A DNA stretch of 64,000 nt from assembly GCF_902459745.1 (NCBI RefSeq), contig NZ_CABPSJ010000004.1, positions 620,001 through 684,000 of the forward strand. The letters run 5' to 3'. The DNA comes from Pandoraea communis. GTDB taxonomy: Bacteria > Pseudomonadota > Gammaproteobacteria > Burkholderiales > Burkholderiaceae. Numbering within the stretch: the stretch's first letter is position 1; every line of letters starts with the position of its first letter. Both the position numbers and the translations under genes were made by a program. Positions 1 to 64,000 of this stretch are shown piece by piece. The notes below the pieces were generated by a model. The model made no database searches. It was not told the origin of the DNA and saw only the letters and a list, made by a program, of their open reading frames with translations.

Positions 1-1
1 C

Positions 2-1522
2 CGCGGGCTGGCGCAGTATTCGGCTAACTACATGCTCTCGTGGGTGTCGAACCGCGTGCTGCTCGATCTGCGCGTGCGAATGTTCGAGCGTTTGCTGCAT
101 GCGCCGGCTGCCTTTTACCAGCGCGAGACGACCAGCACGCTCATCAACGCCCTCGTCTACGAAGTCAATCAGGTGCTCGGCGTGCTCACCACGGTGCTCA
201 TCACGCTCGTGCGCGATTCGCTGACCGTTGTCGGCCTGCTGGGCTATTTGTTCTACCTGAATTGGCGCCTCACGCTCGTCGTGGCGGTGATTCTGCCGTT
301 CATCGGCTGGCTCGTCGGCAAGATCAATCGGCGTCTGCGCCGCCTGAACCGCGAGCAGCAGACGCTGACCAACGCGCTGTCGTACGTGGTCGAGGAAGCC
401 GTGGGCGGCTACAAGGTGGTGAAGATCCACAACGGCGAAGCGTATGAAAAGTCGCGCTTCGACAAGATGACCAGCACGCTGCGCGGCTACGCCATGCGGG
501 TGACCGTCTCGGGTGGCCTGGCGCAGCCGGTCACGCAGGCTCTGGCCTCTCTGGCACTGGCCATTGTCATCACGGTGGCGATGATCGAGTCGTCCTCGGG
601 CGAGATGACCGTCGGCGGCTTCACGGCATTCGTCACGGCATTGTTGCTCGTCGTCTCCCCGCTCAAGCATCTGATGGACGTCAATCAGCCGTTGCAGCGC
701 GGCGTGACGGCTGCCGAGCTGATTTTCGAAGTCATGGACGTCGAAGTCGAGCCGCTTGGCGGCGAGCGCAGGCTCGAGCGCGCCAAGGGACGCGTGACGT
801 TCGATCAGGTGAGCTTCAATTACGGCGCCAGCGAGCGTCCGACACTCGACCGGATCTCGCTCGATGTCGCGCCCGGCGAGATGGTGGCGCTGGTGGGGCC
901 GTCCGGCAGCGGCAAGACGACGCTGGTCAATCTGGTGCCGCGGTTCTTCGACCCGACCGGCGGGCGGATTCTGCTCGACGATATTGCGTTGACCGACCTG
1001 CGACTGGCCGATTTGCGTCGCCAGATCGCGTTCGTGAGTCAGGACGTCGTGCTCTTCAACGACACCGTTGCGGCGAACGTGGCCTACGGTCAGGAGATCG
1101 ATGCCGAACGCGTGCAGGCGGCATTGCGCGCGGCCAATCTGGCCGAAGCGGTGGCGGCCATGCCCGAGGGTGTCGAAACGCTGGTGGGCGACAACGGCAT
1201 GCGCCTGTCGGGCGGTCAGCGTCAGCGTCTGGCCATCGCGCGGGCGATCTACAAAGACGCGCCGATCCTGATTCTCGACGAAGCGACATCGGCACTCGAT
1301 TCGGAGTCGGAGCGTTATGTGCAGGCTGCGCTGGAAGTGTTGATGGAGGGGCGTACCACGCTGGTGATCGCGCACCGCCTCTCGACCATCGAGCGCGCGG
1401 ATCGCATTGTCGTGCTCGAGCACGGCCGTATCGTGGAGCAGGGCTCGCACCAGGCACTGGTGGCGCATAATGGCCTTTACGCGCATCTGCACCGCATTCA
1501 ATACACGCAGCAGGAAGCCTGA
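2..1522 (+). CDS. msbA: Lipid A export ABC transporter MsbA (5' end outside window)
   Basis: Inner-membrane ABC half-transporter that flips lipid A-core across the membrane. The open frame runs in from the window edge, so about 80 N-terminal residues are missing; the first visible ATG (32) is internal. About 506 residues are visible: the rest of the transmembrane domain (hydrophobic stretches around nt 190-330 and 540-680), then the nucleotide-binding domain with Walker [10 protein letters not shown] (nt ~896-922), signature [14 protein letters not shown] (~1206), Walker [13 protein letters not shown] (~1264) and the H-loop VIAHRLSTI (~1363). The match to MsbA rather than a generic exporter rests on the overall sequence pattern and on the LPS-sugar genes that follow. 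Confidence 0.9.
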
Positions 1523-1587
1523 CGTCGCGTCGCATTGCGAACGTCGGACCTTATTCGCCCTTATTCGCCCGATTTGAGGAGATCACG

Positions 1588-2169
1588 ATGAGCCAGCCGC
1601 CGATCAGTCGTTTCCCTGTGCCCGATCTCGCCGCGCTGCCGGCCGATATCCGGGCGCGTATCGACGAAGTGCAGGAAAAGGCGGGCTTCATCCCGAACGT
1701 GTTCCTCACATTGGCGCATCGCCCCGACGAGTTTCGCGCGTTTTTCGCCTATCACGATGCGCTGATGCTCAAAGACGGCAATCTGAGCAAAGGCGAACGC
1801 GAAATGATCGTGGTCGCCACGAGCGCCGTGAATCAGTGTCTTTACTGCGTGGTCGCCCATGGTGCGCTGGTGCGCATCTATGAAAAGCAGCCGCTGCTGG
1901 CCGATCAGGTGGCCGTCAACTATCTCAAGGCGGACCTCACGCCGCGTCAGAAAGCGATTCTCGCGTTCGCGATGAAGGTTTGCGAGCGCTCCCACGAGGT
2001 GGGCGACGACGATTACGCAACGCTGCGCGAACACGGTCTCGACGACGAGGATATTTGGGACATTGCCGCGATCACCGCTTTTTTCGGCATGTCCAACCGC
2101 ATCGCAAATGCGATTTCGATGCGGCCCAACGACGAATTCTTCTTGATGGGACGCGTGCCGCGCAAATGA
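1588..2169 (+). CDS. Carboxymuconolactone decarboxylase/AhpD-family peroxidase-related protein
   Basis: A 193-residue alpha-helical protein of the AhpD/CMD superfamily. The family redox motif E-x-n-CxxC-x3-H is visible as NQCLYCVVAHGAL near residues 88-100. That pattern belongs to peroxidase-related AhpD-like proteins rather than true decarboxylases. A clear Shine-Dalgarno (GAGGAG, about 1576) fixes the ATG. It lies 65 bp after msbA, and a perfect 10-bp tandem duplication (ttattcgccc twice, 1551-1570) sits in that gap. The substrate is unknown; a role in peroxide defence is only an inference from the family. Confidence 0.82.
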   Translation: MSQPPISRFPVPDLAALPADIRARIDEVQEKAGFIPNVFLTLAHRPDEFRAFFAYHDALMLKDGNLSKGEREMIVVATSAVNQCLYCVVAHGALVRIYEKQPLLADQVAVNYLKADLTPRQKAILAFAMKVCERSHEVGDDDYATLREHGLDDEDIWDIAAITAFFGMSNRIANAISMRPNDEFFLMGRVPRK

Positions 2170-2201
2170 GGCCGCGCCTGTAATCCTTTATCTGCAAACC
2201 C

Positions 2202-3266
2202 ATGATTTTTGTGACAGGTGGCGCCGGATTCATCGGTGCAAATTTCGTTCTGGACTGGCTCGCGCAGCATGACGAGCCGGTACTGACTATCGACAAGCTC
2301 ACGTATGCGGGCAATCTGGCCAATCTTGCCAGTCTCGAGCACGACCCGCGACATCGCTTTGCCCAAGTGGACATCTGCGATCGCGCGGCCCTCGATCGCT
2401 TGTATGCGGAGCACCGTCCACGCGCCGTGCTGCACTTCGCGGCGGAGAGTCATGTCGATCGCTCGATCCATGGTCCCGCAGACTTTGTGCAGACGAATAT
2501 CGTCGGCACGTTCACGATGCTCGAAGCGGCCCGTGCTTATTGGGGAACGCTCGATGGCGAAGCTCACGATGCCTTTCGCTTCCTGCACGTCTCGACGGAC
2601 GAAGTCTACGGCTCGCTGAGCCCGGCCGATCCGGCGTTCACGGAGACCACCCCTTACGCGCCCAACAGCCCGTACTCGGCGTCGAAAGCGGGCTCCGATC
2701 ATCTCGTACGCGCCTACCACCACACGTACGGCTTGCCGACACTGACGACCAACTGCTCGAACAACTACGGCCCGTACCAATTTCCCGAAAAGCTCATTCC
2801 GCTGGTGATCGCGAATGCACTGGCCGGCAAGCCGCTGCCGATCTATGGCGATGGCAGCAACGTGCGCGACTGGTTGTACGTTGGCGACCACTGTTCCGCG
2901 ATTCGCGAAGTGCTCGCCAGGGGCGCTTTGGGCGAGGTGTACAACGTCGGCGGGTGGAATGAGCAGAACAACCTGTCCGTGGTGAAGCATCTGTGTATGC
3001 TGCTCGACGAACTGTCGCCGCGTAACGATGGCAAGTCGTATGCCGATCAGATCACGTTTGTCACCGACCGTCCCGGGCACGATCGGCGCTATGCTATCGA
3101 CGCGCGCAAGCTTGAGCGCGAACTGGGCTGGCGTCCCGCCGAGACGTTCGAGACCGGCATGCGCAAGACGGTGCAGTGGTATCTCGCCAACGGCGAGTGG
3201 GTGCGCCAGGTGCAGTCGGGCGAGTACCAGCGCTGGATCGAAACGCACTATCAAAAGAACGACTGA
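2202..3266 (+). CDS. rfbB: dTDP-glucose 4,6-dehydratase
   Basis: Second step of dTDP-L-rhamnose synthesis: dTDP-glucose to dTDP-4-keto-6-deoxyglucose, NAD-dependent, cytoplasmic. It has 354 residues, the normal size. The Rossmann motif TGGAGFIG is at residues 5-12, the family signature [12 protein letters not shown] at about 82-93, the catalytic STDEVYG segment near 133, and the SDR Tyr/Lys pair in YSASKAGSD near 161. It starts an rfbB-rfbA-rfbC unit with 7 bp to rfbA. Identification is secure. Confidence 0.96.
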
Positions 3267-3273
3267 GGCACGC

Positions 3274-4161
3274 ATGAGTACCAAGCGTAAGGGCATCATT
3301 CTCGCCGGCGGCTCCGGCACGCGACTGTATCCGGCGACACTCGCCGTCTCCAAGCAGTTGCTGCCGGTGTACGACAAGCCGATGATCTATTACCCGCTGA
3401 CCACGCTGATGCTGGCAGGTATCCGGGACATTCTGATCATCTCGACACCGCAGGACACGCCGCGTTTCGAGCAATTGCTTGGCGATGGCAGTCAATGGGG
3501 CCTGAGCCTGCAATACGCCGTGCAGCCGTCACCCGACGGTCTGGCGCAAGCGTTCCTGATTGGAGCGGATTTCCTCGGCAACGATCGCTGCGCGCTCGTG
3601 CTGGGCGACAACCTGTTCTACGGTCACGACTTCGCGGCATTGTTGGGGGCCGCGAGCGCGCAGACCGATGGGGCGACAGTCTTTGCCTATCCGGTCAACG
3701 ATCCTGAGCGCTACGGTGTGGTGACGTTCGACGACTCGGGCCGTGCCATCGAGCTGATCGAGAAGCCCACGGCACCGAAGTCCCGATATGCCGTGACCGG
3801 CCTCTACTTCTGCGACAACGACGTGGTCGAGATTGCGCGTTCGATCAAACCGTCGGCACGTGGCGAACTGGAAATTACCGACGTCAACAATGAGTATCTG
3901 AAGCGCGGCAAGCTTAACGTGCAGATCATGGGGCGCGGTTACGCATGGCTCGATACCGGAACGCATGAGTCGATGCTCGAAGCGAGTACCTTCATCCAGA
4001 CGATCGAGAGCCGTCAGGGTCTGAAGGTGGCGTGTCCCGAGGAAATCGCATACCGGTGCGGCTGGATCGATGCCGCCGCTATCGAGGCGCTGGCGCAACC
4101 TCTTGCCAAAACAGGGTACGGTCAGTATCTGTTGGCGATGCTGCGCGAACGCGTATTCTGA
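3274..4161 (+). CDS. rfbA: Glucose-1-phosphate thymidylyltransferase
   Basis: First step of the dTDP-rhamnose pathway: dTTP + glucose-1-phosphate to dTDP-glucose + PPi. It has 295 residues, as usual for RfbA. The nucleotidyltransferase loop GGSGTRL is at residues 12-18; [11 protein letters not shown] and the EKPTAPKS segment are also family-typical. An in-frame extension to 3028 exists, but it overlaps rfbB throughout; the ATG at 3274 just after the rfbB stop is the natural start. The gene is followed 26 bp later by rfbC. Confidence 0.96.
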
Positions 4162-4187
4162 TCGACCCGACTACCGGCACCTCCGTC

Positions 4188-4736
4188 ATGCAATTGATTT
4201 CTACCGCTATCCCGGCCATCAAGGTCATCGAACCCAAAGTGTTCGGCGATTCGCGAGGCTACTTCTTCGAGAGCTTCAATCAGCGCAACTTCAACGATGC
4301 GCTGGGCGAGACGCTCACGTTCGTACAGGACAACCAGTCGCGTTCTGCTCGCGGCGTGCTGCGAGGTCTGCACTATCAGATCAAGCAACCGCAAGGCAAG
4401 CTTGTACGCGTGCTGCACGGCGAAATCTACGATGTCGCGGTCGATATTCGTGAAGGCTCGCCGACATTCGGCAAGTGGGTTACGGAAGTGCTGAGCGCGG
4501 AGAACAAGAAGCAGTTGTGGATTCCGGCCGGCTTCGCGCATGGGTTCGTCGTGACCTCGGAGACGGCTGAAGTGCTGTACAAGACTACAGACTATTGGGC
4601 ACCGCAGTTCGAGCGCTGCATCCGCTGGGACGACCCCACGCTGGCTATTCCCTGGCCGCTGGACGGCATTACCCCCGTCGTCTCGGACAAGGATCGGCAA
4701 GGCATGTCGTTCTCGGACTACAAGCACGAAGACTAA
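4188..4736 (+). CDS. rfbC: dTDP-4-dehydrorhamnose 3,5-epimerase
   Basis: Third enzyme of dTDP-rhamnose synthesis; a cupin-fold epimerase of 182 residues. The catalytic His lies in RGVLRGLHYQ (residues 55-64) and the family block IPAGFAHGF is present. The start is set at the ATG preceding MQLISTAIP; a longer in-frame reading back to 4032 only overlaps rfbA. The usual fourth gene, rfbD (dTDP-4-dehydrorhamnose reductase), does not follow. The next gene is on the other strand. Confidence 0.95.
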   Translation: MQLISTAIPAIKVIEPKVFGDSRGYFFESFNQRNFNDALGETLTFVQDNQSRSARGVLRGLHYQIKQPQGKLVRVLHGEIYDVAVDIREGSPTFGKWVTEVLSAENKKQLWIPAGFAHGFVVTSETAEVLYKTTDYWAPQFERCIRWDDPTLAIPWPLDGITPVVSDKDRQGMSFSDYKHED

Positions 4737-4793
4737 TCTCGCGCACGGCGCGCGGCGCCGTGCGGATCGTCACCGGCCGCCGTGGCTTTGTCG

Positions 4794-6056
4794 TCACTCG
4801 ATGGCGGAACCGGCGGCCGTTGCATTTGCGCGCGCGGCCTCCCCCGACACTGCCGACGTCTCCCCCGTCGCTCGCAGCACCCGGACATATCGCAACGCAA
4901 AGCGTGCTGCGAGCGCATCGGCGACGGCTTGCGGTGCGGGCTCCATGCCGCCATCTCCTTCCACGGCCTGAGTGTCTGCGCATGCAGGTTCACGCAGACT
5001 TTCGACGATGACGTCGGCCTCCAACCCATTGTTCAGGTAGTGCAGATTGACCTCGTGCAGCGCTAGCCCATTGGCACGGCACAGCGCGTTTGCGGCGCCG
5101 ACGACCGCTGCGCGCGCAGGCCACTGCTGCAGCGCAGTGCCCTTGGTGTCGCTCTCCGGATCGACGTGCACCAGTACGTCGAGAATTTGCGGCTCGCGCA
5201 TAACGGCGGTGCGGGCCTGCTCGGCGATGTAGTGCCCCTCGGAGACCGATAGACGTGCGTCGACGAGGATGTGCACGTCGACGACGATCTCGTCGCCCAT
5301 GCGCCGTGTGCGCAGCATGTCGATGGCGTGCACGCCGGGAGTGGCCAGCAGGTGCTCGCGAATGGTGACGGTCGTGGCGTCGTCAACGCCGCGATCGATG
5401 AGGTCCTGCAACGCATTCCAGCCGAACTTCCACCCGGTGCGGCCGATCATCAGGCCCACGAGCGCGGCGGCCAGCGGATCGAGTATGCGATACCCTGCCA
5501 GGTTACCCAGAATGCCGCACGCCACGACGAGCGACGACAGTGCGTCGGAGCGCGCATGCCAGGCGTTGGCCACGAGCATGGCGGAGCGTGCGCGTTGGGC
5601 CGCACGCAGCATGTAGCGGAAGAGCCCTTCCTTGCTGACCAGAACGATCACGGCGACCACGAGCGCCACGATGTGGACTTCCGGAATCTCTTCCGGATGC
5701 AGCAGCCGCTCGATGCCGCGCCACAACATTCCCGCGCCAACCACGAGGAGAATGACGCCCAGAAACAGCGATGCCGCGTTTTCATAGCGGCTGTGACCGT
5801 AGGGGTGATCGGCATCCGGCGCGCGGGCACTGCTGCGGGCGGCAGCCAGCACGACGAAATCGGAAACGATGTCCGAGAGCGAGTGAATGCCGTCGGCAAT
5901 CAATGCCTGCGAGCGGGCAAAAATGCCGATGACGATCTGCGCCGCCGTGAGCACGATGTTGACCCAGATACTGACCCAGGTCGAATGGCGTGCGACGGCA
6001 TGTTTGTCCAGCGCCTCACTCGACGCCGCCAGATTGTCGTAGTTCGTGTAGGGCAT
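4794..6056 (-). CDS. Cation diffusion facilitator (CDF) metal efflux transporter, long C-terminus
   Basis: Inner-membrane divalent-cation/proton antiporter of 420 residues; typical CDFs are about 300. Membrane segments occupy roughly residues 28-210. The TM2 metal site is seen as IADGIHSLSD and the TM5 site as HARSDALSS (two HxxxD motifs, commonly Zn). HPYGHSRYE follows TM2. The cytoplasmic domain begins near 215, and about 100 further residues (from about 320) contain a second region resembling it (EVNLHYLNNGLEADVIV). The gene converges with rfbC. Whether the metal is Zn, Mn or Fe cannot be settled from sequence alone. Confidence 0.85.
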   Translation of the reverse strand: MPYTNYDNLAASSEALDKHAVARHSTWVSIWVNIVLTAAQIVIGIFARSQALIADGIHSLSDIVSDFVVLAAARSSARAPDADHPYGHSRYENAASLFLGVILLVVGAGMLWRGIERLLHPEEIPEVHIVALVVAVIVLVSKEGLFRYMLRAAQRARSAMLVANAWHARSDALSSLVVACGILGNLAGYRILDPLAAALVGLMIGRTGWKFGWNALQDLIDRGVDDATTVTIREHLLATPGVHAIDMLRTRRMGDEIVVDVHILVDARLSVSEGHYIAEQARTAVMREPQILDVLVHVDPESDTKGTALQQWPARAAVVGAANALCRANGLALHEVNLHYLNNGLEADVIVESLREPACADTQAVEGDGGMEPAPQAVADALAARFALRYVRVLRATGETSAVSGEAARANATAAGSAIE

Positions 6057-6084
6057 GAAGTGGGGCCCGCGTGTTAGGACGGCG

Positions 6085-7554
6085 TCACATCAGAATGATG
6101 TCGTACTGCTCTTGATGGAACGACGATTCGACCTGAAGTGAAATCGGCTTCCCGATGAAGTCGATCAGCATCGCGAGATGTTGCGACTCTTCTTCGAGGA
6201 ACAGATCGACGACTTCCAGCGAGGCGATCAGGCGGAACTCGCGCGGATTGAATTGGCGCGATTCGCGCAGAATCTCGCGCAGGATGTCGTAGCACAGCGT
6301 ACGTGGCGTCTTGACCTGTCCCTTGCCCTGACAGACGGCGCACGGCTCGCACAGCACGTGGGCGAGCGATTCGCGCGTGCGTTTGCGAGTCATCTCCACC
6401 AGCCCGAGCTGCGAAAAGCCGTTCACGGTGATGCGTGTCCGGTCGCGCGCGAGCGCCTTCTTCAGTTCGGCCAGCACCGAGTCACGGTGCTCGGCGCTTT
6501 CCATGTCGATGAAGTCGATGATGATGATCCCGCCCAGATTGCGCAGCCGCAACTGGCGAGCGATCATCAGCGCCGCCTCGAGGTTCGTTTTGAAGATCGT
6601 GTCGTCGAAATTGCGCGCACCGACATAGCCGCCGGTGTTCACGTCGATGGTCGTCATTGCTTCGGTCTGATCGATCATCAGATACCCGCCGGACTTCAGA
6701 TCGACGCGACGCGACAACGCTCGCTCGATTTCCGTCTCCACGTTGTACAGATCGAACAGCGGACGCTCGCCGGTGTAATGCGTGAGCTTGCCGAGCACCG
6801 CCGGCGTATACGTTGCGGCAAATTCGGCAAGCTTCTGGAACGTCTCGCGCGAATCGACGAGAATCTTGCCGGTCTCTTCGTGCACAAAGTCGCGCAGCAC
6901 ACGTTGCGCGAGATTCAAATCCTGATACAGCAGCGCGGGGGCGGGCAGGCGCGTGCTTTGCTCGCCGATGGTCTGCCGCGACTTTCGCAAATAGGCGATG
7001 TCGTTCGCCAACTCCGCATCGTCCGCATCCTCCGCAATGGTGCGCACGATGAAGCCGCCTTTCTCGTCGGCCGGCACGAGCGCCTGAATTCTGCTGCGCA
7101 ACGCCTCGCGTTCCGCTTCGCTCTCGATACGCTGCGAGATGCCGATATGCGGCTCTTGCGGCAGATAGACGAGTGTGCGCCCGGCAATGCTGATCTGCGT
7201 CGACAGACGTGCGCCCTTGGTGCCGATCGGGTCCTTGATGACTTGGACCATGAGCGTCTGCCCCTCGAAAACGGTCTTCTCGATGGGCGGCTGCGGGTGC
7301 GGCGTGGAGGTGTCGTTGTTCGTGCGCGGATGCCAGATATCGGCCACGTGCAGGAATGCCGCGCGCTCCAGTCCGATGTCGATGAAGGCCGATTGCATGC
7401 CCGGGAGCACGCGCACGACCTTGCCCAGATAGATGTTGCCGACCAGGCCGCGCGAGAGCGTGCGCTCGATGTGCAATTCCTGCACGGCACCGAGCTGCAT
7501 GAGCGCCACACGGGTTTCCTGTGGCGTGATGTTGACCAGAATGTCTTCGTTCAT
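6085..7554 (-). CDS. rng: Ribonuclease G
   Basis: Endoribonuclease of the RNase E/G family that matures 16S rRNA 5' ends and cuts mRNAs. It has 489 residues from the ATG at 7554 (MNEDILVNITPQETRVA, matching the family start); the in-frame extension to 7587 lacks support. An S1-like RNA-binding region lies near residues 35-120. The catalytic-domain landmarks are DVNTGGYVGARNF and the metal-binding IIIIDFIDMES. The Zn-link Cys pair is seen in CEPCAVCQGKG. It lies 42 bp downstream of maf, the arrangement usual in proteobacteria. Confidence 0.95.
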   Translation of the reverse strand: MNEDILVNITPQETRVALMQLGAVQELHIERTLSRGLVGNIYLGKVVRVLPGMQSAFIDIGLERAAFLHVADIWHPRTNNDTSTPHPQPPIEKTVFEGQTLMVQVIKDPIGTKGARLSTQISIAGRTLVYLPQEPHIGISQRIESEAEREALRSRIQALVPADEKGGFIVRTIAEDADDAELANDIAYLRKSRQTIGEQSTRLPAPALLYQDLNLAQRVLRDFVHEETGKILVDSRETFQKLAEFAATYTPAVLGKLTHYTGERPLFDLYNVETEIERALSRRVDLKSGGYLMIDQTEAMTTIDVNTGGYVGARNFDDTIFKTNLEAALMIARQLRLRNLGGIIIIDFIDMESAEHRDSVLAELKKALARDRTRITVNGFSQLGLVEMTRKRTRESLAHVLCEPCAVCQGKGQVKTPRTLCYDILREILRESRQFNPREFRLIASLEVVDLFLEEESQHLAMLIDFIGKPISLQVESSFHQEQYDIILM

Positions 7555-7596
7555 ATAGTGTCGACCAGACTCGAAATGCTTGGGCATCGGTACGCG

Positions 7597-8196
7597 TCAG
7601 AAGTCGACGCCCGCCTGACGCAATAGCGCGGCAGTCTCGCATAGCGGCAGCCCCATGATGCCTGAGTAGCTGCCATCGATGCGCATGACAAATTCAGCGG
7701 CCCTGCCCTGGATGCCGTAAGCGCCCGCTTTACCCCTCGGTTCTCCCGAATCGACGTAGCGCTCGATTTCCTCCCTGCGCAGCGGCCGGAACCAGACATG
7801 CGAGATGTTGACCGCCTGATGCATCTGCCCATCCGCGCACACGGCCACGGCCGTCAGCACGCGATGGCGGGTGCCCGACAGGCGGGCGAGCACGGCGCAC
7901 GCGTCGGCGTCGTCGAAGGGCTTGCCGAGGATGGTGCCGTCCAGACAGACGGTCGTGTCGGCAGCCAGAATGGGGGCGCCGGGCAGACCGGCGCGTGCCA
8001 GACGCGTGAGGGCCGCCTCGGCCTTGGCGCGGGTCACGCGCTGCACGTAATCGTCAGGCGGTTCTCCAGGCAGCACGGCTTCGAGCGCTTCGGCGTCTTC
8101 GTCGGCCCCTGGCAACAGCAGTTCGAAACGAACACCGAGCTGTTGCAGCAATTCCTGACGGCGGGGGCTTTGCGAAGCGAGATAGATGTACGGCAT
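7597..8196 (-). CDS. maf: Maf-family nucleoside triphosphate pyrophosphatase
   Basis: House-cleaning hydrolase of non-canonical or pyrimidine NTPs, 199 residues, the family size. Landmarks are [15 protein letters not shown] near the N-terminus, the active-site Asp in [15 protein letters not shown], and [15 protein letters not shown] near residue 150. The start is set at [13 protein letters not shown]; an extension to 8328 in the same frame is not family-like. Upstream lies a 190-bp gap holding a GC-rich inverted repeat (near 8317-8334) and a CATAAT hexamer that may be its promoter. Confidence 0.92.
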
Positions 8197-8388
8197 GGCG
8201 GCTTGGCTTGAATTCGTCCAGCCCGGCGCACGGCGTTGCAGGGATTTGCAGCGCGTGTACCGGGCCGCTGGGTGGGCTGGGCGAGGGAACGCCCTATTAT
8301 GCCGCCTTGCGTCCATGCCCGCCAGCACAGGCGGGGGGCGGGGCGAATCGGGCGGGCGCCGGGTGCGAGGTGCGCCGCAGTGCCGCGC

Positions 8389-9168
8389 TCAAGCGTCGGC
8401 GAGGAAGTCGGCGCCGATCAGGTCGATACGGTCGGTGCAGATGGCGTCCACACCCCACGCGGCCAACTCGCGCGCACGGGCCGGCTCGTTGACCGTGTAG
8501 ACGAGCATCTGCAAGCCTGCTGCCTTGATCTCGGAAACCTGCGGGCCGTCGAGATGCTTATGGCTCGCGTGCAGCGAGACGGTGCCGAGCTTGCGGGCAT
8601 CGTCGCGCCAATGTGCCGGTATGGCGTCGTACAGCATCCCGCGCGGCAATTCGGGCGCGGCAGCGGCGGCCGCCTCGAGGGCTTCGTACGAGAACGACGA
8701 AAGTAGCGGGGGCTGGGGATGCCCGGCCCACAGCGTCCGGACGGCCTCGGCAACGCGCTTGCCCGTCTCGACCTCGCGGCCCGGACACGGCTTGATCTCG
8801 ACGTTAGCGGCCAGCCCCAGCGCCAGACAGCGCTCGGCAACCTGAGCGAGGGTCGGCATCACCTGACCGATGAAGCGCTCGTCGAACCAACTGCCGGCGT
8901 CGAGCCTGGCGATCTCGTCGTAAGTCATCTGCGCGGCCGCACCATGACCGTTGCTCGTACGATCGACGGTGTCGTCGTGCAGCAAAAAGACGACGTTATC
9001 CGCCGAGAGCTTGGCGTCGAACTCGACCATGCGCAGGCCGAGCGAGGCACCCATCTCGAAGGCGGCCAACGTGTTCTCCGGCGCCAGCTTGCCGCCACCG
9101 CGATGCGAGACGATGCGCGGATAAGGCCAGTGGCGCCATAGATGGGCAGATGTGGAGGTATCGCTCAT
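8389..9168 (-). CDS. ugpQ: Glycerophosphodiester phosphodiesterase
   Basis: Hydrolyses glycerophosphodiesters to glycerol-3-phosphate and an alcohol, feeding the Ugp system. It has 259 residues, cytoplasmic (no signal peptide). The GDPD catalytic elements are visible: [13 protein letters not shown] near residues 19-31, EFDAKLSAD, and [11 protein letters not shown]. Its ATG overlaps the ugpC stop in an ATGA, so the two are translationally coupled; the longer frame to 9300 overlaps ugpC and is not used. It is the last gene of the ugpB-A-E-C-Q operon. Confidence 0.94.
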
Positions 9169-10262
9169 GCTTCGACTCGCTTGCCGGACGCCCGATCGAA
9201 CAGGTGCAGCGTCTTCGCCGAGATGGCCAGCGGTACCACCGTGCCCGCTGCCGGGCGTATCTCGTGAGGCAGACGCACCGTGACGGGCTGATCGCCCCAA
9301 CGGCCATGCGCCAGATTGTCGGCACCCAGCAGCTCGAGCTGATCGACGAGGAGGCTGGTCTGTGCCGCGAAGGCGCCCAGGCCGTTATGTTGTTCGGCGG
9401 GCACCAGATGCTCGGGGCGCACGCCAAGCACCAGTTCGCGGTTGGCATACGCCATGCTGGTGGGCGGCAGACGCAGCGACGGGCCACCGCCGTCCACCTG
9501 GAACGTGCGGCCTTCCGAGTCGACACGTCCCTTGAGCAGGTTCATCGCGGGCGAGCCCATGAAGCTAGCGACGAACAGCGACGCGGGGCGCTCGTACACA
9601 TCGGTCGGCGTGCCGATCTGTTCGGCGTAGCCCTTGTTCATGACGACCACGCGATCGGCCAGCGTCATGGCTTCGACCTGATCGTGCGTGACGTACAGGC
9701 TCGTCGTCTTCAGGCGTGCATGCAGGCGCTGAATTTCCAGGCGCATCTGTACGCGCAGCTTGGCGTCGAGGTTGGAGAGCGGTTCGTCGAACAGGAATAC
9801 CGCCGGCTCGCGCACGATGGCACGGCCCATGGCCACGCGCTGACGCTGGCCGCCGGAGAGTTCGCGGGGCTTGCGTGCGAGCAGGGGTTCGAGTTCCAGA
9901 ATGCGCGCGGCGGTGAGCACGCGCTCGTTGATGGTCTTCTTGTCGATACCGCGAATCTTCAGGCCATACGACATGTTCTGACGCACATCCATGTGCGGAT
10001 AGAGCGCGTAGTTCTGGAAGACCATCGCAATGTTGCGATCCTTGGGTTCCAGTTGATTGACGACCTGCGAGCCGATCAGGATGCTGCCTTCGCTCACCGA
10101 CTCAAGGCCGGCCACCATGCGAAGCAGCGTCGACTTGCCGCAGCCCGACGGGCCGACGATGACCACGAATTCGCCATCCTGGATGTCGATGTCGACACCA
10201 TGCAGGATGTAGTTGGTCTGGTCGTAGGTTTTCTTGACGCTATGGAGTTTGAGATTTGCCAT
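9165..10262 (-). CDS. ugpC: sn-glycerol-3-phosphate ABC transporter ATP-binding protein
   Basis: ATPase of the UgpBAEC importer for glycerol-3-phosphate and glycerophosphodiesters. It has 365 residues: an N-terminal nucleotide-binding domain with Walker [10 protein letters not shown] (about 39-47), signature [15 protein letters not shown] (about 135) and Walker [13 protein letters not shown] (about 155), and then the C-terminal MalK-type TOBE region. It sits 2 bp after ugpE and overlaps ugpQ by 4 bp. MalK-type ATPases often serve several importers; the operon context is what assigns this one. Confidence 0.94.
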
Positions 10263-10264
10263 GA

Positions 10265-11110
10265 TTACTTTTCCGAATCAACCAGACCGCGCACGAACCA
10301 GCGCTGCATGAGCAGGACCACCGCGAGCGGCGGCAGCATGGCGAGCAGCGTGGCACTCATGACGAGTTGCCACTGGGTGGCGGTGTCACCACTGCCGATC
10401 ATGCTCTTGATGCCCACCACGGCCGTCGTCATCGACGGGGCGTTGGTCACCAGAATCGGCCAAAGGTACTGATTCCAGCCATAGATGAAGGTGATGACGA
10501 ACAGCGCGGCGATGTTGGTCTTCGACAGCGGCAGCACCACGTCGAAGAAGAATCGCATCGGACCGGCGCCGTCGATGCGCGCGGCTTCGACGAGTTCGTC
10601 GGGCAGCGTCATGAAGAACTGCCGGAACAGGAACGTGGCCGTGGCCGAGGCGATGAGCGGCACGGTCAGACCCATATAGCTGTTGATGAGCCCGAGGTTC
10701 GAGATCACCTGCACCGTCGGGAAAATCCGCACTTCGACCGGCAGCATCAGCGTGACGAAGATCAGCCAGAAGAACAGATTACGCAACGGGAACCGGAAAT
10801 ACACGATGGCGAAGGCCGACAGAATCGACACCGAGATCTTGCCGATCGTGATGACCAGCGCCATGAACAGGCTGTTGCCGAGCATCAGCCCGAATGGCAT
10901 GGCCGTATCGCCCGTGCCCTGACCCCACACCGTGGAGAGGTTCTGGAGCAGGTGCGTGCTCGGGACGAGCGACAGAGGGACGGAGAAGATTTCCTGCTCG
11001 TTCATGGTGGCGGCGACGAACGCCACGTAGAGCGGGAAAACCACCAGCAACACGCCGACGATCAGCATGACGTGGCAGAAGATATCCAGGCCGCGACGGT
11101 TCTCGATCAT
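10265..11110 (-). CDS. ugpE: sn-glycerol-3-phosphate ABC transporter permease UgpE
   Basis: Inner-membrane permease of 281 residues with about six membrane segments. The ABC-permease EAA loop is seen as [26 protein letters not shown] near residues 175-200. It forms the channel heterodimer with UgpA. Its ATG overlaps the ugpA stop by 4 bp. E. coli UgpE has the same length and operon place. Confidence 0.94.
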
Positions 11111-12003
11111 GCGTATTGCACCTTGCGTTCGATGAATCGGAACTGCACGACCGTGAGCACGATGACGATCGCCATCAGTACCACCGACTGGGCAGCCGAG
11201 CTGCCGAGGTCGAGCCCCTTGAAGCCTTCCGAGTAGATCTTGTAGATCAGTGTCATGGTCGACTGGCCCGGACCGCCGCCGGTCGCCGCATCGATCACCG
11301 GGAACGTGTCGAAGAACGAGTACACGAGGTTGACCACGAGCAGGAAGAACGTCGTCGGCGAAATCAGCGGCAATACCAGCCCGAAGAAGCGCCGGACCGG
11401 ACCTGCGCCGTCAATGGCGGCGGCTTCCACGAGTGAGCGCGGAATCGCTTGCAACCCGGCGTAGAAGAACAGGAAGTTGTAGCTGATCTGCTTCCAGATG
11501 GAGGCGAGCACGACGAGGAACATGGCCTGACCGCCGTTGAGCGCGTGATTCCACTGGATGCCGAGCTTTGCCAGCCCGTAGGTGACGAGACCGATACTCG
11601 GGTTGAACAGGAATGCCCACAGCACGGCCGCAATGGCAGGCGCGACTGCGTAGGGCCAAATGAGTAACGTCTGATAGGTGCGCTTGCCGCGCGTGACGCG
11701 GTCGGCCATCGCGGCGAGCAGCAGCGAGATGACCAGCCCGCAGACCGTTACCAGACCACTGAAGATCATCGTGGTGCGGAACGACGCGAGGTAAAGCGGA
11801 TCGCGCCACAGCGCACTGAAATTATCGAGTCCGACGAACTCGCTGGACAGCCCGAAGGCGTCTTGTGCCGAAGTCGATTGCCACAGGGCTTCGCCTGCGG
11901 GCCATAGGAAGAACACGGCGGTGATGAGGAGCTGCGGCGCGACGAGCGCGTAGGGCAGCCAACTGGTTCCGAAGCGGGGGCGTTCTCTGGAGTTTTGCGC
12001 CAT
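11107..12003 (-). CDS. ugpA: sn-glycerol-3-phosphate ABC transporter permease UgpA
   Basis: Inner-membrane permease, 298 residues, partner of UgpE. The N-terminus [29 protein letters not shown] closely follows the UgpA pattern, and the EAA loop is [22 protein letters not shown]. The ATG at 12003 is preferred; a TTG at 12018 would add five residues, but it abuts the poly-A/T tract of a hairpin. It is separated from ugpB by about 137 bp holding that terminator-like hairpin, so ugpAECQ may be expressed below ugpB. Confidence 0.93.
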
Positions 12004-12016
12004 AAACGTAGTGACC

Positions 12017-12057
12017 AAAAAAAAACCAACCCGGCCCGCGTTGACGGCGGGCCGGGT
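12017..12057 (-). terminator. Intrinsic terminator/attenuator between ugpB and ugpA
   Basis: An 11-bp perfect stem (12029-12039 with 12047-12057, arms ACCCGGCCCGC/GCGGGCCGGGT) with a 7-nt loop. Read on the minus strand it is followed after 3 nt by nine consecutive T (12025-12017). This is a textbook rho-independent terminator placed inside the ugp operon, just after the binding-protein gene. It probably acts partially, giving excess UgpB over the membrane and ATPase subunits. Confidence 0.8.
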
Positions 12058-12140
12058 GGTGTCATTGTAACGTCACGATTCGCACTGCGAACACAGGCGA
12101 TTGGCCCGCGTTGCGCGCGTCACCGTACGTTGGGGGCCGC

Positions 12141-13472
12141 TTAGCTGCCCTGCTTCTGGAAGCGGCGCAGCAGATCGTCGCCACGGGATGCCGCCTTGTC
12201 CAGCGCCGCTTTAGGCGTTTGCTTGCCGCTCCACACGCCTTCGAGTTCCTCGTCGATCACCGTGCGGATCTGCGGCATGTTGCCCAGACGCAGGCCACGC
12301 GTGAACGGCAGAGGCGGCTTGTTGAGCATCTGCTTGATGGCCATGTCGGCGCCCGGATTCTTCGCGTAGAAGCCTTGCTTCTCGGTCAGTTCGTAGGCGG
12401 CCTTCGTGACCGGCAGGTAGCCGGTGTCCTGATGCCACTTGGCAGCCACGGCCGGCGAAGCGAGGTACTTCAGGAACTTGGCCACGCCCTTGTACTCGGC
12501 CGGCGACTTGCCTGCGAGCACCCACAGGCTGGCGCCACCGATGATGGCGTTCTGCGGCGCACCCTTCACGTCGGCGTCGTACGGCATCATGCCCACGCCA
12601 TAGCTGAACTTGGCGTACTTGGCGATGTTGGCGAGGGCACCCGAGGTGGTCATCGCGATACCGCAGTCGCCGCTGTAGAACTTCGAGGTCACTTCATCCT
12701 TGCGGCCTACGTACGTGAACGTGCCGTCCTTGGCCATGTCGGCCAGGAACTGGATGTGCTTGATCTGCTGCGGGCCGTTGAAGCTCAGCTTGGCGTCAAG
12801 ACCGTCGAAGCCGTTGTTCTTCGTGGCGAACGGCAGGGCATGCCATGCGCTGTAGTTCTCGAGCTGCGTCCAGCTCTGCCAGCCCATGGTGAAGCCGCAC
12901 GACAGACCGGCCGCCTTGAGCTTCTGGGCGTCCGACTTCACGTCGGCCCAGGTCTTCGGCGGGGTGTTCGGATCGAGGCCGGCCTTCTTGAAGGCATCCT
13001 TGTTGTAGTACAGCACCGGCGTCGAGCTGTTGAACGGCATCGACACGAGGTGATTGGTTTTGCTGTCGGCGTAGTAGCTCGCCACAGTCGGCACGAAGGC
13101 CGACTCCTCGAACGGCTCGCCAGCGTCCTTCATGACTTGCCACACCGGCTTCACGGCCTTCTGGGCCTGCATCATCGTGGCCGTACCGACTTCGTACACC
13201 TGAAGAATGGCCGGCGCGTTGCCCGCGCGGAAGGCGGCAATACCCGCCGCCAGACCCTGCTCGTAGTTGCCCTTGTAGATCGGGACAATCTTGTAGTCGC
13301 TCTGCGACGCGTTGAAATCGTTGGCGATCTGGTTGACGCGCTCGCCGAGGGCCGATTCCATCGAGTGCCAGAACTGAATCTCGGTAGCGGCCAGGGCCGA
13401 GGTGCTCATGCCGAGCGCCATGACAGCGCCAACGCCGGCCAGGGCGATACTGCGCAGGGAAGGTTGCTTCAT
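12141..13472 (-). CDS. ugpB: sn-glycerol-3-phosphate ABC transporter periplasmic binding protein
   Basis: Periplasmic solute-binding protein, 443 residues. A Sec signal peptide (Lys at residue 2, hydrophobic core, cleavage after about ALAA at residue 29) precedes [11 protein letters not shown], the hallmark start of mature Ugp[20 protein letters not shown] and the C-terminal pattern also fit the family. A GGAGA ribosome site precedes the ATG. It is the first gene of the operon; no convincing Pho box is seen in the 270 bp upstream. Confidence 0.95.
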
Positions 13473-13505
13473 GCCAATCTCCGATGGTTCACGAGAAGTC
13501 TAGTT

Positions 13506-13520
13506 GTTCGCGGTGCGAAC
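13506..13520. promoter_or_regulatory. Small palindrome upstream of ugpB
   Basis: GTTCGC-GGT-GCGAAC, 6-bp arms with a 3-bp centre, ending 34 bp before the ugpB start. It could be an operator or a leader hairpin. The remainder of the gap (13473-13742) shows no clear -35/-10 pair and no phosphate-regulon box. Confidence 0.3.
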
Positions 13521-13742
13521 CGTGTAGCGCCGGGTAGACTATCACGCTGCCATGTTTTTTCCACTCGCGGCGCACAATGCGTGTTGCATGGGAACGTCTG
13601 GGGGGATTGACAGCCCTCGGAGATGGACTGTCCGACAAGGCGATACGGGCCATTGCCCGCCGGATACAACGCGGCATTGCACCGCACAAGATGCCTTGAC
13701 TTATGGATGACTTATTTTCCCGTCACGCGCGCCCGGACGTGC

Positions 13743-14213
13743 TCAGACGCGGTGATAGGGATGATTGGCGTTGATACTCCACGCGCGGTAGAGCTGCTCG
13801 GCAAGCAGCACGCGCACCATGCCGTGGGGCATCGTCAGGCTGGACAATCGAATGAGGGTATCGGCGCGAGCTTTGAGGGCAGGGTCGAGCCCGTCGGCGC
13901 CGCCGATCACGAAGGCCACGTCGCGCCCGTCCTGTTGCCAGGCGGTGAGCGATTGGGCCAGGCGCATCGTGGTGAGGTCCTGCCCGCGCTCGTCGAGGCA
14001 TACCAGGCGACAGCCACGCGGCAGGGCCGCATCGATACGCTGCGCCTCGGCGGCCATCACCGTCTCGGCCGTGCGGGAGTTGGAGCGTTGCTCCGGCTTG
14101 ATTTCCTTGAGTTCGATGCGCAGCTCGGGCGGCATGCGCTTGGCGTACTCGGCGAAGGCGGTCTCGATCCAACCGGGCATCTTGTGCCCGACGGCAAGAA
14201 TGAACAGACGCAT
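13743..14213 (-). CDS. rlmH: 23S rRNA (pseudouridine1915-N3)-methyltransferase
   Basis: SPOUT-fold methyltransferase that methylates pseudouridine 1915 of 23S rRNA in assembled 70S ribosomes. It has 156 residues, the family length. The SAM-binding knot is seen as [15 protein letters not shown] (about residues 98-112), and the conserved C-terminus is [20 protein letters not shown] then NHPYHR. It lies 24 bp downstream of rsfS in the nadD-rsfS-rlmH order common in Burkholderiales. Confidence 0.96.
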
Positions 14214-14237
14214 GACGGCTGAATCGCGTGCTGGGCC

Positions 14238-14678
14238 TTACTTGGCCTTGCGGCGAGCGGGTGCCGGGGACTCGAGCGTGTCGTCCTCGTCCTCTTCGTC
14301 GTCTTGCGCGCTGGCCTTGGCCCCGGCCTTGGTCCCGGCGGCCTTCAGGCGTACCGGCTTCTCGCCCCAGATCTCTTCGAGGTTGTAATACTGGCGCAGG
14401 GCCGGTTGCATGATGTGCACGATGGCATCGCCCGTGTCGACGAGCACCCATTCGCCCACATCTTCGCCTTCCATGCTGACGATATCGCCGCCGGCTTCCT
14501 TGACCTTGTCGCGTACGCTCGCGGCAAGTGCCTTGGTCTGACGGTTGGAGGTGCCGCTCGCGATGACCACACGGTCGAACAGGGCGGTCAGGTGCGAGGT
14601 GTTGAACACCTTGATGTCTTGGGCCTTGACGTCTTCGAGGGCGTCGACGATCAGGCGCTGCAGTTTACGAATATCCAT
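14238..14678 (-). CDS. rsfS: Ribosomal silencing factor RsfS (Iojap)
   Basis: Binds uL14 and blocks 30S-50S joining in stationary phase. It has 146 residues. The core (1-110) shows the family pattern DALEDVKAQDI, FDRVVIASGTSNRQ and EGEDVGEWVLVDTGDAIVHIM. A charged low-complexity tail of about 35 residues (acidic DDEEDEDD, then basic) extends beyond the core. The start MDIRKLQRL is well supported. Confidence 0.95.
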   Translation of the reverse strand: MDIRKLQRLIVDALEDVKAQDIKVFNTSHLTALFDRVVIASGTSNRQTKALAASVRDKVKEAGGDIVSMEGEDVGEWVLVDTGDAIVHIMQPALRQYYNLEEIWGEKPVRLKAAGTKAGAKASAQDDEEDEDDTLESPAPARRKAK

Positions 14679-14733
14679 AGTGCGTCTTTTGGGTGAAACA
14701 GGGAGTGCGAAGTAGCGGCCCGCGAAGGGGCCG

Positions 14734-15465
14734 TCAAGCGCGATACAGGTGTTGCGCGCGGATGTACTGCCACACGGGTTCGGGCAGGTTCGCCGGGGGC
14801 GTGGCCGTGTCTGGCGCGTGCGCCAGTGTGGCGCGCAACTCGGTGGCGGATATATCGACAGCGAGTGAGTCGTCGATCAGGATACCGCCGCATGGCGTGG
14901 ATTGTACCCCGAGCGCGGATCTTTCCCGTTCGACGAAGACTTGACGCAGTTCCGGCGAGGCCGTATCGCGGTTGAAACCGGGCCGCGCCGCTGCGCACAC
15001 GTGGGCGTATTCGAACAACTCGCGCCAGGCGTGCCATGTGTCCAGGCGCACCAGTTGATCGGAGCCGATGAGCAGCGACAGCGACGCCTGCGCACCGGCA
15101 TCGTGGCGAATCTCGCGCAGCGTATCGACGGTGTAGCTCGGCCCCGCGCGCTCGATCTCGCGCGTGCTGACGATCAGTTGCGTGGACGGTTGCGTGCGCG
15201 CCAGTTCGGCGGCGAGCGACTCGGCGGCCAGACGCGTCATCGCCAGCCGGTGCCCGGCCGGGGTACTGCCTTGCTTTTGCGGTTGCTGGCCCGCTGGCAT
15301 CAGGATCAGTTCGTCCAGGGCGAGCGTGCGGGCGAAAAGCGCGCCCAGCGCGAGATGGCCGGTGTGAATCGGATCGAATGTGCCGCCCAGCACGCCAATG
15401 CGCCGGATCGAGCCAGAGGGCGACATATGGGGCGTTCGCGGTGCAGCCGGGGAAGAGTGAGTCAT
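14734..15465 (-). CDS. nadD: Nicotinate-nucleotide adenylyltransferase
   Basis: NaMN + ATP to deamido-NAD in NAD synthesis. It has 243 residues. The nucleotidylyltransferase motif GGTFDPIHTGHL lies at about residues 28-39, and the C-terminal ISATELRA matches the family ISST(x)hR block. The ATG at 15465, 13 bp after the hemF stop, has a purine-rich GAAGG upstream. An internal ATG at 15426 would be nearer the conserved core but has no ribosome site. It is linked with hemF, rsfS and rlmH. Confidence 0.94.
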   Translation of the reverse strand: MTHSSPAAPRTPHMSPSGSIRRIGVLGGTFDPIHTGHLALGALFARTLALDELILMPAGQQPQKQGSTPAGHRLAMTRLAAESLAAELARTQPSTQLIVSTREIERAGPSYTVDTLREIRHDAGAQASLSLLIGSDQLVRLDTWHAWRELFEYAHVCAAARPGFNRDTASPELRQVFVERERSALGVQSTPCGGILIDDSLAVDISATELRATLAHAPDTATPPANLPEPVWQYIRAQHLYRA

Positions 15466-15478
15466 GCGTGGCTGGCCT

Positions 15479-16414
15479 TCACACCCACTCGCGGCGCACG
15501 AGGAAGTCGGTATAGAGCTTCGCTTCCGGCGTGTCCGGCGCGGGCTTCCAGTCGTAGTGCCATTTCACGATCGGCGGCATCGACATCAGGATGGATTCGG
15601 TGCGTCCGCCCGATTGCAGGCCGAAGTGCGTGCCGCGATCCCAGACCAGATTGAATTCGACGTAACGGCCGCGGCGGTGTGCCTGAAAATCTCGCTCGCG
15701 CTCGCCGTACGGCATGCCGCGGCGGCGCTCGATGATCGGCACATAAGCATCGAGGAAGGCGTCGCCCACGCTTTGCATGACCGCGAAGCCGGTATCGAAG
15801 CCGCCCCCGGAGAAGTCGTCGAAGAAGATGCCGCCGATGCCACGAGGCTCCTGGCGGTGCTTCAGATAGAAGTACTCGTCGCACCACGCCTTGAAGCGCG
15901 GATACCACGATGTGTCGAACGGATCCAGCGCGTCCTTGCAGGTCTGATGGAAGTGCTGGCAGTCCTCTTCGAACGGATAGTACGGCGTGAGATCCATGCC
16001 GCCGCCGAACCAGAACGCCGGCAACTCACCGGGCTTGGTGGCGATCAGGATGCGCACGTTGAAGTGAACGGTCGGGCAGTACGGGTTGCGGGGATGCAGC
16101 ACCAGCGAGACGCCGAGGGCTTCGAAGCCGCGTCCGGCCAGTTCGGGGCGTGACGCGCTGGCCGAGCCCGGCAGCTTGTCGCCGACCACGTGGGAGAAGT
16201 TCACACCGCCGCGCTCGAAGAAGTTGCCGTCGTCGAGCACGCGCGTACGGCCGTTACCGCGCAGAGGGCTGTCGGCCGGGCGCTGCCAGTCGTCGGCAAG
16301 GAAACGTTTGCCGTCGAGGCGCTCAAGCGTCTCGACAATGCGGTCCTGAAGCCCGAGCAGATAAGTGCGAACCGCGCCGGTATCCGGCGCCGGTGCGGCG
16401 TCTTGCGCTGTCAT
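15479..16414 (-). CDS. hemF: Oxygen-dependent coproporphyrinogen III oxidase
   Basis: Converts coproporphyrinogen III to protoporphyrinogen IX with O2 (haem synthesis). It has 311 residues. Family blocks visible include [52 protein letters not shown] and [19 protein letters not shown], in the expected order. It lies in a same-strand run with mscS upstream and nadD 13 bp downstream. Confidence 0.97.
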
Positions 16415-16539
16415 TCTGTGACATCCCCATGCGTGGTAATAACCGCGATTGTACCGGCAGCCACGCGTTCGGGGGCAGGCCGGGGCGGCAAACGGTGTTG
16501 CCGGATGCCGCCCGAATGACCTGTATCAAGCCCCGGCGA

Positions 16540-17430
16540 TCAGGGCGTCGGCGCGTTGGGCAGGGGGCTGGCCGGTGCCGCCCCGCCTGCGGCGGACGGG
16601 ACAGGCATCGCTGCCTTGCCGGCGTCGCCGGGCGGCGGCATGAAGATCTGGCGCGGTGCCGGTACCGGCCAGTGGGCCGTGCCACCCACCTCGGCAATGG
16701 CCCGGTTGGTATCGAAATACACCTGCCAGTAATCGCGGTTGTGGCAATACGGACGCACCGCGAGCACCGGCCCGGCCGGTGTGAATTCCAGAATCGCGAC
16801 GTCGACGGCCGGCGTGCTCATCACATTCGGAATCTGTGCGATGCGCGCCCTCAGGCGTGCAATCGCGTCCTGCACGTCCACCGTGTGGGCAAGCTGCGCG
16901 CTCAGATCGACGCGCCGGAACGCGTTGGCGTCGTACACCGTGATGTTGTCGCCGAAGACCTTCGTATTGCCGACGTATACGCGCAGATTGTCGGCCGTCG
17001 TGAGCGTGGTGACGAACAGGCCGATCTCGTCGACCACGCCGGTAACACCGCCCGCGCTGATCATGTCGCCGGTCTTGAACGGGCGCAGCACGATGAGGAA
17101 AATGCCCGAGGCGAAATTCGACAGCAGTCCGGACCATGCGGCGCCGATGGCGATGCCGGCGGCGGCGAGCAGTGCGGCGAACGATGTCGTCTCGATACCG
17201 CAGACGCTGAGGATGGAAATGATGATCGCGATGCGCAAGGCGATGCGCAGCGTCGATTCGGTGTAGCGCACGAGGGTGGGGTCGATGGCCCGGCGGGTCA
17301 TGGCGCCGCGCACAAGCCGGGCAACCACATTGATGATGATGCCGCCGACAATCCATATGACGATGGCCATCGCGATTTTCAGGCCGAACGGCACCAGATA
17401 ATCGTTGACCAGTTTGTCGAGATCAAACAT
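16540..17430 (-). CDS. Small-conductance mechanosensitive channel (MscS family)
   Basis: Inner-membrane tension-gated channel, 296 residues from the ATG at 17430, which has a GGAG site; the frame open to 17541 has none. Three hydrophobic segments (about 18-40, 60-80, 90-115) lead into the Gly/Ala-rich pore helix (LLAAAGIAIGAAWSGLLSNFASGIFLIVLRPF). The beta domain follows (GDMISAGGVTGVVDEIGLFVTTLTTADN). The tail is Pro/Ala-rich. A relative of E. coli MscS by length and order. Confidence 0.92.
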   Translation of the reverse strand: MFDLDKLVNDYLVPFGLKIAMAIVIWIVGGIIINVVARLVRGAMTRRAIDPTLVRYTESTLRIALRIAIIISILSVCGIETTSFAALLAAAGIAIGAAWSGLLSNFASGIFLIVLRPFKTGDMISAGGVTGVVDEIGLFVTTLTTADNLRVYVGNTKVFGDNITVYDANAFRRVDLSAQLAHTVDVQDAIARLRARIAQIPNVMSTPAVDVAILEFTPAGPVLAVRPYCHNRDYWQVYFDTNRAIAEVGGTAHWPVPAPRQIFMPPPGDAGKAAMPVPSAAGGAAPASPLPNAPTP

Positions 17431-17627
17431 GTAAGTCTCCGTCGAGCGAGGGTCTGTCGGGAAAACTGAATGAATTCCGCCAGGGCTGGCCGGATGCTCG
17501 TGCCGCATGTGTGGCGCGGCTACGCGGTGCCAGCGTGCCAACTTGCTTCGCGCTTGTCAATCGCGGCGGTGTAGCTCTAGGAGGCGGTGGCAAACCGCAC
17601 GGCCATTGCTGCGGTGTCCAAACGACA

Positions 17628-17660
17628 ACGGCCCGGGGAACTTGACGTCCCCCGGGCCGT
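17628..17660 (-). terminator. Probable terminator downstream of purD
   Basis: An 11-bp perfect inverted repeat (ACGGCCCGGGG at 17628-17638 with CCCCGGGCCGT at 17650-17660). On the minus strand it is followed by TGTCGTTTGG, a weak T-rich run. It lies just past the purD stop, in the 278-bp gap before mscS. The rest of that gap shows no gene. Confidence 0.5.
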
Positions 17661-17708
17661 GGCAGATCGGGTTGGCGCTTCAGGGCAAGCCTTCAGGCGC
17701 CGCCGGCC

Positions 17709-18986
17709 TTACTCCGGTTTGCGCGCCAGTGCGCGGTTGCCGATGTCGTGGCGATACTGCATGCCGTCGAAACTGATCTGATTGACGGTCTGATACGCCA
17801 CGCTTTGCGCACCGCGCACGGTGTCGGACAGGCCGACCACGCACAATACGCGCCCGCCGGTGACCGTGAGCACGCCGTTCTCGAGCTGGGTGCCTGCGTG
17901 GAAAGTCACGCAATCGCCGGTCTCGGCCGGCACCTGGGAGATCCGGTCGCCCTTGCGCGGGGTGTCCGGATAGCCATGGGCGGCGAGTACCACGCCCAGG
18001 GCGTAACGGCGGTCCCAGTCGAGTTCGACCTTGTCGAGCGTGCCGGCAATCGCGTGCTCGACTACCACCGAAAAGTCGCCCTTCAGACGCGCCATGATCG
18101 GCTGCGTCTCGGGGTCGCCCATGCGGCAGTTGAACTCGAGCGTCTTGACGTTGCCTTGCGCGTCGATCATCAGACCGGCGTACAGGAAGCCCGTGAAGCG
18201 AATGCCGTCGGTTTCCATGCCACGCACGGTCGGCAGAATGATCTCGCGCATCACGCGGGCGTGAATCTGCGGTGTGACGATCGGCGCGGGCGAATAGGCG
18301 CCCATGCCGCCCGTATTCGGGCCCTGATCGTTATCGAGCAGACGCTTGTGATCTTGCGACGTGGCGAGCGGCAATACGTTCTTGCCGTCGACCATCACGA
18401 TGAAGCTCGCTTCCTCGCCTTGCAGGAACTCCTCGATCACGACGCGGGCACCGGCATCGCCGAGCTTGTTGTCCGCGAGCATCATGTCCACGGCCTTGTG
18501 CGCCTCTTCGAGCGACATCGCCACGACCACACCCTTGCCTGCGGCGAGACCGTCTGCCTTGATGACGATCGGTGCGCCCTTGGCGTCGATATAGGCGTGG
18601 GCGAGTGCGGTGTCGGAGAACGTTTCGTAATCGGCGGTGGGAATGCCGTGGCGCTTCATGAACGCTTTGGCGAAGTCCTTCGACGATTCGAGCTGCGCGG
18701 CTTCCTTCGTTGGGCCGAAGATCTTCAGACCACGTGCGCGGAAGATATTGACGATACCGGCGGCAAGCGGCGTTTCCGGGCCGACCACCGTGAGCGCGAT
18801 GCTTTCGCGCACGGCGAACTCGGCGAGCACGTTCGGATCGCTGATCGGCACATTGCGCAGGCGCTCGTCGAGCGCCGTGCCACCGTTACCCGGTGCGACA
18901 TAGACCACCTGAATGCGCGGCGATTGGGCAAGCTTCCACGCCAGCGCGTGTTCGCGGCCGCCCGATCCGACAACCAGAATTTTCAT
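17709..18986 (-). CDS. purD: Phosphoribosylamine-glycine ligase
   Basis: ATP-grasp enzyme, purine biosynthesis step 2 (phosphoribosylamine + glycine + ATP to GAR). It has 425 residues. Visible landmarks are [15 protein letters not shown] at the start, [11 protein letters not shown], the ATP-grasp region from [12 protein letters not shown], and [24 protein letters not shown]. Its ATG lies a single base after the yebC stop, so the pair is very likely translationally coupled. Confidence 0.97.
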
Positions 18987-18987
18987 C

Positions 18988-19713
18988 TTATTCCTCGATG
19001 ACGGCGTTGGTGAACACTTCCTGCACGTCGTCGAGGTTTTCGAGCGCGTCGAGCAGCTTTTGCATTTTCACGGCGTCTTCGCCGGTGAAGACCACTTCCG
19101 TTTGCGGCTTCATCGTGACTTCCGCGACTTCGGCCTTCAGACCTGCCGCTTCGAGCTTTTCCTTCACGGCCTGGAGGTCGTTCGGCGGGCACACGACTTC
19201 GAAGCTGCCGTCGTCATTGGTGATGACGTCGTCGGCACCGGCGTCGAGCGCCACTTCCATCAGCTTGTCTTCCGGGGTGTCCGGCGAGAACAGGAACTGG
19301 CCGCAATGCGTGAAGAGGAAGGCCACCGAACCGTCGGTGCCCATGTTGCCGCCGAACTTCGAGAAGGCGTGACGCACTTCCGCGACGGTGCGCACGCGGT
19401 TGTCCGTCATGGTGTCGACGATCACGGCTGCGCCGTTGATGCCATAGCCTTCGTAGCGGATTTCTTCGTAGTTGGCGCCGTCCAGACCGCCAACGCCGCG
19501 ATCGATCGCGCGCTTGACGTTGTCTTTGGGCATGTTGGCGTCGGCCGCCTTTTCCACGGCCAGACGCAGGCGCGGGTTGCTGTCGGCGTCACCGCCGCCC
19601 AGACGTGCGGCCACCGTGATTTCCTTGATCAGGCGTGTCCAGACTTTACCGCGCTTGGCATCTGCCGCAGCTTTCTTGTGTTTGATGTTGGCCCATTTGG
19701 AATGACCCGCCAT
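18988..19713 (-). CDS. yebC: YebC/PmpR-family protein
   Basis: A 241-residue protein of the widely conserved YebC family, known as transcriptional regulators and more recently linked to translation of difficult motifs. The start [18 protein letters not shown] is the family signature. The three-domain pattern (helical N-domain, then two alpha/beta domains) is preserved to the end VFTNAVIEE. It opens the long minus-strand run through purD, mscS and hemF. A longer frame to 19959 is not family-like. Confidence 0.95.
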
Positions 19714-20022
19714 GAATTTCTCCGTCGTGCCGCGCTGTGCGGCGAAGTATGCTCTGCCGGCCCGCGCAGTGCGGCGCGGCCAACCGTTGAAACGGGAGCG
19801 CCCGCCACCACCGGGGTCGCGGGCGCCAATTGCCCAATCGCCCCGTGGGTTCCCATGGATCGTGTCGATTCCATCGGTCCCGTCAATCATTTCGGGCCGG
19901 GGCAGTCCGAGCGGCAACCTGCCGCTATAATCGGAGGCAATTTTATCATGCCGCCGCACCGTGCCACGGGTGTTTGCTGCGCCGTGTCACGAGCCCCGCC
20001 GCGTCCACCGCCGAGGTCTCTC
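19714..20022. other. 309-bp divergent intergenic region (yebC / HerA-like ATPase)
   Basis: No gene is seen. It must hold promoters in both directions. On the plus strand a perfect TATAAT (19926-19931) lacks a good -35. It is immediately followed by GGAGG (19933-19937) at ideal spacing from an ATG at 19948, in frame with the downstream ATPase. Promoter and ribosome-site readings of this spot exclude one another, since an RNA starting near 19938 would lack the GGAGG. Confidence 0.5.
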
Positions 20023-21630
20023 ATGCCCCAGAAGCCCGTGCTGCCGCAAGCGTCGCCATCCGCGACCCTTTCCGCCCCCTCTACCGCATCCCCCGCGGGT
20101 TCTGCTCACGAACCCGGCGAACGGCTCGTCATCGCGCGCAACGACCAGCATGTTCTCGGCCTGCTGCCGGCGATGGGTAACCGCCACGGCCTGATCACCG
20201 GTGCCACGGGCACCGGCAAGACCGTCACGCTGCAAGTCATGGCGCAAGCCTTCTCCGACATTGGCGTGCCGGTGTTTCTGGCCGACGTGAAAGGCGACCT
20301 GACCGGCATCACGCAGCCGGGTGTCGAAACGCCCAAGCTCAAGGAGCGTATCGCCAATCTCGGCTTCGATACCCCCGACTGGCACGGCAGCCCGGCCACG
20401 CTCTGGGATGTTTTCGGCGAGCAGGGTCACCCGGTGCGTGCGACCGTCTCCGATCTCGGGCCGCTTCTGCTCTCGCGCCTGCTGGGTCTGAACGAGACGC
20501 AGACCGGCGTGCTTAACCTGGTCTTCAAGATTGCCGACGACAGCGGTCTTCTCCTGCTCGACAGCAAGGACCTGCGCGCCATGCTCCAGCACGTGGGCGA
20601 TAACGCATCGACCTTCACCACGCAGTACGGCAACATTTCGGCCGCCTCGGTGGGGGCCATTCAGCGCGGGTTGCTCACCCTCGAGCAACAAGGGGCGGAC
20701 AAGTTCTTCGGCGAGCCGATGCTCAATATCGAAGACTTCATGCAAACGGACGCGCAAGGGCGCGGCATCGTCAACATTCTCGCGGCAGACAAGCTGCTCG
20801 CCGCACCGCGTATCTACGCCACTTTCCTGCTGTGGCTGCTTGCCGAGCTGTTCGAGCGGCTGCCGGAAGTGGGCGACCCCGACAAGCCCAAACTCGTCTT
20901 CTTCTTCGATGAAGCGCATTTGCTGTTCAACGAGGCGCCCAAGCCGTTGCTTGAACGGATCGAGCAGATGGTGCGGTTGATTCGTTCGAAGGGCGTGGGT
21001 GTGTATTTCGTGACGCAGAACCCCGTCGACGTGCCGGATACCGTGCTCGGCCAGTTGGGTAATCGTGTGCAGCATGCCTTGCGGGCGTATTCGCCGCGAG
21101 ATCAGAAGGCGGTGAAGGTGGCGGCACAAACCATGCGCGCCAATCCGGCGCTCGACATCGAAACGGTGATCGGCGAACTGGGGGTGGGCGAAGCGCTGGT
21201 GTCGCTGCTTGACGACAAGGGACGGCCAGCGGTGACCGAACGAGCGTACATCACCCCACCGGCCTCGCGGATCGGCCCGATTACGCCGCAGGAGCGCACG
21301 GCGCTCATGGCCACGTCGCTCGTGGCGGGGGTGTACGAAAACGCCGTGGACCGCGAGTCGGCATACGAGAAACTCGTCGGGCGCACGCAGACGCGCCAGC
21401 CCGACGACCCGCAGGTCCCCGGTGGCACGCCTGCGTCCGGCGGCGGTTTGCTCGATACCGTGAAGGATTCGCTGGGCGGCCTGCTGGGCGGTTCAGGTGG
21501 CTCGCGCAGCAAGGACACGGCCGTCGAAGCCATGGTCAAGAGCACGGTGCGCACCATCGGCAGTCAGTTGGGCCGCGAGATCGTGCGCGGCGTGCTGGGC
21601 AGCATTCTTGGCGGCAACAAGCGCCGGTGA
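20023..21630 (+). CDS. DUF853/HerA-like ATPase (YjgR type)
   Basis: Cytoplasmic P-loop ATPase of the HerA/FtsK-like clan, 535 residues from the ATG at 20023. Walker A GATGTGKT lies near residue 64, and the Walker B block [13 protein letters not shown] near 290. [30 protein letters not shown] is the DUF853 sensor/arginine-finger region. The N-terminal 40 residues are Ala/Pro/Ser-rich, and the C-terminus has Gly/Ser-rich [14 protein letters not shown]. An alternative in-frame ATG at 19948 has a stronger ribosome site (GGAGG) and would add 25 Pro/Arg-rich residues. The function of this family is unknown. Confidence 0.88.
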
Positions 21631-21748
21631 GCGCGCCCGTCTGCTCCTGCGAAAGAGAACGGGGCCGGCGATCCGCCTTTGACGGTGCGTTTTGCACCGC
21701 GCAGCAAGCTGCCGGAACCTTCGCCCCTCACGGATTCTCCGCTAACCC

Positions 21749-22669
21749 ATGTCGCTGAAATCGTCGCTGGACCCGGTGCGCACCGGTGTGGCTCACGACC
21801 CGGTGTGGTTGCGCGCCGCACCGCTGATCTTTCTGTTCCTGTGGTCAGTCGGCTTTACCGTGGCGAAGATCGGCTTGACGTACGCCGATCCGCTCACGTT
21901 CCTCGCGTTGCGCTATGGCCTGGTGCTCGCCGTGCTCGCGCCGCTGGCGGTCGTCATGCGCCCGCCCTTGCCGAAGACGCCCGCCGCATGGGGGCATCTC
22001 GTCGTCATCGGTCTGCTCATTCAGGCGCTGTACTTCAGCATGACGTATCTGGCCCTGCGCCTCGGCGTGTCGGCGGGCAGCGTAGCGTTGATCACCTCGC
22101 TGCAACCGATACTCGTGGCACTGGCGGTGCCGCATCTCGTCGGCGAGCGCGTGAGCGGTCTGAACTGGATCGGACTCGGGCTGGGGCTGGCCGGGGCGGC
22201 GCTCGTCATCGTGGCGCGATCGGCGGTGGAGGCAACCTCAGCGCTGGGACTGGTGCTGACGTTTGTGGCGCTCGGTGCGATCACCTGCGGCACGTTGTAC
22301 GAAAAGCGTTTCGGCGTGGGCCAGCACCCTGTCACGTCGAATCTGGTGCAGTACGCCGTGGGCTTTGCCGTCACGCTGCCGCTCGCAGCGTGGCTCGAGC
22401 CGATGCACATCGAATGGCATTGGCAACTCGGCTTGTCGCTCGTCTATCTCGTGATCGGGAATTCGATCGTGGCGATCTCGTTGCTGCTGGCGATGATCCG
22501 GCGTGGCGAGGCGTCGCGCGTGTCGGCGCTGTTCTTCCTCGTGCCTCCCTCGGCGGCGCTGGCGGCGTGGGTCATGGTCGGAGAGCACATGCCGCCGCTG
22601 GCATGGGGCGGGATGGTGCTGGCGGCGATCGGGGTGGCGATGGCCACGCGGCGCAAGGGCCGGTCTTGA
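21749..22669 (+). CDS. DMT-superfamily (EamA) transporter
   Basis: Inner-membrane protein of 306 residues with about ten hydrophobic segments in two EamA repeats (roughly 25-155 and 165-300), as in RhaT/YdcZ-like exporters. It begins MSLKSSLDPVRTGVAHDP, then WLRAAPLIFLFLWSVGFTVAKIGL. The substrate cannot be inferred; the neighbours are unrelated housekeeping genes. Confidence 0.88.
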   Translation: MSLKSSLDPVRTGVAHDPVWLRAAPLIFLFLWSVGFTVAKIGLTYADPLTFLALRYGLVLAVLAPLAVVMRPPLPKTPAAWGHLVVIGLLIQALYFSMTYLALRLGVSAGSVALITSLQPILVALAVPHLVGERVSGLNWIGLGLGLAGAALVIVARSAVEATSALGLVLTFVALGAITCGTLYEKRFGVGQHPVTSNLVQYAVGFAVTLPLAAWLEPMHIEWHWQLGLSLVYLVIGNSIVAISLLLAMIRRGEASRVSALFFLVPPSAALAAWVMVGEHMPPLAWGGMVLAAIGVAMATRRKGRS

Positions 22670-22678
22670 TCGAGACCC

Positions 22679-22709
22679 CGCACCCCGGCGATACCGGGGG
22701 CGGGGTGCG
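22679..22709. terminator. Convergent hairpin between EamA gene and upp
   Basis: CGCACCCC (22679-22686) pairs with GGGGTGCG (22702-22709), and the GC-rich loop can pair further. It lies between two converging genes. It lacks a T-tract on either strand, so it is only terminator-like. Confidence 0.35.
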
Positions 22710-22731
22710 TTACCCCATTGCCTGCCGGGCG

Positions 22732-23382
22732 TCAGTTCTTTGTGCCGAACAGACGATCGCCGGCGTCGCCCAGACCCGGAATGATGTAAGCGTGATCGTC
22801 CAGGCGCTCGTCGAGCGAAGCCACATACAGCTTCACGCCCGGATGGGCGTCGTGCAGCACCTTGACCCCTTCCGGCGCGGCCACGAGTGCGAGGAACGCA
22901 ATGTTCTCTTCGGCCACGCCGCGCTTGCGCAGTACATCCACGGCGTGCACGGCCGAATACCCGGTGGCCACCATCGGGTCGCACAGAATGAAGCGTCGAT
23001 CGGTCACATCCGGCAGGCGCACCAGATATTCGACCGGGCGATGCTGCTCGTCGCGATACACGCCGATGTGGCCAACGCGCGCCGACGGCACCAGATCGAG
23101 CAACCCGTCACTCATGCCCACACCGGCGCGCAGCACCGGCACGATGGCGAGCTTCTTGCCCGCGATGACGGGGGCGTCCATGGCGACCATCGGCGTCTCG
23201 ATGCGCTCGGTCGTAAGCGGCAGGTCGCGCGTGATCTCGTAGCCCATGAGCAAGGTGATTTCGCGCAGCAGGCCGCGGAACGTCCGGGTCGACGTTTCCT
23301 TGTCGCGCATGTGCGAGAGCTTGTGCTGGATCAGCGGGTGATCGCAGATATAGAGATTCGGGAAGCGGGAGTCTTGTTTCAT
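22732..23382 (-). CDS. upp: Uracil phosphoribosyltransferase
   Basis: Salvages uracil: uracil + PRPP to UMP. It has 216 residues. The PRPP-binding loop [20 protein letters not shown] and the C-terminal uracil-recognition segment ([17 protein letters not shown]) are clear. The start at [22 protein letters not shown] matches the family; the frame stays open upstream without support. Confidence 0.96.
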
Positions 23383-23599
23383 GGCAGCAATCTGAGGCAG
23401 GGCCGGTGTGGCCCGCATGGCCGCGATTTTAGCCGATGCGGCCGTTGCCGGTCCGGGTTTCGGCTTGGATTGCCGTAAATCCCGGGCCTCGCGTGCCGTG
23501 CACGGGACAAAGCAGCATGGGCGCGATTCCCTTAGAATCGCTGCAAGTCGGCGGCACGGCCGCATTTGTCCAATGCTTCACTTGTCTTGAAGGCTGATC

Positions 23600-24379
23600 A
23601 TGGATTTGGGAATCAAGGGCCGCACCGCGCTGGTATGCGGCGCGAGCAAAGGGCTGGGACGCGCGTGCGCCCAGGCACTGGCCGAAGCCGGTGCGAACGT
23701 CGTCATCGTGGCGCGCACCGCCGATGCGCTCAACGCGGCTGCCGACGAGATTCGCGCCGCGACGGGCGTGAAAGTCACGGCGGTGGCCTGCGATATCACC
23801 ACGCCGCAGGGGCGCGCGCAGGCACTCGCGGCGTGTGCGCAGCCCGATATTCTCGTGACCAACGCGGGCGGGCCGCCGCCGGGTGACTTCCGCGACTGGC
23901 AGCGCGACGACTGGATTCGCGCGCTCGACGCGAACATGCTCACGCCCATCGAACTCATCAAGGCGACCGTAGACGGCATGATCGCGCGCGGCTTCGGGCG
24001 CATCGTGAACATCACTTCGTCGGCCGTGAAAGCGCCCATCGACATTCTGGGGTTGTCCAACGGCGCCCGTTCGGGGCTGACCGGTTTTGTCGCCGGGATC
24101 TCGCGCACGACCGTCGCTCATAACGTCACCATCAACAATCTGCTGCCGGGCGCCTTCGATACCGATCGCCTCGCGGGCACCATGAAGGCGTGGGCCGACA
24201 AGAGCGGGCAGACGCTGGACGAAGCGCGCGCCAAGCGGGCCGCCGCGATTCCCGCCCGCCGCTTCGGACAGCCGGACGAGTTCGGCGCAACGTGCGCGTT
24301 TCTGTGCAGCGCGCAAGCGGGCTACATCACCGGCCAGAACGTGCTGATCGACGGCGGCGCCTATCCGGGCACGTTCTGA
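23600..24379 (+). CDS. SDR-family protein with altered catalytic Tyr/Lys
   Basis: Short-chain dehydrogenase/reductase fold, 259 residues. The nucleotide-binding GASKGLGRA (about 14-22) and NAGGPPPGD (about 91-99) are present. Where classical SDRs have YxxxK, the sequence reads [11 protein letters not shown], so Tyr becomes Ser and Lys becomes Arg by simplest alignment; the upstream catalytic Ser (ITSSAVK) is kept. C-terminal [20 protein letters not shown] is typical. It resembles the BKR-like SDR subgroup known to lack a perfect tetrad, and may bind NAD(P) without classical dehydrogenase chemistry. Confidence 0.85.
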
Positions 24380-24398
24380 CGCTTCAGGGATCGCTGCA

Positions 24399-24812
24399 AT
24401 GACAATCTCGACAGTACCGAAAGTCCGGATTGCGCTCATCGCGCATGACAAGAAGAAAGACGAAATTCTGGCGCTAGCGCGTGACTACGCCGACGTGCTG
24501 CGCCAGTGTGACCTGGTGGCGACAGGCACGACGGGCGGGCGCATCGCCACCGAGTTGGGTCTCGATGTCGAGCGCAAGCTCTCCGGGCCCCATGGCGGCG
24601 ATCTGCAAATCGGGGCGCAACTGGCCGAGGGACGCATCGACATGGTGCTGTTCCTGCGCGACCCGATGACACCGCAACCGCACGAGCCCGACATCAACGC
24701 GCTCGTGCGCGCCTGCGACGTTCACAACGTGCCGTGTGCGACCAATAGCTCGACGGCGAGCCTGTTACTCGAACAATTGATCGTGCGCCTGAGGGCGCAA
24801 CCGGCAGCGTGA
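24399..24812 (+). CDS. mgsA: Methylglyoxal synthase
   Basis: Converts DHAP to methylglyoxal and phosphate (phosphate-starvation or triose-phosphate overflow bypass). It has 137 residues, close to E. coli MgsA (152). All hallmark blocks are present: [16 protein letters not shown], the catalytic Asp in [25 protein letters not shown] and [11 protein letters not shown]. It starts 19 bp after the SDR stop, so the two may be co-transcribed. Confidence 0.95.
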
Positions 24813-24852
24813 CGCCGGCAATCGGCATATCACCCGAATGGAGGGAGCGAGG

Positions 24853-25827
24853 ATGACCAAAGCAATTCGCATCGAACAGAATGGCGGCCCGGAAGTGATG
24901 AAGTACGTGGACGTCGAAGTCGGAGAGCCCGGGCCGGGCGAGGCGCGCGTGCGCCATAGTGCGGTCGGTCTGAACTATATCGACGTGTATTTCCGCACCG
25001 GTCTGTACCCGCAGCCGCTGCCGGCCGGCCTGGGCATGGAGGCTGCCGGTGTGGTCGAGGCGGTGGGCGAGGGCGTGATGCACGTCAAGGCGGGCGACCG
25101 TGTGGCGTATGCGAGCCGTCCGTGCGGTGCCTACGCGCAGGCCCGTGTGATGCCGGCTGCGCCGTTGGTACGCCTGCCCGACACCATCAGCGACGATCAG
25201 GCCGCGGCGATGATGCTGCAAGGCATGACCGCGCAATACCTGCTGCGCCGCACGTACCCGGTCAAGGCGGGAGACACGATCCTCATTCATGCGGCGGCCG
25301 GTGGGGTGGGCCTTATCGTGTGCCAGTGGGCCAAGGCGCTCGGCGCGACGGTGATCGGCACGGTCGGCTCCGACGAGAAGGCGGCGCTCGTGCGCAAGCA
25401 CGGTTGCGACTTCCCGATCGTCTACACGCGCGAGAACTTTGTCGAACGGGTGAAGGAGATCACGGGCGGCGAAGGGTTGCCGGTCGTCTACGACTCTATC
25501 GGCCGCGACACGTTCATCGGCTCGCTCGACTGCCTGCGCCCGCTTGGCATGATGGTGAATTTCGGCAGCGCATCCGGTCCCGTCACGCAGATCAATACGT
25601 CGGATCTCGTGTCGCGCGGCTCGCTGTTCTTCACACGCCCGACACTATTCAATTACACGGCCAAGCGCGCTGATCTGGAAGCCACGGCGAACGAGCTGTT
25701 CGCCGTAGTGGCCAAAGGCGCGGTGAAGATCGAAGTCAATCAGCGTTACGCGTTGGCCGATGTGGCCCAGGCGCACCGCGATCTCGAAGCGCGCAAGACC
25801 ACCGGATCGACATTGCTTATGCCCTGA
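24853..25827 (+). CDS. NADPH:quinone oxidoreductase (zinc-independent MDR family)
   Basis: A 324-residue medium-chain reductase of the QOR type. The GroES-like half (1-120) is followed by the Rossmann motif AAAGGVGLIVCQWAKALGATVIGTVGS near residues 145-170. The structural and catalytic Zn ligands of alcohol dehydrogenases are absent, as in QOR. Start chosen at 24853 with GGAGGGAGC immediately upstream; an ATG at 24838 would lie before that site. It follows mgsA by 40 bp, so an aldehyde/quinone detoxification link is possible but unproven. Confidence 0.9.
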   Translation: MTKAIRIEQNGGPEVMKYVDVEVGEPGPGEARVRHSAVGLNYIDVYFRTGLYPQPLPAGLGMEAAGVVEAVGEGVMHVKAGDRVAYASRPCGAYAQARVMPAAPLVRLPDTISDDQAAAMMLQGMTAQYLLRRTYPVKAGDTILIHAAAGGVGLIVCQWAKALGATVIGTVGSDEKAALVRKHGCDFPIVYTRENFVERVKEITGGEGLPVVYDSIGRDTFIGSLDCLRPLGMMVNFGSASGPVTQINTSDLVSRGSLFFTRPTLFNYTAKRADLEATANELFAVVAKGAVKIEVNQRYALADVAQAHRDLEARKTTGSTLLMP

Positions 25828-25868
25828 GGGACTGGCGCGGGACAAAAGAAAAGGGACGCCTTGAACTG

Positions 25869-25912
25869 CACCCCAAAAGTTGGATGCAAATCCAACCTTT
25901 GGGGTGTTTTTT
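25869..25912 (+). terminator. Strong intrinsic terminator; arms resemble IS3-family ends
   Basis: Two-part stem: CACCCCAAA (25869-25877) with TTTGGGGTG (25898-25906), and inside it GTTGGAT (25879-25885) with ATCCAAC (25890-25896), followed by TTTTTT (25907-25912). It terminates the mgsA-quinone oxidoreductase unit. The arm together with the preceding bases (TGAACTGCACCCCAAAAGTT, from 25862) looks like the terminal inverted repeat of IS150-group elements from memory. This hairpin could be a remnant of two abutted IS ends. Confidence 0.8.
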
Positions 25913-25945
25913 ATGGCTGACGTTGTCGCATCTGGCCGCGCGGGG

Positions 25946-26227
25946 TCAGGCGCGCTGGGTGAACACATGGGCGCGGGCATCCTCGCGCACATCGGCCGGC
26001 AGACGCTTGATGAGCCAATGCACGACCATGCCGATCACAATGACATCGTCGAGCAGGCCGAACACCGGAATGAAGTCCGGAATCAGATCGAACGGGCTGA
26101 TCAGATACACCACGAGCAGCGCCATGGCGGGCAGCAGCCAGCGCGGACGGCGCGGATCGCGGGCTGCATGCCACAGCACACGGAAATCGTGGCGGGCGAT
26201 TTGCCACAGACGGAGAAAACGCTTCAC
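25946..26227 (-). CDS. DUF1232 (YkvA-like) small membrane protein
   Basis: A 93-residue protein with one hydrophobic stretch. The DUF1232 signature (LLVVYLISPFDLIPDFIPVF then GLLDDVIVIG) occupies residues about 33-62, including the conserved SPxDLIPDxIP and LLDD. Start chosen at GTG 26227, which has AGGAG at correct spacing; a GTG at 26290 would add 21 residues but has no ribosome site. Function unknown in the family. Confidence 0.8.
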   Translation of the reverse strand: MKRFLRLWQIARHDFRVLWHAARDPRRPRWLLPAMALLVVYLISPFDLIPDFIPVFGLLDDVIVIGMVVHWLIKRLPADVREDARAHVFTQRA

Positions 26228-26580
26228 TTGCAGGCTCCTGGTACCGGTATGTCCCGCCGGGTATGGCGGGTATTCTCGCTTAATCGGCACAAACGTCGCT
26301 CAATATTTGTTGAATATCGCGCAACGTGTCCTGATTATACGCATCGATGGCTTGGCGTGCCGACGGAGGGGGGCGAACGCGCGACGCGTGACAATTACCT
26401 TCGACAGGGCTGAGTCGAGACGGTTTCATGGCACGTCCCCAATGTGACGGACGCCGGTACGCAGCACACGGCGATTCGTCTGTTTTCCCGGTTGCGGCAG
26501 GATCGGGGCGGCGGGATAATTCGCGAGCCGCCGTGGTCAATCCATTTTTCCCCCTTCGCGCACGCCCTCCAAACGCCATC
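26228..26580. other. 353-bp intergenic region, divergent promoters
   Basis: No RNA or protein gene recognised. It is relatively AT-rich around 26290-26345. A frame-matched ATG at 26428 could extend the downstream amidase by 51 residues, but neither it nor the ATG at 26581 has a clear Shine-Dalgarno. Confidence 0.4.
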
Positions 26581-27957
26581 ATGACCGACGCTCAAGATCC
26601 GAAGTCGCCGCAACAGCCGAACAAGCCCGAGTCCGATACGAGCAGGAGCGCAACGCCTCCACAGACCCCTGCGGCAACCGATGCCGGCGTAACGCCCGCA
26701 TCGCCCTCGCCTGCACCGTCAGACTATGTAGAACCCGGCACGCAGGCGGCGCCACGCCCGACCGGCAAGCCTGTGGCAGGCACGGCCGAAGGGTCGGGCG
26801 GCATGCCGCCGAATCCCGACACGCTCACGCGTCCGCCGCATGCCACCGACGCTTCTGCGCCTGCCGACGCGCAGGCCGAGACGCCGCAACCGGTGCATCC
26901 AATGGCCCCCGCCGTACACCCGAGCGCAGCGCAGGTGGCATCGGACCGGAATCCCATCGGCGCGCCTGCGCCGAAGTCGATTGAGGACGTCAAAGCGGCC
27001 GGCGGCGAGCCGCCGCATCAGCCGACGTTCGGCGCCGGTGCAGCGCGACCGGGCAGTCCGTCGTCGATGGGCGGGCAGCCCTCGTATTTGCAGGCGGGAG
27101 ATTCCCCGTGGTCGGTACTGCGCCGAATCACGTCTGCACGATTCCGCGCCTGGTACGACCGCGCGGGACAGCGCATCACGCAGCGCACGCTGAAGATCGG
27201 CATCTCGGCGCGCATTTTCCATCCGGAGCCCGGGTCGAAGGGGCTGCGCAGCAAGACGCTGCAATACCTCGAAGAGTCGATCGCGCACTGGGTGATGTCG
27301 CGCGACGTGCTGGTGTTCATGATTCCGACGGTCGACACACAGGGTTTGCTGCATCCGAGCCACATCCGTTTGCACGATTACGCGAAGCATCTCGACGGAC
27401 TGGTATTGCAGGGCGGGGCAGACGTGTCGCCGCTCACCTATTCGGAAGTGGCGACACGCCACGAATGGCAGGGCGACCGCATGCGCGACATGTACGAACT
27501 CGAGTTGCTGCATGAGTTCGTAGAGCAGGGCAAGCCGATTCTCGGCGTTTGCCGGGGCTGCCAACTCATCAACGTGGCGTTTGGCGGCACACTGCATCAG
27601 GACATCGCGACCGATCTGCCTGAGGCGATTCCGCACGTAACCGAGACGTACGAACATAACCGCCACACGCTGACGTTCCCCGAAGGCTCGTCGCTCGCGC
27701 AGATGTTGGGGCCGGTCGACACGCCGATCGTCAATTCGATCCACCACCAGTCGGTGAGAACGCTGGGACGTGATCTGAGCGTCGAGGCGATGTGTGCGGA
27801 GGATGGCGTGGTCGAAGCTATTCGCTATCGCAAGGCACCGTTCGTGATGGGGCTGCAATGGCACCCGGAATTTCACCGCGCGGGCGGGCCGGAGTTTCTC
27901 GATTGCACACCGGTGCTCGACAATTTCCTGCGTGCCGCGCGCGAAACGCGCTTCTGA
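26581..27957 (+). CDS. Class I glutamine amidotransferase-like hydrolase (peptidase C26, PuuD-like) with long disordered N-terminus
   Basis: A 458-residue protein. Residues 1 to about 165 are Pro/Ala/Thr-rich and low-complexity, without recognisable domain. From about 200 (LKIGISARIFHPEPG) a C26 domain follows, with the nucleophile Cys in GVCRGCQLINVAFGG (about residue 323) and the His/Glu of the triad in QWHPEFH (about 428-430), as in gamma-glutamyl-GABA hydrolase. The domain alone would be about 250 residues. No polyamine genes are adjacent, so the substrate is open. Start uncertain (26428 is possible). Confidence 0.85.
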   Translation: MTDAQDPKSPQQPNKPESDTSRSATPPQTPAATDAGVTPASPSPAPSDYVEPGTQAAPRPTGKPVAGTAEGSGGMPPNPDTLTRPPHATDASAPADAQAETPQPVHPMAPAVHPSAAQVASDRNPIGAPAPKSIEDVKAAGGEPPHQPTFGAGAARPGSPSSMGGQPSYLQAGDSPWSVLRRITSARFRAWYDRAGQRITQRTLKIGISARIFHPEPGSKGLRSKTLQYLEESIAHWVMSRDVLVFMIPTVDTQGLLHPSHIRLHDYAKHLDGLVLQGGADVSPLTYSEVATRHEWQGDRMRDMYELELLHEFVEQGKPILGVCRGCQLINVAFGGTLHQDIATDLPEAIPHVTETYEHNRHTLTFPEGSSLAQMLGPVDTPIVNSIHHQSVRTLGRDLSVEAMCAEDGVVEAIRYRKAPFVMGLQWHPEFHRAGGPEFLDCTPVLDNFLRAARETRF

Positions 27958-27987
27958 TCTGCGCGCCGCCAACACGGCGGGGCAATA

Positions 27988-28017
27988 AAAAAGGGCAGCC
28001 GCGAGGCTGCCCTTTTT
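27988..28017. terminator. Bidirectional intrinsic terminator
   Basis: AAAAAGGGCAGCC (27988-28000) pairs with GGCTGCCCTTTTT (28005-28017) around a GCGA tetraloop. T-runs are present on both strands, serving the C26 gene (+) and the porin gene (-), which converge here. Confidence 0.88.
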
Positions 28018-28064
28018 ATGTCAGGAGCACCGGGAGACTGCTGCCGGTGCTCACGCCGCTTTGA

Positions 28065-29228
28065 TTAGAAGCGGTGACGGATACCCGTGCCCACAACGGT
28101 TTGCGAGCTGGTCGACGACATACCGCCGGCAGCGCCGACACCGGCTTGGAGGCCCGTGCCTTCGTTGTCGGAGATGTGCTGGTACGAACCGGTCAGGTAC
28201 ACATCGGTGCGCTTCGACAGACGGTAGTCAGCTTGCAGCGTAACGGTGTGGAACTTCGGCTTCTTGTCCGTCGAATCTTGCTTGGCCATCGTGTACGTGT
28301 ACGCGGCCGACAGCGAGACTGCCGGGGTCAGCATGTAGCGACCGTTGACTTCGAAGTTGTCGAACTTCAGGCCGTCGTTGCCGAAGGCAACTGCGGTGCT
28401 GTTGAAGTTCAGACCCGACAGGCCTTGCACTTGCGTGTGGGTGTACACCAGGCCGACAGTTGCCGGGCCGAAGGCGTAGTTACCACCGATACCCCAGACG
28501 CGTTGCTTCGATGCGTTGAACACCGAGTCACCGCCGTTCGACGTATCCACTGCACCACCGGTGTTGTTGCTACCCGGGTTGCCTTGGCGTTCCAAGTAAG
28601 CAGCAGCCACCGTCAGCGGGCCGTTTGCGTAGTTCACGCCGGCGCTGAATGCACGGTTGTTGGCGAAGTCGCCAGCCTTGTTCGAGAAGCCATACAGGCC
28701 GCCGAAGGTCAGGCCGTTGTAGTTGGCGCTCGAGTACTTGACCGAGTTGTTCACACGGAACGAGTTGTTCGTGTTGTCGTTATCGTACGGGTGCGCAGCG
28801 ATCGTGCCGCCGAACGACGAACCGTTCAGGGTCAGCGGAGCCAGGTAATCAACCAGCGAGTCGTATTGACGGCCGATCGTCACAGCGCCGAACTTGTCGT
28901 TTTGCAGGCCAACGAAGGCTTGACGACCGAACATGCGGCCGTTTTGGCCCGACTGACCGTTGTTGATCGAGAAACCGTTTTCCAGCACGAAGATGGCCTT
29001 GTTACCGCCACCCAGATCTTCCGAGCCTTTCAGGCCCCAACGGCTACCGTTGATCAGGCCGCTCGTTGCGCGGAAGTTCTTCGAGCCCGAAGCACCTGCC
29101 GTGGTCGTCGAGTTGCTGGTGTAAGCAATGCCTGCATCGATCAAGCCGTACAGCGTGACGCTGCTTTGTGCGTGCGCGCTCACCGAGAACGCGCCGACGA
29201 CGGCTGCGGCAAGAAGAGTTTTTTTCAT
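28065..29228 (-). CDS. Outer-membrane general porin (Burkholderia type)
   Basis: A 387-residue 16-strand trimeric porin. A Sec signal (MKKTLLAAAVVGAFSVSAHA, cleaved before QSS) precedes SVTLYGLIDAGIAY, the standard start of OpcP/Omp38-type porins. VGLQNDKFGAVTIGRQYDS lies near residue 95. The chain ends in the obligatory aromatic (RHRF). A GGAG site precedes the ATG. It diverges across a very long upstream gap, consistent with complex regulation. Confidence 0.95.
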   Translation of the reverse strand: MKKTLLAAAVVGAFSVSAHAQSSVTLYGLIDAGIAYTSNSTTTAGASGSKNFRATSGLINGSRWGLKGSEDLGGGNKAIFVLENGFSINNGQSGQNGRMFGRQAFVGLQNDKFGAVTIGRQYDSLVDYLAPLTLNGSSFGGTIAAHPYDNDNTNNSFRVNNSVKYSSANYNGLTFGGLYGFSNKAGDFANNRAFSAGVNYANGPLTVAAAYLERQGNPGSNNTGGAVDTSNGGDSVFNASKQRVWGIGGNYAFGPATVGLVYTHTQVQGLSGLNFNSTAVAFGNDGLKFDNFEVNGRYMLTPAVSLSAAYTYTMAKQDSTDKKPKFHTVTLQADYRLSKRTDVYLTGSYQHISDNEGTGLQAGVGAAGGMSSTSSQTVVGTGIRHRF

Positions 29229-29946
29229 GGTTTAAGCTCCAGTAACGTGACACGAATCGCAGATTCGCGTGAAAACAGAACGCGGCGAAACAGAACATGT
29301 CGAGGTGACGGTTTGTCATTCGCGAACCCGATCAGGTATCGGCACTGCTCTGCTGACAGGGGGCAGTGTATGAGTCACCGCTACTCGCGCCTATTTCAGA
29401 ATCCGCAAGAATCTATTTCAAATACGAAAAGAATCCCTCGAACCTGCCGGAAAGCTTTGTCCAATAAGGGATTGCGTTGATTAAGGTTAGGCCGGAAATA
29501 GAGATGCAAGCGACGTGTGTTGCGCTCGGGACACAGTGTGCCGCACATGCCATCGTGTGCGCGAAGCATTGCCAGCACTGGATTTGCGCGCGACAGGCGT
29601 GAAGGAATTTGGTTCCGTTGATGCGAAAACCTGTCGCAAGGTGCCGCGCGCACAAGCGACGCATCGAACGATGGGGCACCGCCGCTGTCGTGTGCAATGT
29701 GATGCCTGACACGTCACAATGCCGGTTGCCTATATAGGTAGAGATCGATGCTTGCGTCAGGTCGTTGCCATGCGCATGTCATCAAGCGACTTTACACGCG
29801 CGTGATGAGGGAAATCCGATATGCCGGCAAGCACGAGAGATGTGGTGGCTCAGAAACGCCCTTTATTTACGGGGTTTTACGGACTATTGCGAGTCGCCGA
29901 ATAATTCATTGCGCCGAATGATGACAATGATTTCGGGGCGCCGACC
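29229..29946. other. Long gene-free region upstream of the porin
   Basis: About 720 bp with no gene I can support, more AT-rich than the surroundings. Open frames on both strands here lack ribosome sites and family resemblance. A perfect 10-bp palindrome CCTATATAGG sits at 29729-29738. Porin promoter elements must lie in the right-hand part of the minus-strand leader, but no consensus pair stands out. Confidence 0.5.
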
Positions 29947-29958
29947 TATACTACGTTC

Positions 29959-30033
29959 CGCGAGAAGTAGACTTTTGCGTTGAGTGAAAAGTCTCCAAAC
30001 CTTGGCGCGGCCTCATTGGCCGCGCTTTTTTTT
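29959..30033 (+). ncRNA. Candidate small RNA ending in an orphan intrinsic terminator
   Basis: A two-hairpin transcript is predicted. Stem 1 is AGACTTTT (29969-29976) with AAAAGTCT (29987-29994). Stem 2 is the terminator GCGCGGCC (30005-30012) / GGCCGCGC (30018-30025) plus eight T. A TATACT hexamer (29947-29952) places a start near 29959; its -35 is weak (TGACAA with a 19-bp spacer). No protein gene on this strand lies within 2 kb upstream (the last is the C26 amidase, ended by its own terminator), and the next downstream gene is on the opposite strand. The terminator therefore needs an RNA of its own. It matches no RNA family I recognise. Confidence 0.5.
30005..30033 (+). terminator. Orphan intrinsic terminator, plus strand
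   Basis: An 8-bp GC-rich stem (30005-30012 with 30018-30025), TCATT loop, then TTTTTTTT (30026-30033). Polarity is plus only: the minus strand has no T-run after the stem, so it cannot serve the neighbouring minus-strand regulator gene as a canonical terminator. Confidence 0.85.
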
Positions 30034-30047
30034 GTCCGCGCGATTTG

Positions 30048-31286
30048 CTACGCGAAGTGCCCTGCGCTGAGGGCGTCGCCGCAATCGCGCACGTGGGGAA
30101 TGCTCAACTGCTTGAGCTTGCGATACAGCGATGCGCGGCAAAAGCCGAGCGTGCGTGCGGCGGCAGAAATGTTCCAGCGATGTTGTGCGAGCGCTTGCAG
30201 AATGCGCTCACGTTCACTGTCATGACGGGGCATTTGCGCAATCGTCTCGACGGTCTGGACACGCGGGGCCGATGCGACGGCATTACCGATGTCGTGTGAG
30301 CGTTGCTCCGTGAACGTATCGTTGCCGGACATCCACGTATGCGAACAAGACGTAACAAGTTCCGGCGGCAGATCGTCCGCACACAATTGATTACCGCTCA
30401 TCACCGCACATGCATAGCGTAGCGCTGCGCGCAGTTGGCGCAGATTCCCCGGCCACGCATGCATGAGCAGACGCGACAGGGCGTCTGGCGACACACGAGC
30501 CAGCACCTGATCCTCGTGTAGTTCCGGCCATTCGTCGCATAGCATGCGGGCGATCAGTTCGCGCTTGTCGTCGCGCTCGCGCAATGTGGGTAATGTGAGG
30601 ATGCCCACGGCAATGCGGTAGTAAAGGTCTTCGCGGAACGTGCCCTGTGCCACGGCGGTTGCGAGATCCTGATGGGTGGCGCAGATCAGTTGTACGTCCA
30701 CGGGCACCGCATGACTCGCACCCAGCGGCGTCACTTCGCGCTCCGAGAGCACACGCAACAGCCGCGTTTGCAGTGCGTGGGGCATGTCGCCGATTTCATC
30801 GAGGAAAAGCGTGCCGCCGTCGGCCTGCTGCAATTTTCCTTTCATGCCGCCGGGCAAGGCACCCGAGAACGCGCCGCGTTGATAACCGAACAGTTCGCTC
30901 TCGACGAGGTGCTCAGGCAGCGACGCCGTGTTGATGGCGACAAACGCCTGCGCACGCCGTTCGCTGTACTCGTGCAGCGCCCTGGCCAGAAACTCCTTGC
31001 CCGTTCCCGTCTCGCCGAGAATCAACACCGGCAGCCCGCGATCGACGAAGCGCTTGCCGCGCGCGAGCAAATCGCGCATGCGGGCGTCGGTGCCGCACAG
31101 GTCATCGATGGCGAGGTAGTCGGGGCGCATCCGGCGCGCAGCGGCGGGGGCGGCCGGCACACGGGCGATGCGCTCGGCAAGGGCTGCGATATTGGCAAAG
31201 GCGGTATTGGCGCTGGCTGTGCCGATGGGGCTGGCGTGGCCGACAGGTCGAGCGGGGGCAGGCGCTACAGCAAGGTGAGCGGGCAT
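30048..31286 (-). CDS. Sigma-54-dependent activator lacking a sensor domain (AAA+ and Fis HTH)
   Basis: A 412-residue bacterial enhancer-binding protein. AAA+ domain: Walker A GETGTGKE (91-98), sigma-54 contact loop GAFSGA (138-143, Ser for the usual Thr of GAFTGA), Walker B GGTLFLDEIGDM (158-169) and the arginine-finger area FREDLYYRI. The C-terminal Fis-type helix-turn-helix (NISAAARTLGFCRASLYRKL) lies near 385-405. Only about 60 low-complexity residues precede the AAA+ core, where AcoR-like relatives carry GAF/PAS sensors. A PspF-like mode (control by a partner) is implied. AAGGAG precedes the ATG. It diverges from the LysR gene. Confidence 0.9.
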   Translation of the reverse strand: MPAHLAVAPAPARPVGHASPIGTASANTAFANIAALAERIARVPAAPAAARRMRPDYLAIDDLCGTDARMRDLLARGKRFVDRGLPVLILGETGTGKEFLARALHEYSERRAQAFVAINTASLPEHLVESELFGYQRGAFSGALPGGMKGKLQQADGGTLFLDEIGDMPHALQTRLLRVLSEREVTPLGASHAVPVDVQLICATHQDLATAVAQGTFREDLYYRIAVGILTLPTLRERDDKRELIARMLCDEWPELHEDQVLARVSPDALSRLLMHAWPGNLRQLRAALRYACAVMSGNQLCADDLPPELVTSCSHTWMSGNDTFTEQRSHDIGNAVASAPRVQTVETIAQMPRHDSERERILQALAQHRWNISAAARTLGFCRASLYRKLKQLSIPHVRDCGDALSAGHFA

Positions 31287-31468
31287 GACTTGTCTCCTTC
31301 TCGTATTGGTACGAAAGGTCGCCGTCGGTGGCTTGTGGCCTGGCGTTCCCTGACGTCTTTTTTATGTCGCAGCCAGCTCGGGTAGCCAACCGCCAATGCA
31401 GGATACGACCACATAGTAATAACTTCCAATACAATATTGGTGCGCTATTAATACCGGTGGGGTATCAG

Positions 31469-32413
31469 ATGATCGAACTACGTCATTTCCAGTACTTCGT
31501 GGTGCTCGCGGAGACGCTGCACTTTGGCCGTGCGGCTCAGCAGTTGCATATCTCGCAGCCGCCGCTGTCGCGCCAGATTGCGCTGATGGAGGCCGAACTG
31601 GGGGTGCTGCTGTTCGAGCGCACGCGCCGCAGTGTGCGTCTCACGCGTGCGGGCGCACGTTTCTATCAGGATGCGGTGGAAATCCTGAACTCTGTCGAGC
31701 GGGCGCGTCGCAATGCCGTGGCGGCGAGCCGGGGCGAGGATGGCGCGATCACGGTGGGCTTCATGATGTCCTCGGCGTACAACATCCTGCCCGCGCTGAC
31801 GCGCACTTACGCCGCCGCGTATTCGCGGGTCGACATGAAACTGGCGGAAACGCTCCCCAACTTACTGGCCGAAGCGGTGCGTGCGGGGCAGACCGACGTG
31901 GGCATCATGTACCGCCCCGAAGACCTCACCGGGCTCGATACGGCGACAGTGTTTCGCGAGGAGATGGTGGCCGTACTGCCGCGCACGCACGCGCTCGCCA
32001 AGGCGCGCGTGCTCGACGCCTCGCAACTGGCCGAAGAGTCGTTCGTGAGCATTCCGCGCGAGATCGCGCCGCTGGTCTACGATCTGGTCGTCGATCACTG
32101 CCGTCGCGCGGGGTTTTCACCTCACATCCGGCTGGAAACCAACTTGCAGCAGACGATTATCAATCTGGTGGGGGAGGGCCTTGGCGTGGCGATGGTGCCA
32201 ATGTCGATGAGCAGCGCGAGTGCGTCAGGCAGCGCGGTCTTCAAGCCGTTGCGCAACGCGCCGGTGGCGGAGGTGGCGCTGCTTTGGAGTCGCGACAATC
32301 ACAACCCCTGTGTGGCGACGTTCGTCGAAAACGCGAGAACGGTGTGGCGTGAGATGCAGCGCGCGCCGGGCGCGCGGCTGGTGCCCGACAGACCGGACAC
32401 CGGTGTGCGATGA
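31469..32413 (+). CDS. LysR-family transcriptional regulator (CatR/BenM-like)
   Basis: A 314-residue LysR regulator. The N-terminal winged HTH (MIELRHFQYFVVLAETLHFGRAAQQLHISQPPLSRQI) is textbook; the effector domain starts at about 90 (ITVGFMMSSAYNILPALTR). The ATG at 31469 is chosen over a longer frame because the HTH begins there and GGTGGGG lies upstream. It diverges from the sigma-54 activator (182-bp gap). Relatives with this N-terminus often control aromatic-acid operons. It converges with a GntR gene across a 104-bp featureless gap. Confidence 0.92.
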   Translation: MIELRHFQYFVVLAETLHFGRAAQQLHISQPPLSRQIALMEAELGVLLFERTRRSVRLTRAGARFYQDAVEILNSVERARRNAVAASRGEDGAITVGFMMSSAYNILPALTRTYAAAYSRVDMKLAETLPNLLAEAVRAGQTDVGIMYRPEDLTGLDTATVFREEMVAVLPRTHALAKARVLDASQLAEESFVSIPREIAPLVYDLVVDHCRRAGFSPHIRLETNLQQTIINLVGEGLGVAMVPMSMSSASASGSAVFKPLRNAPVAEVALLWSRDNHNPCVATFVENARTVWREMQRAPGARLVPDRPDTGVR

Positions 32414-32517
32414 GGGCGCGCAGAGGGCTGGTTGATGCGAAGCGGTGATAGCCGGCCAAGCGCAGTCGTCGTCGCAAAGCGCTACGCGGATGGAAATTCC
32501 GCGGCTCTGCCGGTCGA

Positions 32518-33240
32518 TTACACTCGGTCGCCCAGCACTGTGGCTCGCGTAAAGGTTTCGATGTTGTCCAGCAATGCATCGAGGGCTTCACCTGCGCGTT
32601 TCACGTCGCCGGCAGCAATCGCTTCGGCGACTTCCGCATGTAGTCGCGCCATGGTCGGCAGGTCGGCCGCTTCTTTGTAGTGGTAATACCAGAAGCGGCG
32701 TGATAGCCCGTGCATCAGGCGCATCGCCCCTTCGGCGAATTCGTTGCGTGCGGCGACAAGACACAACTCGTTGAACTCGCGGTCGGCACGAATGAACTCC
32801 ACATCCTTGCCGCTGCGGGCGGAACTTCTGAACTCCTTTGCCAGACGCGCGAAGTGTTCGCGTTGTTCTGCCGTGGCTTTCTTCGCCGCGCTTCTGGCAA
32901 TCAACCGTTCGACCTCACGTCGCGTTTCCAGCAGACGCAACTGCTTGGAGACGTCCATCGGGGGCACGAGCAGGCCGCGCTGTGGCAACACAATAATCAA
33001 ATGTTCCCTGGCCAGCCGCTGAACCGCTTCGCGAATCGGGGTGCGGCCAAACCCCGTCATTTCGCTCAACTGCAACTCCGACATTGTTGAACCCGGGGCC
33101 AGTCGCAGCGTCACTATCGCTTCTTCGATCCACTCGTACGCCATGTCGACCATTCTGCCGCGAGGGATCACGTCCACTCGTTCATCGAGCGCCGCGGCTT
33201 CCGATTTTCCCGTCCGTCGGGTCGCTTTCTTTGTCGCCAT
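32518..33240 (-). CDS. GntR/FadR-type (FCD) transcriptional regulator
   Basis: A 240-residue regulator. The N-terminal winged HTH contains MSELQLSEMTGFGRTPIREAVQRLAREHLI; the FCD effector domain from about residue 95 is all-helical with RADREFNELCLVAARNEF. Start is placed at MATKKATRR; the frame stays open to 33327 with other ATGs, and ribosome sites are poor, so the start is uncertain. It diverges from the hydrolase/dehydrogenase/MFS/hydroxylase cluster and is its obvious candidate regulator. Its own upstream has ATGTTAATTGT (33261-33271), a sequence repeated upstream of the hydroxylase (37194-37204). Confidence 0.88.
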   Translation of the reverse strand: MATKKATRRTGKSEAAALDERVDVIPRGRMVDMAYEWIEEAIVTLRLAPGSTMSELQLSEMTGFGRTPIREAVQRLAREHLIIVLPQRGLLVPPMDVSKQLRLLETRREVERLIARSAAKKATAEQREHFARLAKEFRSSARSGKDVEFIRADREFNELCLVAARNEFAEGAMRLMHGLSRRFWYYHYKEAADLPTMARLHAEVAEAIAAGDVKRAGEALDALLDNIETFTRATVLGDRV

Positions 33241-33392
33241 TTGGTCAATGCCCAGAGCAAATGTTAATTGTATATCACCTGCTTCTGGCGATAGCGGTGA
33301 CATGTCCCGGCCCTTAACACGCCCCATACCTCGGGCTTTCCCGGTATGCGCATCGCTTGTCTTGATAGTCTGATGTGCTATTATTAATCAAC

Positions 33393-33402
33393 TAATATAT
33401 TA
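33393..33402. promoter_or_regulatory. Candidate operator 1 (TAATATATTA)
   Basis: Perfect 10-bp palindrome TAATATATTA ending 24 bp before the alpha/beta hydrolase ATG. It is one of three copies of TAATATRTTA, each found just upstream of one transcription unit of this cluster. It is placed to overlap the promoter, so binding would likely repress. The presumed binder is the divergent GntR protein. Confidence 0.6.
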
Positions 33403-33426
33403 CATGGATGTGTGGGAGGAACGGCG

Positions 33427-34188
33427 ATGGACATCACGAGGGTGGGGAGGCCGGATGGTTTCCCGGTGGTTGCCTTGCACGGCATTCAGGGAACGAGCGA
33501 CTCATGGACTCCGCTTGCAACGGCGCTCGGCGATACGTTTCGTTTTATCTTGCCCAACATGCCGGGACGCGGCGACGCAGGCCCCCCGCTTTCCGCACGA
33601 GCGTGCAATGCCTGCGAGTTCGCGCGCGTCACCAGCGAGATCATCGAACAAGAGGTCGGCCATCACGCCTACGTCCTGGCCGGCTGGAGCATGGGTGTCT
33701 CCGTGATCCTCGAGTTCATGGGGCATCTGGCAGACGGCACGGCGCGGCATTCTCCGCCGGTCGCCGTTGTCCTCATGTCGGGCACCGCACAGTTGAACGA
33801 GGTGAACTGGTTTGCGTCTGCCGACGAGACTGCACTCCTCACCGAGATCAGGCAGCGCGAGGCGCGTCTGAGGCTAAAGCGGGCAGCCGACCCGCGTGTC
33901 GTGGCCTGGACCTGGAGCGCGCTAAAGCCAGTCTCGCATCTGTCGAATCTGGCTCATGTCGGCGTGCCTGCCCTCATCGTCCACGGCAGCGACGACGAAG
34001 ACTGCCCACTCGATCACGCACGTCGCATGCGCGAAGGAATCCGTCGCGCATCACTGCATGTGATTCCCGGTGGGCGTCACTCGATTCTGACGGAGAACAC
34101 CTGGGAGGTCGGCATCGCCATGCGAGATTTCCTGGCGCTGCACTGCGCGGAGCCAGGGCCACTAATCAACCAACAGGAGAATTCATGA
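33427..34188 (+). CDS. Alpha/beta hydrolase
   Basis: A 253-residue single-domain hydrolase. The oxyanion segment is LHGIQGTSDSW. The nucleophile elbow appears as AGWSMGVS (Ser near residue 88), the acid near IVHGSDDEDCP and the His in GGRHS. A GGGAGGA ribosome site sits 6 bp before ATG 33427. Its stop overlaps the dehydrogenase start (ATGA), so both are made together. No close family assignment; an ester or C-C bond hydrolase acting ahead of an alcohol dehydrogenase is plausible. Confidence 0.85.
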   Translation: MDITRVGRPDGFPVVALHGIQGTSDSWTPLATALGDTFRFILPNMPGRGDAGPPLSARACNACEFARVTSEIIEQEVGHHAYVLAGWSMGVSVILEFMGHLADGTARHSPPVAVVLMSGTAQLNEVNWFASADETALLTEIRQREARLRLKRAADPRVVAWTWSALKPVSHLSNLAHVGVPALIVHGSDDEDCPLDHARRMREGIRRASLHVIPGGRHSILTENTWEVGIAMRDFLALHCAEPGPLINQQENS

Positions 34189-35450
34189 GGATCGACGATT
34201 GCGTCCACTTTTGTGCGCCCTCCCGGCTCATCATCGAGCTGGGTTATCGCCACAAGCTCCCCAGCCTTCTTCAGGCCCTTGGCTACCGGCGCGGGCTGCT
34301 CGTCACAGACAGCTTCTTTGCCGAGAAAACACGCTGGGTGAAGGAGTACGTGACGGCGTGCGAACACCAGGGGGTGCATGTGGACGTCTATGCCGGCGGT
34401 CAGCCCGACCCGACCACGGATCTGTGCGATCGCGCGACGGACGAACTGCGTATCGCGCAGGGCGGCCAGTTGCCGGATCACATCGTCTCGCTAGGAGGCG
34501 GCAGCAACATCGATCTGGCCAAGGCGTTGTGCGTCACGCTTCCGGCGGGCCGCCCCATTCGCGACTTCGGAAGCGGCGTGGCAAGCGATGCGCCCGTCAT
34601 CGACCACATCGCTGTGCCAACGACCGCCGGCACGGGGTCGGAACTCACCCCCGGAACCATTCTGTTCGATCCGCCGACCGGCATCAAAACCGCCGTGATG
34701 GACAATCGGCTACGTCCGGTCGTCGCTGCTATCGACCCCGAACTCACATTCACATGCCCGCCCAAGGTCACGGCCGAGTCTGGCATCGACGCTTTGACCC
34801 ACGCGCTCGAATCGTTCGTCACGCTCGACTCCGATCGGTTCGATCGAAACGGCTCCTTCGACCCCGGCTACAGCGGTCGCAGCGGTCTGACCATGATCTT
34901 TGCGCGTGAGTCGATCCGGCTAGCCACCGCCTATCTACTTCGTTGTTACGAAGATGGTAACGACGTGGAGGCGCGCGTCGGTATGTGCTACGCGAGCGTC
35001 TACGCCGCAATGTCATATGGGAGCGCCGGACTCAATGCGGTTCATGGCATTGCGTATGGCGTCGCGGCGCTGACGCACAAGTCCCACGGCGCCACGAATG
35101 CGGTTGTCCTGCCATATGTCATCGATGCGTTGCGCGAGTCGCGCCACGCTGAACTCCTCGAAGTGGCCCGAATGTTCGGCATCAAGGTCGACGACGAAGT
35201 GCAGGCCGTTCGCGAGTTGCCCCACAAATTGCGCGAGCTTGTTGGCAAGCTCGGCATCCCCACTGATCTCAATGCCTTCGGCATTTCCCAGGGATCGCTG
35301 AGGGATCTGCTCATCGATTCACTTGGCGTGACTCGGTTGGCCAAAGCATTCCCGGTCGGGAATATCGAAGAGTGCTACGCGGAAATCATCGACAACGCGT
35401 GGCGTGGAGGTCTTCGAGACGAGAAGACTGAGAGACGGTCGGCAGCCTGA
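34185..35450 (+). CDS. Iron-containing alcohol dehydrogenase (group III)
   Basis: A 421-residue NAD(P)-dependent dehydrogenase. The nucleotide site is GGGSNIDLAKAL (104-115), followed by PTTAGTGSELT (145-155). The four metal ligands align: D202 and H206 (GIDALTHALE), H287 (NAVHGIAYG) and H301 (SHGATNAVVLP), with the 14-residue spacing normal for the family. AGGAG precedes the ATG, which overlaps the hydrolase stop. Maleylacetate reductase, 4-hydroxybutyrate and lactaldehyde dehydrogenases share this fold; the substrate here is not evident. Confidence 0.93.
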   Translation: MRIDDCVHFCAPSRLIIELGYRHKLPSLLQALGYRRGLLVTDSFFAEKTRWVKEYVTACEHQGVHVDVYAGGQPDPTTDLCDRATDELRIAQGGQLPDHIVSLGGGSNIDLAKALCVTLPAGRPIRDFGSGVASDAPVIDHIAVPTTAGTGSELTPGTILFDPPTGIKTAVMDNRLRPVVAAIDPELTFTCPPKVTAESGIDALTHALESFVTLDSDRFDRNGSFDPGYSGRSGLTMIFARESIRLATAYLLRCYEDGNDVEARVGMCYASVYAAMSYGSAGLNAVHGIAYGVAALTHKSHGATNAVVLPYVIDALRESRHAELLEVARMFGIKVDDEVQAVRELPHKLRELVGKLGIPTDLNAFGISQGSLRDLLIDSLGVTRLAKAFPVGNIEECYAEIIDNAWRGGLRDEKTERRSAA

Positions 35451-35546
35451 TCAACGCGATTCCCATCGATTCGACAGGTCGCTGTCGCCGCGCAAAGACA
35501 CAATTCACCATTCGGCCGGACACACCGGTCGCTTTGCGTCTCAATG

Positions 35547-35560
35547 TCTAATATGTTAGA
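35547..35560. promoter_or_regulatory. Candidate operator 2 (TCTAATATGTTAGA)
   Basis: A 14-bp palindrome with 5-bp perfect arms TCTAA/TTAGA around TATG, containing the TAATATGTTA core. It ends 36 bp before the MFS transporter ATG. Second copy of the cluster motif. The rest of the 146-bp gap holds only an AAAGGAG ribosome site. Confidence 0.6.
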
Positions 35561-35596
35561 TGAATATCAGAAAAATGTAACAAAGGAGACACAAGC

Positions 35597-36979
35597 ATGG
35601 ATATGTCCGCAGCCGCGTCGCGGCTAGGTGTTGACGTCGTCGCGCGTCTTGAGCGACTACCGATGACGAACTATCAACGAACGCTTTTCTCTATCATCGC
35701 CACCGCCTGGTTCTTCGATTCCATGGATCTCGGGTTGATGACGTTCGTTCTCGGTTCGATCAAGGCGGAGTTCGGCCTTTCCGCCTCGCAGGCCGGACTG
35801 CTCGCCAGTTCCAGCTTTCTCGGCATGTTCGTGGGTGCCGCCACCGCGGGGCTTCTTGCGGACAAGTTCGGGCGCAAGCCGGTCTTTCAGGTCAGCATGG
35901 TCTTCTGGGGGGCCGGCAGCCTGATGTGCGGCTTTGCTCACAATGTCGAGTCGCTGATGATGTACCGCGTTCTGCTCGGCTTCGGCATGGGCATGGAGTT
36001 CCCGATCGGTCTCTCGATGGTTTCAGAGATCGTTCCGGCCAGAAGTCGCGGCAAGTATGTGGCCATCCTCGAAGGTTTCTGGCCCATCGGCTTCATCGCG
36101 GCTGGCGCGTTTTCCTACTTCATGCTCCCGGTGATCGGGTGGCGCGGCATCTTCATCGCGTTGGCGATCCCGGCCGTTTTCGTGTTCGTCATCAGGCGAA
36201 TGGTGCCCGAATCGCCTCGTTGGCTGGAAGACACTGGGCGCATGAAAGAAGCGGCGGACGTGATGAACCACATCGAAGCCAAAGTGGAGACGGCCTACGG
36301 CCGCAGGTTGCCGGAACCCGTCATCGTGCCGGGCGTGCGGCACCAGCAGACCGGCCGGAAGGCGCTCTTTTCGGAGATTTGGCGCGGCGTGTATGCGAAG
36401 CGAACGGTCATGTTGTGGACCACCTGGTTCTTCGCGCTGCTGGGCTACTACGGGCTGACAACATGGTTGGGGGCGTTGCTGCAGCAGGCCGGATACGAGA
36501 TCACCAAATCCGTGCTCTACACCGTCTATATCTCGCTGGCAGGCATCCCCGGCTTCCTTTTCTCAGCCTGGTTGCTGGAGAAATGGGGACGCAAGCCGAC
36601 CTGCGCATTGATGCTGCTTGGCAGTGCGCTCGCCGCCTATCTATACGGTCAGGCGGCAGGCAACAAGGCGCCGATTGAGCAGTTGATTGCCACAGGGCTA
36701 CTGATGCAGTTCTTTCTCTTCGGCATGTGGTCTGTGCTGTACGCCTACACACCGGAACTTTACCCGACCCGCATCCGTGCAACGGGCTCGGGTTTTGCCT
36801 CCTCCATCGGACGCGTCGGCTCTCTCGCCGGCCCTTTCGCCATTGGTGTGCTGCTCCCGACCTGGGGACAAACGGGCGTGTTCACCATGGGGGCTCTGTC
36901 CTTCGTGATTGCCGCGCTGGCCGTACTGTTGCTTGGCGTCGAGACGAAGGGCCGTTCGCTGGAGGACGTTTCGCACTGA
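35597..36979 (+). CDS. MFS transporter (sugar/aromatic-acid porter type)
   Basis: A 460-residue, twelve-segment major facilitator. The loop 2-3 motif GLLADKFGRKP is present. PESPRWLEDTGRMKEAADVM follows TM6, as in the sugar-porter and aromatic-acid:H+ symporter families, and ELYPTRIRATGSGFASSIGRVGSLAGP lies in the second half. AAAGGAG precedes the ATG. It is flanked by the dehydrogenase (+) and hydroxylase (+) under the same candidate operators, so it likely imports the cluster substrate. Confidence 0.92.
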   Translation: MDMSAAASRLGVDVVARLERLPMTNYQRTLFSIIATAWFFDSMDLGLMTFVLGSIKAEFGLSASQAGLLASSSFLGMFVGAATAGLLADKFGRKPVFQVSMVFWGAGSLMCGFAHNVESLMMYRVLLGFGMGMEFPIGLSMVSEIVPARSRGKYVAILEGFWPIGFIAAGAFSYFMLPVIGWRGIFIALAIPAVFVFVIRRMVPESPRWLEDTGRMKEAADVMNHIEAKVETAYGRRLPEPVIVPGVRHQQTGRKALFSEIWRGVYAKRTVMLWTTWFFALLGYYGLTTWLGALLQQAGYEITKSVLYTVYISLAGIPGFLFSAWLLEKWGRKPTCALMLLGSALAAYLYGQAAGNKAPIEQLIATGLLMQFFLFGMWSVLYAYTPELYPTRIRATGSGFASSIGRVGSLAGPFAIGVLLPTWGQTGVFTMGALSFVIAALAVLLLGVETKGRSLEDVSH

Positions 36980-37017
36980 CCCGTTGCAAGAGATTTACCC
37001 GTTCTTGACCCGGCGGG

Positions 37018-37057
37018 GCGCGGTCCCCGCCGCGCGGAACTGCGGCGGGGACCGCGC
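37018..37057. terminator. 16-bp perfect GC hairpin after the MFS gene
   Basis: Arms 37018-37033 and 37042-37057 are perfectly complementary over 16 bp, loop GCGGAACT. Neither side has a T-run, so it is not a classical terminator. It may stop transcription with Rho or stabilise the MFS mRNA 3' end. Confidence 0.45.
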
Positions 37058-37189
37058 CTGACGCCAGTGGGGCCGGTCGGATGCACCTTCTCCGGCACCA
37101 ACGGCACGAACGTCCATCCCGAATCATTTCATCGCTTCCACTTCACAAAACAGTGAACGCCATTCCGATGATTCTTGTTTTTGCACAAC

Positions 37190-37199
37190 TAATATGTTA
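37190..37199. promoter_or_regulatory. Candidate operator 3 (TAATATGTTA)
   Basis: Third copy of TAATATRTTA, ending 47 bp before the hydroxylase ATG; the core is identical to that at 35549-35558. The following ATTGT continues an 11-bp identity (ATGTTAATTGT) with the GntR gene upstream region. Confidence 0.6.
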
Positions 37200-37246
37200 A
37201 TTGTTTATTTTGCAATTCGCGTTGATTCAGACACAGGAGACAAGTC

Positions 37247-38056
37247 ATGATTACAGAGCGTCAGTTGAAGTTCAGGGAACAATACAAGTCCGACATAAGC
37301 CCGATGTACAACGGCATGCTGCATATCATCGTGATGTATGTCGTGGCGATTGGCGCGGTATGGTATGCCGTCAGCCGTTTGCAGAATCCGACTTGGGAAT
37401 GGTTCCTGATCGTTCCGGTTTTTCTGGCGGGCAACTTCGTCGAGTGGTTCATGCATCGATTCGTCATGCACCGTCGGGTGGATGTGTGGGGCCTGCGCGA
37501 GATCTACAACCGGCATACACGCCAGCATCATCAGTACTTCACCGACCAGTTGTCGACGATCGACACGACGCGTGAGTTCCGGATCGTGTTCTTCCCATGG
37601 CGTGTGCTGATGACGCTTGGTATTGGCGGCGGGGTCATCGGTTATGCGACTTCATGGATACTGAACGCCAACGCTGGCTGGATGGTGTTCCTGACCATGG
37701 TCGGTCAGTACGTCATTTATGAAACCTTCCACTACTGTTGCCACTGTCACGAGAACTGGTTCGTGCGCTACATGCCGTTCATCAACACCATTCGGCGCCA
37801 TCACACCGCCCACCACAACATGGGCATCATGATGAAATACAACATGAATCTGACGTTTCCGATTGCCGACTGGTATATGGGAAGCAGCGATTTGCGTCGG
37901 GGCCTGATTGGCCATCTCTTCAATGGCTACAGCGAAAAGCATATCAAGAGCGAGTTGAAGCCGATCATTGCAAAGTTCAAGGACGATCACTCGCAAGTCA
38001 CGCTGGACGGCCCGATCCTCACCGACGAGGAACGCAGGGCAATGACGGCCCTCTGA
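37247..38056 (+). CDS. Membrane di-iron hydroxylase (fatty-acid hydroxylase/sterol desaturase superfamily)
   Basis: A 269-residue integral membrane enzyme with four hydrophobic segments (about 22-42, 46-64, 115-135, 143-160). The histidine clusters of the superfamily are present: EWFMHRFVMHR (HxxxxH), RHTRQHHQYF (HxxxHH), YETFHYCCHCHE and RRHHTAHHN (HHxxHH). These should bind a di-iron centre for O2-dependent hydroxylation. AGGAG precedes the ATG. The pairing with a hydrolase, alcohol dehydrogenase and importer suggests hydroxylation followed by oxidation of an imported compound; the substrate is unknown. Confidence 0.9.
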   Translation: MITERQLKFREQYKSDISPMYNGMLHIIVMYVVAIGAVWYAVSRLQNPTWEWFLIVPVFLAGNFVEWFMHRFVMHRRVDVWGLREIYNRHTRQHHQYFTDQLSTIDTTREFRIVFFPWRVLMTLGIGGGVIGYATSWILNANAGWMVFLTMVGQYVIYETFHYCCHCHENWFVRYMPFINTIRRHHTAHHNMGIMMKYNMNLTFPIADWYMGSSDLRRGLIGHLFNGYSEKHIKSELKPIIAKFKDDHSQVTLDGPILTDEERRAMTAL

Positions 38057-38100
38057 CCGGTATGCGTACTATGCGCGAGCGGCTGTCGCGCGTCGGGGCC

Positions 38101-38138
38101 ACCGCGATAGACAGGACTCGCCCTGTGTCTATCGCGGT
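38101..38138. terminator. 13-bp hairpin between convergent genes
   Basis: ACCGCGATAGACA (38101-38113) pairs perfectly with TGTCTATCGCGGT (38126-38138). It lies between the hydroxylase (+) and SDR (-) stops; no T-run follows on either strand. Confidence 0.45.
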
Positions 38139-38165
38139 CATGCGGAAAGATTGGACGGCGCCGCT

Positions 38166-38921
38166 TCAGATCTCCAGAATCCCGGCTGCCACAAAGCCGC
38201 CGTCGACCGGCAGGATGTGACCTGTCACGTAAGACGCGTCGTCCGATGCCAGAAAGCTCACCGCGCCAGCGATCTCACTGGGCTGCCCGTAGCGGCCGAG
38301 GGGCGTCGTCTCCGTATAGTGGCGGCGTGAGACGTCGGAGTGCAGCACCTGCGTGAGCGGCGTGTCGATGGGGCCGGGGGCGACGCCGTTGGCGGTAATG
38401 CCGAAGGGCGCGAGTTCAATGGCCATCTGGCGCGTGAGGCCGATGACGGCGGCTTTCGACGTTCCGTAGGCCGTGCGTCCTGCGCTGGCCAGAATGCCCG
38501 CCACGGACGCCAGATTGATGATCCGTCCCCAGCGCTGTTCGCGCATGAGTCGCGCGGCGTGCTGCCCGCACAGCAGCGTGCCCGTGAGGTTCACGTTCAT
38601 CACCTGATGCCAGTGATCGAGTGGATAGTCGAGAAACGGGAATGTCTTGGCGATCCCCGCGTTGTTCACGAGCACATCGCAACGCCCATACCGTTGCGCG
38701 ATCTGTGCGAAGCCATCGGCAATCGATGCGGCGTCGCCCACATTCATCCCCAGCGCCCACGCCTTGCCACCCGCCGCGTTCAGCTTCGCCGCCGTCTCAC
38801 CTGCCGCGCCTTCGTTCAGATCGGCGACAACGACCGTCATGCCGTCATTCACCAACCGCTCGCAGATAGCGGCGCCGATACCCATGCCGCCGCCCGTGAC
38901 AACTGCTACTTTCTCCGTCAT
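38166..38921 (-). CDS. SDR-family oxidoreductase
   Basis: A 251-residue classical SDR with a complete active site: cofactor loop TGGGMGIGAAI (about 8-18), NNAGIAK, the catalytic Ser in NLASVAG, and Tyr/Lys in YGTSKAAVIGL. C-terminal YVTGHILPVDGGFVA. AGGAG precedes the ATG. Last gene of a minus-strand unit behind the TRAP transporter (102-bp gap holding a large hairpin), so it probably oxidises or reduces the transported compound. Confidence 0.9.
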   Translation of the reverse strand: MTEKVAVVTGGGMGIGAAICERLVNDGMTVVVADLNEGAAGETAAKLNAAGGKAWALGMNVGDAASIADGFAQIAQRYGRCDVLVNNAGIAKTFPFLDYPLDHWHQVMNVNLTGTLLCGQHAARLMREQRWGRIINLASVAGILASAGRTAYGTSKAAVIGLTRQMAIELAPFGITANGVAPGPIDTPLTQVLHSDVSRRHYTETTPLGRYGQPSEIAGAVSFLASDDASYVTGHILPVDGGFVAAGILEI

Positions 38922-38955
38922 GCTATGGACTCCTAAATTTATTGACTTCTACAGC

Positions 38956-38990
38956 ACGGGCTCCGCCGCCAGCAGCGCGGCGGAGCCCGT
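38956..38990 (-). other. Intercistronic 14-bp hairpin between TRAP permease and SDR
   Basis: ACGGGCTCCGCCGC (38956-38969) pairs with GCGGCGGAGCCCGT (38977-38990). No T-run follows on the minus strand, so it more likely marks mRNA processing or stabilisation, giving more transporter mRNA than SDR mRNA. Confidence 0.4.
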
Positions 38991-39023
38991 CGGTAATATC
39001 GAGAAACCGTTAGTGGGGGTGTC

Positions 39024-40901
39024 TTACTTCAGAAAGCCGATCGAGATCCAGGGGATGAAGACCACGATAAGCAGTGCGATGAGCAGCGCGCCCATGTAGG
39101 TCCACATCCGGTTGAACACCTTGTCCGGCGACGTCTTGCCGATGGCGCACGCGGCGTAGAAACCGACGCCGAGCGGCGGTGCGAACAGGCCCATGCCCAT
39201 CGACAGGATCACGACCATCGCGTAGTGCACATCGTGAATGCCCAGCGAGCGGGCGACCGGAAAGAGCAGCGGCCCGAACAGCACGATGGCCGGAATGCCT
39301 TCCAGCACGCTGCCCAGCACGATGAACACGACCATCGAGATGAGCAGGAAGCCGATCTGTCCGCCCGGCACCCCATGCATCAGCCCGACGAGCTTGGCGG
39401 AGAAGCCCGACTGCGTGAGCGCCCAGGCCATGGCGGTGGCCATGCCGATGATGAGCAGGATGGCGCCGGAAAGTGCTGCCGTTTCCGTGAGCAGCGGATA
39501 CAGGCGCTTGAAGTTCAGGTGCTTCTTGAAGGCATGGACGAGCAGGCCGATCACGATCGTGTAGGCGATACCGATCGTGGACACTTCCGTTGCCGTAGCG
39601 GCGCCTTCGATGACGGCCGTGCGGATCAGAATCGGCAGAGCGAGTGCCGGCAACGCCACGATGAACGTCTTGCCGATCACGCTCCACGGCGCGCGGCGCG
39701 CCGCACTGGGAGCCTCTTTGCGCGAGCGCGTGAAGCACACCACGACGATGGCCAGCGTGGCGATGACGGCAGGCAGCAGGCCGCCAACAAAGAGCGCCGT
39801 GATGGACACACCGCACACCGCACCGATGGTGATGAGCACGAGGCTGGGCGGAATCGTCTCCGTCATGGCGCCGGTCGACGAGAGCAGTGCGACGAGGTCT
39901 TCCGGTTTCGATCCGCGCCGCTGCATTTCGGGGAAGAGGGCTGGCGCCACGGCTGCCATGTCGGCAGCCTTCGACCCGGAAATACCTGAGACCAGGAACA
40001 TCGCACCGAGCAGCACGTATTGCAGGCCGCCGCGCACATGGCCGAGCAGCGAGGCCATGAATTCGATCAGGCTGCGAGCAAGCCCGCTCATCTCGATCAG
40101 CGCGCCGAGCAGCACGAACAGCGGCACCGACAGCAGGATGAGGCCCGACATGCCCTCGTCCATGCGACTGACGACAATCTGAAGCGGCGCGTCGGTCACG
40201 AGTGCCAGATAGGCCAGCGTTGCCGTGCCGAAGGCAAAGGCGATCGGAATACCGCCTGCCACGCATGCACCGACGATCAGTACGAAGAACACCAGCAGGT
40301 TGTAGTTGCCCATCGCGATGAGTGCGGGGCGGCCGAGCCAGAGTGCGGTGCCGAGCGCGGCAACGACCAACACGCCAAGACCGAACTGGCGCAGGGTCGA
40401 GCACCGCGCCATGCGCGAGATGGCCGCGACGAGCATCAGCGCTGCGCCGACCGGCAGCGCGGCGGCGCGCAACCCGTCGGGGATTTCGAGCGCGGGCGTG
40501 GTGATGTCCATCTGTTCGATGGCATGCGTGTACGCGGGCATGATGATGAGCGCGACGAACACGCAGACCGTGAGCGCAGCCATGGTCTGGAACCAGTCGC
40601 GCCATGCCGCCGGGAGTTTGTTGACGATGGCGGACAGGCGCATGTGTTCGCCCCGGTCGAGCGCCAGAACCGCACCGAGCATCGATAGCCAGATGAACAG
40701 GATCTGCGCCAGTTCGTCAGACCAGGTGATCGGATTGTCGAACCCGTAACGCGAGATCACGCCCGCGAGCAGGATGAGAGTTTCCGCCACCACCAGCAGC
40801 ACGGCAGCCGCTTCGGTGACTTTCATCACCGCGCGGTTGACGTGGCAGAAGAGGCGGGCGAGCGCGTGCGTCGGCTCGGCCGTCATCGTCAACGTTTCCA
40901 T
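39024..40901 (-). CDS. TRAP transporter, fused DctQ-DctM permease
   Basis: A 625-residue membrane protein fusing both TRAP permease subunits. Residues 1 to about 165 form a DctQ-like four-helix domain (ETLILLAGVISRYGFDNPITWSDELAQILFIWLSM), and about 200-625 the DctM domain (MLVFFVLIVGACV, GISGSKAADMAAVAPALFPEM, SSTGAMTETIPPSLVLITIG). It powers uptake of an organic acid by the Na+ gradient, with the binding protein encoded immediately upstream: the dctP stop codon is directly adjacent to this ATG. Fused QM proteins are a known arrangement. Confidence 0.93.
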   Translation of the reverse strand: METLTMTAEPTHALARLFCHVNRAVMKVTEAAAVLLVVAETLILLAGVISRYGFDNPITWSDELAQILFIWLSMLGAVLALDRGEHMRLSAIVNKLPAAWRDWFQTMAALTVCVFVALIIMPAYTHAIEQMDITTPALEIPDGLRAAALPVGAALMLVAAISRMARCSTLRQFGLGVLVVAALGTALWLGRPALIAMGNYNLLVFFVLIVGACVAGGIPIAFAFGTATLAYLALVTDAPLQIVVSRMDEGMSGLILLSVPLFVLLGALIEMSGLARSLIEFMASLLGHVRGGLQYVLLGAMFLVSGISGSKAADMAAVAPALFPEMQRRGSKPEDLVALLSSTGAMTETIPPSLVLITIGAVCGVSITALFVGGLLPAVIATLAIVVVCFTRSRKEAPSAARRAPWSVIGKTFIVALPALALPILIRTAVIEGAATATEVSTIGIAYTIVIGLLVHAFKKHLNFKRLYPLLTETAALSGAILLIIGMATAMAWALTQSGFSAKLVGLMHGVPGGQIGFLLISMVVFIVLGSVLEGIPAIVLFGPLLFPVARSLGIHDVHYAMVVILSMGMGLFAPPLGVGFYAACAIGKTSPDKVFNRMWTYMGALLIALLIVVFIPWISIGFLK

Positions 40902-41921
40902 TTACGCGAGCTTCCCGGTGTACTTTTCCAACGTGGTCCACGCTTCGTCACCAAACTTCTTGTGCCATTCGGCATAGAAGCCGGCGGCGCGAAGCTTCTC
41001 GCGGAATTGCTCGTTGTTCGGTGCGTTGAACACGAGACCCTTCTGCTTGAGTTCGGCCATGACGCCGTCGTTGAGCTTGCGCACGTCGTCGCGTTGCGCC
41101 ATCGCTGCGGCGTTCACGTTGGCGGTGACGATCGCCTGCAAGTCCTTGGGCAGCTTGTCCCATTTCTGCTTGTTGGCGAGGAACCAGAAGCCGTCCCACA
41201 TGTGGTTCGTCATCGACACGTACTTCTGCACTTCATACAGCTTGGCCGTGGTCAGCAGCGCGAGCGGATTCTCCTGCGCTTCAACGATGTGCGTCTGCAA
41301 GGCCGAATACACTTCGGCGAAGTTGATCGACGTCGGCGACGAGTCGAAGGCACGGAACATCGACGTCCATAGCGGGCTCGTCGGCACGCGGATCTTCAGG
41401 CCCTTGAGGTCGGCCGGCGAGTTGATCGGGCGGCTGCTCGTGGTGATCTGGCGGTAACCGTTTTCCCAGATCTTGTCGAAGGCGAACACCGATGTCTTGG
41501 CGATCTGGCCGCGCACGTGCGCCCCGAGGTCGCCGTCCATCGCCGCCCACACCTGACCGTAATCCTTGAACGCGAAGCCCACGCCCGAAATCTGCGCCGA
41601 GGGCACCAGCGTGCCGAGAATCAGCGGCGAGAGCGTGAAGTAATCGATGGCGCCCGAACGGATCTGGCTCAGCATGTCGCTATCGGTGCCGAGCTGGTTG
41701 TTCGGGTAAATCTGGAAGTCGATACGGCCCTTCGATTGCTCTGCGATTTTCTGCGCCATCTCTTTGGCGCGAATGTTCATCGGATGGCTGATGGGCAGGT
41801 TGTTGGCGAACTTCAGCGTGAATTCTGCGGCGCGGGCCTGCGTCTGATACAACCCCGTGGCGGCAGCGGCCGAAGTGGCGGCCACAACCTTGATGAAGTG
41901 GCGGCGGTCCATATTGCTCAT
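40902..41921 (-). CDS. TRAP transporter substrate-binding protein (DctP family)
   Basis: A 339-residue periplasmic binding protein. The N-terminus has a twin-arginine-type signal (DRRHFIK then a hydrophobic Ala-rich core to ARAAEF), suggesting Tat export. The mature protein opens with TLKFANNLPISHPMNIRAKEMAQKIAEQSKGRIDFQIYPNNQLGTD, typical of DctP. The carboxylate-binding Arg region is PTSPLWTSMFRAFDSSPTSINFAEVYSALQT. Start at 41921 with GGAG. First gene of the operon driven by the minus-strand sigma-54 promoter at 42054-42069. Confidence 0.93.
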   Translation of the reverse strand: MSNMDRRHFIKVVAATSAAAATGLYQTQARAAEFTLKFANNLPISHPMNIRAKEMAQKIAEQSKGRIDFQIYPNNQLGTDSDMLSQIRSGAIDYFTLSPLILGTLVPSAQISGVGFAFKDYGQVWAAMDGDLGAHVRGQIAKTSVFAFDKIWENGYRQITTSSRPINSPADLKGLKIRVPTSPLWTSMFRAFDSSPTSINFAEVYSALQTHIVEAQENPLALLTTAKLYEVQKYVSMTNHMWDGFWFLANKQKWDKLPKDLQAIVTANVNAAAMAQRDDVRKLNDGVMAELKQKGLVFNAPNNEQFREKLRAAGFYAEWHKKFGDEAWTTLEKYTGKLA

Positions 41922-42053
41922 ACTGCATGTCTCCTGATTATTGGTTTGGTGACTGCGTCTGATGCGCGAGGCGTGCTGTCGTGTTGCCATGCAATGCCCC
42001 GGCCAACTCCTAATGCAAGCGTGAAGCGACTCGCAAGTGGCTTGGCTATCTTA

Positions 42054-42069
42054 CGCAAGTCGAATGCCA
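42054..42069 (-). promoter_or_regulatory. Sigma-54 (-24/-12) promoter for the TRAP operon
   Basis: On the minus strand TGGCATTCGACTTGCG: the invariant GG and GC are separated by exactly 10 nt, and TGGCA and TTGC match the consensus (TGGCACG-N4-TTGCA). Transcription would begin near 42043, giving a leader of about 120 nt to dctP. Confidence 0.75.
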
Positions 42070-42246
42070 GATCGCAGTCCGGGCGGGAAAACCCTTATCT
42101 TGTTAAGCACTCATGAAGTCCCGCGTCTGTCGGGTTGCCTCGCTGCGCTTCCTTTTATCTGGCGGAACCCGCCGTGGCGGTACGTCGGCGCCGCGAGCGC
42201 CGTTTGCTGCATCTGCGAGCGGAGTCCGATCGGCACCCGGATGCGG

Positions 42247-42326
42247 TGCGACACCTGTCGCATTTGGCGCCCGCCTTGCGACACCTGTCGCATGTGATCG
42301 ACGACAGCGATGCGACAGGTGTCGCA
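42247..42326. promoter_or_regulatory. Three enhancer-like palindromes (TGCGACA-N2-TGTCGCA)
   Basis: Copies at 42247-42262 and 42277-42292 are identical (centre CC); the third, 42311-42326, has centre GG, i.e. the same site inverted. All have perfect 7-bp arms. Starts are 30 and 34 bp apart, near three helical turns. They lie about 180-260 bp from the minus sigma-54 promoter and about 200-300 bp from the plus one, the normal distance for enhancer-binding-protein sites. The rest of the 663-bp gap (41922-42584) shows no gene. Confidence 0.75.
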
Positions 42327-42528
42327 TGCCGCCGTGCCCGGCCGGTTGTGTTGCAGCACAGCAAATACATTTCGTTTGGTGTGCATCCGAATTCACTTGA
42401 TGCCGTAGTGGATGCGGCTTTACGCTTACGTCAATTGCGAAAGCGCCACAAGCGCGAGCATCGCAATCGAGCTGCAATGCGCCGTGGATGCCGTTAGCGC
42501 GTCATCGGCGTGGGGAGGTGCCCATGTC

Positions 42529-42544
42529 TGGCATCGAAATTGCT
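42529..42544 (+). promoter_or_regulatory. Sigma-54 (-24/-12) promoter for the thiolase operon
   Basis: TGGCATCGAAATTGCT: GG-N10-GC spacing is exact, and TGGCA and TTGCT match consensus. The predicted start near 42555 leaves a leader of about 30 nt containing the GGAGA ribosome site for the thiolase ATG at 42585. Confidence 0.78.
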
Positions 42545-42584
42545 CACCGGAGTCTGGATGACCCCATTTTTCCGGAGACACTTC

Positions 42585-43751
42585 ATGGTTGCTGCATGCC
42601 TTACCGGCTGGGCCCACTCCCAGTTCGGAAAACTCGACAACGTCGATGCCGAAGTCTTGCTGGCCGACGTCGCACAAGCTGCGCTCGACGACGCGGGCCT
42701 TGCGCCCGAACAGATCGATTCCATTCACGTCGGCACTTTCAATGGCGGTTTCCTGTATCAGGACTTTCCGTCGTCGCTCGTTTTCAACCGAATTCCCGGC
42801 CTGCGCTTCAAACCGGCCACGCGCTACGAGAATGCGTGCGCGACGGGGTCGGCCGCCGTGTATGGCGGACTGCAATCCATCGAAGCGGGCAAAGCCACGC
42901 ACGTGCTCGTGATCGGCTTCGAGAAGATGACCGAGCTGGCGACGCCGCAGGTCGGCGAGGTGTTGCTCAAATGTTCCTACGCACGCGAAGAGGCCGACAT
43001 TCCGGGCGGTTTTGCGGGCGTGTTCGGCACCATTGCACAAGCGTACTTCGACCGCTATGGCGACCAGTCCGACGCCCTCGCACGCATTGCGGCGAAGAAC
43101 CATCGCAACGGTTCGGTCAATCCCTACGCACACATGCGTCGGGACTTCGGTTACGACTTCTGCCGCAATGTCTCCGAGAAGAATCCGTTTGTGGCCGGGC
43201 CGCTCAAGCGTACCGATTGCTCGATGGTGTCGGACGGAGCTGCCGCGCTCGTGATCTCGTCTGCCGACGTGGCGCGCACGATGCCCAAGGCCGTCGGCTT
43301 TCGCGCGGCGGTGCAGGTCAACGACTACTTGCCGCTCTCGCGTCGTGACCCGCTGGCGTTTGAAGGCGGACAGCACGCCTGGCGTCAGGCACTGGGCGTT
43401 GCCGGCGTCTCGCTCAAAGACCTGTCGCTGGTCGAGACACATGACTGTTTCACCATCGCCGAACTCATCGAGTACGAGGCGATGGGGCTCGCCAAGCCGG
43501 GGCAGGGTGCAAACGTGGTGGCCGAGGGGTTGACCGAAAAGAACGGTCTGCTGCCGGTCAATCCGTCGGGCGGGTTGAAGGCAAAGGGGCACCCGGTCGG
43601 GGCGACAGGCGTCTCCATGCACGTCATGGCCGCCATGCAACTGACAGGGTCTGCGGGTGAGATGCAGATCCCGAACGCGAAGCTCGCGGGCGTTTTCAAC
43701 ATGGGCGGGGCGGCAGTGGCGAACTACGTGAGCATTCTCGAAGCGCGCTGA
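42585..43751 (+). CDS. Thiolase-family protein (SCP2/SCPx-like acetyl-CoA acetyltransferase)
   Basis: A 388-residue thiolase. The nucleophile Cys85 lies in YENACATGSAAVYGG. The SCP2-thiolase signature HDCF is at 286-289 and the catalytic His336 in GGLKAKGHPVGATG. The C-terminal Cys block of degradative thiolases (CxGGG) is replaced by NMGGAAVANY, as in SCP2-like members. Start at MVAACLTGW with GGAGA 7 bp upstream; the longer frame to 42510 would begin upstream of the mapped promoter and is rejected. First gene of a four-gene operon; likely cleaves a branched or cyclic beta-ketoacyl-CoA. Confidence 0.9.
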   Translation: MVAACLTGWAHSQFGKLDNVDAEVLLADVAQAALDDAGLAPEQIDSIHVGTFNGGFLYQDFPSSLVFNRIPGLRFKPATRYENACATGSAAVYGGLQSIEAGKATHVLVIGFEKMTELATPQVGEVLLKCSYAREEADIPGGFAGVFGTIAQAYFDRYGDQSDALARIAAKNHRNGSVNPYAHMRRDFGYDFCRNVSEKNPFVAGPLKRTDCSMVSDGAAALVISSADVARTMPKAVGFRAAVQVNDYLPLSRRDPLAFEGGQHAWRQALGVAGVSLKDLSLVETHDCFTIAELIEYEAMGLAKPGQGANVVAEGLTEKNGLLPVNPSGGLKAKGHPVGATGVSMHVMAAMQLTGSAGEMQIPNAKLAGVFNMGGAAVANYVSILEAR

Positions 43752-43777
43752 TACGTTGCACGACAGTGTCAGGCAGG

Positions 43778-43799
43778 TTGCCCGGCGTTGGCCGGGCAA
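43778..43799 (+). other. Intercistronic hairpin, thiolase-ligase
   Basis: TTGCCCGGC (43778-43786) pairs with GCCGGGCAA (43791-43799), loop GTTG. No T-run, so read-through into the CoA-ligase gene is expected. Confidence 0.4.
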
Positions 43800-43843
43800 G
43801 ACAGACAGCAAGACTGAGAAAGAAGAAAGAGGAGACGAGCGAA

Positions 43844-45421
43844 ATGCTCAAGAAGGTCATGAATCTCGGCCGGCTGCTGGCCGACGTTGCCCGGCGTCAT
43901 CCTGACGAACCCGGCGTGATCATCGGTGAGAAGGTCAGCACGTGGGGCGAGATCGACGCCCGCGTGAACGCCGCCGTCGATGCCTTGCGCAAGCTGGGTG
44001 TGCGCCGTGGCGACAAGCTGCTGGTGCATTCGCGCAACAACTTGCCCATCTTCGAGAGCGCGTGGATCGCCTTTCGGCTGGGCGCGGTCTGGGTGCCGAC
44101 GAACTTCCGTATCACCCCACCGGAAGCCGCATATCTGGGGCAATCGAGCGGCGCCTGCGTGATGATCTACGACGCGGGCTTCGAGGGGCATGTCGACGCT
44201 GTGCGTGCCGCCTCGCCGGCGTTGCGCCATGTCATTGCGCTGGGCGCGCCGCGCGCGGGTGAGATGCACTACGAGACACTGGTGGCCGAACACCTCGGCG
44301 CCCCCGGCTATGAAGCGGAAGTCGAGTACGAAGACCCGTTGTGGTTCTTCTACACATCGGGCACGACCGGCCATCCGAAGGCGGGTGTGCTCTCGCATGG
44401 GCAGATGGCTTTCGTCGTCACCAATCATTTGGCCGATCTGATGCCCGGCATCACTTACCGCAGCCGCTCGATGGTGGTGGCGCCGCTCTCGCACGGGGCG
44501 GGCATTCACGCCATCGTGAATACGGCACGCGGGGCGGCCAGCGTGCTGCTGCCGGGCGAGAAGATGGACGCGGAGCAGGTCTGGCAGGCCATCGAGCGTT
44601 ATCGCGTCGACAACATGTTCACGGTGCCGACCATCGTCAAGATGCTGGTCGAAGACCCGGCGGTGGATCGCTACGACCATAGCTCGTTGCGCTTTGTGAT
44701 CTATGCCGGGGCGCCGATGTATCGCGCGGATCAGAAATACGCGCTGCAAAAGCTGGGCCGAGTGCTGGTGCAGTACTACGGTCTGGGCGAGGTGACGGGC
44801 AACATCACGGTACTGCCGCCGTGGCTGCACAGCGACGACGACAACGCGCCCGACGCGCGCATCGGCACTTGCGGTGTGCCGCGCACAGGCATGGAGGTGG
44901 CGATTCTCGACGAGCATGGCGAGCGTCAGCCACCGTTCGCCTCAGGCGAGATCTGTGTGCGCGGGCCGGCGGTCTTCATGGGGTATCACAACAATCCGGA
45001 CGCGAACGCCAAGGCGTTCAAGGACGACTGGTTCCACACTGGCGATCTCGGGCATGTGGATGCGCAGGGTTTCCTGTACATCACGGGACGCGCCTCGGAC
45101 ATGTACATCTCGGGGGGCTCGAACGTCTACCCGCGCGAGATCGAGGAAGCGTTGCTCACGCACCCGGCCGTGTCGGAGTGCGCGGTGCTTGGCGTGCCCG
45201 ACCCCAAGTGGGGCGAGAGCGGGCTCGCAGTGGTGGTCGCACGGGAGGGCATGGCAGCTCAGGCCGATGAACTGCTCGGACATCTCGAAGCGCGCATTGC
45301 CCGCTACAAGTGGCCGCGTCGCTTCATTTTCTGGAATGCCATGCCCAAGTCGGGCTACGGCAAGATCGTGAAGAAGCAAATCAAGACGATGCTCGAAGAG
45401 CAAGGAGACTATCGACTATGA
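43844..45421 (+). CDS. Acyl-CoA synthetase (AMP-forming)
   Basis: A 525-residue ANL-superfamily enzyme that activates a carboxylic acid to its CoA thioester via acyl-AMP. P-loop YTSGTTGHPKA (170-180), then YGLGEVTGNI, the hinge region HTGDLGHVDAQGFLYITGRASDMYISGGSNVYPREIEE, and the catalytic Lys in SGYGKIVKKQ near the end. AGAGGAGAC precedes the ATG. The stop overlaps the next ATG (ATGA). It probably acts before the thiolase: ligase, then chain modification, then cleavage. Confidence 0.93.
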   Translation: MLKKVMNLGRLLADVARRHPDEPGVIIGEKVSTWGEIDARVNAAVDALRKLGVRRGDKLLVHSRNNLPIFESAWIAFRLGAVWVPTNFRITPPEAAYLGQSSGACVMIYDAGFEGHVDAVRAASPALRHVIALGAPRAGEMHYETLVAEHLGAPGYEAEVEYEDPLWFFYTSGTTGHPKAGVLSHGQMAFVVTNHLADLMPGITYRSRSMVVAPLSHGAGIHAIVNTARGAASVLLPGEKMDAEQVWQAIERYRVDNMFTVPTIVKMLVEDPAVDRYDHSSLRFVIYAGAPMYRADQKYALQKLGRVLVQYYGLGEVTGNITVLPPWLHSDDDNAPDARIGTCGVPRTGMEVAILDEHGERQPPFASGEICVRGPAVFMGYHNNPDANAKAFKDDWFHTGDLGHVDAQGFLYITGRASDMYISGGSNVYPREIEEALLTHPAVSECAVLGVPDPKWGESGLAVVVAREGMAAQADELLGHLEARIARYKWPRRFIFWNAMPKSGYGKIVKKQIKTMLEEQGDYRL

Positions 45422-45954
45422 AACCTGCGCTTTCACGGATCTATCGGCATGCAGGCGCCCCCACGTTACCCCGTGTGGAAGACTGCGTGTTGAGCGGGCA
45501 GCACGAACTGCGCGTGACGATCCGGTCTGGTGCGAATCTCGGAGAGGCCTTACGCGCGGCGTTATCCCGCTATGCGTATGGCGGCGGCGTCGGCCGCTTC
45601 TGCGCGGGCACCGCGCGAGGTCTGCGGTATCACATGATAGAGAACACCGCTGACACGGAGCGCCCCTTCGGCTATGGGGCGCCGGTCGACGAAACCCGGG
45701 AGGTGGATCTGATCGGCGGTGCGATCACGGTCGGCCGTACGGCCGACGGTGCCACGCTGTTGCATTGCCATGCGGGGTTTTCCGACCCGTGTGGCGAATT
45801 GCATGGCGGTCATCTGATTCTCGATCACACCTGGGCCGGAGACGAGCCTGTGGTGATTCGCCTGTGTCTGTTCGAGCACGGCGGCTACGTGACCGCCGAT
45901 GACGACGAGACGCGCTTTCACCTGCTCCATCCCGTCGCCGGAGGCCTCTCATGA
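45418..45954 (+). CDS. PPC/DUF296-domain protein A
   Basis: A 178-residue protein with a PPC (DUF296)-like domain. The conserved metal-type histidines are visible as LLHCHAGFSD followed by ELHGGHLILDH (about residues 118-142). The N-terminal region (residues 1-100) includes ELRVTIRSGANLGEAL. It is coupled by ATGA overlaps to both the ligase before it and protein B after it. PPC domains in plants are DNA-associated; bacterial versions are small trimeric proteins of unknown role. An auxiliary or regulatory part in this CoA pathway is inferred only from the operon. Confidence 0.78.
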   Translation: MKPALSRIYRHAGAPTLPRVEDCVLSGQHELRVTIRSGANLGEALRAALSRYAYGGGVGRFCAGTARGLRYHMIENTADTERPFGYGAPVDETREVDLIGGAITVGRTADGATLLHCHAGFSDPCGELHGGHLILDHTWAGDEPVVIRLCLFEHGGYVTADDDETRFHLLHPVAGGLS

Positions 45955-46364
45955 GTACAGCGCTGGATGTTCCGGTGGCCATCGAGAACGGCACGCTGGG
46001 CAGGTTGGTCGTGGCACGTCTCAAACCGAATCAGGACCTGACGGAGAGCATCGAGGCGCTGTGCGCGGAGCATGGCATCTCGCGGGCCATCGTGCGCGGC
46101 GCGGTGGGGAGTCTGATTGACGCACGTCTGGCATTTCGCGCGGGTGACGGCTGGCGTGAGCAACTGGTGAGCGGCCCCGGCGTGGAAATCCTCAATGTGT
46201 TCGGCGAGGTGGATGTCCGGCCCGATGCCGCGCACACGCTGCCCATGCTGCACGGCATGGTGGCGGACACGGAGGGACGCATGTTCGCAGGACGCTTCGT
46301 GCGTGGCGGCAATCTGTCGTTCATCACGATCGAAGTGACGTTGCAGGAGTGGTTGCCCGCGTAG
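45951..46364 (+). CDS. PPC/DUF296-domain protein B
   Basis: A 137-residue PPC-domain protein: VVARLKPNQDLTESIEALCAEHGISRAIVRGAVGSLIDARLAF is the usual N-terminal half. In the second half the HxH and GGHL residues of protein A are reduced to MLHGMVAD and FAGRFVRGGN, so the putative metal site is incomplete. The ATG overlaps the stop of protein A. Tandem complete and degenerate paralogues suggest a hetero-oligomer. Confidence 0.8.
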   Translation: MSTALDVPVAIENGTLGRLVVARLKPNQDLTESIEALCAEHGISRAIVRGAVGSLIDARLAFRAGDGWREQLVSGPGVEILNVFGEVDVRPDAAHTLPMLHGMVADTEGRMFAGRFVRGGNLSFITIEVTLQEWLPA

Positions 46365-46393
46365 TCGCCGCCAGCGACGTGCCGCGTGAGGCG

Positions 46394-46422
46394 AATGGGG
46401 AGTCCGGGGACTCCCCATTTTT
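46394..46422 (+). terminator. Intrinsic terminator of the thiolase operon
   Basis: AATGGGGAGTCC (46394-46405) pairs with GGACTCCCCATT (46408-46419), followed by TTT (T-run 46418-46422). It ends the plus-strand operon and abuts the stop of the convergent hydrolase gene. Confidence 0.78.
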
Positions 46423-47201
46423 CAATGAGGTTGAGCGGCGGTTTCGCTGTCGCTTCGCAAGAAGGATTCGATCGCGGCGACCAGCGCGAGAGGCGTCTCG
46501 TTCATCGGGTAGTGGCCGGCGTTGCCGAGAACTTCGACGCTGGCGTGCACATAGCGTTGCAAGTACGTCTGCGTCATGAGTGCGGTGTTGAACGTCGGAT
46601 CGTTTTCGCCAATCAGCACCTTGACCGGCAGCGTGCTTTGAAGCGCATCGCTGAAGTCCGTGTCGGCCCAGGCGCGGAAATAGGCCGCGAATGCCTGTGC
46701 GGACGAATGCGCCGCCGAGTATTGCGCCTTCCATGCAATCCATGACGGCGGCAGACGCAGGCCCGTACTGCGCGCGATGATCGTCTTGCGATGGTCCAGC
46801 GATGTCGCCGCGTCTTCGAACAGCGCGCGCCGGGTGGCGTCGAACGGTACGCCGCCGCAGGGCACCGGGGCGACGGGCACGAGTTTGCGTATGCGGTGAG
46901 GGGCGAGGGCCGCGACCTTCTCGATGGCCATGCCGCCCATCGAATGGCCGATCAGGCTGAAGGTGGACAGACCGAGGGTATCGGCCAGATCGATGGTGTC
47001 CTGCGCGATCTCGGCGATCGTATAGGCGCCGGGGGTGTCGCGCATGCCGCCGTAGCCGCGGTAGTCCATAAAGACGTAACTGAACTCGTCATGTGACAAC
47101 CACGGTTCGCACTCATGAAATGAACGAGCGTCGCCGAACCAGCCATGCAGCACGATGACGGCATGCGGGCCGTGACCGGCGCGGTGATAGGTATTGGGCA
47201 T
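46422..47201 (-). CDS. Alpha/beta hydrolase
   Basis: A 259-residue esterase-like hydrolase. Oxyanion HG in VLHGWFGDA, nucleophile GHSMGG (Ser near residue 94), acid in LIGENDPTF and His in AGHYPMNE form a complete triad. Start at 47201 with GGAG six bases upstream; the frame to 47330 overlaps the divergent AraC promoter and is rejected. It is divergent from an AraC-type regulator (127-bp gap), which probably controls it. Substrate unknown. Confidence 0.88.
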   Translation of the reverse strand: MPNTYHRAGHGPHAVIVLHGWFGDARSFHECEPWLSHDEFSYVFMDYRGYGGMRDTPGAYTIAEIAQDTIDLADTLGLSTFSLIGHSMGGMAIEKVAALAPHRIRKLVPVAPVPCGGVPFDATRRALFEDAATSLDHRKTIIARSTGLRLPPSWIAWKAQYSAAHSSAQAFAAYFRAWADTDFSDALQSTLPVKVLIGENDPTFNTALMTQTYLQRYVHASVEVLGNAGHYPMNETPLALVAAIESFLRSDSETAAQPH

Positions 47202-47328
47202 TTTGACTCCGGGAGCGGGTGTTGAGACATCCGGCGCACGCAATGGCGGCCGGATAACGACGCTAATCGTAGTGACCCTGCGGCGTGCCCGATGCCGATG
47301 CCGGGTCGTTAGCTGTAGAATCCGGGCC

Positions 47329-48108
47329 ATGCGAAATACGCTGATCGATCCCTACGAACATTTGCCGCGAAGCGTGGTGGTCACGGCCAACGACTACCCG
47401 GCGGGACTCACATTTCCCGAGCATGCCCACGCGCGCGGGCAATTCGCGTTCGCGTCGCGAGGCTTGATTACGGTGTCGACGCCGCAGGGCCGGTGGTTCG
47501 TGCCGCCGCAACGTGCCTGCTGGGTACCTGCCGGTGTCTCGCACGCCATGACGATGAGCGGCCCGGTGACCATGCTCAATACCTTCGTGACGCCGCATGC
47601 CTCGGGGGCCGCCGGTTTGCCGGATCGCTGCTGCGTGTATGGGGTTTCGCCATTGCTCAGGCAGTTGCTGGAAGACGCCGTCGATCTGCCGCCGATGTAT
47701 GACGAAGACGCGCGCGACGGCAAACTCATGGCGTTGCTGATTGCCGAGATGGCCGCGATGCCGCGTCTGTCGTTACATGCGCCGCTGCCTGACGATGCGC
47801 AACTCGCAAGCGTTTGCCGGGCGGTATTCGCCGCGCCCTCGATGACGACCGGTCTCGACGAGGCGGCGGCCATGGCATCGATGAGCCGTCGCACATTCAC
47901 GCGCCGGTTTCGTGAGCAGACGGGCGTGAGTTTTGCCGAATGGCGTCAACAGGTCTGTTTGCTGGCCGCGATTGCGCGGCTGAACGACGGGCAATCCGTG
48001 ACGCGTGTCGCGCTCGATCTGGGGTATGGGAGTCCGAGCGCGTTCACGGCGGCGTTTCGCCATGTGCTGGGTGCGGTGCCCAGCCGGTATCTCGCGGGGT
48101 CGGATTGA
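47329..48108 (+). CDS. AraC-family transcriptional regulator
   Basis: A 259-residue regulator. The N-terminal cupin ligand domain has LTFPEHAHARGQFAFASRGLITV, and the C-terminal double HTH runs from about 160 (ASMSRRTFTRRFREQTGVSFAEWRQQVCLLAAIARL, then VTRVALDLGYGSPSAFTAAFRHVLGAVPSRYL). Start at MRNTLIDPYEH; the earlier frame overlaps the divergent hydrolase gene. Related to regulators such as NimR/YdeO-like cupin-AraC proteins. Confidence 0.92.
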   Translation: MRNTLIDPYEHLPRSVVVTANDYPAGLTFPEHAHARGQFAFASRGLITVSTPQGRWFVPPQRACWVPAGVSHAMTMSGPVTMLNTFVTPHASGAAGLPDRCCVYGVSPLLRQLLEDAVDLPPMYDEDARDGKLMALLIAEMAAMPRLSLHAPLPDDAQLASVCRAVFAAPSMTTGLDEAAAMASMSRRTFTRRFREQTGVSFAEWRQQVCLLAAIARLNDGQSVTRVALDLGYGSPSAFTAAFRHVLGAVPSRYLAGSD

Positions 48109-48130
48109 GCGCTTGCGATCTGTGAGATTC

Positions 48131-48161
48131 ATCGGGGCGCCTCGGATGAGTGCGCCCCGAT
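48131..48161. terminator. Hairpin between convergent araC-type gene and alaC
   Basis: ATCGGGGCGC (48131-48140) pairs with GCGCCCCGAT (48152-48161). On the plus strand it is followed by GGGTTTGTG, a weak T-run. It probably ends transcription from the AraC-type gene. Confidence 0.5.
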
Positions 48162-48192
48162 GGGTTTGTGCTGTCGCGTGTGAGGTCTCGGA

Positions 48193-49410
48193 TCAGGGAA
48201 CCGTAGGCTGCACCAGTCCGTCTTCACGGAACATGTGTTTGATGCCGCGTACCGCCTGACGAATGCGCGACTCGTTTTCGATCAACGCGAAGCGCACATA
48301 TTCGTCTCCGTACTCTCCGAAGCCGATACCCGGCGAGACCGAGACCTTGGCCTGCGCAAGCAGCTTCTTTGCGAATTCGAGCGAGCCGAGCGCGCGGTAC
48401 GGTTCCGGAATGCGCGCCCAGATGTACATCGACGCGCGCGGCAGATCGACCGCCCAGCCGGCTTCCGTCAATCCTTTGTAGAGCACATCGCGGCGGCGCT
48501 GATACTGGGCGCGAATCTCTTCGACGCACTGCTGATCGCCCTCGAGTGCGGCGATGGCCGCGACCTGCAAGGGCGTGAACGTGCCGTAGTCGTGATAGCT
48601 CTTGATGCGGGCGAGGGCAGAGACCAGATCGGCATTGCCGACCATGAAGCCGATGCGCCAGCCGGCCATGTTGTAGCTCTTCGAGAGCGTGAAAAATTCG
48701 ACGGCCACGTCCTTCGCGCCAGGCACCTGCATGATCGAGGGCGCTTTGTAGCCGTCGTAGACGATATCGGCGTAGGCCAGATCGTGCACCACGAGAATGT
48801 CGTGTTTGCGGGCCAGATCGACCACGCGCTCGAAGAATTCGAGTTCGACGCACTGTGCCGTGGGGTTCGACGGGAAGCCGAGAATCACCATCTTCGGCTT
48901 CGGATGGCTCTCGCGAATGCCGCGCTCGAGTTCGGTGAAGAAGTCGATGCCGGGTGTCATCGGCACGGAGCGGATGTTCGCCCCCGCGATGACCGCGCCG
49001 TAGATGTGGATCGGATACGATGGATTCGGCACGAGCACCGTGTCGCCCTGATCCAGCGTGGCGAGCATCAGGTGGGCGAGACCTTCCTTCGATCCGATGG
49101 TGACGATGGCTTCGCGCTCGGGATCGAGATCCACGTCATAGCGATCCTTGTACCAGCGCGTGATCGCGCGGCGCAGACGTGGAATGCCGCGCGAGGTCGA
49201 ATAACCGTGCGTGTCGGGGCGTTGTGCGACTTCGACGAGCTTGCTGACGATATGCGGCGGGGTCGCGCCATCGGGATTGCCCATCGACAGATCGATGATG
49301 TCCTCGCCACGGCGGCGTGCCGCCATCTTCAGCTCGGCGGTGATGTTGAAAACGTAGGGGGGAAGGCGATTGATGCGCGTAAAGCTGCGCGAGCTCTGGG
49401 AGCTGGACAT
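48193..49410 (-). CDS. alaC: Alanine transaminase (class I PLP aminotransferase)
   Basis: A 405-residue fold-type I aminotransferase. The PLP Lys lies in [33 protein letters not shown] and the [15 protein letters not shown] segment are typical of AlaC (pyruvate/glutamate to alanine/2-oxoglutarate). The start region [38 protein letters not shown] matches the family. Start at 49410; upstream residues to 49470 are non-conserved. Confidence 0.92.
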
Positions 49411-49589
49411 GGCAATCCTGGAACGTAAGCGCCCGGAACCGTCCGAGCGACGCCGGTGTGCTGGCCACACCGTGACGGCGACTTTAGCGCGGCGCGGCCC
49501 CCTTAGGCAAGCGTTTTTTTGCGCGACGCGGCGCGGAATCCGTCGGTTATGATGGGCGCCTCTTGAGTTCGCGCATACGAGGAATTTCG

Positions 49590-49919
49590 ATGGCGTATCT
49601 GTACCTGCTGGTGGCGATCGTGGCGGAGGTGATTGCGACGTCGGCGCTCAAGGCATCGGAGGGATTCACGCGGGTCGGGCCGGTGGTGCTGGTCGTCGTG
49701 GGTTACGGCGTGGCGTTCTACATGCTCTCGCTCACGCTGCGCACGATCCCCGTGGGCATCGCCTACGCGATGTGGTCGGGGCTGGGCATTGTGCTCATTT
49801 CGATAGCGTCGCGCGTGCTCTTCGGACAGAAGCTTGACGCGCCCGCCATGGTCGGCATGGCGCTCATCGTCGCGGGTGTTCTGGTGATGAATCTCTGGTC
49901 GAAATCGTCCGCACATTGA
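49590..49919 (+). CDS. Small multidrug resistance (SMR/EmrE-type) transporter
   Basis: A 109-residue, four-helix proton-coupled exporter. The essential membrane Glu is E13 ([13 protein letters not shown]); the helix-3 signature [13 protein letters not shown] closely follows EmrE. The extension to 49563 is not needed. Acts as an antiparallel dimer exporting cationic drugs or quaternary amines. It converges with rocD at a 12-bp gap. Confidence 0.93.
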
Positions 49920-49931
49920 CGGGCGTTGCCG

Positions 49932-51137
49932 TTACACGTCTGTCTCGGCCTCGGCCAGCACGGCCTTGAGCGCAGAGATGCAGGTGTCGATCTCGGCACG
50001 TTCGATGACGAGTGGCGGTGCGAGACGCAACACCGTCGCACGCGTTTCCTTCGCCAGTACGCGACGGCGCAGCATGCGCAGTGAGAGGTCGTGCGCATCG
50101 GCGCGTGCCGGATCGATTTCGATGCCGGCCCAGAGGCCGCGTCCTCGCACTTCGCGAATGAGGGGCGAGTGTATTGCGTGCAGTCGCGAGAGCAGGTATT
50201 CGCCCATTTCGGCACTTCTTCCCGGCAGGTCTTCGTCGGCCATGACGTCGAGCGCTTCCAGCGCGACGGTGGCGGCCAGTGCGTTGCCGCCGAAGGTCGA
50301 GCCGTGGCTGCCGGGCTCGAACAGGTCGATGATGTCGCGTCGTGCGACGAAGGCAGACACGGGCAGCAGGCCGCCGCCGAGGGCTTTGCCGAGCATGACG
50401 CCGTCGGGCACGATGTTCTCGTGTTGAAAGGCGAACCAGCGGCCGGTGCGCCCGAGTCCCGATTGGATTTCGTCGAGCAGCATGAGCACGTTTTGTTCGG
50501 TGCATAGCTGGCGCAGGGCACGCAGGAAACCGTCGGGCGGCAGCACGATGCCGCTTTCGCCCTGAATCGTCTCGAAGAGTACGGCGCAGGTGTAGGGCGT
50601 GATGGCGGCGCGCACCGCCTCGATATCTCCGAAGGGAACGCGGACAAATCCGGGAGCGAAGGGGCCGAAGTCGGCGCGATAGGCGGGTTCGGAGGAGAAG
50701 CCGACGATGGTGGTGGTGCGTCCGTGGAAGTTGCCGTCGGCGACGATGATTTCCGCCTGATCTGCGGGGATGCGTTTGACGCTGTAGCCCCAGCGACGGG
50801 CGGCCTTGATTGCCGTTTCGACGGCTTCCGCACCGGTGTTCATGGGTAGCGCGCCGCCGAGTGTCGTGAGGTCGCACAGACGTTCGAGAAAGGCGCCAAG
50901 CCGGTCGGTGTAAAAGGCACGGGAGACGACGGCGAGGCGTTGTGCCTGAGCGGTGAGCGCGGCGACCAGACGCGGATGCGCGTGGCCGTGGCTGACGGCG
51001 GAGTAGGCGCTCATCATGTCGAGATAGCGATTGCCGTCGACATCCCAGACCCAGACGCCTTTGGCGTGAGAAAGCACCACAGGAAGCGGTGCGTAGTTAT
51101 GGGCGCCAAAGCGTTGTTCGCGTTCGATTTCGTTCAT
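49932..51137 (-). CDS. rocD: Ornithine aminotransferase
   Basis: A 401-residue class III aminotransferase: ornithine + 2-oxoglutarate to glutamate semialdehyde + glutamate. Key blocks are HNYAPLPVVLSHAKGVWVWDVDGNRYLDMMSAYSAVSHGH, MNTGAEAVETAIKAARRW, ETIQGESGI, LLDEIQSGLGRTG and the PLP Lys in LGKALGGG. Start at MNEIEREQRF with GGAGGAG upstream. Similar to OAT rather than acetylornithine aminotransferase by the N-terminal block. Confidence 0.92.
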   Translation of the reverse strand: MNEIEREQRFGAHNYAPLPVVLSHAKGVWVWDVDGNRYLDMMSAYSAVSHGHAHPRLVAALTAQAQRLAVVSRAFYTDRLGAFLERLCDLTTLGGALPMNTGAEAVETAIKAARRWGYSVKRIPADQAEIIVADGNFHGRTTTIVGFSSEPAYRADFGPFAPGFVRVPFGDIEAVRAAITPYTCAVLFETIQGESGIVLPPDGFLRALRQLCTEQNVLMLLDEIQSGLGRTGRWFAFQHENIVPDGVMLGKALGGGLLPVSAFVARRDIIDLFEPGSHGSTFGGNALAATVALEALDVMADEDLPGRSAEMGEYLLSRLHAIHSPLIREVRGRGLWAGIEIDPARADAHDLSLRMLRRRVLAKETRATVLRLAPPLVIERAEIDTCISALKAVLAEAETDV

Positions 51138-51236
51138 GACGCGCTCCTCCACGCAAGTAGTCTAGATGCGAACGGGATGGAGCGCAAAGGGGGCATATCC
51201 CGAAGTGGCGCCAATGAAATTGGCATGCGTGTGCGC

Positions 51237-51242
51237 TATAAT
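51237..51242 (+). promoter_or_regulatory. Probable tRNA promoter (-10 TATAAT)
   Basis: A perfect TATAAT in the sequence GCGCTATAATTGCGG, 120 bp before the tRNA. The -35 region at 17-bp spacing (ATGAAA) is weak. No GCGC-rich discriminator is obvious. Confidence 0.45.
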
Positions 51243-51361
51243 TGCGGATTACTCGAATGTGATGCGCAAATGGCAGCGCGGGCAATTGCGATTCAGGCGC
51301 TTCACGACCTTCATCACATCGAGACCCGCCGGCAGCGACGCTCGGTCGCCGCCATCACGCA

Positions 51362-51438
51362 CTGCCCATAGCTCAGTTGGATAGAGCATCGGCCTTCTAA
51401 GCCGACGGTCGGGGGTTCGAATCCCTCTGGGCAGGCCA
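51362..51438 (+). tRNA. tRNA-Arg (anticodon UCU)
   Basis: 77 nt including encoded CCA. The acceptor stem CTGCCCA/TGGGCAG is 7/7 paired; position 8-9 is TA; the D-arm is GCTCAGTTGGATAGAGC. The anticodon stem GGC/GCC region holds loop CTTCTAA, reading UCU (Arg AGA/AGG). The T-arm is GGGGG-TTCGAAT-CCCTC. Discriminator G, then CCA at 51436-51438. tRNA 3' ends of this kind are common integration sites, and an integrase remnant lies 75 bp downstream. Confidence 0.97.
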
Positions 51439-51513
51439 GCAACGTCAAGGGCTTACGTTCGCCCGCTTCCATCGAGTCGCGTGTTCATCACACTTTCATC
51501 ACAGTGAGGACGC

Positions 51514-51588
51514 ATGGCGACTATCCGAAAGCTCGGCGCGAAATGGCAATGCCAAGTGCGAGAAAAGGGACACCGTGCCTCTGCGTGA
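51514..51588 (+). pseudogene. Remnant of a tyrosine-recombinase (phage/ICE integrase) gene
   Basis: Only 24 codons: MATIRKLGAKWQCQVREKGH and four more residues, then a stop. This is the characteristic N-terminal beta-strand region of tRNA-targeting integrases (MATIRKRG-x-KWQ-x-V-R-x-KG). It lies 75 bp downstream of tRNA-Arg on the same strand, the standard position for an integrase at an attachment site. Everything after codon 24, including the catalytic domain, is gone; the CLC gene end follows within 15 bp. Interpreted as a scar of an excised or decayed island. Confidence 0.72.
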
Positions 51589-51602
51589 GGCTGGAACGTG
51601 TC

Positions 51603-53366
51603 TTAATTCCGGCAGCAGTCCAATTCGCTCAATTGCACACAGGCGTCGAGCAAGGTGGACTTGTGAACCACGCCGAGCAACTGGCGGGTGTCGCCATCGA
51701 CGGCGGGAAGACGCTCGCCCTGATGCTGCATGAAGCGCTGGAGCGCGTCGGTCAGCGACATGTCCGGTGTGATGACTTGCAGGAATTCCTCGCGCAAGAC
51801 GTCGCGCGCGGTACGTCCTGTCATGTCGTTGCCCTTGTGCATCGCCGACGCGATGTCTTGCAACGCCACGACGCCAAGATACGTGCCGACGGCATCCACG
51901 ATATAAACGTACCTGACCGGATATTCCAGGAACACCTTGGAGATATCGTCGAACGTGGCGTCGAGCGTCAACACCGTTTCTGCTGGCCGGATCAGCTCAC
52001 GCATACGGATGCCGCGCAGCCGCAGACGAGCGCCTGCGTCGCGATGACGCTTGATGGTCACCTCGTACATCGACGCCTCGCCGCGCGAGCGCGCCACGAA
52101 ATATGCCACTACGCATGCCAGCATCAGCGGCAGTACCGCCTGATAGCTCAGCGTCATCTCGAAGATCATCAGGATTGCCATCAACGGGGCGCTCGTCGAG
52201 GCCGCCAGGAACGCCCCCATGCCGACCATCACATACGCAAACGGGCCGGATGTTGCCCCCGGCCACAACGTGTGGACCAGTGCTCCGACGAGATAGCCGA
52301 TGGCCGCGCCCACGAACAGCGTCGGTGTGAAGACGCCGCCGACCGCCCCGGAGCCGGTCGTCAGCGCGGTCGCGATCACCTTGAACACGAGAATCGTCAG
52401 AACCGTGCTCCACGCCCATTGGTCGTGCAACAGCGCGTTGACCACGCTATAGCCGTTGCCCCACACCTGCGGTACCCAGATCGACAGCAAGCCGACGCCG
52501 AGGCCACCCAGCGCCAGACGTAGCGGTAACGGAATCGACAGCCGCCGGAAGCCGCGCTTCGACACGTTCAGCAATCTCAGGAAGGGCGGGGACAGCGCAC
52601 CGCACAGCAGGCCCAGCGCCAGGAAGCACAGCACTTCGATGCCATAGATCGGCGGGAACGCCGGCATTTCGTACGCCGGCTTATAACCCGGTAGCTCCCG
52701 CATGGCGATGTTGGCCACGACGGACGCCACCAGAATCGGCCCGAAACTGCCCATGGCGATCGAGCCGATGACGATTTCGGTGACGAAGAAGGCACCCGCG
52801 ATCGGGGCGTTGTAAGCACTCGTCAGACCCGCTGCGGCGCCGCAGGCCACGAGAATGCGCAGGCGCGCAGGCTCGAAGTGAACGGCACGGCCCACCAGCG
52901 AAGACGCCAGCGCGGCGAGCTGCACCATCGAGCCTTCCCGGCCGATCGATCCGCCGGAGGCAATCGTGAACAGCGACGAGATGCTGCGCAGCAGGCTCTG
53001 ACGCACGGGCAGGCGTCCCTCGCCGAGCGTGACCGCTTCCATGTAGTCCGACGAGGCGCCTGACGGCACATGCCGGGCCCAGACGAGAAAACCGCCGGCG
53101 ATCAGGCCGCCAACGGTCGGGAAGGCGACGCGCAGGTACCAGGGAAGGCCCTCGGCCATCTCGACGAGCGACCCGCTGGTGTTGCCGGTCAGCCACCATT
53201 GCAGCCCGTGAATGCTCTCGCGAAACGCCAGCGTGGCCAGCGCGCCAAGCACGCCGCAAATGGCGGCCCACAGCAGCAGGGTGTGGTCCTCGGACGGGCG
53301 TAGCCAGCGTGTGGCGCGCAGCCGCCAGCGCAACAGCGTGACAAGTTTGTGATGCGAATGCGACAT
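51603..53366 (-). CDS. CLC-family chloride channel/transporter with two CBS domains
   Basis: A 587-residue membrane protein. The CLC core (about residues 25-435) shows the ion-pathway motifs SGGSIGREGSMVQLAA, with the gating Glu at E144, and GAVGGVFTPTLFVGAAIG. Ser replaces the usual Pro of GREGP. From about 455 two CBS domains follow (RPAETVLTLDATFDDISKVFLEYPVRYVYIVD and SLTDALQRFMQHQGERLPAVDG). Start at MSHSHHK; upstream residues to 53405 are not conserved. Its 3' end abuts the integrase remnant. Confidence 0.93.
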   Translation of the reverse strand: MSHSHHKLVTLLRWRLRATRWLRPSEDHTLLLWAAICGVLGALATLAFRESIHGLQWWLTGNTSGSLVEMAEGLPWYLRVAFPTVGGLIAGGFLVWARHVPSGASSDYMEAVTLGEGRLPVRQSLLRSISSLFTIASGGSIGREGSMVQLAALASSLVGRAVHFEPARLRILVACGAAAGLTSAYNAPIAGAFFVTEIVIGSIAMGSFGPILVASVVANIAMRELPGYKPAYEMPAFPPIYGIEVLCFLALGLLCGALSPPFLRLLNVSKRGFRRLSIPLPLRLALGGLGVGLLSIWVPQVWGNGYSVVNALLHDQWAWSTVLTILVFKVIATALTTGSGAVGGVFTPTLFVGAAIGYLVGALVHTLWPGATSGPFAYVMVGMGAFLAASTSAPLMAILMIFEMTLSYQAVLPLMLACVVAYFVARSRGEASMYEVTIKRHRDAGARLRLRGIRMRELIRPAETVLTLDATFDDISKVFLEYPVRYVYIVDAVGTYLGVVALQDIASAMHKGNDMTGRTARDVLREEFLQVITPDMSLTDALQRFMQHQGERLPAVDGDTRQLLGVVHKSTLLDACVQLSELDCCRN

Positions 53367-53558
53367 GGCCCTTTGCGGATTGATGCGGCGTGTGGCGCGA
53401 GCCACGGCCCGGTTGTCTCCCCATGCCCCCGTGTCGACGCATGGACGCTATTGTCGTCCGCGAGCAGAACCCGCGTTCCTCGCGCGACGCATTCGCCCGA
53501 TCTGAATAGCGAGACAGTCGCTGTCGGTGCGGCTCGCCGCGTGCGCCGTTGGCGGCGC

Positions 53559-54692
53559 TTACGCGTTGTACTGCACCACGCGGGTCAGCATGCTGCCGTC
53601 GTCCTGTACGCCGGCGGCTGGAATACGCACGCCCAGGCCGTCACCCCGGCCGGCGCTCGCCAGTCCGTCGTGCACCGCGCCCAGATCCTGCTCGGCCAGC
53701 GACTTCAGATGGTCATGAAATCCGTGGTACTCGGCGCTGACCACGTTGCGACGCGCGGCGGCGAAATGCAGCGTGACGGCTTGCGCCACGATGGTCGAAA
53801 AGCACTGTGGCGTGGACGTCACGCCTGCGGCCTGCGCTATTTCGTCGAGCGCGAGCCCCCCACTCACTCCGCCGCACAGTGTCAGGCAATACTGGAGATG
53901 GGAGACCGCCTGGGCCTGGAGCAGCGCTTTGAACTCGGCAAGGCGATGGGCTGCCTCGCACGCAATCACGGGCAGCGACGCATTGATTCGGCGCATACCG
54001 TCGATGTCGTCGAACGGCACAGGCGACTGGATGGCCGCCACGTTGACGCAGCGCAGATCGGCGATCCAATCGTCGCTCGTCGCGCTGTCGAGCTGATTGA
54101 CGCCGTCGACCCACAGCAGGCCGTCCGGGCCAAGGGCATTGCGCACTGTGGCGATGCGGGCCAGATCGTCCGCCCACGCCACGCCGCCGATCTTCATCTT
54201 GACGTGACGAAAGCCGCGCGAGCGGTACCCCGCGATTTCGTCGTGCAGCGCGGTGAGCGGATAGTCGTCCCGATACAGGGCACCGCTGGCGTAGGCCGGG
54301 GCGTCGGCGCTCTCGCCGCCAAGGGCTTGCCACAGCGGCATCTGCTGCGTACGGGCCCACGCGTCCCAGAGGGCTATGTCAAGGGCGCTGACGGCCGCAG
54401 CGCGCGCCCAGCCGTCGTCGGCGGGCAGCGCGGCGCACAGGCCAGCGGCCGCATCGCGCGGATGCGCGATCTCGCAGCCCGCCGCTAGCGGGGCCACCAC
54501 CCGACTCAGTTCGTCGAGCACCGAACGGCAGTCCGTATAGCGCGACCAGCCTTCGCCGATGCCCTGCACGCCGTCGGCGGTCTCGACGACAACTAGCGGC
54601 GCCTGACGCTCGCGCCAGCGGAATGCCGGATTCCAGGCCCGTCCGTCGAGCTGACGATGAAACGCCAGCACCGTCACACGTACGATCTTCAT
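53559..54692 (-). CDS. Enolase-superfamily protein (mandelate racemase/muconate lactonizing type) with altered metal ligand
   Basis: A 377-residue alpha/beta-barrel enzyme. The catalytic KxK is KMK (165-167). Metal-ligand positions read D196 (VDGVNQ), Q222 (AAIQSPVPF, where the family has Glu in EQP/EEP) and E246 (IACEAAH). The sixth-strand Lys of muconate lactonizing enzymes is also not seen (LQYCLTLCGG). The Gln codon is CAG, a one-base change from Glu. GGAGGG precedes ATG 54692. It follows the reductase gene by 32 bp and ends the ABC-transporter operon. It may be a dehydratase or racemase of an imino or amino acid. Confidence 0.87.
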   Translation of the reverse strand: MKIVRVTVLAFHRQLDGRAWNPAFRWRERQAPLVVVETADGVQGIGEGWSRYTDCRSVLDELSRVVAPLAAGCEIAHPRDAAAGLCAALPADDGWARAAAVSALDIALWDAWARTQQMPLWQALGGESADAPAYASGALYRDDYPLTALHDEIAGYRSRGFRHVKMKIGGVAWADDLARIATVRNALGPDGLLWVDGVNQLDSATSDDWIADLRCVNVAAIQSPVPFDDIDGMRRINASLPVIACEAAHRLAEFKALLQAQAVSHLQYCLTLCGGVSGGLALDEIAQAAGVTSTPQCFSTIVAQAVTLHFAAARRNVVSAEYHGFHDHLKSLAEQDLGAVHDGLASAGRGDGLGVRIPAAGVQDDGSMLTRVVQYNA

Positions 54693-54724
54693 GTTTGCCT
54701 GCCCTCCATCGCCGCTGCGCCGCG

Positions 54725-55654
54725 TCAGCCTGCGGCGCGCATCAGATTGGCCACGGCCACGCGGCTCGCCGCCAGATCCCACGCGGCCGTGCCGACACTC
54801 TTCACGACGATCGGACGTGAGAAGTCCGGCGTCTGACCGAACGCCGTCGCCAGCGGGATCACCGTGTTCCAGTCGACGCCGGCGCGCATCAGGTCGCCGG
54901 CCTCGACCGACACGCCAACCGGATCGTCGACGTAGATCGTGCTGGCATCCAGCGTAGCCTTGCCGATTTCGGCCATCTCCGGCTTGAAGGCGCCCACGCC
55001 CACCACCACACGACCCGGCCGGCCCACCTCGTCGTAGACCGGTTCGAGGCTGGTCGTCACCGTGATCACAGCATCTACGGTTTCGGGGATGCGTAGCGGA
55101 TCGGCCGGGACGGCATTGGGGAAGGTTTCGCGCATCTCATTGCAGAACGCCTCGGCGATCGCGAGGCTCGTGCCTCGGACCAGTAGCCGGGCATCCGGGA
55201 AGATGGCCGCGATGGCCCGAACGTGATGGCGGGCCTGCGTGCCCGTGCCGTACATCAGAATCTCGCGCGGCGCATGCGGCAGGCAGGTACGAATGCCCAG
55301 CATCGTGACGGCGGCTGTGCGGCGGCCGGTCACTTCGGGGCCGTCGAGCAGGGCCAGCGTCCTGCCCGTGACGGCATCCAGCACGGTGACCTGACCGTTG
55401 ATGGTCGGCAGGCCGCGCCCGGTATTGGCTGGCACCACGGTGATCAGCTTGTGGGCGACAAGATCGTCGGCCACGGCCGGCATGCTGAGCATCACACCCT
55501 GCTGCATCGGCACGACCAGCCGCTCGGGACTGGCGATCTTGCCGGCGGTGTACTCGATCATGGCGTCGCGCACCGCGTCGAGCAGGGTGGGGTAGTCGAG
55601 CAGACGGGCGGTCTGTGCCTGATCGCAGACGGCGAGGGTTTCAGTAGCGGACAT
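54725..55654 (-). CDS. Ornithine cyclodeaminase/mu-crystallin family (delta1-pyrroline-2-carboxylate reductase-like)
   Basis: A 309-residue NAD(P)-binding protein. The Rossmann motif appears as ILMYGTGTQARHHVRAIAAIFPDA near residues 125-148; TGRRTAAVTMLGIRTC and GVGAFKPEMAEI are OCD-family blocks. Start at MSATETLAV. Members of this family next to an enolase-superfamily gene include Pyr2C reductases of hydroxyproline catabolism, which fits the operon, but true ornithine cyclodeaminase cannot be excluded from sequence alone. Confidence 0.88.
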   Translation of the reverse strand: MSATETLAVCDQAQTARLLDYPTLLDAVRDAMIEYTAGKIASPERLVVPMQQGVMLSMPAVADDLVAHKLITVVPANTGRGLPTINGQVTVLDAVTGRTLALLDGPEVTGRRTAAVTMLGIRTCLPHAPREILMYGTGTQARHHVRAIAAIFPDARLLVRGTSLAIAEAFCNEMRETFPNAVPADPLRIPETVDAVITVTTSLEPVYDEVGRPGRVVVGVGAFKPEMAEIGKATLDASTIYVDDPVGVSVEAGDLMRAGVDWNTVIPLATAFGQTPDFSRPIVVKSVGTAAWDLAASRVAVANLMRAAG

Positions 55655-55757
55655 GGGGCGGGGCTGGGCTTTGTCGGTGTATGGCGTCACGCCATCCATT
55701 GCGGGGCCGGCGCGTGTGCTTGTGGTGCACGCGGGGCGCGGCCGCCTGCAACAGACG

Positions 55758-56486
55758 TCAGTGGCTGCGAATGTCGGAGAGAAACGCCTGCGCGCGCGGG
55801 TGTTTCGGGGCGGTAAAGAACGTTTGCGGATCGGCGCGCTCGAGTAGCGTGCCGCCGTCCATGAACCAGATGGTGTCGGCCACGTCGCGCGCGAACTTCA
55901 TCTCGTGGGTGACGCAGACCATCGTCATGCCCTCGCGCGCGAGATCCTTCATGACGGCCAGCACTTCGCCGACCATCTCCGGATCGAGCGCACTGGTCGG
56001 CTCGTCGAACAGCATCACCGGCGGCTTCATCGCCAGCGCGCGGGCAATCGCCACGCGTTGTTGCTGGCCGCCCGAGAGTTGGCCGGGATGCGCGTCGGCC
56101 TTGTGGGCCATGTTCACGCGCTCGAGAATCGCGTGCGCTTCGTCAATGGCGGTCTTGCGGTCGATGTCACCGACCCACAGCGGCGCGGCAACGACGTTCT
56201 CGAGCACCGACAGGTGGGGAAACAGGTTGAACTGCTGGAACACGAAGCCGACGTGGCTGCGGAAGCGGTTCAGATCGAGGCCGCGGGCATGGATGTCCTG
56301 ACCGTCGACGCTGATCTGGCCGTTGTCGATCTCTTCGAGACGGTTGATGGTGCGGATCATCGTCGACTTGCCGGAGCCCGACGGGCCACACACCACCACG
56401 ACTTCACCGCGACGGACTTCGGCGTCGATGTCGCGCAGCGCATGGTAGTCGCCGTACCACTTATTGACCTTGGAGAAGCGGATCAT
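55758..56486 (-). CDS. Polar amino-acid ABC transporter ATP-binding protein
   Basis: A 242-residue GlnQ/HisP-type ATPase. Walker [10 protein letters not shown] (35-43), signature [15 protein letters not shown] (about 136), Walker [15 protein letters not shown] (about 157), H-loop VCVTHEM. Its ATG overlaps the upstream permease stop by 4 bp. It energises the two-permease PAAT importer encoded just before it. Confidence 0.95.
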
Positions 56487-57232
56487 GAAGGAACTCCCTG
56501 GCGGCGCGCGCTGCGTGCTCGCACGGATGACGGCTTACGGGCGCCGGCCGCCGAACGTCGCGCGGCGATGCGCGCTTCGAGCCGGCGGGCAAACTGGGTA
56601 ATCGAGAAGCACAGCACGAAGTACACGATGGAAAGCAGGAAGTAGACCTTGAACGGCTCCGTGAGCAGCGCGTTGTTGACCTGGCTGGCCGCATACGTCA
56701 GTTCTTGCACACCGATGATGAAGCCGAGCGAGGTGTCCTTGAGCGCCGTGACGAACTGGCCGACCATACTCGGCAGCATGTTGTAGAGCGCTTGCGGCAG
56801 CACTATGCGGCGCATGCGAACGTGGTAGCTCATGCCGAGGGCCTGAGCCGCTTCGGTCTGCCCCTTGGGCAGAGCCTCGATGCCGGCGCGCACGATCTCG
56901 GCGAGATACACCGCCTCGAAGATCACCAGTGTGCAGGCCATCGTGGTGAAGCCCGCCACCGGGCGGCCGACGATCGCCGGCAACACGAAGTACGCGCCAA
57001 AGACCAGCATCACCAGCGGAATGCTGCGCACCAGATACCGGAAGCCGATGGCCGGCCGGCGGATCCAGGCGAACGGACTCAACTGGGCCAGCGCCAGCAC
57101 GATGCTCAGCGGAAACGCCAGGCCGATGCCGATGATCGACAGCAGTACGGTGGCGGCGAGGCCGCCCAGCGGGCCGTTCGGATACGCGCCGATGAGCAGC
57201 AGCACGCCGTAGTCGCGCAAGATGTCGAGCAT
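56483..57232 (-). CDS. Amino-acid ABC transporter permease (second)
   Basis: A 249-residue HisM/GlnP-type permease with about five membrane segments. The EAA loop is seen as [31 protein letters not shown] (about 118-148). The C-terminus is an Arg/Ala-rich tail of about 25 residues. Starts 3 bp after the first permease. Confidence 0.94.
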
Positions 57233-57235
57233 GGC

Positions 57236-57934
57236 TTACCTCCCCGGCAGGCGCGTGCGGCGCGCAACGACCGCACCCAGCCACATCAACGACAGGGCGA
57301 TCACGACGTAGATGGCCGTACTGATGCCGAACACGTCGAACGTCAGGAACGTGCGGTTGGCGATGTCCTTGGTCACATATGTGAGTTCGACCACGCCGAT
57401 CACCATCGCCAGGCTCGTCGTCTTGACCAGCAGGATGCTGCCCGAGACGAGCGGCGGAATGGCATGACGCATCGCCTGCGGCAGCACCACGCGGCGCATC
57501 GAGCCGAGATAGCTCAGACCGATGGCGCGGGCGGCTTCGTGCTGGCCCCACGGCACGCTGCGCAAACCGCTGCGGATGTCTTCGGAAATGTAGGCGCCGT
57601 AGTACAGCGCGATGGCCACGACCGACAGGTAAAACTCGCCATGGTTGGCGTTGAGCCAGTCCTGCACGACATCGGGCAGCAACTGCGGCACACCGAAGTA
57701 CCACAGGAAAATGTGGACCAGCGGCGGCACGTTGCGCTGGTATTCGACGAACACAACCACCAGCCATTCGAGCACACGCACACGCGTCATGCGTAGCGTG
57801 GCGAGCACAATGCCCACGAGGAACGCCGTCGCCCAACTGGCGATCGCGAGCACCAGGGTGCCCGCGACGCCTTGCAGCAGCAAATGCCCGTTCTCGCCGG
57901 TGAGGATCGTTTGAAACGCGGACAGGGTGCTCAC
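57236..57934 (-). CDS. Amino-acid ABC transporter permease (first)
   Basis: A 232-residue permease of the same family. EAA loop RSVPWGQHEAARAIGLSYLGSMRRVVLPQAM near 115-145. Segments such as VEYQRNVPPLVHIFLWYFGVPQLLP are typical of GltJ/AapQ-like subunits. It follows the binding-protein gene by 54 bp. Two different permeases imply a heterodimeric channel. Confidence 0.94.
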   Translation of the reverse strand: MSTLSAFQTILTGENGHLLLQGVAGTLVLAIASWATAFLVGIVLATLRMTRVRVLEWLVVVFVEYQRNVPPLVHIFLWYFGVPQLLPDVVQDWLNANHGEFYLSVVAIALYYGAYISEDIRSGLRSVPWGQHEAARAIGLSYLGSMRRVVLPQAMRHAIPPLVSGSILLVKTTSLAMVIGVVELTYVTKDIANRTFLTFDVFGISTAIYVVIALSLMWLGAVVARRTRLPGR

Positions 57935-57988
57935 GGGATACGCCGCTGAAGAGCACTCAGATGGGGCGGTCGGACCATGGCCGTCACG

Positions 57989-58816
57989 TCAGCCCTTGAT
58001 CGGCTGGATCGTGAATGTGCGCTGCAGCTTGTACTGCGAGCCGTTGCCGAGCCACTTGTCGAAAATCTGGCGCGCTTCTCCCGACGTTTCCAAGCCGTGT
58101 AACGCATCGTTGACGGCTTTGAGCATGCCCGGCTCGGTCTTGCGCACGCCGATGCCCCACACTTCCTGGCCCACCGGCGGCTCCACCGTCTTGAACTTGC
58201 CGGCATTGGCGCCGAGCTTACTGATCAGACGGCGCGAGACCACTTCCGACACGCTGAACGCATCGACCTTGCCCTGCACTAGCGCCATGAAGGCCGTTGG
58301 CGTGTCTTCGAAACCGACCAGCGTTGCCTGCGGCACCGTCTTGCGAACGAAGCCCTCGGTGATGCCACCCTTGGTGAAGCTCACGCGCTTGCCGTTCAGG
58401 TCGGTGGCGCTTTTGTAGCCCTTGTCGGCACGTACCACCAGCTTGTGCTCGCTCACGTAATAGCCGTCGCTGAACGCGACCTGTTCGGCACGCTGCGGCG
58501 AGTAGCCCAGGCCGGCGACCAGCAGGTCGAGACGGCCTTGCTGCAATTCGGGAATGCGGGCTTCGATGGCCACCGGACGCACTTCCGCCTTCACGCCAAG
58601 CTGTTTGGCAACGGCATTGCACATGTCGACGTCGTAGCCGACCACCTCCCGGTTCGGGGCCGTATAACCATAGGGCTCGAACGTGGCGAGCACGCCGCAC
58701 GTCAGCGTGCCGCGCGCCTTCACGTCAGACAACTGATCGGCCGAGGCGGCGCTACTCGCGCTCAAGAAGCCGCACGCACCGAGTACTGCTACCAGTAAAC
58801 GCGTCTTGAACTGCAT
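57989..58816 (-). CDS. Amino-acid ABC transporter periplasmic binding protein
   Basis: A 275-residue family-3 solute-binding protein. A Sec signal (MQFKTRLLVAVLGACGFLSASSAASA) precedes DQLSDVKARGTLTCGVLATFEPYGYTAPNREVVGYDVDMCNAVAKQLGVKAEVRPV, the canonical opening. The GKRVSFTKGGI hinge region is clear. First gene of the operon binding protein - permease - permease - ATPase - Pyr2C reductase-like - enolase-superfamily, divergent from the FadR-type regulator. Confidence 0.94.
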   Translation of the reverse strand: MQFKTRLLVAVLGACGFLSASSAASADQLSDVKARGTLTCGVLATFEPYGYTAPNREVVGYDVDMCNAVAKQLGVKAEVRPVAIEARIPELQQGRLDLLVAGLGYSPQRAEQVAFSDGYYVSEHKLVVRADKGYKSATDLNGKRVSFTKGGITEGFVRKTVPQATLVGFEDTPTAFMALVQGKVDAFSVSEVVSRRLISKLGANAGKFKTVEPPVGQEVWGIGVRKTEPGMLKAVNDALHGLETSGEARQIFDKWLGNGSQYKLQRTFTIQPIKG

Positions 58817-58928
58817 GTTCTTTCTCCAGATGGGTCGCTGTCGCGCTTTTTTGGTTCATTAAGGGAACCAAAATGCTGAAAGGTGGAAGGAATTTCAGTC
58901 GATGCGAGGTATCTGGATTGGATGCTAG

Positions 58929-59149
58929 ACCAAATTGGACTTGTAATCAACCAGTCAAAAATAAAAACACTCTCTCGAGAGCGGTAACCGGAAATCGGTG
59001 AAATATGGTGGATTGGGCAAAGATAGTGCAATAGTGACGAGTTTCTGGCTGTATGCGAAATGCGGTGATAGGCGTGCGGTGGGTCCTGTTACACCGTGCG
59101 GGCCCCTTGGAATTGGTCGAATTTGGGCTATTATTCTGACCAGATTGGT
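58929..59149. promoter_or_regulatory. Paired operator candidates ACCARATTGG in divergent promoter region
   Basis: ACCAAATTGG (58929-58938) and ACCAGATTGGT (59139-59149) share GACCARATTGG; the second is a perfect ACCA-N3-TGGT palindrome. Each lies 113 bp from one gene start (58816 and 59262), symmetric about the gap. A further TTGGTC half-site is at 59113-59118. Likely sites for the divergent FadR-type regulator. The 445-bp gap (58817-59261) contains no gene. Confidence 0.5.
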
Positions 59150-59261
59150 AATGTGGTGTGGCGAGCGTTCGCCATGGGTCGGGCGGACTGGCGGCCCGCC
59201 GGATCGGCCTCGGCTGCGCGAGCGCGCCTCGCAGACAGATCAACAGATGAAGGGGGGAGTT

Positions 59262-60002
59262 ATGACGTCAGCACGTCCCGAACTGGACGGCGAGTTTCGG
59301 CCGTTGCAGATCTATCAGCAAGTGTCGGAAAAGATTCGCGCAGAGATTCGCGCTGGCCGGTTTGCGCCCGAGGCGCGTCTGCCGTCCGAGCGTGAGTTGG
59401 CTTCCCGGTTCGGTGTCGGCCGACCCGCGGTGCGCGAAGCGATCGGTGCGCTCCAGAACGAAGGGCTGGTCGTTACGCGTCGCAACTCGGGCACTTACGT
59501 CGTGCCGGGCGCAGCGCAGATCCTTGCTACAAGCCCGGCGAGCGGCTCGGCGTATGACGTGGACGCGGATTTCAGCCCGACATCGACGCTCGATGCCCGC
59601 CTGATCCTGGAGCCGGCGATCGCCCGCAAGGCCGCAAGCCAAGGTAAGCGAGACCGCATGGCCGAGCAGTTCCTCGATCAGATGGAAACCATTCAGGACA
59701 TCAGCGACCCGGAGCAACGTGCGCTGTGGAACAACAGCGACCGGCTGTTCCATCGGCAACTCGCGATCATGACCGGCGACGCCCTGCTCGTGCGCATTGC
59801 CGAAGAAGTGGCAAAAACGATGGATCAGGCACTGTGGAAGCGGATCAAGGACGACGGCATTTACGATGCCAATCGCATCCATCTCTATGCGGCGGAGCAT
59901 CGCATGATCTACGAGGCGATTGTGCAACGCGATGCCGAGAGCGCGGGGTTCTATGTCGAGCAGCATATTCAGCGAGTGCGTCGCGATATTGCGCCGAAGT
60001 GA
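59262..60002 (+). CDS. GntR/FadR-type (FCD) regulator of the amino-acid uptake operon
   Basis: A 246-residue regulator. The winged HTH (FAPEARLPSERELASRFGVGRPAVREAIGALQNEGLVVTRRNSGTYV) is textbook; the FCD domain from about 105 has LDARLILEPAIARKAA and a His-rich C-terminal helix region (NRIHLYAAEHRMIYEAI), consistent with a metal-bound effector pocket. GGGGGGAG precedes ATG 59262. It is divergent from the binding-protein gene, so it very likely controls the ABC/catabolic operon. Confidence 0.92.
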   Translation: MTSARPELDGEFRPLQIYQQVSEKIRAEIRAGRFAPEARLPSERELASRFGVGRPAVREAIGALQNEGLVVTRRNSGTYVVPGAAQILATSPASGSAYDVDADFSPTSTLDARLILEPAIARKAASQGKRDRMAEQFLDQMETIQDISDPEQRALWNNSDRLFHRQLAIMTGDALLVRIAEEVAKTMDQALWKRIKDDGIYDANRIHLYAAEHRMIYEAIVQRDAESAGFYVEQHIQRVRRDIAPK

Positions 60003-60100
60003 GCGTCGGAAGCTGGGGGGCGAGTTTCTCGAAATGGTGTGTGGAGCCGGTGTCAAGCTCGAAAAAATGCACCTCAGAGGTGTGAAAGCGGGTTTCGATC
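60001..60100 (-). repeat. Dispersed ~100-bp repeat, copy L (inverted)
   Basis: The reverse complement of 60001-60100 aligns with 62059-62156 with one short gap and roughly 80% identity by eye; the shared cores include CACCTCTG-GGTGCATTTT and CACCATTTCGAG. Copy L begins exactly at the regulator stop codon. With copy R it flanks the chemoreceptor gene as an inverted pair. Confidence 0.75.
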
Positions 60101-60214
60101 AGGTCTCCGGCGACGCCGAATCCCGACGGCCCTTGAATCGTCTTGATGAGTGGCGACGGCGGTGTGCGCAAGAATTGATTCGCGACCAGGGTGACCTGAA
60201 TTTCCTCGCGGCGC
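60100..60214 (-). pseudogene. Fragment of a duplicated yaiI (DUF188) gene
   Basis: The minus strand is about 95% identical by eye to part of the intact yaiI at 62505-62650 (encoding [20 protein letters not shown] and on to PSGF-VA). The fragment lacks both gene ends. It also has a 30-bp internal deletion between two GCCG repeats, which joins GVA to GDL. No start or function remains. Directly followed by repeat copy L. Confidence 0.8.
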
Positions 60215-60217
60215 AGC

Positions 60218-60248
60218 AAAAAAAGCCCGCCGATTGGCGGGCTTTTTT
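60218..60248. terminator. Bidirectional intrinsic terminator
   Basis: AAAAAA-GCCCGCC (60218-60231) pairs with GGCGGGC-TTTTTT (60236-60248), loop GATT. It ends the FadR-type gene (+) and the chemoreceptor gene (-). Confidence 0.88.
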
Positions 60249-60298
60249 CGTGTGTCGCCGCAGACGAACGGCCGACTAAAGCACGGAGTGCCGTGTGC

Positions 60299-61924
60299 TC
60301 AGGCCACCAACCTCAACGCGTTGTCTTGTGCCAGCGCCGGTTCGTCCCGGCGCGGCCCCGTACTGCGCGCGCCGATGCCATCGGCACGCAACCTGAAGAA
60401 CGCGGCCGTGCTGGCCAGCGCTTGCGCCTGTTCCTGAAGCGCTCGGGCCGCAGCGGCCGACTGCTCGACAAGCGCCGCGTTCTGTTGCAGCCCCTGATCC
60501 ATTTCATTGACGGCGATGCTGACCTGCCCCACGCCCTGGCTCTGCTCCCGCGAAGCTGCAGTGATCTCGTCCATGATGGCGCGCACGCGGCTCACTGCAT
60601 CGATGATCTCGCTCATCGTCGCACCGGCCTGCTGCACCTGCCCGGCACCCGTGGCGATGCGCTGCGTCGAGTTTTCGATCAGTTCCTTGATTTCCTTGGC
60701 TGCCGCCGACGAGCGCTGTGCAAGCGTGCGCACTTCGCCAGCCACCACGGCGAAACCGCGGCCCTGCTCGCCTGCACGTGCCGCCTCGACGGCCGCGTTC
60801 AGCGCCAGGATGTTGGTCTGGAACGCAATGCCCTCGATCATCGACGTAATCTCCGAAATCGCCGCCGAGCCTTTGCTGATCTCGTCCATCGTACTGACCA
60901 CCGACGACACCACGTCATGCCCCTTGCGCGCAATGCCCGAGGCGGACGACGACAGTTCGCTCGCCCGCTCAGCGTTCTCCGCATTCTGACGTACCGTGCT
61001 GGCCAACTCCTCCGCACTCGACGCGGTCTCTTCCACCGAGGCCGCCTGCCCTTCGGTGCGTGCCGACAGGTCGGCATTGCCCGCTGCAACTTCACGCGTG
61101 GCGTTGGCAATGGCAACGCTGCCGTCGCGAATCGACTCGACGGTGTGCGTCAGGCTCGCCTGCATCGCCACCAATCCTTGCAGCATGCGGCCCATCTCGT
61201 CTTGCGAGCGCACCTGGATGTCGTGGGTCAGGTCACCATGCGCAATGGCTTCGAAGTGCCCGATCGCTTCATTGACAGGCCCCAGGATTGCGCGGCGGAG
61301 CATCAGCCAGCTAAGGGCCGCCGCGAGCACACCGATCAGGATCGCAACGATGCTGCCAGCGCGAAACAATTGATAGTGGCTCTGTGCGGCGTCGAAGGTC
61401 TCCTTCGCCTGATTCAATTGATAGGTCTTGAGCGCCTGCGCAGCCGTCTGCATACGGGTGTAGATGGTGCCGACGTTCACCATCAGCTTGAGGATCTCGT
61501 CACGATCTCCACGCACGGTCGCTTCGCGGAACTGCGTCAGCACGTCTTCAGTGGCACGATACTGCGTGGTTACCTCAGCGGCCAGCTTGTCTTCGCCGGC
61601 GTCGCGCGGCAAGCTCAGGTAGCGGGCCCAAGCCTCTTCTGCGCCGGTGGCCACTTCTTTTTCCTTCGTATACATGAGCTTCGCATCGTCCGAACCCGGA
61701 TTGATTGCCGCCCGGTCCAGCGACGTGCGCTGGCGGCCAACCAGGATCGTCATCTCTCCCACAGCAATGGACTTGGGCATTTGTTCAGCGTAAGTAACGC
61801 GATTGGCGTCGTTACTGTCGTGCATACCGACGAGGCCGAAAGCACCGATGGCGATCAGCAGTACGCCGAGAAATGCCATCGAAGCGGCCAGGCGGCCGTT
61901 TATTGAAAGACGGGAGAACCGCAT
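60299..61924 (-). CDS. Methyl-accepting chemotaxis protein
   Basis: A 541-residue receptor. TM1 at about 12-34 ([22 protein letters not shown]), a periplasmic four-helix-bundle sensor (about 35-188), TM2 at about 189-210, HAMP ([23 protein letters not shown]), then the signalling domain with hairpin tip [32 protein letters not shown]. It has no CheR-tethering NWETF pentapeptide at the end (ends LRLVA). Start at 61924 with AAGGA upstream. The ligand is not predictable. Confidence 0.95.
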
Positions 61925-62022
61925 GGTGTGTCCTTGCACTTTCCCGAACGTAGGGACGTCCGGAGGATTGGAGGATATCTGCAGCGCAGGGGCATTCGTT
62001 CGAAACCACCTGCATTCGAGGG

Positions 62023-62049
62023 TTTACGGCGATATATTAAATATATTTA
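62023..62049 (-). promoter_or_regulatory. Sigma-28 (FliA-type) promoter for the chemoreceptor
   Basis: On the minus strand TAAA, 15 nt, GCCGTAAA (consensus TAAA-N15-GCCGATAA). -35 TAAA is at 62049-62046 and -10 at 62030-62023. It lies about 100 bp upstream of the chemoreceptor ATG, as expected for flagellar class III genes. The spacer is the AT-rich part of the 520-bp gap 61925-62444. Confidence 0.7.
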
Positions 62050-62058
62050 GGAGCGCCC

Positions 62059-62156
62059 TGACGAAATCCATTTCCGCACCTCTGCGGTGCATTTTCCGGC
62101 TTGACACTGACCCCACGCACCATTTCGAGCAAGTCGAGCCCCCAGCTTTCGACGCA
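62059..62156 (+). repeat. Dispersed ~100-bp repeat, copy R
   Basis: Plus-strand partner of the copy at 60001-60100 (roughly 80% identity, one short gap). It starts 10 bp from the sigma-28 promoter and ends about 290 bp before yaiI. No coding potential is conserved between the copies. The remainder of the gap (62157-62444) shows no gene. Confidence 0.75.
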
Positions 62157-62444
62157 GATGGCAAAGGTGGTCGTCTTTTGGGCTTTAACCACGCGGCTCC
62201 ATTGTGGGAGTGCTAAGAGATGCTGGCGTTGTCCGTCAACGACTTATTTTGTCAACCTGCGGGTGTGTACTTCGGGGCGACGGCAAGCGTGAATGTGGGG
62301 AGCCTGGTGGCGGCCGCGCACGGCATTGCGGACGGCGACCTGCTTTTTTGCAAACGGGGGCGTGCCGAAGCGTAAATTCCCGGCGCTGCGGAAGATCAAC
62401 GATGGCTTATGATGACTTCTCCAACGCTTTCGAAGTCACCCAAA

Positions 62445-62927
62445 ATGCAAGTTTTCGTCGACGCCGACGCCTGTCCCGCCGTCATCAAGGAAATTCTGTT
62501 TCGCGCGGCGCGCCGCGAGGAAATTCAGGTCACCCTGGTCGCGAATCAATTCTTGCGTACACCGCCGTCGCCATTCATCAAGACGATTCAGGTGCCGTCG
62601 GGATTCGACGTCGCCGACGCGCGCATCGTCGAATTGGTCACTGCCGGAGACCTGGTGATTACCGGGGATATCCCGCTCGCGGCGGCGGTGCTCGACAAGG
62701 GCGGGAATGCGCTCGATCCGCGAGGGAGCTGGTTCTCGCCAGACAATATCCGGGAACGTTTGTCCGTTCGCGACATGATGGATCAGCTTCGCATCGCCGG
62801 CATCGACACGGGCGGACCCGCGCCCTTCAGCCCCCGCGACGGCAAAGCGTTTGCGGGGGAGTTCGATCGCTTCCTCACTCGTTATCGCGCATCGGGCAAC
62901 GCCATCAAAAGAACATCTCAAGATTGA
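62445..62927 (+). CDS. yaiI: YaiI/DUF188 family protein
   Basis: A 160-residue conserved hypothetical protein. The family start [17 protein letters not shown] (acidic VDADACP motif, residues 5-11, resembling PIN/NYN-like metal sites), [54 protein letters not shown] and [14 protein letters not shown] all match E. coli YaiI. Start 62445 follows the family; ATGs at 62409/62412 are possible. It overlaps the convergent neighbour by 23 bp at its 3' end. Function unknown. Confidence 0.93.
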
Positions 62928-64000
62928 GCCCGACGTGGGTGCGTGCCCCGACGTCGGCGCCGGCCACACCGTTGACGAACGCCGAAACCTTTGCCTTTCG
63001 ATTCACCCGGTAGCCTACCCGGGCGCCATACTCCACCCAATTGAGGCGGTTCGACACTTGCGGCGAGAGTGCACCCACGCCGCCGACGTTCAACTGTGAG
63101 CCGTCACGGTAGCTGAAGCCATGCGCCCACGCGCCCCAGATCGCGGCGTCGATGGTCGAGGTGAAAGCATGCACCCACTTCTCGCGGAGTTTGAGCACGT
63201 TCATCGTGGACGACGACGCCGGCATGCTCGCCTCGAACGGGTTGGCCGGTGACAGCACCTCGCTGTACGACCCCGTATGCAATACCTGGCGTCCGATTTC
63301 AAGGGATTGCGTCAGTTGATCGTTCGCCGTCACGTTGATCAGCATGCCGAGACGCGCAAATCCATAGGCTTGTCTGCCCGACGCACTGCCGCTGCCCGTC
63401 GCGGTGCCCGAGCCGTTTGCATAGTTGCGGGAGAAGCGGTAATTGCTGTCGGGCGAGTAGAAGCCGCCAGCTTCGCCGAACCACCCGATCCGGTCGTCGA
63501 GCATATAGGCGTAGCGCAGCTTGGCCGCTGCCGTAAAGGCCCCCTTCATCTCCGTATCCGAATAGCTCTCCGACGCATAGCCAAGGCCCGCGACAAGTTC
63601 GAACGGCGCCAGATTCAAATGCCCCGTGATCCCCGCAGCCAGCGAGCCGACCGAGCCGAACGCCGACACCCCGCTCGGCGCGCCCGACGGCGCGCCTTCC
63701 CCCAGCATCTGGTCGGCGAAGCCGTGCATCTGCCCCATGACGCTTTGACGCCCCTTGCCGACCTGATTGGCCGAGGCTTGCACCGACGCCGGCGTGGTGA
63801 CACCCGCGATCACGGGAAGCACAGGGGCGGCTGGCGAGGGCGATCCGGGGCTCGGCGTGCTTGCCGCAGGGTTCTGCGGGGTGGCAGGCTCCGTTGCGGG
63901 AGGCGGCAACACCGTCGCATCGATATACCGGATGAGATAAGCCTGGCCGATGCCGTTTGTCGCCGGCCCGCTGCCGCTTCCAACGATGTACTGCCCGTTC
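62905..64000 (-). CDS. Autotransporter-like outer-membrane beta-barrel protein, C-terminal part (5' end outside window)
   Basis: The open frame runs off the window; 364 residues are visible. The first about 35 ([28 protein letters not shown]) resemble a HAF-type extracellular repeat. A Pro/Ala/Thr-rich linker follows (about 35-70). The last about 270 residues form alternating polar/hydrophobic strands ([32 protein letters not shown]) ending in MFF, the terminal aromatic needed for Bam-mediated insertion. Most likely an autotransporter domain protein; a porin-like protein is a weaker alternative. Confidence 0.78.

Follow-up and report, generated by a model that had tools for sequence, protein, structure and literature searches.

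The gap that separates dctP (minus strand) from the thiolase gene (plus strand) in Pandoraea communis carries two opposed sigma-54 promoters and, between them, a 16-base palindrome, TGCGACA-N2-TGTCGCA, in three exact copies. It comprises 663 bases, positions 41922-42584 of the window, by which we mean the entire 64,000-nucleotide stretch of DNA that was analysed. We propose, with a probability of roughly 0.78, that the palindromes form a shared enhancer through which a single sensor-less activator encoded in the window, designated EBP-A, would drive both operons, while a divergent LysR-type regulator would set the amount of EBP-A and a LiuR-type operator would provide a second check. Direct observations comprise the sequence elements, their degree of conservation and the co-occurrence of the sites with a single class of activator.

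The divergent gap and its conservation in Pandoraea

The genes of the two operons and the elements of the gap are as follows.

38166..38921, minus strand: SDR oxidoreductase, end of the TRAP operon
39024..40901, minus strand: single-frame TRAP permease comprising the small and large parts
40902..41921, minus strand: dctP, solute-binding protein of the TRAP system (start assigned by eye)
41990..42005, minus strand: second, less conserved -24/-12 candidate towards dctP, TGGCCGGGGCATTGCA (matrix score; gap alignment)
42054..42069, minus strand: -24/-12 element towards dctP (TRAP operon), TGGCATTCGACTTGCG (GG-N10-GC; scored; conserved)
42085..42109, no strand assigned: strongly conserved block upstream of the dctP promoter, GGGAAAACCCTTATCTTGTTAAGCA
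42247..42262, plus strand: putative enhancer palindrome 1, TGCGACACCTGTCGCA (exact match; conserved in the same-genus alignment)
42277..42292, plus strand: putative enhancer palindrome 2, TGCGACACCTGTCGCA (exact match; conserved in the same-genus alignment)
42311..42326, minus strand: putative enhancer palindrome 3, the same 16-mer in opposite orientation (exact match; conserved)
42419..42434, no strand assigned: LiuR-type operator between the palindromes and the thiolase promoter, TTTACGCTTACGTCAA (exact match to a 16-base consensus)
42529..42544, plus strand: -24/-12 element towards the thiolase operon, TGGCATCGAAATTGCT (GG-N10-GC; scored; conserved)
42585..43751, plus strand: thiolase (NF005704, PRK07516 type)
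43844..45421, plus strand: acyl-CoA ligase (NF005676)
45418..45954, plus strand: PPC/PCC-domain protein 1 (weak match, below the Pfam cut-off)
45951..46364, plus strand: PPC/PCC-domain protein 2

The thiolase resembles SCP2- and BbsB-type enzymes, and for the substrate of the pathway the family models and solved structures yielded general names only. An adjacent pair of PPC/PCC-domain genes accompanies the thiolase and ligase genes in many loci.

Sigma-54 promoters follow a TGGCAC-N5-TTGCW-like consensus with the core GG-N10-GC. Both opposed elements that had been predicted are present with this exact spacing, and both were kept in all 30 gaps recovered from the genus. With a matrix derived from this consensus, the plus element tied for the top score of the window and the minus element ranked fourth; the top scores of three shuffled 64-kb windows were equally high (14.3-15.5). 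When the bases of the gap were shuffled 1000 times, two shuffles attained the plus score, 8 the minus score and none both. Conservation is a stronger test of these promoters than the matrix score. The second candidate towards dctP (42005-41990) scored 12.3, almost equal to the main dctP element in the window, and it outscored that element in 4 of the 30 same-genus gaps; its conservation in the 30-gap alignment was 0.77, compared to 0.92 for the main element. Scanning positions 41850-42650 revealed no sigma-70-like promoter or terminator. IHF sites between the enhancer and the promoters were considered and rejected: positions 41901-42600 contain one match to the IHF consensus, with two mismatches, and it is located at 41922, outside the relevant stretches. 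The genome encodes a single sigma-54, as judged by one PF04552 match (E 7.6e-67).

The three palindromes lie exactly where they had been described, at 42247, 42277 and 42311, with start-to-start spacings of 30 and 34. Their supposed near-helical phasing holds only in part, the spacings amounting to 2.86 and 3.24 turns and the distance of the outer pair to 6.1 turns. A scan of the whole 5.7-Mb genome, suggested in the original prediction, returned only four exact copies, namely the three in the gap and one at C8:216457, while the reversed control returned none. When the centre was set to S-S and up to two mismatches were allowed, 20 matches were obtained, of which 4 were exact and 16 had two mismatches, none having one; the reversed control gave 9. 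The four exact palindromes therefore stand apart, and the genome scan for one-mismatch palindromes gave no further genomic targets. The palindrome centres are located ~210-300 bp from the predicted transcript starts (near 42043 and 42555). This exceeds the enhancer distance of 100-150 bp quoted in the available part of a review (PMC7057263) and counts against the shared-enhancer model.

Conservation was examined in 32 Pandoraea genomes, including that of the window, 28 of which contain the exact palindrome. The divergent dctP/thiolase gap was recovered from 30 of them as 30 distinct sequences; the remaining two genomes (one of 1.2 Mb, one 89% complete) gave no thiolase match at 1e-40. Every recovered gap contains both promoters and at least one palindrome with no more than one mismatch, the match being exact in 28/30; G003 and G028 have no exact copy but keep one-mismatch sites. 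The original prediction had named loss of the palindromes from relatives that keep both operons as evidence against it, and such loss was not seen in any of the 30 genomes. The strong thiolase-directed element is placed 50-58 bases before the start in 30/30 gaps, with the palindromes between the two elements. Counting sites with up to two mismatches, 26 gaps have three palindromes, one has two and three have one, at spacings of 30 (23 times), 34 (15), 33 (11), 31 (3) and 22 (1). The centre is also constrained, as CC or GG was found in 51 of the 54 exact sites in these gaps. In the 30-row alignment, mean identity to the window was 0.65 over the gap as a whole but reached 0.92 and 0.98 in the promoters and 0.91-0.95 in the palindromes, which places the five elements at 94-99.7% in the ranking of all 16-mers. 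Beyond the TRAP/thiolase and EBP-B loci, the genus contains two other exact palindromes, both treated as chance matches: one (L048, G001:C6) lies inside an open frame with no module genes, and the other (L065, G020:C1:5363580) likewise has no module genes.

Two further elements of the gap were analysed. The putative operator TTTACGCTTACGTCAA, ~100 bases upstream of the thiolase -24 element, matches a 16-base TTKACG-type palindrome consensus that we take to be that of LiuR. The genome contains five matches to this consensus: three (two of them overlapping) at C1:629.5-630.2 kb, where they surround a MerR gene, a fourth at C1:658884, close to an HMG-CoA lyase gene, and the window site. Since the reversed control gave three matches against these five, the count itself is weak. 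The MerR gene is followed by genes for an acyl-CoA dehydrogenase, AceK- and carbonic anhydrase-like frames (assigned by eye), a thiolase, a carboxyltransferase and an enoyl-CoA hydratase. We named this cluster liu on the basis of its gene order, the family matches except that of the thiolase being below the NCBIfam cut-offs. The site is exact in 24/30 Pandoraea gaps and within one mismatch in 26/30; among 26 gaps of other loci it was found exactly in four and with one mismatch in four more, all from Herbaspirillum. To our knowledge, a thiolase operon of this kind does not belong to the standard liu set. The conserved block at 42085-42109 is unique in the genome at up to two mismatches; no known motif was recognised in it and no function was found.

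The activator EBP-A, its paralogue and the LysR-type regulator

EBP-A is encoded ~11 kb from the palindromes; its gene and the neighbouring features are as follows.

30048..31286, minus strand: EBP-A, sensor-less sigma-54 activator (AAA+, Fis-type HTH, GAFSGA loop; Pfam), the proposed activator
31426..31440, no strand assigned: second dyad of the EBP-A/LysR gap, CCAATACAATATTGG
31451..31465, no strand assigned: LysR-type box ATACC-N5-GGTAT (T-N11-A) of the EBP-A/LysR gap
31469..32413, plus strand: LysR-type regulator, oriented divergently to EBP-A (AlsR is the best NCBIfam model, with a match below the cut-off)

EBP-A matches PF00158 (Sigma54_activat) and HTH_8 above the cut-offs, and its Pfam domains are limited to AAA+ with the lid and the Fis-type HTH. 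An N-terminal regulatory domain was not found: 63 residues precede the Sigma54_activat match, with no Pfam domain among them. Its loop, GAFSGA, is a GAFTGA-type variant listed among those that keep activation (PMC4641369, as far as available). The protein is 95% identical in P. horticolens. In 29 of the 30 genus genomes EBP-A is encoded on the contig of the palindromes, ~5-11 kb from them, and in G005 on another contig. A single activator for uptake and CoA-dependent breakdown, as originally proposed, is the best reading for this genome and genus, in which both promoters and at least one palindrome are kept in 30/30 gaps. That proposal had missed the activator gene itself, the LysR tier, a paralogous second region, the CC/GG centre and the LiuR-type operator.

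The genome encodes ten full Sigma54_activat matches and five weak or partial ones. Eight of the ten were compared (L007 and L012 were left out), and among these EBP-A and a second protein, EBP-B, are mutual best matches (53-55% identity) with similar recognition helices; they also have the fewest residues of open frame ahead of Walker A (108-115 versus at least 164). A divergent sigma-54 region on contig C8 of the same genome (L020:5579-8946), beside EBP-B and LysR-B, holds the fourth palindrome and the PPTase and aldo/keto reductase (AKR) genes, with an A-T-reductase (NRPS-like) gene at L020:11963-15568. The palindrome, 1.35 kb from EBP-B, is flanked by TGGCACTTAAATTGCT towards the PPTase gene and TGGTTCGAAACTTGCA towards the AKR gene. 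In all 18 distinct gaps of relatives, a strong element faces PPTase and the conserved TGG(T/A)TCGAAA(C/A)TTGCA faces AKR; the palindrome is exact in 16 of them, the best match having one mismatch in L106 and two in L103. The fourth palindrome thus also resides in a divergent sigma-54 region beside its own activator/LysR pair.

These similarities raise the alternative that EBP-B, or both paralogues as mixed hexamers, acts on both regions as one joint regulon. The 16-bp site is the same in both, the two proteins are alike in sequence and recognition helix, two Paraburkholderia-type loci (L185 and L186) carry the genes of both modules around one activator, and HrpR and HrpS, which form hetero-hexamers, offer a precedent (PMC7057263, available part). 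However, at least nine members of the genus (G008, G010, G012, G016, G019, G023, G025, G028 and G030) have EBP-A without a second match resembling EBP-B, their next activator matches being 42-52% identical, and nevertheless keep the TRAP/thiolase sites. EBP-B is therefore unneeded for maintenance of the sites in these genomes, and we consider a joint regulon unlikely.

Target regions of LysR-type regulators obey a T-N11-A dyad rule, which the box ATACC-N5-GGTAT fits. This box was found exactly in 39/71 and with at most one mismatch in 51/71 activator/LysR gaps (70 loci plus the window; L165 is without a LysR match); ATAG-N7-CTAT takes its place in 13 of the 15 Pseudomonas-type gaps. In the controls, i.e. 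the target gaps and one permuted pattern, 2-4 mismatches were observed. Autoregulation of EBP-A through its own palindrome was rejected: the most similar sequence in the EBP-A/LysR gap differs from it at 6 positions in the window and, among the 18 gaps listed, at 4 or more. For an activator without a sensor, LysR control of its amount would follow naturally, and from the arrangement of genes and sites we infer a cascade in which LysR would act on the activator and the activator on the sigma-54 promoters.

Between the LysR gene and the TRAP operon (32518-38056) the window contains genes for a GntR protein, an alpha/beta hydrolase, an iron-type alcohol dehydrogenase, an MFS protein and a fatty-acid-hydroxylase-like protein (all assigned by eye). 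These five genes are also present there in P. horticolens (L132), while in L134-L149 the SDR gene directly adjoins LysR.

Distribution of the palindromes beyond the genus

When named genomes were scanned with an alignment of the activator, 103 relatives were found, of which the best 80 were evaluated; many of these come from the same genomes as the genus set and are hence not independent of it. Among these 80, 71 loci (L132-L202) belong to the EBP-A class: 56 that include TRAP, thiolase or PPC genes, 13 EBP-B loci of Pandoraea in which the A-T-reductase is present, and two (L133, L169) that are cut short. The other nine activators (L203-L211) are without the module except for one weak ligase match (L208). 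The class loci contain 59 exact palindromes in 45 loci, 74 in 48 loci at up to one mismatch, and 88 in 52 loci at up to two, whereas the reversed control gave 0, 0 and 6; the loci without a site are explained in part by sequences ending before the promoter region. No palindrome was found in the nine other loci, a small sample (114 kb versus 1.36 Mb). The palindromes thus track one activator class. A quick tree separated the class from the nine other activators (support 88) and placed the Pandoraea EBP-B next to four Paraburkholderia-type activators (support 99); it served for the broad split alone, since its branches are too long for closer relationships to be read safely.

The pair of opposed elements was also observed in gaps of Herbaspirillum, Duganella, Glaciimonas, Paraburkholderia/Burkholderia and Pseudomonas. 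The dctP/thiolase gaps of Herbaspirillum, Duganella and Paraburkholderia contain exact palindromes, and that of Glaciimonas contains one with two mismatches. In the 15 Pseudomonas-type loci (L187, L188, L190-L202) the full palindrome has decayed, and a shortened core, GACACCTGT, is present in 15/15, with 29 copies in total and none inside the matched module genes, which cover 48% of the bases. As a control, 300 permuted words gave a mean of 2.6 copies in 2.1 loci, the largest value being 38 copies in 15 loci. In loci where the PPC pair is an operon of its own next to LysR, all 10 gaps examined have a -24/-12 element ahead of it (scores 11.0-18.0), accompanied by the 8-base enhancer core in nine and, in the tenth (L160), by an exact palindrome with a GT centre.

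The shared layout thus often recurs outside Pandoraea, but not everywhere. Four loci in which the TRAP and thiolase genes follow the activator co-directionally (L168, L175, L177, L131) showed no above-threshold -24/-12 element or core between the activator and dctP; most simply, their transcription would continue from the activator gene. L129, with opposed dctP and thiolase genes and a 1.3-kb gap, has neither element nor core there and a palindrome only before the PPC pair, and the dctP/thiolase gap of Chitinasiproducens (L160) has a perfect palindrome with no convincing promoter on either side. The enhancer therefore travels with particular operons, and sigma-54 control of the TRAP/thiolase genes is not universal. 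In L185 and L186 the A-T-reductase, AKR, TRAP, thiolase and ligase genes and the PPC pair are grouped around one activator/LysR pair, with no match to PPTase; this hints at one ancestral pathway.

The distribution also bears on the possibility that the palindromes are operators of some other dimeric regulator, e.g. a repressor, the sigma-54 promoters being driven by an unrelated activator that binds elsewhere. A compact 16-bp palindrome would suit such a protein, the GntR-like gene (32518-33327, by eye) and the LysR gene are close by, and another strongly conserved block adjoins the dctP promoter. The sites, however, recur with the EBP-A class in both Beta- and Gammaproteobacteria, and beside EBP-B as well; the GntR gene was matched in just one of the 71 loci (L132; some loci end early), and the box of the LysR proteins is unlike the palindrome and located in another gap. 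We regard such an operator function as quite improbable. A further suggestion, prompted by three near-identical copies within 80 bp, is that the palindromes represent a small repeat, mobile or structural (REP-like or hairpin), that plays no part in activation. It can be dismissed almost entirely in view of the mere four exact copies in 5.7 Mb, the same places kept across genera and, by reasoning, a 2-base loop too short for a good hairpin.

Proposed circuit and comparison with known systems

Joint sigma-54 control of the TRAP/SDR and thiolase/ligase/PPC operons is well supported by conservation. In the shared-enhancer model, EBP-A is predicted to bind the TGCGACA-SS-TGTCGCA palindromes and, once bound, would loop to closed complexes at both -24/-12 elements, so that the TRAP/SDR operon on the left and the thiolase/ligase/PPC operon on the right would be switched on together. 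As EBP-A has no sensor domain, the signal would enter one step earlier, through the divergent LysR-type regulator, which is expected to control the amount of EBP-A at ATACC-N5-GGTAT. The LiuR-type operator, on the enhancer side of the thiolase promoter, may add an acyl-CoA-linked check on the breakdown operon. Binding and looping, the operon structure, the direction of the LysR and LiuR effects and the inducer are what we infer from the sequence.

A broader idea, which we put forward only tentatively, is that of a portable three-layer circuit, leading from a LysR sensor to a sensor-less activator and on to opposed operons, with an acyl-CoA-linked LiuR repressor, placed between the enhancer and one promoter, blocking breakdown only, that would also run the A-T-reductase/AKR/PPTase pathway in Pandoraea. 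If this were true, uptake and breakdown would have a common on-switch and separate brakes. For an activator class distributed from Burkholderiales to Pseudomonas, the analysis provides a probable binding site, target operons and an upstream regulator, and it ties an uncharacterised TRAP/thiolase/ligase/PPC pathway to one putative regulon. The loci also constitute a naturally repeated test case for LysR control of a sensor-less activator and for one enhancer serving two opposed promoters.

Searches of the open-licence literature for the motif, the recurring pair of a sensor-less activator and LysR, sigma-54 in Pandoraea and the gene set brought up no account of the system described here. An insect-symbiosis region for which a sigma-54 regulator is named (PMC9088363, available part) was rejected as a counterpart, because it comprises a different set of 40 genes absent from Pandoraea. 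The closest known systems each share some of the features described above. GcsR of Pseudomonas aeruginosa is likewise a sigma-54 activator, whose three tandem sites with palindromic arms are located upstream of the putative RpoN promoter of a catabolic operon; it differs in its ACT/PAS regulatory domain and its TGTAACG-N4-CGTTCCG sites (PMC4894688, available part), whereas the window encodes a sensor-less activator and has its sites between two opposed operons. PspF and HrpR/HrpS resemble EBP-A in having the central AAA+ domain and no N-terminal sensor, but are checked by the partner proteins PspA and HrpV, respectively (PMC7057263, available part), while here the divergent LysR gene and its box suggest control of the activator level. 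In Desulfovibrio vulgaris, the divergent type III secretion operons, for which a common motif is predicted, and the divergent orp operons each offer a parallel in which one activator serves two opposed sigma-54 operons from a common upstream region; the site and the genes are different, and the part of the source that was available describes no LysR tier (PMC4641369). Finally, the MerR-family protein LiuR governs a regulon of branched-chain amino acid use (PMC5343134, available part), and the window site, at which LiuR binding is predicted, resembles those of the MerR/acyl-CoA cluster of this genome. The parts of the proposed circuit are of known kinds, and it is their recurring combination that looks new.
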